A DNA stretch of 26,395 nt from positions 1 through 26,395 of IMG/VR virus record IMGVR_UViG_3300037191_002925, one strand, 5' to 3'. Within the stretch, counting starts at the first letter, position 1, and each line of letters opens with the position of its first letter. The notes under the pieces are model-generated. The model made no database searches. It was given only the letters and a program-made list of their open reading frames with translations, and had not been told where the DNA came from. This document shows positions 1 through 26,395 of this stretch, in pieces. Made by a program: the position numbers and the translations under genes. The DNA comes from a virus.

Positions 1-2
1 CT

Positions 3-83
3 GCTGGTGTGTCTAATCCTTGGGCGGCGGGTATTGGCGGAGGCTTGGCGGGACTTCAGGCGGGCAGAGTTCTTGGCGGTTAA
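3..83 (+). CDS. C-terminal end of an upstream protein (partial)
   Basis: An open frame enters from the left edge and stops at TAA 81-83. The visible 26 residues are rich in Gly and Ala (GIGGGLAGLQAGRVLGG), a composition common at the ends of phage virion proteins. It lies 37 bases upstream of the next start and on the same strand, so it is probably the preceding gene of the late operon. No function can be assigned from so short a tail. The other two forward frames contain early stops or run on without a plausible link. Confidence 0.55.
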   Translation, partial: AGVSNPWAAGIGGGLAGLQAGRVLGG

Positions 84-120
84 GTCTTTTTTAGGCACGT
101 GTGAATGTGGGTGAAGTGAA

Positions 121-2169
121 ATGAATGCACTGAGTCGTCCGTTGTTTGACATGCCCCGAAGTATGATAGAGGGGACTGGCATTACTAGTATGGCCTTGGG
201 AGACGATCCGGATGCGCCCATGCCTATGGATGCGCCCATGCCTATGAGCGAGCAAGAGGCTCGTGACATTGGTGGTATGATGGCAGGGAGCGTCGCCGGA
301 AAGATAGAGGAAACCGACCGCGGTATTGATGCGGCTGAAGACGAGTTGGGCATGATGAATGCCTTGCGTGGTGAGAATCGGTCTGAAGAGGACTACCGTG
401 ATGAGTTGTCGGAGCTTGTAGGCCCAAAAGATGCGGCGGCAACGCCTAAAAGTGTCCTTGCGCTTGTTCAACCTACCCTAGCCATGGTGCAACTGGGTGG
501 GCAGATGAGCGGGCAGGGGGGCAGCACGGGCGGTATTGGCGATCTAGGTGGTATGGGTGACCTCGGCGACATGAGCGCCTTGATGGGCGGTATGGGAGGT
601 GACTCTTTGGGGGGTCTTGCAACCATGCTCCCGCAAGACCAGCCAATGCCCATGGAAATGATGGCTGTTGAAGAAAACATCGCTGGTGTTATGCCCACTC
701 AGATGTTCTTGGAGGGCGGGGCAGCTTTGTCCGCCCCACAGATTAAAGAGATGCTTATGTCTCTGCAACCCGCAGTTCCTCAAACACCGGAAAAAGGGTT
801 TTGGCCGAGTGTTTTTCAAATAGGCGCTCCAGCTATTGCAGCAGGTCTGATGGGTGAGCCGGGAAAAGAATGGCGGACGGGCCTGGGCATGTTAACAAAG
901 TCATCATCAGCGGCCTTGCAAGAAGAGGAAAAGCGTAAACTGGACAACGAACGCCTTCAATACGCTTCGGAAGCTGCCGCTGGTACGAAAGCGGGCACGG
1001 CTTGGCTTGCACAACAAACGGCAGCAGACTTAGCTGAGGCCAATCGTATCAAGGCGCTTGCTGGTAGAACACCTTCAAAGATTACTTCTACACAAGCGGA
1101 AAGAGCCATTGCGGCTGCTGTCAGAAACAACGATCTTACAGCGCAAGAGGGAAGAGACCTGCTTCTTGAAATCGCGCGAAATGACGCGATGACCCCAGAA
1201 TCAAAGGCCGCTCTCGCTGGTAAATCCGCCGTAGCTCAGGCACAAGAAATAGCGAACTTAAAACTTCTTGGTACGTACGGCGAAGAGGTCAATAACGCAG
1301 CCTCTTCAGCGGGAACCATAGCGGATAGAGCTAGAGAATTTCAATCGGCTATGAAAGGAATAGATAGCGGTCCTTTCACAGAGTCCTTTAAAAACGCTTC
1401 TGATAAGATTCGTCAACTAGCTGGCTTGATAGGAGTGTCCCCCGACAGTTTCTTAAAATCGTTGGGGGCTGAGGGCGCTTATACGGATAAAGAAGAGTCG
1501 GGTAGAATAGCATTAGGACAGGAAATAGGGAAGCAGTTCACTATTGCATTCGCTACTCTTGTTCAAGGAAATCTAAATGAATCTGAATTCCAAGAAGTAA
1601 AAAGCTTGGGTCCAGACGCCCTTAAAACGGTTGAAGGAAATGCAAGAATTATCGAGCTTTATGAAAGATCTGAAAAAAGAGCTCTAGAAAAGCAACAAAT
1701 TTACAACGATCTATATAGGTCGGCACCTGTGGGACAATCTTCCCGAGTCACAATGCTCAACATTCGGGACAAAATAGCGGAATATGAAGCGGGTTATAGA
1801 AGCGAAGAGGCTGAAGAACTAGCTAAAAAGGATCCAAACTTTTACAACCCTCTGCCGACGTACGCAGGAAATGTTGACGTTGCAGTAACTCTCCGCACCC
1901 CCAAAATGAAAAGGTTACAGACAGGCACGGAGGACAGTGCTCTCTTGGAAAGACAGTTACTTCGAGAGCAGCTTGGTTCTGGCGATTCAGAACGAGTTAA
2001 AGGAGCTTTTAGGTTCATAATAGGTCCATCAAGGGTTACGAAGGGCAGCGATCTAGAAAAGGAACAATTCAGGTACTACAGCGGGGTGTTCCAGGAGATA
2101 CTAATGGGCTCAGGGTTTGATTTCAATCAAGCAGATGCTACTCGAATTGTAAAGGAGAACATTAAATGA
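121..2169 (+). CDS. Probable virion-associated protein, 682 aa, Met/Gly-rich N-terminus
   Basis: I do not recognise a family. The N-terminal 45 residues are Met/Pro-rich and contain a tandem DAPMPM repeat. Residues about 125-165 are a low-complexity Gly/Met stretch (GGMGDLGDM, GGMGGDSLGG). The remainder is Ala/Glu/Lys-rich and probably helical. The start is preceded by GGGTGAAGTGA, an acceptable ribosome-binding site. The stop overlaps the next start in ATGA, so the two large genes are translationally coupled. Position directly before a 1197-aa protein and an endolysin fits an internal virion or ejection protein of a podovirus-like phage. That role is inferred from position and composition, not from a domain. 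Confidence 0.85.
   Translation: MNALSRPLFDMPRSMIEGTGITSMALGDDPDAPMPMDAPMPMSEQEARDIGGMMAGSVAGKIEETDRGIDAAEDELGMMNALRGENRSEEDYRDELSELVGPKDAAATPKSVLALVQPTLAMVQLGGQMSGQGGSTGGIGDLGGMGDLGDMSALMGGMGGDSLGGLATMLPQDQPMPMEMMAVEENIAGVMPTQMFLEGGAALSAPQIKEMLMSLQPAVPQTPEKGFWPSVFQIGAPAIAAGLMGEPGKEWRTGLGMLTKSSSAALQEEEKRKLDNERLQYASEAAAGTKAGTAWLAQQTAADLAEANRIKALAGRTPSKITSTQAERAIAAAVRNNDLTAQEGRDLLLEIARNDAMTPESKAALAGKSAVAQAQEIANLKLLGTYGEEVNNAASSAGTIADRAREFQSAMKGIDSGPFTESFKNASDKIRQLAGLIGVSPDSFLKSLGAEGAYTDKEESGRIALGQEIGKQFTIAFATLVQGNLNESEFQEVKSLGPDALKTVEGNARIIELYERSEKRALEKQQIYNDLYRSAPVGQSSRVTMLNIRDKIAEYEAGYRSEEAEELAKKDPNFYNPLPTYAGNVDVAVTLRTPKMKRLQTGTEDSALLERQLLREQLGSGDSERVKGAFRFIIGPSRVTKGSDLEKEQFRYYSGVFQEILMGSGFDFNQADATRIVKENIK
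211..246 (+). repeat. Perfect 18-bp tandem duplication inside a gene
   Basis: The unit GATGCGCCCATGCCTATG occurs twice head to tail at 211-228 and 229-246. It is in frame and encodes DAPMPM twice. This looks like replication slippage that kept the reading frame. Confidence 0.95.
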
Positions 2170-5100
2170 GTAGCCTTGCGGAAGTAAGCCTCGAAGACGA
2201 AATAAGGGCGCAAATCGCTCTAGAAAAGGCGAAAGAAATAGAAGGCAGACCCGCTGCTATGGATACTGTAAGCCTAGAAGATCAACTTGAAAAGGAACTT
2301 CTTCTAAACAAAGCAGTGACCGTTCCGGGCTCTCAAGGATTGGGCGCACCATTTGGAGGTGATTTCCTGGGGGGTACTGTGGATTCAGATCGTTACCTTT
2401 ACCCGTTCATTAAACAAATAATAGAAGATAATCCGGATGCCTACACGATTTCTGATGATGATCCCCTGCGAGCCGTTCGATCAGGTCTGAGCTTTATGGA
2501 TTCTCGGTCGGCTAGGATTAAAAAAGCCATACTTAGTGGGGAGATAGAGCCTGAAGGTTTTGATTACAAAATATTTGATCAAAAAGCCAGTGAAGGAGAT
2601 GTCCCCGCAAACGCCGAGCAACAAAGAATTGATGCCATGGTGGCTAATGACCCTGCTTTTGGAAACAGGTTTTCTTCCGAAGGATCTCCTCTAACCGCTG
2701 GTGATCGGTTCAATTACGCTACGTTAGACACGGCAGAAGAAAAAAGGCAGTTTTTCAACAACCTCTATCCTGAGGGAGAGTTTTACGTCAAAGAAGTAGG
2801 ACAATCGTTTGAAGACCCAGCTCAAAAGGTCACGGTAGAGCTGTTTTCTACAACGCCCGGTGGAGCCTTGCATCAGGTAGATAGGTTTGATTATCAGAAC
2901 ACCTTTTCTGGGAGGGGATTGGCCGAGCTGTTCACTGAAACAAAGAAAGCTTTTAAAGGGGATGTAGAAGCTAAAGCTCGAATAGCACCGATCTATAACG
3001 ATATGGGCCTTGATATCGTAGACGTAGCAGGGGAACTCACTAACTTTCAAAATTTGCTGCCCGCTTTGATCGATGTTCTTCCGCAGAGCAAGGCAAAATC
3101 TGCCGTTCTTAGAGCTGCTTCCGGTGCCATAAAAGGCGGCGCTGCTTTTCAGTTAGATAAAATAGGACAGTGGCTCGATGATGCGACCGCTTTAGATGTG
3201 GTCCGTGGTGAAGATTCGGTAGTAACCACGGATAATATGGAATCTGCTATTGCTGGTGCGTTCACCGCCTTCAGCAAGGTGGGTGCGGGTGTTTTTGGGC
3301 TAATATCTGGATCTACAGCAGGAAAGCAAGCTTTCAAAGAGCTGTTTTTAACAGGAGCAAAAAACGATCAGTTAAATATCTTGAAGGCGGGGTACAACGC
3401 GGGTGTGCCCGTTACGGTAGGGAACTTAATTGATAGTGGAATTATGAAACGGCTATTGGCGCAAAGCCAAGCTTTGAGTCCAGAACTCTATGGACCAGTC
3501 AGAAAAGAACAGTCAGAGAAGCTCCTTCAATATTTAATGGATAAAGTGAACCAAAATGGCGGAGAGATAGATGGGGCAGTGACCCCAGAGCAATTAGGAC
3601 AGATAGTTGAAGGGATGTCTTCAAAAATTCGAACTGTGTTGTTTGATGACCCGCTAGATGCTAGCTCGGCCACAACAAATGCTCAGTTTAAAGCTGGAAT
3701 GGCCGCTAAAACTTTGCAAGAGATAGCGAAGTTCGACAGAAAAATCAGAGACGATCTTTTTCAGAATATTTTAAACTCTCCGGAAATCAAAAACGCGACG
3801 TTTAGGCTGGATCTAACTGATCTAAGAGCTCAAACGAAAGTTGTCCAAGAAGGAGTTTTGGGCACTCAAGAAAGACAAGTGACGAACGTGGTTGAGGAAG
3901 GAACGGTGCTTGATAGCTTTGGGAACGTAACACCGGGAGGCACTCAAACAAGCACTAAAACCGTAGTAGAAACCATCGGTGGACAATCTGCCGAGCTGGC
4001 AAAAATTTCTAAAGAGTTAGAAACAGCGCTTTTCAACGATCCTGTGAAGTCTCAAACAGGAGAAGAAGTGTTCAGTGTTCTGAAGCAAGTGGATGCTTAT
4101 AAGAAAAAACTGGCTGAAATGGTGGATGTCACCTCTACAGAGAACAAATACGTTGAAGCACTACAGAAGTCTTTAGATGGCGTTTGGGACCAAGCGTTGG
4201 ATCAACTTGGGGGTGTTGCCCCTAATATGAAAGAAACGGTGGCCCAGGCTAAGTGGTTGAGTCAGTACACGACCAACACGTTGAGAACGGGTTATATCGG
4301 GCGAGCCTTGCAGGGCGGAAATACTAGACCGTTTGAAAGCTTGATACAGCCTTTTTTAGACGGACAAAAGGTGTTGGGTCCGGATGATTTAGCTTCGTTA
4401 GCTACTCTTGTAGACAATGTTCCCGCGAACATCCCAAAACAATATTTGGGCGAGTCTGGAGAGATAGTCGCAGCGATGACTAGGGGTGAACGAAAAAAGA
4501 TTGTTGATAGATTTAGAGGTCATTTAAAAGAAGCAACAACTCTCGCGTTACAGGCAGAGCCAGGAAAGCTTGCGGGGAAGCTCTTGGAAATAACGGGGTT
4601 CAAGGATTTATCTAGAACACGCGACATCATAGACAATCCGAACTTAAAATGGTTCTTCCCTAGTTTAGAAGAGCGGACAAGAATAGTTAGCCAAGCCCAG
4701 CTTTTAGAAAAATTTGAAACAGGGCTGTCCCCTTTTAGAGAAGCGGTAGAAGACGCTTCATCAGGACTTTCCCAACTCCTACCTTCTTTAGAAGGTAAAG
4801 GGTTTTTAGGAGAAGCAGCGGAAGAATCTCAGGGAATTATATCGGCTCTTCTAGCTAAACTGGGGTCAAATAGGGGCGCACCTCTTTCACCAGGACAAAC
4901 AAGTGCACAAGACATTAAAGTTGTCTTTAACACGTTAACAGGAGATTCTCGTGTAGCGGTAAAAAAACAGCTACAAAAACATTTCTTGGGGAGCATCCTA
5001 AACGAGGTTTCAAAAGAAACGGCAGCGGAAGGGACTCTTGGAGTCGCTTATAATAAGGTTAGCAAGGCTATCGCTGATATGAGGGGAAGAAATTCTCCTA

Positions 5101-5759
5101 TGAGCGTTCTTTATGATTGGGTTATGGAGGATGTTCCTGAGCTAGGAGACGTGGTTTCAACCCTTGGCAGACTTAGCACGGTGTTTAAGGATGCTGAAGA
5201 TTTTGGGGCTAGCCTTTCCGCAGCGCAAGAGGCCTCAAAAGCTGGTGAACTTGCAATGAAGGGGCAGGTTCCAGCTCTGCTGAAAATTCTTATGAAACAA
5301 AAAGTTATGGCAGCGGTCTTTACAGAGCCTGTAACTTTGGCTCAATTTGAGCATATGCTCAAACAAGATCAGGTAGGTAAAAGAGTTCAAAAAACCCTTG
5401 GCCGATTGATCATGAAAACGGCGGTCAGAGAAGCACCAAGACGAAACTATGAGCTTAATACGTTAGGAGACGGCGTTAAACGGGTTAATATCACGCCTAT
5501 GTCCGGTAAAGCAGTGAATAGAAGTTACCCGGACTTAGCTGCGGAGAGAATAAAAACCACCCCTCAAGGCTCTCGGTTAGATGAGATCTTACCAGGAACA
5601 GATAGGATGCTCTTCGAAACCATTCCTTCCGGTCAGAGAGCTACCCCACTGAGAAAACCAACTGCTTCCCTTGGGTTGCCACCGCCGTCAGCCCCCCCAC
5701 AAGGGGGGATTGCTAGTCTAGCTGGGTTAGAAAAGGTAGGGATGCCGTTATTCACTTAG
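2166..5759 (+). CDS. Very large probable internal virion/ejection protein, 1197 aa
   Basis: The ATG overlaps the previous stop (ATGA). This is the largest gene in the window. The sequence is mostly helical in character and rich in Glu, Lys, Ala and Leu, with a Gly/Ala-rich hydrophobic patch around residues 358-385 (AGAFTAFSKVGAGVFGLISG) that could contact membrane. The C-terminus is Pro-rich (LPPPSAPPQGG) and ends in GMPLFT. I see no lytic transglycosylase, protease or ATPase motif. Size, partner gene and place just upstream of the endolysin resemble the large internal core proteins that podoviruses eject into the host. A tail or scaffold-like role cannot be excluded from sequence alone. Confidence 0.85.
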   Translation: MSSLAEVSLEDEIRAQIALEKAKEIEGRPAAMDTVSLEDQLEKELLLNKAVTVPGSQGLGAPFGGDFLGGTVDSDRYLYPFIKQIIEDNPDAYTISDDDPLRAVRSGLSFMDSRSARIKKAILSGEIEPEGFDYKIFDQKASEGDVPANAEQQRIDAMVANDPAFGNRFSSEGSPLTAGDRFNYATLDTAEEKRQFFNNLYPEGEFYVKEVGQSFEDPAQKVTVELFSTTPGGALHQVDRFDYQNTFSGRGLAELFTETKKAFKGDVEAKARIAPIYNDMGLDIVDVAGELTNFQNLLPALIDVLPQSKAKSAVLRAASGAIKGGAAFQLDKIGQWLDDATALDVVRGEDSVVTTDNMESAIAGAFTAFSKVGAGVFGLISGSTAGKQAFKELFLTGAKNDQLNILKAGYNAGVPVTVGNLIDSGIMKRLLAQSQALSPELYGPVRKEQSEKLLQYLMDKVNQNGGEIDGAVTPEQLGQIVEGMSSKIRTVLFDDPLDASSATTNAQFKAGMAAKTLQEIAKFDRKIRDDLFQNILNSPEIKNATFRLDLTDLRAQTKVVQEGVLGTQERQVTNVVEEGTVLDSFGNVTPGGTQTSTKTVVETIGGQSAELAKISKELETALFNDPVKSQTGEEVFSVLKQVDAYKKKLAEMVDVTSTENKYVEALQKSLDGVWDQALDQLGGVAPNMKETVAQAKWLSQYTTNTLRTGYIGRALQGGNTRPFESLIQPFLDGQKVLGPDDLASLATLVDNVPANIPKQYLGESGEIVAAMTRGERKKIVDRFRGHLKEATTLALQAEPGKLAGKLLEITGFKDLSRTRDIIDNPNLKWFFPSLEERTRIVSQAQLLEKFETGLSPFREAVEDASSGLSQLLPSLEGKGFLGEAAEESQGIISALLAKLGSNRGAPLSPGQTSAQDIKVVFNTLTGDSRVAVKKQLQKHFLGSILNEVSKETAAEGTLGVAYNKVSKAIADMRGRNSPMSVLYDWVMEDVPELGDVVSTLGRLSTVFKDAEDFGASLSAAQEASKAGELAMKGQVPALLKILMKQKVMAAVFTEPVTLAQFEHMLKQDQVGKRVQKTLGRLIMKTAVREAPRRNYELNTLGDGVKRVNITPMSGKAVNRSYPDLAAERIKTTPQGSRLDEILPGTDRMLFETIPSGQRATPLRKPTASLGLPPPSAPPQGGIASLAGLEKVGMPLFT

Positions 5760-5774
5760 AGAAAGGGTGAGTCG

Positions 5775-6188
5775 ATGGACCATGCAAAGTTAATCGTTCA
5801 ACTTCGTCTGCATGAAGGGGTGGAGTATAAGCCCTACACCGATACGGTGGGCAAGCTCACTATAGGGGTGGGCCGAAACCTGGACGATCGTGGGCTGTCC
5901 GAAGACGAAATCGACTACCTATTGGAAAACGACATCGGGATAGTGGAAGAGGAATTAACACAGTGGTGGCCTGATTGGCGTTCCCTGAATCAGACAAGGC
6001 AGCTTGTTCTTGCCGACATGATGTTTAATATGGGTCGTCCGAGGCTTTCTCAGTTCAAACTGTTTCTAATGGCGTTAGAATCAGCCGATTATGAAACAGC
6101 AGCGGTAGAGATGCTGGATTCTAAGTGGGCAGAGCAAGTCAAAGGTCGGGCAGAGACCTTGTCTAAGATGATGGCGTCCGGTGATTAA
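5775..6188 (+). CDS. Endolysin, T4-type lysozyme (GH24 muramidase)
   Basis: This 137-aa protein should hydrolyse the beta-1,4 bond between MurNAc and GlcNAc in host peptidoglycan at lysis. The T4 lysozyme catalytic triad is visible with exact spacing: Glu14 in LHEGVEYKPY, Asp23 in YTDTVGKLTIGVGRN and Thr29, matching E11, D20 and T26 of T4 lysozyme. The GVGRNLDDRGL loop and the C-terminal NMGRPRLSQFK segment are also family-like. There is no signal peptide or signal-anchor segment, so it probably needs a holin to cross the inner membrane. GAAAGGGTGA precedes the ATG. Two small membrane proteins follow immediately, completing a lysis region. Confidence 0.95.
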   Translation: MDHAKLIVQLRLHEGVEYKPYTDTVGKLTIGVGRNLDDRGLSEDEIDYLLENDIGIVEEELTQWWPDWRSLNQTRQLVLADMMFNMGRPRLSQFKLFLMALESADYETAAVEMLDSKWAEQVKGRAETLSKMMASGD

Positions 6189-6193
6189 ACCTA

Positions 6194-6526
6194 ATGGCAA
6201 AACCACCCACACAAATAAACCAAGGAGCAGGTGTACAGTTCTCACTGAGCTTTCTTATTCAGATCCTAGGCACAGTGATCTTGGCCGTGTGGGGCTATTC
6301 TCAGTTAGACGCTAGAATATCTCAAGTTACAAATCAAACAGCTACGCACACAGAGAAGCTTCGAGCTATCGAGGCCGATATGAAGGAAAACCAGGACAAA
6401 CCGATCAGCTCTGATCATGTCCAAAACACTAAGCTATTCGCCGCAGAATTAGCAATGGCTGAACTACGAGACAGACTACGGGTGCTAGAAGACCGCCTGT
6501 ATGCGAACAAAATATCTAAAAACTAA
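6194..6526 (+). CDS. Small membrane/coiled-coil protein, holin or spanin candidate
   Basis: This 110-aa protein has one strong transmembrane segment at about residues 16-38 (LSFLIQILGTVILAVWGYSQL), then a charged helical coiled-coil-like tail ending in ELRDRLRVLEDRLY. It begins 5 bases after the endolysin stop, which suggests a role in lysis. Single-span proteins with a cytoplasmic or periplasmic coiled coil are seen among holins and inner-membrane spanins, but no family motif separates these options. The next gene has the same plan and a similar C-terminal motif. Confidence 0.8.
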   Translation: MAKPPTQINQGAGVQFSLSFLIQILGTVILAVWGYSQLDARISQVTNQTATHTEKLRAIEADMKENQDKPISSDHVQNTKLFAAELAMAELRDRLRVLEDRLYANKISKN

Positions 6527-6529
6527 CTT

Positions 6530-6548
6530 GGCGTTTTAGAGGAACGCC
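6530..6548 (+). other. Small intergenic hairpin
   Basis: GGCGTT (6530-6535) pairs with AACGCC (6543-6548) across a 7-base loop. It lies between the two membrane-protein genes and has no T-run, so it is more likely an mRNA stability or translation-control element than a terminator. Confidence 0.45.
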
Positions 6549-6576
6549 TATATGAAAAGAGAAGTGGACGGTAGCA

Positions 6577-6897
6577 ATGAATTTTGATAGTAAGGTACCT
6601 CTAGCTTTGATTTTTGCTGTCTTGATTCAAGCTGCCGGAATCATATGGTGGGTCTCACAGCAGTCACATACGATTGGGGTGTTAAAGAAAGAAATGGAAA
6701 ATGTTTCTTCACGAATGGCTATTGAAGAAACGGTCAATTTAAAGCGCGATGTGAAAGAGCAAGGCACGAAACTCCAAAACATTTTGGAAGATTTAAACGG
6801 GCTCACTAGAATTAGCAATATGCAGTCCGAGTCGTTACGCCGCATTTCGGTGCTTGAAACCCGATTCGGGTACTTGCAAGGGGCACAGAAGGAATGA
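6577..6897 (+). CDS. Second small membrane/coiled-coil protein, lysis candidate
   Basis: This 106-aa protein has an N-terminal transmembrane segment (about residues 8-26, PLALIFAVLIQAAGIIWWV) followed by a helical coiled-coil-like region ending in SLRRISVLETRFGYL. That end resembles DRLRVLEDRLY of the preceding protein, so the pair may be diverged duplicates acting as holin/antiholin or as parts of a spanin-like complex. The ribosome-binding site is weak. Its stop overlaps the start of the next small gene (ATGA). Confidence 0.8.
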   Translation: MNFDSKVPLALIFAVLIQAAGIIWWVSQQSHTIGVLKKEMENVSSRMAIEETVNLKRDVKEQGTKLQNILEDLNGLTRISNMQSESLRRISVLETRFGYLQGAQKE

Positions 6898-7061
6898 GCT
6901 TAGATTCCGGGTATGACTTAGAACAGATTTTGTGTATGCGTTGCCTCAAGCTTTGCAAGCCAGGGCGCGTTCCAGGAATGCACTATGTTCATGGCCATTT
7001 GGCTTGTGAAGAGTGTGGCCGTGTCCTTGAGGATTGTTGCCAAGGGGCGTGCCTACCCTAA
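6894..7061 (+). CDS. Small zinc-ribbon protein, 55 aa
   Basis: The ATG overlaps the upstream stop as ATGA. The protein has Cys pairs CMRC and CEEC plus a terminal DCCQGAC, with a YVHGHLACEECGRV core, the layout of a compact zinc ribbon. I believe similar tiny Cys-rich proteins occur widely in phages, but their function is unknown. It is the last gene before the 7.1-7.35 kb control region. Overlap coupling and the ordered Cys spacing make a chance frame unlikely. Confidence 0.75.
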   Translation: MSLDSGYDLEQILCMRCLKLCKPGRVPGMHYVHGHLACEECGRVLEDCCQGACLP

Positions 7062-7071
7062 ATGCTCGAAC

Positions 7072-7093
7072 TTTGCTATATAGATGAGATATC
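7072..7093 (+). repeat. 22-bp element, copy 1 (forward)
   Basis: The sequence begins TTTGCTATATAGATG and ends GAGATATC. It matches an inverted copy at 7241-7262 and a forward copy at 26335-26356, each at 21 of 22 positions. It is followed by a purine-rich run (AGGGTAGAGAAGACGG). No -35 box sits upstream, so it may be a phage-specific promoter, a regulator site or part of an origin. Confidence 0.85.
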
Positions 7094-7171
7094 CCAGGGT
7101 AGAGAAGACGGAAAAAACAGAAAGTCCAAATCGTCGCGCGGCACAGAGAAAGTACTAAGCCACTGTAAACG

Positions 7172-7200
7172 TTGTATAGCCAGATAGCTGATATTATGAT
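7172..7200 (+). promoter_or_regulatory. Sigma70-like promoter for the replication module
   Basis: TTGTAT (7172-7177) and TATGAT (7195-7200) are separated by exactly 17 bases. The -10 box lies inside the palindrome GATATTATGATATC. It faces the helicase gene at 7350 and would give a leader of about 140 bases containing the hairpin at 7290-7308. Confidence 0.55.
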
Positions 7201-7240
7201 ATCGGGGACGATTTATTTTAAATCACTTCCGCAAATGTCC

Positions 7241-7262
7241 GATATCTCATCTATAAAGCAAA
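7241..7262 (-). repeat. 22-bp element, copy 2 (inverted)
   Basis: On the minus strand it reads TTTGCTTTATAGATG then AGATATC, differing from copy 1 only at the seventh base. With copy 1 it forms an inverted pair whose inner edges are about 147 bases apart, enclosing an A/T-rich stretch (ATTTATTTTAAATC) and the predicted promoter. Confidence 0.85.
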
Positions 7263-7289
7263 CCTTGTCCTTTTGACTAAACACCGGTT

Positions 7290-7308
7290 ACCCCCACCCA
7301 TCGGGGGT
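7290..7308 (+). other. GC-rich hairpin in the leader of the helicase gene
   Basis: ACCCCC (7290-7295) pairs with GGGGGT (7303-7308) across ACCCATC. No T-run follows on either strand, so it is not a good intrinsic terminator. It may affect mRNA stability or translation. The 7062-7349 interval otherwise holds only the promoter and the two 22-bp elements. Confidence 0.5.
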
Positions 7309-7349
7309 GCTACGGTTAATTGCAATAAAAGGGGAATAGGGGCAACCGT

Positions 7350-8795
7350 GTGACAACATACCAATTCAAGACGCAACCGTATGAACACCAGTCTCAAGCC
7401 TTGCATAAAGGAGCAGATGCGCCGTTTTTTGCCTACTTCATGGACATGGGAACAGGCAAAAGCAAAGTGCTGTTAGACAATGTGGGCCTTCTCTTTGAAA
7501 GAGGCGATATAAAATGTGCCTGTATCATCGCGCCCAAAAGCGTTTATTTAAACTGGGCGGCAAACGAAGTTCCGTCCCATTTGCCCGACCGTTTTGAACT
7601 AGACCTGCTGTGTTGGGCACCAGGGTCTTCCAAACGCAATGAAGAGCAACGGAAAAACTTCCTGCGTAAGGACGACTCTAAACTAAAAATTCTTCTTATC
7701 AATGTAGAATCTTTAAGCACCAAAAAGGGGACAGCGTTTCTTGAAAGGGTGCTTCGCGCTCATTCGCCTAACCTTTTAGCTATTGATGAAAGCACTACGA
7801 TAAAAAGCCGAACTGCTGCAAGAACCAAAACGCTGCTTCGGCTGGCCCAGTACGCGAGCTATCGAAGAATTCTTACGGGTTCACCTGTAACGCAGTCACC
7901 CTTAGATTTGTTTACGCAATGTGAATTTCTAGAAAAAAGAAGTCTAAACCAAAACTCCTACTGGGGGTTCCTTAACCGCTATGCAAAAATACAACGTAAA
8001 ACGATGGGTGCGCACAGCTTTCAACAGGTGGTGGGGTACCAAAACCTGGAAGAGCTTAACCAGATTATCCAGCCCTTTAGCTTTCGGGTACGAAAAGAAG
8101 AGTGCCTAGACCTCCCAGACAAGGTGTATCAGAAAAGGGAGGTTGAGCTAACCCCAGAGCAGAAATCGGCTTACGAGAGCATGCGGCGTGCCGCAATGGC
8201 CTTCTTAGAAGAAGGGGAGGTGACAGCTAGCACCGTACTGACGCAGCTGATGCGGCTCCAGCAAATTTGCTCTGGGCACGTGAAGAACGACCAAGGGGAA
8301 ATAATCACTTTCCCTTCCAACAAAATTAAGGTGCTGCTAGAAACGTTGGAAGAAATAGAGGGTAAGTGCATAATCTGGTGCAACTTCACCCATGATTTGT
8401 TACGCATCGCTGAAGAGATTGAAAAGGTGTACGGGAAAGAAACGTATCGGCTTTTTTATGGCGCTGTGAAGATGGAAGATCGGCAACAGATTGTTAAAGA
8501 GTTTCAGGAACCAGAAAACCCGTTTCGGTTCTTTCTTGGCCAACCCCGTTCTGGTGGGTATGGCCTCACACTAACCCAAGCTCAAACAGTGATCTACTTT
8601 TCCAATGGGTTCGACTTAGAAATACGGTTGCAATCTGAGGACAGGGCGCACCGCATCGGGCAGACGAACAAGGTCACCTATCTAGACATTGTGGCAAAGG
8701 GTACCGTTGACGAAAAGATCCTTCATGCCTTACGGGGGAAAATCAACCTCGCCACGCAAGTGATGGATGAAGGTTACAAAAAATGGTTGGTCTAA
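7350..8795 (+). CDS. SNF2-family (SF2) DNA helicase/translocase, 481 aa
   Basis: This ATP-driven DNA translocase has the helicase motifs in order. Walker A is MGTGKS (33-38), motif II is DEST (146-149, rather than the common DEAH), motif III is TGSPVT (from 176), and motif VI is QSEDRAHRIGQ (428-438), which is diagnostic of SNF2/RapA-type proteins. It is short and lacks extra chromatin-type domains, as in many phages. The start is GTG, with AGGGGCAACC just upstream. It is the first gene after the control region and heads the replication module, so a role in replication initiation, fork restart or clearing bound proteins is likely. No nuclease domain is fused to it. Confidence 0.93.
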   Translation: MTTYQFKTQPYEHQSQALHKGADAPFFAYFMDMGTGKSKVLLDNVGLLFERGDIKCACIIAPKSVYLNWAANEVPSHLPDRFELDLLCWAPGSSKRNEEQRKNFLRKDDSKLKILLINVESLSTKKGTAFLERVLRAHSPNLLAIDESTTIKSRTAARTKTLLRLAQYASYRRILTGSPVTQSPLDLFTQCEFLEKRSLNQNSYWGFLNRYAKIQRKTMGAHSFQQVVGYQNLEELNQIIQPFSFRVRKEECLDLPDKVYQKREVELTPEQKSAYESMRRAAMAFLEEGEVTASTVLTQLMRLQQICSGHVKNDQGEIITFPSNKIKVLLETLEEIEGKCIIWCNFTHDLLRIAEEIEKVYGKETYRLFYGAVKMEDRQQIVKEFQEPENPFRFFLGQPRSGGYGLTLTQAQTVIYFSNGFDLEIRLQSEDRAHRIGQTNKVTYLDIVAKGTVDEKILHALRGKINLATQVMDEGYKKWLV

Positions 8796-8809
8796 AGATA
8801 AAACACTAG

Positions 8810-8837
8810 TTGCCCTGCCTTATATAATAGCTAAAAT
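8810..8837 (+). promoter_or_regulatory. Promoter-like site within an inverted repeat
   Basis: TTGCCC (8810-8815) is followed 16 bases later by TAAAAT (8832-8837), with an alternative -10 TAATAG at 8825. GCCTTA (8817-8822) pairs with TAAGGC (8842-8847), so the A/T core sits inside an inverted repeat. It resembles the TCGCCC-N8-core sites found upstream of accessory genes further right. Confidence 0.4.
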
Positions 8838-8875
8838 ATAGTAAGGCGGTAACACTCGTAGAAAGGAGTTGTGTC

Positions 8876-8959
8876 ATGAGCCTAATAGCCATTATTTCCC
8901 TGTTGTTTTTAACCGTTCCGGTGGTTGTCTCCGCAGTTGCTCTGCTGGTTGCACAATGA
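8876..8959 (+). CDS. Tiny membrane peptide, 27 aa
   Basis: The ATG follows a strong AAAGGAG ribosome-binding site at good spacing. The peptide is almost wholly hydrophobic (SLIAIISLLFLTVPVVVSA), one transmembrane helix. Its stop overlaps the next start (ATGA at 8956), which supports real translation and coupling. Its function is unknown. It may serve mainly to deliver ribosomes to the next gene or modify the host membrane early in infection. Confidence 0.65.
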   Translation: MSLIAIISLLFLTVPVVVSAVALLVAQ

Positions 8960-9282
8960 CTGTGTACATAGTGCAGGAAATGCGAGGGCGGGATATTTCC
9001 AATGCCTTCGAGTTTGGAGAAGTGGAAACCGTTGTTCCCGCAAAGGAGCAGGTCACCTCTTCTGTAAGCCCCATCTGTTCAATGATACAGAAAAAGCTAG
9101 GTGGGTTCCAACCCATGAAAGACTACCTTTTATTGTCTGGTGACCCTGTAGTCATTGGTATTGCTTGCGCGTTTGTAAGCGACATTTCCAGTGGCTTTTT
9201 CAGGGTGCTGAAATGGGACCGATTGGAAGAGCATTACTACCCCATCCTTATCAACCTTCAGGGAAAAAACTATGAACAGTGA
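8956..9282 (+). CDS. Conserved phage protein of unknown function, 108 aa
   Basis: I chose ATG 8956 because it overlaps the stop of the tiny upstream peptide in ATGA; a longer frame from TTG 8869 only re-reads that peptide in another frame. The sequence starts MTVYIVQEMRGRDISNAFEFGE and contains DYLLLSGDPVVIGIA and LKWDRLEEHYYPI. I recognise this pattern as a small protein found in many phages near replication genes, without a known activity. It overlaps the following gene by 11 bases. Confidence 0.85.
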   Translation: MTVYIVQEMRGRDISNAFEFGEVETVVPAKEQVTSSVSPICSMIQKKLGGFQPMKDYLLLSGDPVVIGIACAFVSDISSGFFRVLKWDRLEEHYYPILINLQGKNYEQ

Positions 9283-9844
9283 CTTAGGCGTATCCTCTGT
9301 GCTAGAGGACATTGACGAGCTGTTTGGTTCGTTCAGTGATGATAAGCTTGGCACCGTGTCTGCACTAGCGCGTTCACAGCTACGTTTGCACGAGCAGGTG
9401 TTAGCTTCTGATGCGGAAACAAAGAGGCTCAAAGAAGAGCTCCGTGCTATCCAAGAAGACCTGCTTCCTGCGGCTATGACAGAGTTAGGCTTGCACAGTG
9501 TTGAGCTTAGAGATGGTAGCAAAGTTTCCGTGAAAACGTTCTACGGAGCTTCTATCAACAAAGAAACCACGGAAGCTGCGTTTGATTGGTTAAACGGCGA
9601 AGGGTTTGGTGACCTCATTAAAAACGTGGTCACGGCAAGCTTTAGCCGTGGAGAAGAAAACGGTGCGCAGTTGCTAGCGGATGAGCTAGAAGGTTCTGGC
9701 CACCGTGTAAGCACCAAAAAATGGGTAGAACCCATGACGCTTAAAGCGTTTGTAAGAGAGCAGGTTGAAGGTGGGCATGATTTGCCGCAAGACCTATTCA
9801 ATGTGTTTATTGGCGAAAAAGCTAGCATCACAAGAAAGGGATGA
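9272..9844 (+). CDS. Conserved phage protein, DUF7173-like, 190 aa
   Basis: The N-terminal half is a coiled-coil-like helix (LRLHEQVLASDAETKRLKEEL). It is followed by a globular part with LGLHSVELRDGSKVSVKTF, FDWLNGEGFGDLIK and a C-terminal TLKAFVREQVEGGHDLPQDLF. This order matches phage proteins of a domain-of-unknown-function family (I believe DUF7173) that sits beside single-strand DNA-binding or recombination genes. It overlaps both neighbours, ending in ATGA with the next start. A role as a replication accessory or host-nuclease inhibitor is possible but unproven. Confidence 0.8.
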   Translation: MNSDLGVSSVLEDIDELFGSFSDDKLGTVSALARSQLRLHEQVLASDAETKRLKEELRAIQEDLLPAAMTELGLHSVELRDGSKVSVKTFYGASINKETTEAAFDWLNGEGFGDLIKNVVTASFSRGEENGAQLLADELEGSGHRVSTKKWVEPMTLKAFVREQVEGGHDLPQDLFNVFIGEKASITRKG

Positions 9845-10644
9845 CCATGGCTGTGACAAAGATAAATGAAGGTGAAGTGATTGCGTTTGACCCAAGCACC
9901 GTGCTTGAGGAGTTTGCAGGGGAGGGCTTGGAAGAGGTAACAGCAGAAGACCTAGCCATTCCTTTTCTGCGGGTGTTGGCACAACTCAGCCCCCAAGTCA
10001 ATAAACGTGACGGTGCGTATGTAGAAGGTGCCGAAGCGGGCATGATTTATAACACCGTGGCCAATGAAGCTTATGATGGGGAAAAGGGAATACTGGTTGT
10101 TCCTTGCCATTACAATAGGAGGTTCGTGGAGTGGCAACCGCGCTCTTCTGGTGGTGGTTTTGTTGGTAGTTACCCCATAGATAGCGACATGCTGAAGCAG
10201 ACCACTAAAAGCGACCGTGGGGAAGATGTGCTTCCCAATGGAAACGTGCTCACCAACACGGCACAGTTTTTCGTTGTACTACTGCACGGAGGCCAATATC
10301 AGAAATGCTGCATTACGATGAGCAGCACCCAGCTAAAGAAGGCTCGTCGTTGGGTCGCTCTTCTAGCGGGTTTTAAGGCCAAAAGAAGGGATGGTACCAC
10401 CTTTACCCAGCCTAGTTTCAGCCAAATGTACCGTTTGCGAACCGCTGCGGAGTCAAACGATAAAGGCGACTGGTTCGGTTGGGATATTTCACACGAACGA
10501 GCTTTGGTACTTTCTCCGGGCCATGAAGAAATAGAGTTATTGCATGAGTGCCGTGATTTTAAATTGGCTGTTGCAGATGGTGCGGTAAGTCCGGTGGAAA
10601 CCAAGGGCGCGGAGAGCTCTGAGAAAGACGAAGCTCCGTTCTAA
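9841..10644 (+). CDS. Conserved phage protein, possible ssDNA-binding or recombination accessory, 267 aa
   Basis: No catalytic motif is visible. The core (AIPFLRVLAQLSPQVNKRDGAYVEGAEAGMIYNTV) and the long conserved middle (VPCHYNRRFVEWQPRSSGGGFVG) resemble a phage family often placed next to primases and helicases. The protein ends in an acidic tail (EKDEAPF), a feature of many single-strand DNA-binding proteins such as T7 gp2.5 and SSB. From that tail and the position before the primase I suggest ssDNA binding, as inference only. It is coupled to both neighbours (ATGA upstream, TAATG downstream). Confidence 0.82.
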   Translation: MTMAVTKINEGEVIAFDPSTVLEEFAGEGLEEVTAEDLAIPFLRVLAQLSPQVNKRDGAYVEGAEAGMIYNTVANEAYDGEKGILVVPCHYNRRFVEWQPRSSGGGFVGSYPIDSDMLKQTTKSDRGEDVLPNGNVLTNTAQFFVVLLHGGQYQKCCITMSSTQLKKARRWVALLAGFKAKRRDGTTFTQPSFSQMYRLRTAAESNDKGDWFGWDISHERALVLSPGHEEIELLHECRDFKLAVADGAVSPVETKGAESSEKDEAPF

Positions 10645-12179
10645 TGAGCACATTAGCAGCGCAGTTCTTAGAGCTGTTCTGGGGTAGCGAGATTGCACAC
10701 GGCACTTTCATTGTTTCTAAATCTGCGGGCCAAGGCAAGCAGAAGGGCAATGCAAGTGTCGTGAGGCAACCTGCTTCTCTAGAGCTTTGGCAAAAACACT
10801 TAGAGGGTGTGACAGGCATAGGCATAATCCCCATCTGCATAGATAACTCCTGCCGTTGGGGGGCTATTGACATAGATGACTACACTACCGTCCACAAAAC
10901 TTTAATTCAAAAGCTACGTAAGCATCTTGTTCCTGTGATGGTAGGGCGAACGAAGTCAGGGGGAGCCCATGTCTGGCTCTTTTGTAAAGAGGGCGTTCCT
11001 GCTGTGGATATGCGGCGGAAGTTAACGGAGCTTGCCGCCGTTCTAGGTTACGCTAGGAGTGAGATTTTTCCAAAACAGGAAGAGTTACTGCTAGATCGGG
11101 GTGATACAGGAAATTTCCTTAACATGCCCTATCAAGCAAACGTTCGCACGGTGCGCTATGCCTTTGATAAAAAAGGTGACTCTTTAACCGCCGAAGAGTT
11201 TTTAGAAGAAGCGTTTAAAATAAGTCTCTCCATAGACGATTTTTACGCCCTCGATATCGCAAAGCTCTTCATAGGGTCAAAAAAGGTAGAAATCCTTGAG
11301 CAAGGGCCACCGTGCCTCCAGCACTTATGCGCCCAAGGTTTTTCAGAAGGGAGTAGGAACAACGCTCTCTTTAACCTTGGCGTTTACGCTAGGATGTTCG
11401 ACCAAGAAAACTGGGAAACCCTAGTTCAAAAGTACAATGTAGAGCACTTGGTGCCTCCGCTCCCCCACGGGGAAGTGGGCACGGTCATAAAACAGTTGCA
11501 AAAGAAAGATTACTTTTACCGCTGCGAGGACCAACCTATCAATGCTCATTGTGACAAGGTGCTTTGTCGCGAAAGGAAATTTGGGGTTGGTCCCACAGGA
11601 ATTAGCTCTGACTTAACCAGCCTCACAAAGATAGACGGAGACCCGCCCATTTGGCTTCTGAATGTGGATGGGCAACGGTTAGAGCTTGGTACAACGGGGT
11701 TGACAGTACAGGCACAGTTCCAAAAAGAGTGCGTGTCTCAAATCAATAAGTTCCCCGTGGCTATAAACCAAAGAGCGTGGCAGACCAAAATCCAGACGTT
11801 GCTAGATAAGGTTACCATTGTAGAGGTGCCGCCTGATGCCACACTTGAGGGAGAGTTTGAAGACCTGCTGTTTTCTTTTTGTTGTGAAAGGGCGCGTGGC
11901 TCTGAAAGGGAAGACTTGTTGCAGGGGATTTCCGTCTGGACAGAAGGCCGTGTGTTCTTCCAAGTGAAGGATGTGCGCAAGCACCTTCAAGCCAATGACT
12001 TCGCCCACTACTCTTCCAACAAGATAACCTTGCGGTTGCAAGATATGCCCGCCGAAAAAACCTTTTGGCGGGTGCGCGGAAGAGGCCTTCATGTCTGGTC
12101 GTTGCCACAGAAAATGTTTGAAAATGAAGACACTCCTCTTGCGCTTCCTCCCTTAGCAGCGGAGCAAGATATACTATGA
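10644..12179 (+). CDS. Archaeo-eukaryotic-type (AEP) primase, TOTE-like, 511 aa
   Basis: This is a primase or primase-polymerase of the AEP superfamily. Motif I is WGAIDIDDY with Asp76 and Asp78. Motif II is SGGAHVWLF with His109. EIFPKQ (140-145) and GNFLNMPYQ then follow, as in primase domains of TOTE conflict systems. A PriCT-like region (EGSRNNALFNLGVYAR) and a probable zinc site (Cys294, Cys303 and Cys308 in YRCEDQPINAHCDKVLC) come next. The C-terminal third may be a winged helix. It should lay down primers for the family A polymerase encoded at 19.2 kb. No helicase is fused to it; separate SF1 and SNF2 helicases flank it. TAATG and ATGA overlaps couple it to both neighbours. Confidence 0.85.
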   Translation: MSTLAAQFLELFWGSEIAHGTFIVSKSAGQGKQKGNASVVRQPASLELWQKHLEGVTGIGIIPICIDNSCRWGAIDIDDYTTVHKTLIQKLRKHLVPVMVGRTKSGGAHVWLFCKEGVPAVDMRRKLTELAAVLGYARSEIFPKQEELLLDRGDTGNFLNMPYQANVRTVRYAFDKKGDSLTAEEFLEEAFKISLSIDDFYALDIAKLFIGSKKVEILEQGPPCLQHLCAQGFSEGSRNNALFNLGVYARMFDQENWETLVQKYNVEHLVPPLPHGEVGTVIKQLQKKDYFYRCEDQPINAHCDKVLCRERKFGVGPTGISSDLTSLTKIDGDPPIWLLNVDGQRLELGTTGLTVQAQFQKECVSQINKFPVAINQRAWQTKIQTLLDKVTIVEVPPDATLEGEFEDLLFSFCCERARGSEREDLLQGISVWTEGRVFFQVKDVRKHLQANDFAHYSSNKITLRLQDMPAEKTFWRVRGRGLHVWSLPQKMFENEDTPLALPPLAAEQDIL

Positions 12180-13687
12180 TCCAAATATTTCTCGGACCCC
12201 CCGGTACGGGAAAAACCGAAACCAGCATTCGCATTGTAGAAAAGTACCTAGAAAAAGGTGTCCCACCAGACCGCATAGCCTATTTGGCCTTTACCAGACG
12301 GGCCAGCTTAGAAGCAAAGCATAGGGCTATGGAGCGCTTTAATCTCACCGTATCAGAGCTCCCTTACTTTAGGACTCTTCATAGCTTGGCGTATTTGCAG
12401 CTCGGTATCCTGCGTAGCCAAATCATGAGCCGCAAGCACTTTGAAGAAGTTTCGCACTGGTTAAAAATCGGCACGTTTTTTGGGAAAGAGCAAGAGGCTG
12501 GGCCGTTTAGAGATTTTGGCTACGGTGATAAATACTTAGAGCTCATCAACATTGCTCGAATCACGCAGATGCCTTTAAAGAGTGTGTATGAAGCAAGCCC
12601 ATCTCGGCACTTAGTAACGTGGAGCAACCTTGAATATGTGGCGCGGGGGCTCTCCCACTATAAGAAAGTTCATTCCTTATACGACTATACCGATATGCTG
12701 GAGCAGTTCATTTGTGGGGCGTTTTGCCCTAAGCTTGAAGTTGTCATAATAGATGAAGCCCAAGATCTTTCTGCTTTGCAGTGGCAAATGGTTCATCAAA
12801 TCGCCAAGAAAGCTGAGCACGTTTATATCGCAGGGGATGATGACCAAGCTATTTACCGATGGGCTGGGGCAGACATTGATCACTTTATCAATTTAGCGGG
12901 TTCGGTGCATACGTTAAGCCAGTCGTTTAGAATTCCTAAAACCCACCATGAAATCAGCCAGCGCCTTATTAAAAGTGTCTTTAACAGAAGGGATAAGCAG
13001 TTCCTTCCACGGGCAGAAAATGGAACGATTAGTTGGTACCGTCACAGTGAGCAGGTCAACTTATCGGAGGGGGATTGGTTACTCCTTGCAAGAACGGTGC
13101 GCGGGGCCAACCAGTTAGAGGAAGAAGTGCGCAGCCGAGGATATTTGTATGATTATGAAGGAAGTTCTAGCGCGGATAGTAGGGTGATCCAAGCTATTAC
13201 TATCTGGGAAAAAATGCGTGAAGGGTATAAGTTTTCAGTCACAGACATCCGCAAAGTCTACAAATTAATGCGTGTCAATGAGCAGGTGGCTTATGGGTTT
13301 AAAGGCTTGCAAGGCACCGAGGAAGACATGCTTTACGGGATAGAAGAACTCCAAGAGAGTTTTGGGTTGTTAACCGACAGCCCCTGGGAGAAAGCGTTGG
13401 GTTTGGTCAGTGAACGCGATGCTAGGTACATAGCCGCTTGTTTGAAAAAAGGTGAGCGGTTAACGGGAACGCCTCGCGTTAGGATATCTACCATTCATCG
13501 CGCTAAAGGTTCGCAAGCGGATAACGTGTGCTTGATGACTGATATCAGCGCACGATCAAACTCACGGTGGTCCGCAGTTGAGCAAGATGACGAAGCCCGT
13601 GTTTTTTATGTGGGGCTTACGCGAGCAAAACAATCCCTGCACTTGATCCACCCCATGCACGGCTCTGGTTATGAGCTCCCAGCCTAA
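12176..13687 (+). CDS. UvrD/Rep-like SF1 DNA helicase, 503 aa
   Basis: This should be a 3'-5' ATP-dependent DNA helicase. Motif I is GPPGTGKT (7-14), Ia is AYLAFTRRA, motif II is IDEAQD (Asp193-Asp197), motif III is GDDDQAIYRWAGAD (from 220), motif IV is SQSFRIP, motif V is ISTIHRAKGSQADNV and motif VI is VFYVGLTRAKQSL. That is a complete UvrD-type set in a compact protein, without the long 1B/2B inserts or C-terminal Tudor-like tail of UvrD. It is coupled to the primase gene by ATGA, so the two probably work together at the fork. It may be the main fork helicase if no DnaB-like protein exists elsewhere in the genome. Confidence 0.94.
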   Translation: MIQIFLGPPGTGKTETSIRIVEKYLEKGVPPDRIAYLAFTRRASLEAKHRAMERFNLTVSELPYFRTLHSLAYLQLGILRSQIMSRKHFEEVSHWLKIGTFFGKEQEAGPFRDFGYGDKYLELINIARITQMPLKSVYEASPSRHLVTWSNLEYVARGLSHYKKVHSLYDYTDMLEQFICGAFCPKLEVVIIDEAQDLSALQWQMVHQIAKKAEHVYIAGDDDQAIYRWAGADIDHFINLAGSVHTLSQSFRIPKTHHEISQRLIKSVFNRRDKQFLPRAENGTISWYRHSEQVNLSEGDWLLLARTVRGANQLEEEVRSRGYLYDYEGSSSADSRVIQAITIWEKMREGYKFSVTDIRKVYKLMRVNEQVAYGFKGLQGTEEDMLYGIEELQESFGLLTDSPWEKALGLVSERDARYIAACLKKGERLTGTPRVRISTIHRAKGSQADNVCLMTDISARSNSRWSAVEQDDEARVFYVGLTRAKQSLHLIHPMHGSGYELPA

Positions 13688-13760
13688 TTTATCAAAAGAG
13701 CAAAACGTACTACCACCCGTTGTTCGTGCCCCGTACTTTGGTTTTATAACCAGCTTATAG
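13671..13760 (+). CDS. Possible 29-aa peptide overlapping the helicase end
   Basis: An ATG at 13671 opens MSSQPNLSKEQNVLPPVVRAPYFGFITSL, ending at TAG 13758-13760. It fills most of the gap before the next gene, but it lacks a clear ribosome-binding site and also spans a promoter-like sequence. I list it as a weak candidate. Confidence 0.25.
   Translation: MSSQPNLSKEQNVLPPVVRAPYFGFITSL
13720..13748 (+). promoter_or_regulatory. Possible promoter upstream of the 91-aa and DUF932 genes
   Basis: TTGTTC (13720-13725) and TTTATA (13743-13748) are 17 bases apart. The -10 region lies in a near-palindrome, GGTTTTATAACC. An AGGAGG ribosome-binding site for the GTG start at 13771 follows. Confidence 0.4.
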
Positions 13761-13770
13761 GAGGAACCTT

Positions 13771-14046
13771 GTGGCAGTACAAATAACCTATGCAACGAAA
13801 GGCTTGCTGCGGGACATAAACCAGCAAGCTATTGAAAATGGCTATAACCGGGCTTGGGACGTTAGGTTTTTAGAGACCCTTCCAGAAGCTCACTACCCGG
13901 TTTATCACAGCGCCATACACAATGAAGAGCATATGCGCGTTGTGTTCATGCTTGACCAATCAGGCACAGAAGCCCCTTTAGACATGTCGTTTGAAGAGTT
14001 TGAGCACCTGCCCCGTTCAATGTTTGAAGATGAGGAGGAAGAATAA
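13771..14046 (+). CDS. Conserved small acidic phage protein, 91 aa
   Basis: The GTG start is chosen because AGGAGG lies at good spacing. The protein starts MAVQITYATKGLLRDINQQAIENGYNRAWDVRFLETLP and ends in a very acidic tail (MFEDEEEE). No known motif is seen. Its stop overlaps the DUF932 start as TAATG, so both are made together. An ssDNA mimic or partner of the DUF932 protein is conceivable, but there is no direct evidence. Confidence 0.8.
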   Translation: MAVQITYATKGLLRDINQQAIENGYNRAWDVRFLETLPEAHYPVYHSAIHNEEHMRVVFMLDQSGTEAPLDMSFEEFEHLPRSMFEDEEEE

Positions 14047-15074
14047 TGGCACACCTAGTAGAAACAATGGCCTATGCCGGAGAAGTTCCTTGGCATGGCT
14101 TGGGTCGGCAAGTTGAAGCTGACATGACCCCAGAGGAAATGCTGGAGGCTGCGCAGTTGAACTGGACCGTTTCCAAGCGGCCCCTATATACTATTAACAA
14201 GCCAAACGTGTGGAACATTGTGGACCCCACCGGTGAGGCTAGCTTCCTACCCGTTGAAAACCAACACGTCCTTATGCGAGACACTGATAACACCGTGTTG
14301 AGTGTGGCTGGGAATGATTATATCCCCTTCCAAAACCATGACGTTATGGGCTTTTTCAAGAAGTTCACAGAAGCTGGCTCCATGTCTATGGAAACAGCGG
14401 GTAGCCTTCGTGATGGCAAGGATATCTGGGGGTTGGCAAAGCTTAACAGCAAGACGGTGCTTGTAGGGGGCGACGAAGTCAACGGTTATTTGCTGTTAAA
14501 TAATAGCCATGAAGTTGGCAAGGCCATGACCATGATGTTTACGCCCATCCGTGTGGTTTGCAACAACACCCTCACACTGGCCCTTCAGCAAGGTGGGGCT
14601 CGTTTTAGGGTGTTGCATGTGCAAATGTTTGATGAAGAAATTATCTCCGCAGCGGAGAATGCTCTTGGGTTAACGGAAAGTGCGATGAAAGAGTTCTCTG
14701 AGCAAGCAACATTCTTAAGTGAACACCGTGCCACCGAAGCGCAACTAGATGACTACGTTGCAGAGTTATTCCAACCAAAAACGTTGATAGAACGGGGCAA
14801 AGCTTCTTCTAACGATAACCTGCCCGCCTTGCGCGATGAGTTTAAGCGCACGGCACTTGCTGTCCGAGATGCTATTGAAACCAGCCCCGGCTCCGACATG
14901 GCCTCTGCCAAGGGTACTTGGTGGGGCGCTTTGAACGGTGTGACGTATGTAACAGACCACCTGAAGAAAAGCCGTGTAGAGGGCAACGGCCTTCATAGTG
15001 CTTGGTTCGGCAGTGGGGCTAATGTCAAGCGCCGCGCTTTAGACAAAGCCTTAGAATATGCCAAGGCGGCGTGA
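14046..15074 (+). CDS. DUF932 family phage/plasmid-like protein, 342 aa
   Basis: The N-terminus (ETMAYAGEVPWHGLGRQVEADMTPEEML) and the GYLLLNNSHEVGKAMTMMFTPIRVVCNNTL core are typical of DUF932 (phage/plasmid-like TIGR03299 family). Members are encoded in replication regions of phages and plasmids, and their biochemical role is unsettled. Length is normal for the family. It is the last gene before a GC-rich hairpin and a new promoter, so it closes the replication module. Confidence 0.9.
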   Translation: MAHLVETMAYAGEVPWHGLGRQVEADMTPEEMLEAAQLNWTVSKRPLYTINKPNVWNIVDPTGEASFLPVENQHVLMRDTDNTVLSVAGNDYIPFQNHDVMGFFKKFTEAGSMSMETAGSLRDGKDIWGLAKLNSKTVLVGGDEVNGYLLLNNSHEVGKAMTMMFTPIRVVCNNTLTLALQQGGARFRVLHVQMFDEEIISAAENALGLTESAMKEFSEQATFLSEHRATEAQLDDYVAELFQPKTLIERGKASSNDNLPALRDEFKRTALAVRDAIETSPGSDMASAKGTWWGALNGVTYVTDHLKKSRVEGNGLHSAWFGSGANVKRRALDKALEYAKAA

Positions 15075-15090
15075 ACCAAAGCTTCTTTCT

Positions 15091-15114
15091 GGGGGGCCAT
15101 ACTCACGGCCCCCC
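15091..15114 (+). terminator. GC-rich terminator-like hairpin after the DUF932 gene
   Basis: GGGGGGCC (15091-15098) pairs perfectly with GGCCCCCC (15107-15114) over an 8-base loop. Only a short AGCCTTT follows, so termination may be partial. It separates the replication module from the modification operon. Confidence 0.6.
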
Positions 15115-15139
15115 AGCCTTTCGACTGACAAAACAAGGC

Positions 15140-15168
15140 TTGTGCAAAGGGTGCTCTTGAACAATAAA
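15140..15168 (+). promoter_or_regulatory. Promoter-like site of the modification operon
   Basis: TTGTGC (15140-15145) lies 17 bases from AATAAA (15163-15168). Two copies of AGGGTGCTCT (15148-15157 and 15171-15180) flank the -10 box, so a regulator could bind here. Confidence 0.4.
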
Positions 15169-15180
15169 AGAGGGTGCTCT
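15148..15180 (+). repeat. Direct repeat AGGGTGCTCT x2 (possible operator)
   Basis: Perfect 10-bp copies at 15148-15157 and 15171-15180 start 23 bases apart, about two helical turns, so they lie on roughly the same DNA face on either side of the putative -10 box. This is a typical operator geometry, but no binding protein is identified. Confidence 0.6.
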
Positions 15181-15200
15181 GGACTTTTTAGGAGGTCGCA

Positions 15201-15677
15201 GTGAGCAGCTTAGAGGACTGGCAATATAGGTCTGGTTGGGCGGATGGTACAACGTTCACCGCACACGATCTTAAAACGCTAGGCTTGAAAAAAATTCTAA
15301 AAAGAAGGAAAAAACAAATGAGTACAGAAAGTGATGCACCGCTAGAGGTTCTAGAAGATACACCCGGCAAACGAGGACCAAAGCCTGATTACCCCGGCCC
15401 CAGTTCTGACACCCCTGCTGCTGAAAACGTAACCTCCCATGGAAAAGGGCGGGGACGAAATGAGTGGCTTGATAAAAAGCTGCTCATCGTTCCGTTGTTG
15501 GATGAGCCCGTTGGTGTGCGAAGAGACAGCAAGCGGTGGCGTAACCAGCAGGTGATCCTTCAGTGCAGAACAGTTGGGGAAGCTTTGAACAGGCTTTCTG
15601 CTTTGACCAGTCCAGGCAGCGGTGCGGACATTCGATTGGCGGTAAAAAAAGAAGTTATCGAGCTTAAAAAGGAATAG
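15201..15677 (+). CDS. Unknown basic protein heading the modification operon, 158 aa
   Basis: The GTG start follows a strong TAGGAGG site. The N-terminal 40 residues end in a basic run (KILKRRKKQ). A disordered middle has an AT-hook-like KRGPKPDYPGP and GKGRGRNEW, and the C-terminal part (WRNQQVILQCRTVGEALNRLSAL) may be folded. DNA binding is plausible from charge only. An in-frame ATG at 15318 preceded by GAAGGAAAAAAC could give a shorter product. I do not recognise the family. It ends 4 bases before the pyrophosphorylase-like gene. Confidence 0.78.
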   Translation: MSSLEDWQYRSGWADGTTFTAHDLKTLGLKKILKRRKKQMSTESDAPLEVLEDTPGKRGPKPDYPGPSSDTPAAENVTSHGKGRGRNEWLDKKLLIVPLLDEPVGVRRDSKRWRNQQVILQCRTVGEALNRLSALTSPGSGADIRLAVKKEVIELKKE

Positions 15678-15681
15678 ATGC

Positions 15682-16560
15682 ATGAAAACGGAAAACGTAG
15701 AAAGTTTTTTCCACTGGATCAACGAGCGCCATAGCATCTACCTAAAGCGGAAAGTTGGCCCAGCACCGTTCACAGAAGACGAGATACTGCAACGGTACAA
15801 GTTCACCAACCCGTTTCGTGAAAACGATCGCGTAACTATTTGGATGAGGCAGAACTGGACTAACCCGCACCAGCAAGCGCCTATTTGCCAGCAGATCTAT
15901 AACATCTGTCTTTTCAGGATGTTTGGAACGCCGGAGTTCGCAGAAGCTGTTGGGTGGCAAACAGAGTTCAACCCCAGCCTTTTAAAATCAACTGCCCGTG
16001 AAAAGTTGAACAGAAAAGAAAAGGTGTTCACGGGTGCTTACATCATCACTAACCAAGGGTTGAAACTGCCCAAGGAAGAAGTGGTAGTAGATCTCTTTTT
16101 AGAGCCCGTGTGGCGTAACAGTGAAGATCTAGCCAAGGTCGCTGAGCAGAAAAGTTTGAGGGCTATGCACAAGGCCCTTGGAAAGTTGAAAGGCTGGGGT
16201 GGTGGCGGGTTCATGGCGTATGAAGCTGTCACTGATATGAACTACACACCGGTCCTAGCTAATGCGAAAGATAAAATGACTTGGGCTAACGCTGGTCCTG
16301 GAGCCAAACGTGGGTTGAACCGGATCCACGATCGCCCGCTTACCAATGGCCGCGCCGATTGGAACCAGGAGATGAGAAAACTCCTTTTGCACAAGGACTA
16401 CTATGTAGCGATGCCTCAAGCTGATGACGACAACATTGATATGCGTTGCATAGAGCACAGCTTGTGTGAGTGGGATAAGTACGAACGGGTACGGCTAGGC
16501 CAAGGTCGGCCAAGAAGCAAAGTGTCCTATAACGATGGTGAGTGGTACCCGGTTAACTAG
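15682..16560 (+). CDS. Alpha-glutamyl/putrescinyl-thymine pyrophosphorylase-like DNA base hypermodification protein, 292 aa
   Basis: The N-terminal signature FFHWINERHSIYLKR (9-23), the TEDEILQRYKFTNPFRENDRV segment and the C-terminal CIEHSLCEWDKYERVRLGQG (from about 256) match the phage aGPT-Pplase family, related to the helical domain of 5-hmdU DNA kinases. These proteins are predicted to replace the pyrophosphate of activated 5-hydroxymethyluracil in DNA with an adduct such as putrescine or glutamate (phiW-14 and SP10 thymine hypermodification). It sits in one operon with a glycosyltransferase-like protein and a TS-family enzyme, which fits DNA modification. The final chemistry cannot be read from sequence. 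No kinase is present nearby. Confidence 0.82.
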   Translation: MKTENVESFFHWINERHSIYLKRKVGPAPFTEDEILQRYKFTNPFRENDRVTIWMRQNWTNPHQQAPICQQIYNICLFRMFGTPEFAEAVGWQTEFNPSLLKSTAREKLNRKEKVFTGAYIITNQGLKLPKEEVVVDLFLEPVWRNSEDLAKVAEQKSLRAMHKALGKLKGWGGGGFMAYEAVTDMNYTPVLANAKDKMTWANAGPGAKRGLNRIHDRPLTNGRADWNQEMRKLLLHKDYYVAMPQADDDNIDMRCIEHSLCEWDKYERVRLGQGRPRSKVSYNDGEWYPVN

Positions 16561-16569
16561 GAGTCCATC

Positions 16570-17586
16570 ATGAAAGAAGATACGGTTGTTGTGCACTTGA
16601 CAAAGTGCGCGGACAAAACGACTATTGCCAGTGCCAAGATCGCGAAGTTCATTTCTGATGAGTATGAGTTACCCTTGGTGGATGGGCCGGGGCAGTTTAA
16701 GAAAAAGTACCGCAATATCCTCTACGTCAACAGCATGGGTGCGTTTGCCCACCCTGACTTGCGTAGGGAGTTGGCGGAGCAAGCCCTTCATTGTGATCGG
16801 TTGGTTTATGTGCAGAACGATTACAACGTTCACCCTATCAGCCAAGTACAAAAGGTTGTGCGAGATGAACGGGGTTGGAGCCATGATTTTCCATTCACTA
16901 AAGGAGAGATTTTCCTTTGGGGAACAGTCCCGGAGTTTATAATCAAGCCCGGAGATGTGTACCTAAACTGGAACCAGCTCACCTATACCCCCTCCCCCCG
17001 TAGGGAGCCCCATAACGGGCCGCACAGCGGCTCCGTTTTTTACTGGGGTGCATGTAGGCCAGGGCGGAAGGACGCCTTCGCACGGCTGTTATTTGGCTGT
17101 TATGGCCATGCCAACTATCCAGTGGTAATTAGCTGTGCCACAAAAGTGCGAAACAAGTTTGCAGAAATCCCTAAAAGCTACACAGGGTTGCAGCACGAGC
17201 GACCAACCGAAGTCAGCTTTGTACGCCCCTTCAAAAGTGTAGAAGAGCTCCAGCAATACGGCTGCACCATCTATATGGAAGACGAAACAAGCAACGACCT
17301 GTACACCAGTCCGGCCAACCGATTCTATGAAGCACTCAGCGCAGACCTGTTCATGTTCGTAGACGACATCGCCGCGCACACACTCAAAAGAGCCGGGTAC
17401 GAAGTTCCCCCAGAGTGGATTATCAGTACTCCTGCAGACATAAAAAAGGTTGGCCTACCTGTTCCTGTGGCCCACCGTAACAAGCAAGCCATGCTATGGC
17501 GATACAAGGCAGAGGAAGGGCTAGAAGAGCTAAAACAAAAGGGTGCCCAAGCAGTGTGGGGACTTCAGAAAAAACTGAAAAAGTAA
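16570..17586 (+). CDS. GT-B-fold glycosyltransferase-like protein, probably DNA-modifying, 338 aa
   Basis: The C-terminal half carries SPANRFYEALSADLFMFVDD (247-266), the pattern with which GT-B glycosyltransferases bind the nucleotide-sugar (P-x-R-x-x-E-A-L followed by a hydrophobic strand). The N-terminal half (YRNILYVNSMGAFAHPDL, DRLVYVQNDYN) looks like the first Rossmann-type domain, and the interdomain start is GSVFYWGACRPGRKDAFARLL. The stop of the previous gene overlaps its AGGAG ribosome-binding site. Placement between the pyrophosphorylase-like and TS-family genes suggests that it adds sugar to a hydroxymethylated or otherwise modified thymine in phage DNA. Substrate and sugar are unknown, and assignment to an exact GT family is not possible by eye. 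Confidence 0.72.
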   Translation: MKEDTVVVHLTKCADKTTIASAKIAKFISDEYELPLVDGPGQFKKKYRNILYVNSMGAFAHPDLRRELAEQALHCDRLVYVQNDYNVHPISQVQKVVRDERGWSHDFPFTKGEIFLWGTVPEFIIKPGDVYLNWNQLTYTPSPRREPHNGPHSGSVFYWGACRPGRKDAFARLLFGCYGHANYPVVISCATKVRNKFAEIPKSYTGLQHERPTEVSFVRPFKSVEELQQYGCTIYMEDETSNDLYTSPANRFYEALSADLFMFVDDIAAHTLKRAGYEVPPEWIISTPADIKKVGLPVPVAHRNKQAMLWRYKAEEGLEELKQKGAQAVWGLQKKLKK

Positions 17587-17601
17587 GGGTGTAGAAAGAC
17601 C

Positions 17602-18684
17602 ATGTTCACTTTCAATGTGCGTAATGTAAGCGAAGCCCTGTTTGTTGTGAACCAAAGCCTAAAAGAAAATGGTGTACTTCGTGAAACACGAAACGGCCCC
17701 GCGTTAGAGTTTCCCGCGCCGGTCGCTGTTTCCTACAGTCACCCCAAAGAGCGGGTACTGTTCTATCCTCAAAGAGATGCCAACCCGTTCTTTCACTTCA
17801 TGGAAAGTATGTGGATGTTGGCCGGGCGCAGAGACGTTGAGTTTGTGCAACGGTTCAACAACAGAATGTCCGTCTACAGCGATAACGGTGTCAACTTCCA
17901 CGGGGCATACGGGTACCGATGGAAGAATTGGTTTGAAGACAACCAATTAGATATTATCATCGCACGATTAAAAGAGTACCCAAACGACCGCCGATGTGTC
18001 CTAAATATGTGGGATCCAGATAGTGATCTCACCTCTGGGAACCACAACGTAGATCTCCCTTGCAACACCCACATCTACTTTCGTGTGGAAGAAACAGGCT
18101 CCCTCGTTCCCAACCGGTTGCACATGACCGTGTGCAACCGCAGCAATGACATGATTTGGGGTGCGCTCGGAGCGAACGCAGTGCACATGAGCTTCCTGCA
18201 AGAGTACATGGCCGGGATGGTTGGCGTTGCGGTTGGAACCTATGTTCAGTTCAGCAACAACTTCCACGCCTACCTAGACACATTGCCCAAGTTGGAGGGC
18301 CTAGTCGCCGACTACGAACCCTACCTGACGTTTTCAGAAGTGAACAACACCCCCTTGGTAATGGATACGGAAACGTTTGAGGAAGAGCTAACGTACTTCA
18401 TGGACGGCCAAGAGCCCCTAATGCAAAGAGGCTACGACTACCTAAACGATTTTTTCCCCTACGTTGCAGAGCCCATGCGGGAAGCATGGCAGCTTTGGAA
18501 AAGCCCTACAAAAGAAGTTGGGAAAGCAATCCAAGCCGCTGAAAAAATTCAGTCTGCCGATTGGCGGGTGGCCTGTTGCGAGTGGCTTCAACGAAGGGCA
18601 CCCATGCGCTACGAAGTGAACACGCTAGCGCCAGAAGAAGAATGGGGCTGCGCAAGCGCACAAAAGCCCAAAGAAGGAAAATAG
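17602..18684 (+). CDS. Thymidylate synthase-family enzyme, probable dUMP hydroxymethylase, 360 aa
   Basis: The enzyme should transfer a one-carbon unit from methylene-tetrahydrofolate to C5 of dUMP. Catalytic Cys154 lies in DLPCNTHIYF. NRSNDMIWGALGAN (179-192) corresponds to the dUMP/phosphate-binding RSxDxxxGxPFN loop, with Arg180, Ser181, Asp183 and Asn192, and QFSNNFHAY follows. Asn at the base-recognition place favours uracil over cytosine. The loop has one residue more than in E. coli ThyA and lacks the PF, and the protein is about 95 residues longer than ThyA. Location in the modification operon favours making 5-hydroxymethyl-dUMP rather than dTMP, but a true thymidylate synthase cannot be excluded. 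Confidence 0.88.
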   Translation: MFTFNVRNVSEALFVVNQSLKENGVLRETRNGPALEFPAPVAVSYSHPKERVLFYPQRDANPFFHFMESMWMLAGRRDVEFVQRFNNRMSVYSDNGVNFHGAYGYRWKNWFEDNQLDIIIARLKEYPNDRRCVLNMWDPDSDLTSGNHNVDLPCNTHIYFRVEETGSLVPNRLHMTVCNRSNDMIWGALGANAVHMSFLQEYMAGMVGVAVGTYVQFSNNFHAYLDTLPKLEGLVADYEPYLTFSEVNNTPLVMDTETFEEELTYFMDGQEPLMQRGYDYLNDFFPYVAEPMREAWQLWKSPTKEVGKAIQAAEKIQSADWRVACCEWLQRRAPMRYEVNTLAPEEEWGCASAQKPKEGK

Positions 18685-18687
18685 CTC

Positions 18688-19026
18688 ATGGACAGTGAAA
18701 TCATAGAAGTTGTTAAAGCGCTTACTGAAAAAGATTGGAAAGCGCTGCGGAAGTCTGAAGAAAGCTACGGCGATAGCTGGCGCAAAAGAGGGGGAGTAGG
18801 TGCCTTCATGATGCTGGCCCGCAAGTGGGACAGGATAAATGTGCAAGTGGAAAAATCTTCCTACGATGTGTTCCACGCCGTGGAAGAAGACGGGCGGGAA
18901 GAAGGAATACTAGACGATATCAAAGACCTTCGGCGTTACCTTCTACTGGTTGAAGCGTGGTGTTGGATGCAAACCGAAGAATACGCCATTGATCAGGAGC
19001 CCATTGATCCCGAAGAGGACACTTGA
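18688..19026 (+). CDS. DUF1599-like nucleotide-modification-associated protein, 112 aa
   Basis: The motif SEESYGDSWRKRGGVGAFMMLARKWDRI followed by ILDDIKDLRRYLLLVEAW resembles DUF1599 proteins, small all-helical relatives of MazG/dUTPase-type nucleotide pyrophosphohydrolases that recur beside DNA-modification genes. It could hydrolyse an unmodified nucleotide so that the modified one is favoured. It begins 3 bases after the TS-family stop and is the fifth gene of the operon; the next start overlaps its stop (TGATG). The assignment rests on motif resemblance. Confidence 0.75.
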   Translation: MDSEIIEVVKALTEKDWKALRKSEESYGDSWRKRGGVGAFMMLARKWDRINVQVEKSSYDVFHAVEEDGREEGILDDIKDLRRYLLLVEAWCWMQTEEYAIDQEPIDPEEDT

Positions 19027-19202
19027 TGCAAGAAGGGGTAACCCCTGAAAGCAACATGGAAAAGCCCCTGCTGGCAACTTGCACTTGTAGCGCAGAAGCT
19101 AGGACACTTGTTGTTAGAACGCTCAAAAACAAATGGCCTAAGTGCTCTTGCGGCCTGTTCATGAAGGTTGAAAAACAATGGTTAAAGACCACAGACAAAT
19201 GA
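19026..19202 (+). CDS. Small zinc-ribbon-like protein, 58 aa
   Basis: The ATG overlaps the upstream stop by one base. The protein has paired Cys residues, TCTC (residues 18-21) and KCSCG (39-43), about 20 residues apart, with Trp and Lys between, consistent with a tiny zinc ribbon. Its stop overlaps the internal polymerase ATG at 19199 in ATGA. The double overlap makes it a likely real gene. Function is unknown; a polymerase accessory role is possible from position. Confidence 0.65.
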   Translation: MQEGVTPESNMEKPLLATCTCSAEARTLVVRTLKNKWPKCSCGLFMKVEKQWLKTTDK

Positions 19203-21112
19203 CCTTCTTTGCCCCCAAGGGGGAATGGGTAGCACCAACAGAATTTCCTGACCTATCAGCGTACAGCACCATAGCCGTGGATCTTGAAACAAGAGACCCA
19301 CACCTCCGTGAACGCGGTAGCGGGTGGCCCCGAAAAGACGGGTACATTATCGGTGTCGCAGTAGCTGTTGAAAATGAAGCATGGTACTTCCCTATCCGGC
19401 ATGAAATTGGCCCCAACCTTGATGTGAAGCGAACCTTGGGCTGGCTAGCTGACCTGCTTAAAGAACCCACTCGGCAAGTTGTGTTTCACAATGCGCAGTA
19501 CGATGTGGGCTGGCTCCTCGCTGAAGGGGTAACCATCCACTCGGCAATACGCGACACCATGGTGGTTGCCCCTTTGTTGGATGAAAATCGGTTCAGCTAT
19601 TCGCTAAATAATTTAAGCAGAGACTACCTTGCAGACATTAAGTCAGAAAAAGGCTTACGAGAAGCAGCCGCTGAGTTTGGTGTGGATGCCAAGAGCGAAA
19701 TGTACAAGCTTCCAGCCAGCTTCGTAGGGGCCTACGCCGAGCAAGACGCAGCGCTTACGCTACGGTTGTGGAACCACTTTCAAGTGCTGATTGTTAAAGA
19801 AGACATAGCGGATATCCTAGCTCTTGAAAACAAAGTCCTCGCTACCGTCATACCCATGCGGCATCGTGGGGTGCCCATTGATATAGATAGGGCCGCAGAA
19901 CTAAAAGGGTACTTCCACAAAAGAGAAGTAGAATTCCTAACCGAAATAAAGCGCGAGACAGGCAAAGACGTTGAAATATGGGCTGCTGCGAGCATTGCCA
20001 AAGCCTTTGACGCGATTGATCTGCCCTACCCCCGCACCGAAAAGACGGGTGTTCCAAGCTTCACCAAGTTCTGGCTAAAAAACCACGAACACAAAGTTCC
20101 CAAAATGATTGTAGAAGCACGAGAGCTTAACAAGGCCCGAACGACCTTCGTAGACACCATCCTCAAACATAACCACAATGGTAGAATTCACGCTGAACTG
20201 AACCAACTGCGAAGCGACGACGCAGGAACAGTCACCGGGCGCTTTAGCTACAGCAACCCTAATCTGCAACAAATGCCTGCACGGAACGCTGAAATTGGCC
20301 CGTTAATTCGCAGCCTGTTTGTGCCCGAAAAAGACACCGTGTGGGGCACCTTTGATTACTCCAGCCAAGAGCCCCGCTTGGTTGTGCACTACAGCAGCCT
20401 TCTAGGGTTCAACGGGGCCACGGCCTTTGCAGATGAGTACCATAAAGATGCAACAACAGATTTCCACCAAATGGCAGCGGATATTGTGGGCCTTCCTCGC
20501 AAACAGGCCAAGGACATCAACCTTGGGTTGTTCTATGGGATGGGCACCAAGAAGCTAGCGACGAGCTTGGGGCTGGAGTTAGACGAAGGTAAAAAGCTTT
20601 TTGAAGAGTACCACGCAAAAGTTCCGTTTGTGAGCCAGTTGAGCGAATACGCTATGAAGCGCGCTTCCACCAAGGGGGTGATCCGCACCCTGTTAGGTAG
20701 GCGGTGCCGCTTTGATAAGTGGGAGCCCAGCCGGTATGGCCTATACAAGTCTCTAAGCTACCAGGAGGCCTATGACGAGCACGGCCCTAGCATTCGCCGC
20801 GCCTTTACCTACAAGGCCCTCAACAAGCTTATACAGGGCAGCGCAGCGGATCAAACCAAAGCAGCCATGGTCGCCCTGCACGAAAATGGCTACTTGCCCA
20901 TGATACAAGTACATGACGAGCTTGACTTTTCGGTGTCTTCTGAAAAAGAAGCCAAGGAGATCAAAGAAATCATGGAAACCTGTGTAGAGCTACGGGTGCC
21001 CAGTCTTGTAGATGCTGAGTTCGGTAAAAACTGGGGGGAAGCAAAACAAACCTTTGGAGATAAACCATGGACACGAGGGATAACGGGGAAACACTCACAG
21101 ATGGAGACGTGA
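19178..21112 (+). CDS. Family A (Pol I-type) DNA polymerase with 3'-5' exonuclease
   Basis: This is the replicative polymerase. The exonuclease motifs are VDLETRD (Asp35, Glu37), FHNAQYD (Asn105, Asp109) and YAEQD (Tyr186, Asp190), so proofreading should be active. The polymerase motifs are A FDYSSQE (Asp393, Glu398), B RKQAKDINLGLFYG (Arg441, Lys445) and C VHDEL (His579, Asp580, Glu581). The residue equal to E. coli Phe762 is Leu449. There is no 5'-3' exonuclease domain. The start is uncertain: ATG 19178 has an AAGG site, while ATG 19199 overlaps the upstream stop as ATGA, the habit of this genome, giving 637 aa. It overlaps the next gene by 46 bases. Confidence 0.97.
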   Translation: MVKDHRQMTFFAPKGEWVAPTEFPDLSAYSTIAVDLETRDPHLRERGSGWPRKDGYIIGVAVAVENEAWYFPIRHEIGPNLDVKRTLGWLADLLKEPTRQVVFHNAQYDVGWLLAEGVTIHSAIRDTMVVAPLLDENRFSYSLNNLSRDYLADIKSEKGLREAAAEFGVDAKSEMYKLPASFVGAYAEQDAALTLRLWNHFQVLIVKEDIADILALENKVLATVIPMRHRGVPIDIDRAAELKGYFHKREVEFLTEIKRETGKDVEIWAAASIAKAFDAIDLPYPRTEKTGVPSFTKFWLKNHEHKVPKMIVEARELNKARTTFVDTILKHNHNGRIHAELNQLRSDDAGTVTGRFSYSNPNLQQMPARNAEIGPLIRSLFVPEKDTVWGTFDYSSQEPRLVVHYSSLLGFNGATAFADEYHKDATTDFHQMAADIVGLPRKQAKDINLGLFYGMGTKKLATSLGLELDEGKKLFEEYHAKVPFVSQLSEYAMKRASTKGVIRTLLGRRCRFDKWEPSRYGLYKSLSYQEAYDEHGPSIRRAFTYKALNKLIQGSAADQTKAAMVALHENGYLPMIQVHDELDFSVSSEKEAKEIKEIMETCVELRVPSLVDAEFGKNWGEAKQTFGDKPWTRGITGKHSQMET

Positions 21113-21654
21113 GCGCTTTCAAAGAACAGTTGGACCAACGGCTAGAAGGCGGCGATATCCTACGATACCACACCGCGCCGAAAGTTGGCCGAGGACAAAC
21201 GGTAGGTCAGCACACTTGGCGGGGGCTGGTTCTTTTAGATATGATTTGGCCTTCCGCGCCGATGCAAGTGTGGCGTTACTTCCTTTATCATGACGTGCCG
21301 GAGCTGTTTACTGGAGATATCCCCAGCCCTTTAAAATGGGCCAACGAAGATTTTCTAAGGATCATCACCCAGATAGAAGAAAACGTGTGCGACAAAATGG
21401 GGTTCCCTACCAAATCAGACCTATCTTTAGACGAACAACTTGTAGTAGAAATGATCGATGTTCTAGAGCTCATGCTTTACTGCAAGCCTTTAAAGGATAC
21501 AATTCGTAAGGCGAACCAGATATACCAAACGGGGCATGATAAGGTATGGAAGCTGAGTGTGCAGTTGGAGATGATACTACGAAAGTCAGACCCAAACGTT
21601 GTGCGTCAGCAAAGAACGGATAGCTTGTCTATCATCCGAAAGCTTTTGGATTAA
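21067..21654 (+). CDS. HD-domain 5'-deoxynucleotidase, YfbR-like, 195 aa
   Basis: Metal-binding motifs are QHTWRGLVL (His49), YHDVPELFTGDIPSPLKW (His75, Asp76, Glu79) and EMIDVLEL (Asp131), the YfbR arrangement. YfbR dephosphorylates deoxynucleoside 5'-monophosphates; related phage HD enzymes act on dNTPs. It starts inside the polymerase gene, with a GGAG site, so it is made together with the polymerase. In a phage that uses modified thymine it might remove a canonical nucleotide from the pool. DatZ (dATP hydrolase of 2-aminoadenine phages) belongs to the same broad family, but there is no PurZ in this window, so I do not assign that role. Confidence 0.88.
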   Translation: MDTRDNGETLTDGDVSAFKEQLDQRLEGGDILRYHTAPKVGRGQTVGQHTWRGLVLLDMIWPSAPMQVWRYFLYHDVPELFTGDIPSPLKWANEDFLRIITQIEENVCDKMGFPTKSDLSLDEQLVVEMIDVLELMLYCKPLKDTIRKANQIYQTGHDKVWKLSVQLEMILRKSDPNVVRQQRTDSLSIIRKLLD

Positions 21655-21656
21655 TA

Positions 21657-21893
21657 ATGGCCGATAACGTGATCCCTTTTCCCGGCTCGTACACCCCAGA
21701 ATCTTTAACGCTGGGAGGGCCAGAAGAAACATGGGAAGAAGCGCTAGAGGATGTAGTCGTGCTCCAATGTCCAGAGGAAGGCTGTGAAAGTACCAGGTTT
21801 TTCTTGGAGCTGGAAGAGACGCAACGAGTTATCTGTGCCACATGCCTGATAGTCAGTAACTACCTGTTAAGTGCGCATAAATGGCAGGAGTAA
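21657..21893 (+). CDS. Small acidic zinc-ribbon protein, 78 aa
   Basis: The ATG lies two bases after the HD gene stop. The first half is acidic (GGPEETWEEALEDV), and then CPEEGC and CATC about 26 residues later form a likely zinc ribbon. Function unknown. Its place at the end of the polymerase-HD run suggests a replication or nucleotide-metabolism accessory. Confidence 0.75.
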   Translation: MADNVIPFPGSYTPESLTLGGPEETWEEALEDVVVLQCPEEGCESTRFFLELEETQRVICATCLIVSNYLLSAHKWQE

Positions 21894-21913
21894 AACAAGC
21901 TTGTGGCCCTTAT

Positions 21914-21934
21914 TCGCCCCTACTACTGTTTAAG
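21914..21934 (+). promoter_or_regulatory. TCGCCCC-N8-core promoter-like site
   Basis: TCGCCCC (21914-21920) is followed after 8 bases by TTTAAG, and TTGTG lies 14 bases upstream, at 21901. The same arrangement (TTGTG, TCGCCCC, core) occurs at 23179-23213. It is 26 bases before the start at 21960. Confidence 0.35.
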
Positions 21935-21959
21935 TACAAGGCAACCAACGGAGGCCACT

Positions 21960-22229
21960 ATGGGTAAAATGTCACAAATTCATACTGCCGCGCAAGACCA
22001 TGTAAGTTTACACCCAGATATCGCGGAAGACGATCCGAAGTACGCAGAAGCAATTGAAACAGTAGCTGGTGAGCTGCTAGTGTTGCACGCGGAACAGGCC
22101 CGCCTTGAAAAAATGCTGGTGCGTATAGAGTACGGCAATGACTATGCCTACTCCACCCAGCGCAAAGAGATGGCGCAAGTAGAACGTGCACTCCAAAGCG
22201 TTAAAAAAGACTTACGGCGCTATGGATAG
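21960..22229 (+). CDS. Unknown helical protein, 89 aa
   Basis: I chose ATG 21960 because CGGAGG stands 8 bases upstream; an upstream GTG at 21903 would run through the promoter-like site. The protein is charged and helical (ELLVLHAEQARLEKMLVRI, RKEMAQVERALQSVKKDLRRYG), probably a coiled coil. There is no recognised domain. It is the first gene of the accessory region. Confidence 0.75.
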   Translation: MGKMSQIHTAAQDHVSLHPDIAEDDPKYAEAIETVAGELLVLHAEQARLEKMLVRIEYGNDYAYSTQRKEMAQVERALQSVKKDLRRYG

Positions 22230-22262
22230 CCACAAGTTTTGAGGGAGAGACACATAACCTCC

Positions 22263-22358
22263 ATGGGTGCCGCTCCCGGTTTGGGCACCCTCAACGCTGT
22301 GATGCTTCTGTTAAATCGCCCTCAAAGTGTTAGTAACGGTTTAACAGATAGTCAATAA
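22263..22358 (+). CDS. Weak candidate peptide, 31 aa
   Basis: ATG 22263 opens MGAAPGLGTLNAVMLLLNRPQSV and stops at 22358. It lacks a convincing ribosome-binding site and covers two inverted repeats, so the interval is more likely regulatory. Listed for completeness. Confidence 0.2.
   Translation: MGAAPGLGTLNAVMLLLNRPQSVSNGLTDSQ
22265..22290 (+). terminator. Hairpin GGGTGCC/GGCACCC, possible terminator
   Basis: A perfect 7-bp stem (22265-22271 with 22284-22290) encloses a 12-base loop. No T-run follows, so it may be a weak terminator or an mRNA-processing hairpin after the 89-aa gene. Confidence 0.4.
22308..22347 (+). promoter_or_regulatory. Inverted repeat with promoter-like core
   Basis: CTGTTAAA (22308-22315) and TTTAACAG (22340-22347) are perfect inverted arms 24 bases apart, and the match continues imperfectly inward (TCG/CGG). 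Between them lies TCGCCCT-N8-TAGTAA (22316-22336), the recurrent promoter-like motif. Arms of this kind around a promoter are a common operator layout. It precedes the gene at 22424. Confidence 0.45.
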
Positions 22359-22423
22359 GGGGTCTCCTAAGTCATAGCCTGAAAATCACAGCGCACCGGG
22401 AACTTCTCTCAAAGGAGGTTTTG

Positions 22424-22675
22424 ATGGATAAAATTCTTTTAATTATAGGCGTGTTGCAGTTCAGTCCTGAACTTAAAGCTGAGGTTCTAGTCATCAAACA
22501 AGAGATTGTAATGCCTACGATGATGCTGTGCAGCCAACTAAGCGCACACCTTTCCCGAAAACAAGATTCTTCAGAAATCGGGTTCTGCACTTTCGTAGCC
22601 CGACCTTACACTCCACCCACCCCAGCGCCAGAGGTTCCTGATTATGGTAGCGCCGAAAGTCACACACAAAAATAA
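22424..22675 (+). CDS. Unknown small protein, 83 aa
   Basis: ATG 22424 is preceded by a near-perfect AAAGGAGG site. The N-terminus is hydrophobic (ILLIIGVLQF), the middle helical, and the C-terminus Pro-rich (PYTPPTPAPEVPDYG). It overlaps the terminase start by 32 bases. No family recognised. It has one weak hydrophobic stretch but no certain membrane helix. Confidence 0.72.
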   Translation: MDKILLIIGVLQFSPELKAEVLVIKQEIVMPTMMLCSQLSAHLSRKQDSSEIGFCTFVARPYTPPTPAPEVPDYGSAESHTQK

Positions 22676-23171
22676 GTTAGAAATCGTTGCTAACCCGCGC
22701 AGAGAAAAAGGGGTTAGCCCGATACAAGATCGCTTCTGTCAGCTCTACGTTACGCGAGAAGACTTAACGCAGAGTCAGTGCGCGGTGGAAGCGGGCTACA
22801 GCAATCGCAGTGCGCATAGCAAAGCGAGCGAGTTACTAAACCCCAACCGATGGCCCAATGTGACCGTTCGTATCAGGGAGTTAAAGCTAGAACTGGGCAG
22901 AAAGTACGAAGTCACCTACGAAAAGCACATGAAGAAGATGGCCGAGTTGCGCGATGAAGCCCTGCAGAACGGAAACTACTCTGCGGCAATCAACGCTGAA
23001 AAATTCAGGGGCCAAGCTGCTGGACTGTACGTTGACCGCAAAGAAATTCTTCACGGGAAAATTGATCAGATGAGTAGAGAAGAAGTAATGAGAGCTATAA
23101 ATGAGTTGCAAAGGGACTTCCCTGCGCTGAAAGAAGTAGAAGTTGAATTTGAAGTAATAAAAGAAGGATAA
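22644..23171 (+). CDS. terS: Terminase small subunit (Terminase_2-like), 175 aa
   Basis: The N-terminal half contains FCQLYVTREDLTQSQCAVEAGYSNRSAHSKASELLN, the helix-turn-helix signature of small terminase subunits, which bind the packaging site on phage DNA and load the large ATPase. The rest is helical (oligomerisation) and ends in an acidic tail (EVEVEFEVIKEG). Length is typical. The large subunit is not next to it: membrane peptides and unknown genes follow, and any large terminase must lie outside this window. AGAGGTT precedes the start. Confidence 0.85.
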   Translation: MVAPKVTHKNKLEIVANPRREKGVSPIQDRFCQLYVTREDLTQSQCAVEAGYSNRSAHSKASELLNPNRWPNVTVRIRELKLELGRKYEVTYEKHMKKMAELRDEALQNGNYSAAINAEKFRGQAAGLYVDRKEILHGKIDQMSREEVMRAINELQRDFPALKEVEVEFEVIKEG

Positions 23172-23179
23172 AATACTTG

Positions 23180-23213
23180 TTGTGCTGGTTTATCGCCCCT
23201 GGCACAGTAATAT
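23180..23213 (+). promoter_or_regulatory. Promoter-like site with palindromic AGTAATATTACT core
   Basis: TCGCCCC (23193-23199), 8 bases, then TAATAT (23208-23213) within the perfect palindrome AGTAATATTACT. TTGTG lies 14 bases upstream of TCGCCCC (from 23179). It sits 28 bases before the ATG at 23242. Confidence 0.45.
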
Positions 23214-23241
23214 TACTACAACAACTTAAAAGAGGTACCCA

Positions 23242-23493
23242 ATGAGAAACGCAAGCATGAATTTTCACAACGTAACCACCGTATTAATAGAAAAGCTAAA
23301 CATCTCTCACGTGCGCGGCACCACTCTTATCATCCGTGATGGGGATGGTCAAGAGTTTGAGATCACGTGCTTTGCTAAAGGTAGCGACATCAAGTTTTTA
23401 AACGTCACCCCAGAAGTAGGGGAGCACTCTTGGAGAGCACGAGAACGCGCTGAAAAAGAAGCCGATAAAGCCATAATGGGGCAGGCGGGCTGA
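23242..23493 (+). CDS. Unknown small protein, 83 aa
   Basis: An AGAGG site and the promoter-like element precede the ATG. The first 60 residues read like a small beta-rich domain (TTLIIRDGDGQEFEITCFAKGSDIKFLNV); the tail is a charged helix (SWRARERAEKEADKAIMG). No family recognised. Its stop overlaps the next start (TGATG). Confidence 0.75.
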   Translation: MRNASMNFHNVTTVLIEKLNISHVRGTTLIIRDGDGQEFEITCFAKGSDIKFLNVTPEVGEHSWRARERAEKEADKAIMGQAG

Positions 23494-23597
23494 TGTTCAG
23501 CATCCTTTACGCCCTTTTTGAGGGTGTTGTTTTCCTCTTAGGGATGGGCACGTTACTCGCCCTTGTTTGGCTTGTTTCCGTCCTTATTCACGGGTAA
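23493..23597 (+). CDS. Tiny membrane peptide, 34 aa
   Basis: The ATG overlaps the upstream stop by one base. The sequence is one long hydrophobic helix (SILYALFEGVVFLLGMGTLL followed by ALVWLVSVLIHG). Coupled start and clean transmembrane character support a real gene. Function unknown. Confidence 0.6.
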   Translation: MFSILYALFEGVVFLLGMGTLLALVWLVSVLIHG

Positions 23598-23634
23598 ATG
23601 GAGGTACCCATTCATACCGGCGGAGGGCTCTCCA

Positions 23635-23760
23635 GTGAAAACACCTTCCGCCAAGCAAGCGGGCAAGCTCCTTTTTAAAATGTACATAGTTTGGAGCATA
23701 TGCGCCGATGTGATTCTAATCTGTGGCGTGGCCGCTTTAGTGTTGGAATTTTTGTTATGA
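23635..23760 (+). CDS. Small membrane protein, 41 aa
   Basis: The GTG start at 23635 is chosen because GGAGGG stands 7 bases upstream. A short basic N-terminus (KTPSAKQAGKLLFK) is followed by a transmembrane helix (IVWSICADVILICGVAALVL), so the N-terminus is probably cytoplasmic. A longer frame from TTG 23563 lacks a ribosome site. Confidence 0.6.
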   Translation: MKTPSAKQAGKLLFKMYIVWSICADVILICGVAALVLEFLL

Positions 23761-23773
23761 AAGGAGTTTACTA

Positions 23774-23842
23774 ATGATCTTATCAGCAGTGCTATCCGCA
23801 ATATTTGGCATCGTAGTACTTTTCTTCCTTTTTTCAAACTGA
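23774..23842 (+). CDS. Tiny membrane peptide, 22 aa
   Basis: AAGGAG lies 7 bases before the ATG. The peptide MILSAVLSAIFGIVVLFFLF plus SN is a single hydrophobic helix. It is the third tiny membrane gene in a row. Function unknown. Confidence 0.5.
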   Translation: MILSAVLSAIFGIVVLFFLFSN

Positions 23843-23853
23843 GCATTTAGTTA

Positions 23854-23882
23854 TTGCACCCGGTTATCCAAGGGTGTAATAT
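23854..23882 (+). promoter_or_regulatory. Strong sigma70-like promoter
   Basis: TTGCAC (23854-23859) and TAATAT (23877-23882) have the ideal 17-base spacing. The -10 box is within the palindrome GTAATATTAC. TTGCACCC and GGGTGTAA form inverted arms over the spacer. It drives the 162-aa gene 58 bases downstream. Confidence 0.65.
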
Positions 23883-23939
23883 TACGCAGTGGCTGGGGTA
23901 TCTCATCCCAACCCTTAACCCGCAGAAAGGGGTTACAAA

Positions 23940-24428
23940 ATGGCCCAAGCAGTCAGTCTCGCAAAAGCACGGGAAAAAGCTTTCGCTAATCCCAAAACCG
24001 TCAGCGTACCCACTCTTAAAAAAGCAACCGCCAAACTGCCAGAGCTAGTGTGCCAAGGCGAAGAAATCACCCACGACCAAATTCATAAGTGGATCAAAGA
24101 ACACGCCGGAGGTCAACCCAAAAACGTGGCCGTACTACTAATGCCAAACGTGGCCATAGAAGATCCAAAGCCCATTCCCTTCTTCTCCAACCAAACGTAC
24201 GAGAAAAAAGGGGTGCGGTACATGGACCTGATGGATCATCTCAAAGGGGTGAAAGGCGAAACCAATCTCGCCGCCATCTGGGCCTCCGGGGCACGGCGCG
24301 GCACATCGGCCAAGAAAAACGCCATGACATGGTTCCTCCTAAACGGGGGCCAAAGCCGGTCAAGCAAAAGCTGGGGTACTAGCTTTATCAAACTTGTAGC
24401 AGCGCAGCCTCCGGGCATAGTATCTTAA
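23940..24428 (+). CDS. Unknown protein, 162 aa
   Basis: AGAAAGGGG precedes the ATG. The N-terminus is basic and helical (SLAKAREKAFANPKTV), then HDQIHKWIKEHAG, a strand-rich middle (NVAVLLMPNVAIEDPKPIPFF) and a Lys/Ser-rich C-terminus (GTSAKKNAMTWFLLNGGQSR). No known motif. It has its own promoter and terminator-like hairpins, so it is an independent transcription unit, perhaps an early host-interaction protein. Confidence 0.75.
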   Translation: MAQAVSLAKAREKAFANPKTVSVPTLKKATAKLPELVCQGEEITHDQIHKWIKEHAGGQPKNVAVLLMPNVAIEDPKPIPFFSNQTYEKKGVRYMDLMDHLKGVKGETNLAAIWASGARRGTSAKKNAMTWFLLNGGQSRSSKSWGTSFIKLVAAQPPGIVS

Positions 24429-24432
24429 AAGG

Positions 24433-24453
24433 GTCACTGTATCCCTCAGTGAC
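24433..24453 (+). other. Hairpin GTCACTG/CAGTGAC
   Basis: A perfect 7-bp stem with a 7-base loop lies 4 bases after the stop of the 162-aa gene. No T-run follows, so it may protect the mRNA 3' end in front of the stronger terminator at 24470. Confidence 0.45.
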
Positions 24454-24469
24454 TCTTCCCTGTAAACTT

Positions 24470-24501
24470 CCCCTCGTCTCAATTGAGACGGGGGGCTTTT
24501 T
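24470..24501 (+). terminator. Intrinsic terminator
   Basis: An 11-bp stem (CCCCTCGTCTC with GAGACGGGGGG, including one G-T pair) closes an AATT loop. TTTTT follows at 24497-24501. The core CGTCTCAATTGAGACG is a perfect palindrome. Confidence 0.85.
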
Positions 24502-24517
24502 GAAGAGGGAATTCCCC

Positions 24518-24787
24518 ATGAAAAGAAAAGGTTTCGTTGACGAAGTTGAAAAACACCTCGTACAACACGGCATCATCACAACAACACAAGCCGAAGAAAT
24601 AGGTGTAGAGCCCAAAAACCTCGCCGTCATGATCCATCGGCTACGTCGCAATCGCCACCTAAACATCGTAACCCTAGATAGAAGGAAAATGAAATGGCTA
24701 GGGCAAAAAGAACAAGCCTACCAGCTGATGGACCGAAATTCTACACACGAAGAAGTCGCCTCTCCCTCATCGCAGGTGTCCAACTAG
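24518..24787 (+). CDS. Small DNA-binding-like protein (winged-helix/HTH candidate), 89 aa
   Basis: ATG 24518 follows GAAGAGGG, just after the terminator; an earlier GTG frame at 24449 would cross the terminator. The sequence FVDEVEKHLVQHGIITTTQAEEIGVEPKNLAVMIHRLRRNRHLNIVTLD has the helix-turn-helix-plus-wing pattern of winged-helix regulators, though no family is certain. The last 31 codons overlap a second frame. GGGAATTCCC, a palindrome, lies just before the start. Confidence 0.7.
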   Translation: MKRKGFVDEVEKHLVQHGIITTTQAEEIGVEPKNLAVMIHRLRRNRHLNIVTLDRRKMKWLGQKEQAYQLMDRNSTHEEVASPSSQVSN

Positions 24788-24912
24788 CCAGCAAAGAACA
24801 AAAAGACAAACCACGGGTGCCACACGGGGAGTTCTTCCGTAGGTTCCTCTCACCAGCACAGGAAAACGCTCTCGCACTTCCCGAACTCACATGCCTGAAA
24901 AAGACCAAATAA
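24694..24912 (+). CDS. Overlapping basic protein, 72 aa
   Basis: ATG 24694 is preceded by AGAAGG and lies inside the previous gene in another frame (94-base overlap). The protein is basic at the N-terminus (ARAKRTSLPADGPKFYTRRSR) and ends before the next promoter. Either this is a true overlapping gene, or a frameshift has split one longer protein. No family recognised. Confidence 0.5.
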   Translation: MARAKRTSLPADGPKFYTRRSRLSLIAGVQLASKEQKDKPRVPHGEFFRRFLSPAQENALALPELTCLKKTK

Positions 24913-24928
24913 CACTGCCTCCCAGCCA

Positions 24929-24949
24929 TCGGCCACCGTACTATTATAA
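24929..24949 (+). promoter_or_regulatory. TCGCCC-type promoter-like site
   Basis: TCGGCCA (24929-24935), 8 bases, then TTATAA (24944-24949) inside the near-palindrome TACTATTATAACAGTA. It stands before the hairpin at 24952 and the gene at 24992. Confidence 0.4.
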
Positions 24950-24951
24950 CA

Positions 24952-24972
24952 GTAGGGCGGTGGTCGCCCTAC
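24952..24972 (+). other. Leader hairpin with the shared GGGCGGTGGTCGCCC motif
   Basis: GTAGGGCG (24952-24959) pairs perfectly with CGCCCTAC (24965-24972) around a GTGGT loop. The 15-mer GGGCGGTGGTCGCCC recurs at 25620-25634 in front of the next gene. The left arm can also pair upstream with CCACCG and TACT, so two structures compete. It ends 19 bases before the start codon. Confidence 0.65.
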
Positions 24973-24991
24973 ACACAAACAGGAGGGTCAC

Positions 24992-25579
24992 ATGGCTTTA
25001 CCAATAGGCATTCCACCATACGCGCCGTTCCAAGGTTGGGGCGGCATCGCCAAAGGGCAACTGCACACACTCGCCGGGCCAATACCCGCCGAAGTGCTGG
25101 CAACCCTACCCGAAATCACCATAGCCCTGTGCGTTAGCGAATACCTACCACACGAGGTAGGCGACCTTATGCAATGCATACCCGAGCAAATGGTAACGTG
25201 GCTAGAACAATGGGATCTACACGGCGGCTCCAAACTACCCGGCTCCAAACTACACACCCTAGCCGAATGGGTGGTGCCACAAAGCGAAATACAAAAAATG
25301 CTCGCACCACAAATAGGCTCCAACAACTGGGCCACAAACCAAAGCGACTATCAAGGTCGCCTACAACTCATTACCGGGGGCCAGCACAACGGCCTCGCGT
25401 TGTTCAGCTGGTCATGCGGTAGCTGCGGCAAATTTGCTTGCGGCAATAGCTGCGACCCCTCAGGCGTTAGCGCAGGGGGCTGGGGCGGGCCTCTAGGCAT
25501 CACACTGGTACACACCACCAAAGGCATGGAGCACTTTGCAGCACTCGCAAAACCAAGCCCAACACCGACCAAACACTAA
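24992..25579 (+). CDS. Unknown protein, 195 aa, Cys-rich patch
   Basis: A strong AGGAGGG site precedes the ATG. No known domain. The protein is rich in Gly, Pro and Trp, with a Cys cluster (WSCGSCGKFACGNSC, about residues 140-154) that could bind metal, and a short tandem GSKLP/GSKLH repeat. Codons prefer A or C at the third place, unlike the left-end genes. A promoter, leader hairpin and gene of its own suggest an early accessory protein, possibly acting on the host, but nothing in the sequence shows which. Confidence 0.7.
   Translation: MALPIGIPPYAPFQGWGGIAKGQLHTLAGPIPAEVLATLPEITIALCVSEYLPHEVGDLMQCIPEQMVTWLEQWDLHGGSKLPGSKLHTLAEWVVPQSEIQKMLAPQIGSNNWATNQSDYQGRLQLITGGQHNGLALFSWSCGSCGKFACGNSCDPSGVSAGGWGGPLGITLVHTTKGMEHFAALAKPSPTPTKH
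25226..25255 (+). repeat. 15-bp tandem repeat in coding sequence
   Basis: GGCTCCAAACTACCC (25226-25240) is followed by GGCTCCAAACTACAC (25241-25255), 14 of 15 identical and in frame, giving GSKLP then GSKLH. Confidence 0.9.
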
Positions 25580-25592
25580 TAGGCACACACAA

Positions 25593-25634
25593 TCGCCCCG
25601 CGTAAAATGTACATACGCGGGGCGGTGGTCGCCC
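25593..25634 (+). promoter_or_regulatory. Promoter-like site within two competing hairpins
   Basis: CGCCCCGCGTA (25594-25604) pairs perfectly with TACGCGGGGCG (25614-25624); the -10-like TAAAAT at 25603 lies at the junction of arm and loop. The right arm overlaps GGGCG (25620-25624), which can instead pair with CGCCC (25630-25634) over GTGGT. Both hairpins cannot form at once. The site is 25 bases before the start at 25660. Confidence 0.55.
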
Positions 25635-25659
25635 AACGTACCAATCAAGGGGTTATCCA

Positions 25660-26250
25660 ATGGCACACTCAAAACAGTTGGCATGCGCAGCATTCACATT
25701 CTACAAAAAGCACATGGCACTAATCTACGGGGCCTCGTATCACAACAAACCACCAGCAGGGTCAGTAGTAGCTCGGGCACTCGCAAACAAAATGCACTTC
25801 GCCAAACACACCTTTAATCGCCCAGGCGTTCAACTGTGGTTTCCAGATGACGAACTCGGCCTCACAACCTCAAAACTGCTAGGTCAAGGCAACGTACAAA
25901 TAAACGAATGTGTACGCCAACTCAGCAATTCCTTCTGGGAGTACACCGCCGAAAAAATAGCACCAAAGCCAATCAATCACGCCACACTGTACAGTCACAC
26001 AGCCTCAGTACCCTACAATCCAACACTAGAAAGCTCCACCACACTAGCCGACCAATGCACATACGATAAAGTAGAATTCACAGGCCACGGCTATAAAGAA
26101 ATCAACGGTCAAGCTTTCTTTGTAGTTAGCGAAAACTCAACATGGGATCCCTGGTGCACAATTCTACAAGCTAACGCAGGGTGGCACTGGATCATACCCA
26201 CACCCGTAGCCGCCGAAATAGGGTACAACTACAACAAAGATCCCAAATAA
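25660..26250 (+). CDS. Unknown protein, 196 aa
   Basis: AAGGGGTTATCC precedes the ATG. The sequence is neutral to slightly basic, with many aromatic residues (WEYTAEKIAP, NAGWHWIIPTPVAAEIGYNY) and scattered His. No signal peptide, membrane segment or catalytic motif is evident. It shares the leader-hairpin design of the preceding 195-aa gene but no clear protein similarity. It is the last gene before a strong terminator. Confidence 0.7.
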   Translation: MAHSKQLACAAFTFYKKHMALIYGASYHNKPPAGSVVARALANKMHFAKHTFNRPGVQLWFPDDELGLTTSKLLGQGNVQINECVRQLSNSFWEYTAEKIAPKPINHATLYSHTASVPYNPTLESSTTLADQCTYDKVEFTGHGYKEINGQAFFVVSENSTWDPWCTILQANAGWHWIIPTPVAAEIGYNYNKDPK

Positions 26251-26281
26251 CCTTCGCATAAACAACAACATAACAACACTC

Positions 26282-26309
26282 GGGGGGGCAACAGCTCCCC
26301 CTCTTTTTT
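26282..26309 (+). terminator. Strong intrinsic terminator
   Basis: GGGGGGGC (26282-26289) pairs with GCTCCCCC (26294-26301), one G-T pair, over an AACA loop, followed by TCTTTTTT. It ends the rightmost transcription unit. Confidence 0.9.
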
Positions 26310-26334
26310 AACCAACACACCGAAAAAGAAAAAG

Positions 26335-26356
26335 TTTGCTATATAGATGTGATATC
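26335..26356 (+). repeat. 22-bp element, copy 3 (forward)
   Basis: TTTGCTATATAGATG followed by TGATATC differs from copy 1 at a single base. It is followed by a purine-rich run (GGAGAATGGAGAGAGAG), as copy 1 is, and sits 26 bases after the terminator, where a promoter for the next operon would be expected. The rest of the window (to 26395) shows no gene. Confidence 0.85.
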
Positions 26357-26395
26357 GGAGAATGGAGAGAGAGAAAAAGTTTTTCGGAAACAAAG

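Follow-up and report, generated by a model that had tools for sequence, protein, structure and literature searches.

Which base is made by a phage gene cassette that holds a glycosyltransferase (GT) between an HMUDK_hel protein and a member of the thymidylate synthase (TS) family? The question is raised by a locus in a stretch of 26,395 nucleotides (the window), a 26-kb genome fragment of an uncultured aquatic phage. A first-pass annotation, made from the letters alone, had read four adjacent genes as a thymine hypermodification operon and had linked it to putrescinyl- and glutamylthymine. We consider it likely that the cassette gives rise to glycosylated, base-J-like 5-hydroxymethyluracil (hmU) DNA, with dUMP converted to hmdUMP, which would appear as hmU in DNA and be decorated by the GT. 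The idea of an hmU operon with a decorating GT thus stands, as the GT resembles T4 beta-glucosyltransferase (BGT), sister phages use unrelated GTs, and the TS-like enzyme is of the dUMP type. The pyrophosphorylase route to putrescinyl or glutamyl derivatives is not supported. The genes concerned, with the evidence for each, are the following:

15201..15677, + strand: protein of no assigned function, 158 aa, conserved across most of the lineage at the position directly 5' of HMUDK_hel
15682..16560, + strand: HMUDK_hel protein (PF18723), 292 aa (Pfam E 5.6e-46; full-length fold match)
16570..17586, + strand: GT-B glycosyltransferase of the T4 BGT type, 338 aa (by AlphaFold, Foldseek, and hhalign)
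17602..18684, + strand: predicted TS-family dUMP hydroxymethylase, 360 aa, with C154 and N192 (family matches, alignment, and trees)
18688..19026, + strand: conserved 112-aa protein with no family assigned (conservation in the lineage)
19178..21112, + strand: family A DNA polymerase (PolA; PF00476, E 2.4e-63)
21067..21654, + strand: YfbR-like HD 5'-deoxynucleotidase (PF12917, E 3.1e-8)

The four open reading frames of the cassette (15682 to 19026) lie next to each other where the annotation had placed them, with gaps of 3–15 bases between neighbors, and their order and conservation hold in dozens of contigs. Promoter and terminator scans performed no better than chance.

The TS-family label was borne out by matches to phrog_5131 (thymidylate synthase family; E 2.4e-109) and PF00303 (E 5.2e-20). 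Both residues that had been singled out are present: C154 is the catalytic cysteine, and N192, an asparagine of the dUMP type, aligns with N177 of E. coli TS. This pair is common to the TS-like enzymes of phages that use hmU (SPO1-like, ViI, and M6-like), whereas the T4 dCMP hydroxymethylase (gp42) carries an aspartate in place of the asparagine. In a tree calculated without gp42, the protein and the hmU-phage enzymes were split from canonical TS (ThyA, Td, and Donner) with support of 100/100, while long branches inside the hmU side leave the inner order there unsure. Its nearest known relatives (45–47% identity) are TS-like enzymes from Pseudomonas phages in which HMUDK_hel is encoded as well. 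From these features, the protein is predicted to act as a dUMP hydroxymethylase that forms hmdUMP. A T4-like outcome, in which the base is glycosylated hydroxymethylcytosine (hmC) and the TS-like enzyme is a dCMP or CMP hydroxymethylase, would fit the best PDB sequence match (the CMP 5-hydroxymethylase 5b6d, E 3.8e-16), as well as the action of BGT and TAGT on hmC in T-even phages (PMC13216743). However, Asn rather than Asp at the diagnostic position speaks against an enzyme of the dCMP type, and with the closest relatives found in phages carrying HMUDK_hel, we regard hmC as very improbable.

The protein encoded upstream of the GT had been called aGPT-Pplase-like, which agrees with the old name of PF18723, alpha-glutamyl/putrescinyl thymine pyrophosphorylase clade 1 (aGPT-Pplase clade 1); the family is now named HMUDK_hel, after the helical domain of 5-hmdU DNA kinase. 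The match scored 157.6 bits (cut-off 25) and covered positions 2–276 of the 281 in the model, the protein also matched phrog_2396 (E 9.9e-57), and the quoted motifs were found at residue 9 (FFHWINERHSIY) and residue 256 (CIEHSLCEWDKYERV). Homologs from PhiW-14, SP10, and RSL1 matched its fold over the full length. A fold search of the PDB returned nothing significant, with weak endonuclease III/Ogg-like HhH glycosylases at best, so that an HhH-GPD origin is kept as a lead. The viral-library match in SP10, 637 aa in length, bears the name 5-hmdU DNA kinase, and HMUDK_hel adjoins the 5-hmdU DNA kinase in M6-like phages, which together suggest an accessory role. We know of no activity of HMUDK_hel alone; it probably recognizes hmU in DNA or presents it.

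In phages such as M6, ViI, and PhiW-14, hmU is phosphorylated by 5-hmdU DNA kinase, after which an amino acid or amine displaces the phosphate. If the window followed this route, HMUDK_hel would be a part of the kinase, and the GT would be incidental or act later. M6, YuA, and PaMx11 (Mesyanzhinovviridae) indeed hold HMUDK_hel, a dUMP-type TS, an HD nucleotidase, and PolA in a single block as the window does, and a P-loop kinase occurs within the GT cluster of phage EP_H11. These phages, however, encode their own 5-hmdU DNA kinase, amino acid:DNA transferase (ADDT), and tailoring enzymes, whereas the window holds a GT: no 5-hmdU DNA kinase (PF18748) was found in the window or the lineage contigs searched (up to 69 kb), and neither the window nor any of six lineage contigs gave a match to ADDT (PF18724), an absence that applies to this 26-kb part of the genome and to the contigs searched. 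YuA and Sonora, included as positive controls, were detected in both searches. Among the cassette-bearing loci examined, the sole Walker A motif belongs to a UvrD helicase, and the protein of 15201..15677, which sits where M6-like phages keep the kinase, has no P-loop. We therefore dropped the pyrophosphorylase/putrescinyl route as the main reading, and hold an M6-type pathway to be quite unlikely.

For the enzyme between HMUDK_hel and TS, no match in Pfam, PHROGs, or NCBIfam passed the cut-off, and a direct PDB sequence search was unproductive, so its identity was drawn from fold comparison and profile alignment. These nonetheless show that the earlier description as GT-B-like, which had cited the motif SPANRFYEAL (present at residue 247), was correct well beyond chance. 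The AlphaFold model (pLDDT 85.6, pTM 0.86) retrieved T4 BGT at Foldseek ranks 1–3 (E 1.3e-8 to 1.9e-7), the best match being 1qkj (E 1.3e-8, TM 0.61); T4 AGT was also among the matches. Aligned with hhalign to the single sequence of T4 BGT, the GT family profile reached a prob of 95–96 and a score of 61–67, compared to maxima of 2.2 and 23.4 for 60 shuffled BGTs and a maximum score of 17.3 for 11 other proteins. In this alignment, D84 lines up with the catalytic base Asp100 of BGT, and R163, R166, R251, and E254 line up with the UDP-site residues Arg191, Arg195, Arg269, and Glu272. All are invariant among the covering sequences, save for position 84, which is either D or E, and the spacing of R163 and R166 differs by one residue from that of R191 and R195. 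Identity is about 19% over the aligned region, which starts past the N-terminal 42 residues and leaves Glu22 of BGT outside. Judged by its model and the profile alignment, the protein is of the GT-B type, with T4 BGT as its closest match and the catalytic and UDP-site residues kept.

A homologous GT is clustered with HMUDK_hel and TS in two phages cultured on E. coli, EP_H11 and IME392, and the same pairing recurs in contigs L029, L036, and L043. The P-loop kinase of EP_H11 adjoins the GT, and this phage may combine phosphorylation with glycosylation. An acceptor cannot be proven from sequence alone, and GTs for surface glycans do occur in phages; lipopolysaccharide, capsule, or a protein could thus be the target, with the operon placement due to chance. 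Yet the closest fold is that of a DNA glucosyltransferase, the pairing is repeated in these five genomes, and a scan of bacterial genomes gave no confirmed relative of the window GT. Together with the repeated filling of the same slot by unrelated GTs, described below, this leaves little probability for a target other than DNA.

Between HMUDK_hel and TS, a GT was found in 73 of 75 contigs, drawn from at least 4 unrelated families: BGT-like, GTb, GT4-like, and TAGT. Searching the PDB with profiles gave no match for GTb and a single weak one (E 0.0012) for GT4-like, while the TAGT variant is matched by phrog_842, named beta-glucosyl-HMC-alpha-glucosyltransferase. Each of these three is accompanied by a further gene, encoding a cytidylyltransferase (GT4), a nucleotidyltransferase/mannose-6-P isomerase fusion (GTb), or a radical SAM protein (TAGT). 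One contig pair (L091 and L092) is 96.5% identical in DNA as far as the HMUDK_hel stop and 90–95% from the TS side, with GTb in the slot of one and a GT4-like gene in that of the other, a clean replacement of one GT by an unrelated one. On the PolA tree, the slot changed state at least 10 times. The cassette therefore looks like a swappable DNA-armoring module.

The two remaining contigs (L120 and L124) keep HMUDK_hel and TS around a slot without a GT, which would agree with a reading in which HMUDK_hel, as an ADDT-related transferase, catalyzes the decoration and the role of the GT is limited to supplying or adding a second group. Its fold also resembles that of ADDT (E 2.9e-3, TM 0.58), with which it shares a short C-terminal motif around LC-W/K. 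The kinase associations in SP10 and M6-like phages, however, point to an accessory role, and the GT is nearly always present, making a catalytic HMUDK_hel rather unlikely.

For glycosylated hmU, the following pathway is proposed. The TS-like enzyme, going by family and residues, would convert dUMP to hmdUMP, which would be raised to hmdUTP. The YfbR-like nucleotidase, homologs of which occur in the EP_H11 and YuA clusters, probably trims the dTMP/dNTP pool and would thereby suppress competitors, while PolA would incorporate hmU, replacing T partly or wholly. The BGT-like GT, whose fold and catalytic residues were computed, would then add a sugar to the hydroxymethyl group to give a base-J-like nucleotide; by analogy with BGT, the donor would be UDP-glucose and glucose would be transferred with inversion, the sugar and linkage following from this analogy. 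T4 BGT can itself make base J from hmU, but on duplex DNA it was active only where hmU was mispaired with G (PMC4111573), so that the use of hmU:A by its window counterpart would require either a changed enzyme or help from another protein. HMUDK_hel, here without a kinase, may provide such help by recognizing duplex hmU and presenting it to the GT. Plausibly, by analogy, the glycosylated product would shield phage DNA from host nucleases, as the first-pass annotation had also proposed. Sister phages would use a common chassis with other GTs and, as these differ, probably attach other sugars. More tentatively, a widespread aquatic lineage might combine a fixed chassis (HMUDK_hel, hmdU synthase, polymerase, and nucleotidase) with exchangeable, unrelated GTs to make a family of glycosylated hmU bases, with HMUDK_hel as the general adaptor that presents hmU:A to the slot enzyme.

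Several known systems share part of this design. Like T4 BGT, the window GT is encoded next to a TS-family pyrimidine hydroxymethylase, but it lies inside an HMUDK_hel cassette and its predicted acceptor is hmU, not hmC. The predicted product, an O-glycosylated hmU, belongs to the class of kinetoplastid base J (beta-D-glucosyl-hmU), for which JBP1/2 oxidize T within DNA, whereas hmU would here arise at the nucleotide level. Phage SP-15 likewise replaces thymine with a sugar-bearing base, glycosylated dihydroxypentyluracil, but the side chain differs, the TS is flavin-dependent, and the gene cluster is teichuronic-acid-like (PMC5977210). For HTVC023P-type pelagiphages, a GT in the vicinity of TS and aG/PT-PPlase1 has already been published: there, a "beta-glucosyl-HMC-alpha-glucosyltransferase", TS, aG/PT-PPlase1, and a 5'-deoxynucleotidase lie near PolA, as in the window, although the window GT is from another, BGT-like family; the available part of that report does not describe the slot exchange, the missing kinase and ADDT, or the relationship to BGT (PMC9599517).

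If confirmed, sugars would join the amine-type decorations of phage thymine, and the cassette would be a source of enzymes for glycosylating duplex hmU, hmU:A not being used by T4 BGT. Near-identical phage genomes would be exchanging DNA armor gene for gene, as expected if host defenses recognize particular sugars, and the role of HMUDK_hel would become directly testable.

Downstream of the TS gene, the protein of 18688..19026 had been labeled DUF1599-like, for which Pfam, NCBIfam, and PHROGs gave no confirmation; it and its longer homologs had no match in Pfam or NCBIfam. In the close relatives HTVC023P, HTVC027P, 023Pt_psg01, and DSL-LC04, PolA follows soon after the helicase, with no annotated cassette genes between. 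The nearest relatives of the window PolA are found in HTVC023P-type phages, and homologs of the 112-aa protein show a weak PHROG match to a replication protein.

The window spans a viral record of 26,395 bases. The cassette was described in the first-pass annotation as four adjacent genes, and all four are present as open reading frames, arranged head to tail on one strand with gaps of 9, 15, and 3 bases between neighbors:

15682-16560, + strand: gene 1, HMUDK_hel
16570-17586, + strand: gene 2, glycosyltransferase (GT) resembling T4 beta-glucosyltransferase (BGT)
17602-18684, + strand: gene 3, TS family
18688-19026, + strand: gene 4, lineage-conserved protein

On the 3' side, gene 4 is followed by a family A DNA polymerase (PolA), which is closest to those of HTVC023P-type phages (51-54% identity), and then by a YfbR-like HD nucleotidase. 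On the 5' side lie genes for a SNF2-type helicase, Pam3 gp32/33/34-like proteins, an AEP-type primase, a UvrD helicase, and DUF932. The DUF932 gene and a small ORF (13771-15074), upstream of a gene for a 158-aa protein (o158), are regular companions of the cassette in most contigs. A 59-aa ORF with a CTC...CSC cysteine pattern (19023-19202) separates gene 4 from PolA, where relatives often carry an ORF of 53-81 aa. Two long ORFs at the left end (682 and 1197 aa; 121-5759) had no significant match in Pfam or PHROG, and probably encode virion proteins. Gene 4 had been labeled DUF1599-like; although it is conserved in the lineage, neither it nor its homologs were recognizable as DUF1599 in Pfam, NCBIfam, or PHROGs.

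Gene 1 matched Pfam HMUDK_hel over its full length (157.6 bits). It had been described as pyrophosphorylase-like; the family's former name, alpha-glutamyl/putrescinyl thymine pyrophosphorylase clade 1, persists in some annotated relatives, and its current name is HMUDK_hel. The fold of its AlphaFold model (pLDDT 87.3) matched homologs from PhiW-14, RSL1, and SP10, the last being 637 residues long and annotated as 5-hmdU DNA kinase, while amino acid:DNA transferases (ADDTs) matched more weakly (E 2.9e-3). Gene 3 is indeed a TS-family enzyme with the residues claimed for it: C154 is the catalytic cysteine, and N192 aligns with N177 of E. coli TS and with the asparagine found at this position in the enzymes of SPO1-like Goe2, ViI, YuA, and EP_H11; in T4 dCMP hydroxymethylase the residue is an aspartate. 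Phylogenetic trees placed gene 3 with M6-like and other hmU-phage enzymes, split from canonical TS with support of 100/100 (tree without gp42); because of long branches, the order within the hmU-phage side is unsure.

Gene 2 matched no named family in Pfam, PHROGs, or NCBIfam. Its proposed GT-B-like nature was nonetheless borne out by a confident AlphaFold model (pLDDT 85.6, pTM 0.86), built from a 26-sequence family alignment, for which T4 BGT took Foldseek PDB ranks 1-3 (E 1.3e-8, 1.5e-7, and 1.9e-7; TM about 0.6), followed by other GT-B enzymes and T4 alpha-glucosyltransferase. Independently of this fold match, hhalign aligned the family with the single T4 BGT sequence over 253 columns (probability 96, E 4.9e-9; 94.8 and score 61 in a repeat run), against at most 2.2 and 23.4 for 60 shuffled BGT sequences and a score of at most 17.3 for 11 other proteins. 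BGT residues D100, R191, R195, R269, and E272, which comprise the catalytic aspartate and the UDP-site arginines and glutamate, align with D84, R163, R166, R251, and E254, the R191-R195 spacing differing by one residue. These are invariant across the alignment where covered, except for Glu at position 84 in a more distant subgroup. In a distant branch of the family, typified by Cronobacter phage S13 gp57 (L005, L037-L042, L044-L050), Glu usually replaces Asp84, the putative catalytic residue, and most members are without HMUDK_hel/TS neighbors. In two further contigs (L032:4189-6808, L033:7998-10617), a radical SAM gene lies between two different BGT-like GT genes, near which no HMUDK_hel or TS was recognized, possibly representing another DNA- or glycan-modifying context.

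Searching viral contigs with genes 1 and 2 yielded dozens sharing this gene order. Among the matches listed, 75 contigs, skewed to the window's own lineage, contained HMUDK_hel and a downstream TS. The slot between them held TAGT (PF20691), mostly accompanied by a radical SAM gene, in 28; a 418-446-aa GT4-like protein, a class defined by length and a common N-terminus with Pfam scores just under curated cut-offs, in 24; GTb of the Glyco_trans_1_2 type, the scored member likewise falling just under the cut-off, in 13; the BGT-like GT in 7; and GTb and BGT-like together in 1. Two contigs (L029, L036) came from the GT rather than the HMUDK_hel search, and the picture is unchanged without them. 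On the PolA tree of 72 contigs, which are partly non-independent (60 distinct polymerases), the slot switches state at least 10 times. The clearest such switch separates L091 and L092: in blastn they are 96.5% identical up to base 7898, HMUDK_hel ending at 7897, and identity returns at 90-95% from bases 8869/9151 onwards, while the intervening genes, GTb in L091 and GT4-like in L092, show no similarity. This is a clean gene-for-gene replacement of unrelated GTs (L091:7898-8869, L092:7898-9151).

In the remaining 2 contigs (L120, L124) the slot is empty. HMUDK_hel, intact when read upstream of its called start, and TS are kept, which suggests that HMUDK_hel has an hmU function of its own or that a GT is encoded elsewhere; TAGT was not found elsewhere in either contig. 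DUF932 was not seen at its usual place in these contigs, and the o158-like gene is shorter.

Homologs of the cassette's TS and aGPT-Pplase-like enzymes had also been linked to putrescinyl- and glutamylthymine. Searches for the 5-hmdU DNA kinase (PF18748) and ADDT (PF18724) found neither in the window nor in six lineage contigs as long as 62 kb, and the positive controls YuA and Sonora scored; the kinase was also not found in 21 further contigs of up to 69 kb. Across the loci examined, the sole Walker A motif is that of UvrD, and the general P-loop model AAA_28 gave only marginal, below-cut-off matches in the lineage. The M6-type route is therefore unlikely here. The gene directly upstream of HMUDK_hel encodes a P-loop kinase in PaMx11 and in YuA, which shares its genus with M6; in the window this position is occupied by o158, which lacks a P-loop. 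E. coli phage EP_H11 differs in combining a BGT-like GT, HMUDK_hel, and TS with a P-loop kinase, as well as a protein that appears GT-A-like by eye; IME392 has the same layout.

The computations show the enzyme families and predicted fold, the alignment of catalytic residues, the exchange of genes, and that neither kinase nor ADDT occurs in the sequences covered by the searches. In the route we propose, the TS-like enzyme would convert dUMP to hmdUMP, hmU would be incorporated into DNA, and the GT would O-glycosylate it there. T4 BGT can form base J by glucosylating hmU that is single-stranded or mispaired with G, but it does not act on hmU:A pairs (PMC4111573), so that a GT working on phage DNA would need adaptation or help. 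This lends interest to the hypothesis that HMUDK_hel presents hmU to the GT. BGT and TAGT occupy one syntenic position in T-even phages, acting on hmC (PMC13390438). For HTVC023P-type pelagiphages, TS and aG/PT-PPlase1 genes near PolA have been published together with a 5'-deoxynucleotidase and a "beta-glucosyl-HMC-alpha-glucosyltransferase" (PMC9599517). The latter name is that of phrog_842, and the TAGT variant found here matches this family. In the parts of the literature available to us, we found no account of the BGT-like variant, many unrelated GTs in one slot, clean GT replacement, or the lack of kinase and ADDT.

Accessory genes follow the slot: radical SAM occurs almost exclusively with TAGT (26/28), a 142-aa cytidylyltransferase is confined to GT4-like slots (8/24), and FkbM methyltransferases accompany BGT-like or GTb slots. 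Sugar-making or trimming types of genes thus track the GT type, as would be predicted for differing sugars. Between PolA and YfbR, L091 has an extra gene (12304-13128) whose product joins a nucleotidyltransferase to a cupin domain of the mannose-6-phosphate-isomerase type; small cytidylyltransferases lie near PolA/YfbR in L083 (13407-13835) and L116 (12397-12825). The fusion and the small cytidylyltransferases, each restricted to particular GT types, likely supply activated sugar. FkbM-type genes adjoin TS or GT in L007 (4519-5142), L026, L086, L108, and L125, and their products perhaps methylate the sugar.

Follow-up and report, generated by a model that had tools for sequence, protein, structure and literature searches.

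A conserved non-coding region, here called R, heads both main operons in a group of ocean phages and is probably, with a rough probability of 0.6, a two-way promoter or cis-control region whose internal box is read by a phage-specific regulator. The newest and most interesting point is that this control region is present in two copies and carries a fast-changing box that is matched inside each genome. The window analysed here is an entire virus record of 26,395 bases, classed as linear and probably a fragment, with the genome of the window phage incomplete. It contains virion-like and lysozyme genes followed by a replication module (SNF2-type helicase, primase, UvrD-type helicase, thymidylate synthase and PolA), plus the terminase small subunit gene, terS. 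The nearest named proteins to its PolA, at 51-54%, are those of 023Pt_psg01, DSL-LC04 and the Pelagibacter phages HTVC027P and HTVC023P. Probable thymidine hypermodification genes are also present, encoding a 5-hmdU DNA kinase-like protein (PF18723; 15682-16560) and a ThyA-family enzyme (17602-18684). A hairpin-forming direct repeat, GGGCGGTGGTCGCCC, lies directly ahead of each of two consecutive small genes (24955-24979 and 25620-25644) and is a possible local regulatory element.

The window holds three copies of the 22-mer TTTGCTWTATAGATGWGATATC, at 7072-7093 on the plus strand (found by sequence scan), at 7241-7262 on the minus strand (TTTGCTTTATAGATGAGATATC) and at 26335-26356 on the plus strand (TTTGCTATATAGATGTGATATC, one mismatch relative to the copy at 7072-7093). 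The repeat, already recognised in a sequence-only reading of this DNA, is real and non-random, with three matches at up to three mismatches in the window and none in 100 dinucleotide shuffles. All three copies are intergenic, rather than inside genes at random places as that reading had named as evidence against a promoter family. The strong terminator reported before the third copy is likewise present: a G+C-rich stem (26282-26301) and a T run form an intrinsic terminator on the plus strand (26282-26309), which closes the replication operon directly ahead of the second R copy.

On the alignments, the 22-mer is merely the end of the larger element R, of about 150-250 bp, in which inverted ends (ASTTTNCTATWATAG...CTATATAGYAAAST) enclose a GC-rich box and a GATAT...ATATC motif. 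In close relatives the 22-mer pattern always occurs as a facing pair, 169-222 bp apart, and in the window lineage the GC-rich box between the paired ends is AATCGYCGCGCGG. A profile search finds R twice in the window, the second copy being partial. The full copy, R1, is located on the plus strand at 7065-7270 (nhmmer E=3.5e-29, and alignments) at the head of the replication operon. Its E1 end (7072-7093, minus strand) has the outward -10-like box TATATAGCAAAGT and faces the end of the lysis genes. On the plus strand follow the GC-rich box TCCAAATCGTCGCGCGGCACAG (7125-7146), the inner motif GATATTATGATATC (7190-7203) and the E2 end (7241-7262). E2 has the outward -10-like box TATAAAGCAAACC and faces the SNF2-type helicase gene, the first large gene past R1 on the gene map (7350-8795, plus strand; PHROG 62, E=1.9e-120). 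The visible part of R2 (26329-26395, minus strand) is its E2 end, which is the originally noted 22-mer (26335-26356, minus strand when read outward) and faces the terminator of the upstream operon. E1 of R2, the end facing the packaging genes, lies beyond the window end. Contig L006, which is 98.5% identical to the window over 711 nt, carries the whole copy (L006:6449-6705), with the box counterpart TCAAAATCGCCGCGCGGCCCAC aligned to that of R1, and continues into the nuclease, TerL and portal genes; here the mate of the 26335-26356 copy is found 222 bp away, forming an inverted pair. Read outward, both ends of R have CTATWATAG or CTATATAG followed by AAAST, and E2 is conserved more strictly than E1. 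A GATATC block inside the window 22-mer, upstream of the -10-like box, recurs within R and is a possible operator.

Exact-pattern scans of viral contigs returned the 22-mer only in close relatives and in scattered, apparently unrelated matches, and a profile was therefore built from 26 R sequences and used in nhmmer searches of relatives. Phages about 69% identical in PolA have the same region with an altered box. At E<0.1, the replication module lies between two R copies in 11 relative contigs (G001, G002, G006, G007 and G010-G016, with G001 and G002 being one species), the usual spacing being 15-21 kb. In G010 (E=0.03) and G012 (E=0.016) the weaker of the two scores only marginally, all others have E-values of 5e-6 or below, and dinucleotide shuffles, five per genome, gave nothing below E=0.19. 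Three shorter or partial contigs (G003, G004 and G005) have a single copy, and the profile did not find R in G008, G009, HTVC023P, HTVC027P, 023Pt_psg01 or DSL-LC04. A blastn search of R against GenBank phages gave nothing convincing. All exact matches to the strict end motif CTATWATAGNAAAST in 22 genomes or contigs (about 900 kb) are at R ends. Relatives thus have the element nowhere but at the heads of their two main operons, which supports the earlier proposal of a phage-specific promoter family at operon boundaries and answers its call for further copies. Two other repeats were seen at contig ends: contig L105 starts with a CCGAC-type short tandem repeat array (L105:1-140) upstream of packaging genes, and G003 (L190) has a long array of direct repeats of about 66 bp (18728-19612).

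R2 invariably separates the replication module from the packaging genes, and its E1 end lies toward TerL. The start codon of terS is 5-25 nt from R2 in most relatives, downstream in the outward direction, whereas in the window lineage terS sits inside the module and the nuclease gene is next to R2 instead. A terminator-like hairpin precedes R2 in the window, G001, G002 and G006. R1 is found at the opposite module end, where the replication genes begin: between a leftward helicase gene and rightward replication genes in G006 and G010-G016, downstream of a helicase gene of the same direction in G007, and ahead of the helicase gene in the window, G001, G002 and G004. Relative to R2, R1 is inverted in the window, G001, G002 and G011-G014 and direct in G006, G007, G010, G015 and G016. 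This orientation varies between species, within-species variation not being seen among the few strains, and the presence of R1 in both orientations at a conserved place fits a two-way promoter or element.

Promoter function is indicated first by the outward direction. Since the -10-like box found outward at both ends is near-palindromic, it is not directional by itself; similarity to TTGACA at 16-18 bp, scored as matches of six against shuffled expectation, is enriched outward at both E1 (3.20 versus 2.58, p=.002) and E2 (3.45 versus 2.64, p<.001) and not inward (2.25, p=.95; 2.85, p=.06), although these p-values are optimistic, the sequences being related and some near-identical. The view that the element lacks a -35 box holds for the window's own R ends, and a promoter scan of the window found no sigma-70-type site at the 22-mer copies. 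When sites are ranked with a plain sigma-70 matrix, the outward E1 site comes out on top in only 13 of 38 copies, with other AT-rich sites often scoring higher, among them the inward site at E1. Second, a Shine-Dalgarno-like site is present in 3 of 24 terS genes behind R2 as against 42 of 73 other genes (Fisher p=1.1e-4, again optimistic for the same kind of sequence set), as expected if the mRNA starts at or just before the ATG. Third, an operon that is preceded by a terminator-like hairpin and begins with terS 5-25 nt from R2 needs a promoter there. The most likely reading direction of the R ends is hence outward, on the opposite strand from the purine-rich flanks that had been taken for the first transcribed bases. 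What limits our confidence in the promoter model to 0.6 is that a conserved end may face no gene. A conserved outward end without a co-directed gene is found at E2 of R2 in the genomes mapped and at E1 of R1 in the window lineage. Such an end would be better explained by an origin, a looping regulator or an antisense transcript than by a plain promoter.

The main rival to the promoter model is a replication origin present twice, in which an initiator binds to the box and GATAT motifs, melting occurs in the AT-rich stretches and the ends serve as initiator or primer-promoter sites. The conservation of both ends even where no gene is faced fits such an origin, as do the flanking of the replication module, the 150-250 bp of conserved non-coding DNA with AT-rich inner segments, the matching of the box between copies and the free orientation of R1. 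However, cumulative GC skew has no turn at R in 11 genomes (coding bias may hide one), R has short GATAK-type repeats and no regular iteron array was seen, and replication has no need of two origins that sit at fixed operon heads and adjoin start codons at one end. We thus regard an origin as unlikely, while still the alternative to be taken most seriously.

A further line of evidence is that the box is matched within genomes. Among 11 genomes with both copies (the R2 of the window being taken from L006, and box segments being delimited by eye), the mean local score between the boxes of R1 and R2 is 15.2 within and 7.1 between genomes (permutation p<5e-5). Matching within genomes extends more weakly to the ends and the inner motif (p=0.03, 0.001 and 0.0001) but is not seen in the 40-nt flanks of the box (p=0.20 and 0.05). 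Neither R copy of G015 retains the CGCG core, yet its two boxes are the same (TTTCCCAGAAAGCCCCGAAAGT). Because the flanks differ, the whole region has probably not undergone recent gene conversion, and the simplest reading of the matching is a shared trans-acting, co-evolving DNA-binding factor. Box matching could also reflect the crossover core of recombinase sites, E1 and E2 then serving to flip R1 or the module between R1 and R2, and inverted ends and the opposite orientations of the R1 interior among relatives are what such sites would show. Against this, R2 and the module have one orientation relative to TerL in all contigs, the boxes of R1 and R2 within one genome are not identical and no recombinase was found among the window proteins scanned, making site-specific inversion quite improbable.

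A third alternative, the one proposed by the sequence-only reading, is that the 22-mers are inward promoters of a phage-encoded single-subunit, T7-like RNA polymerase, on the grounds that they lack a -35 box and that the forward copies are followed by purine-rich DNA. T7-type RNA polymerase (PF00940) is absent from 15 of 15 relatives, including complete 57-62 kb isolate genomes, whereas the T7 control is positive (E=9.9e-110), and it was not found in fragments including L004-L006 either. In addition, R contains an inverted pair although the genes are mostly codirectional, so that convergent pairs would leave one copy per pair antisense to codirectional genes, and the sequence flanking the motif on its inward side shows no conservation among relatives. 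We consider this very unlikely. The earlier promoter idea was right in part, with the strand and the polymerase type probably wrong. Little probability is also left for R2 as a packaging (pac) site bound by TerS, with R1 as a second such site: R2 adjoins terS and the box is species-specific, but the second copy is 15-21 kb away and can be inverted, and the TerS of G015 is not unusually diverged although its box is wholly different. Least probable is a structured RNA, or a cruciform formed by E1-E2 pairing, since the inverted ends, nearly perfect in the window, show no covariation (E1-E2 likeness 0.53 within the same R, 0.58 between different Rs) and an Rfam search of R gave 0 matches.

From the anatomy of R, its two copies and their position, the outward -35 similarity, the short start-codon distance and the box matching, we infer promoter activity, the polymerase used and a regulator. 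Under this promoter model, each R end would be an outward core promoter, with the -10-like CTATWATAG and a start near the conserved AAAST, used by the host RNA polymerase. R1 would drive transcription of the replication operon and, in most relatives, of the divergently oriented helicase gene, and R2 that of the packaging/late operon, often yielding a terS mRNA with almost no leader. One phage-specific regulator would read both the inner box and the GATAT...ATATC motif, tie the two operons together and co-evolve with the box. More tentatively, R may be a fast-evolving 'address' system, in which the box recognised by a phage-specific factor varies between phages yet is kept matched at two distant sites, coupling replication with packaging/late transcription, and possibly serving as origin too, so that co-infecting relatives are not cross-activated. 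A search of the replication module for a conserved regulator gene gave no clear candidate. Small helix-turn-helix proteins with weak similarity to sigma region 4 are encoded between PolA and R2 in G011 (26155-26673), G014 (28251-28628) and G012 (24919-25305). As the matches are weak, mutually unlike and absent elsewhere, we make no claim for them as a sigma-like factor.

Comparable arrangements are found in known systems. In phage lambda, OR with PR and PRM is an example of a divergent promoter-operator region. Like the R model, lambda-type regions have promoters facing apart around sites for a phage regulator, and species-specific operators; in contrast, R has two matched copies that head the replication and packaging operons, with promoters at the outer ends, and lysogeny genes were not noticed in the parts of R-bearing phages seen. 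The R ends resemble T7-like phage promoters in being short conserved sequences repeated at operon heads and, in the window copies, without a -35 box, but differ in the relatives lacking a polymerase gene, in occurring at only two places per genome, in forming inverted pairs and in the likely opposite reading direction. Intergenic regions of DSL-LC04 (20554-20773; OR003939, our L182) and 023Pt_psg01 (13639-13877; MW574966, our L204) also have a CGCGCG box flanked by inverted arms, close to terS or heading an operon, though they are too diverged for the profile and one copy was seen in each, which points to an element of greater age than the profile can detect. The HTVC023P-type pelagiphages HTVC023P and HTVC027P share the gene order of the window's replication module (PolA 51%, TerL 59-61%), but the profile does not detect R in them. 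The words promoter, sigma and motif are absent from the transcriptome paper on HTVC027P, whose early genes are all of unknown function (PMC12753301), and our literature search did not find a description of such a region. According to published work, relatives of the HTVC023P-type pelagiphages belong to the most abundant phages of the ocean (PMC9599517). A conserved control region present in two copies offers definite sites for mapping transcription starts in these ocean phages, R can be used as bait for the missing regulator, and a box matched inside each genome makes the co-evolution of factor and site directly testable.
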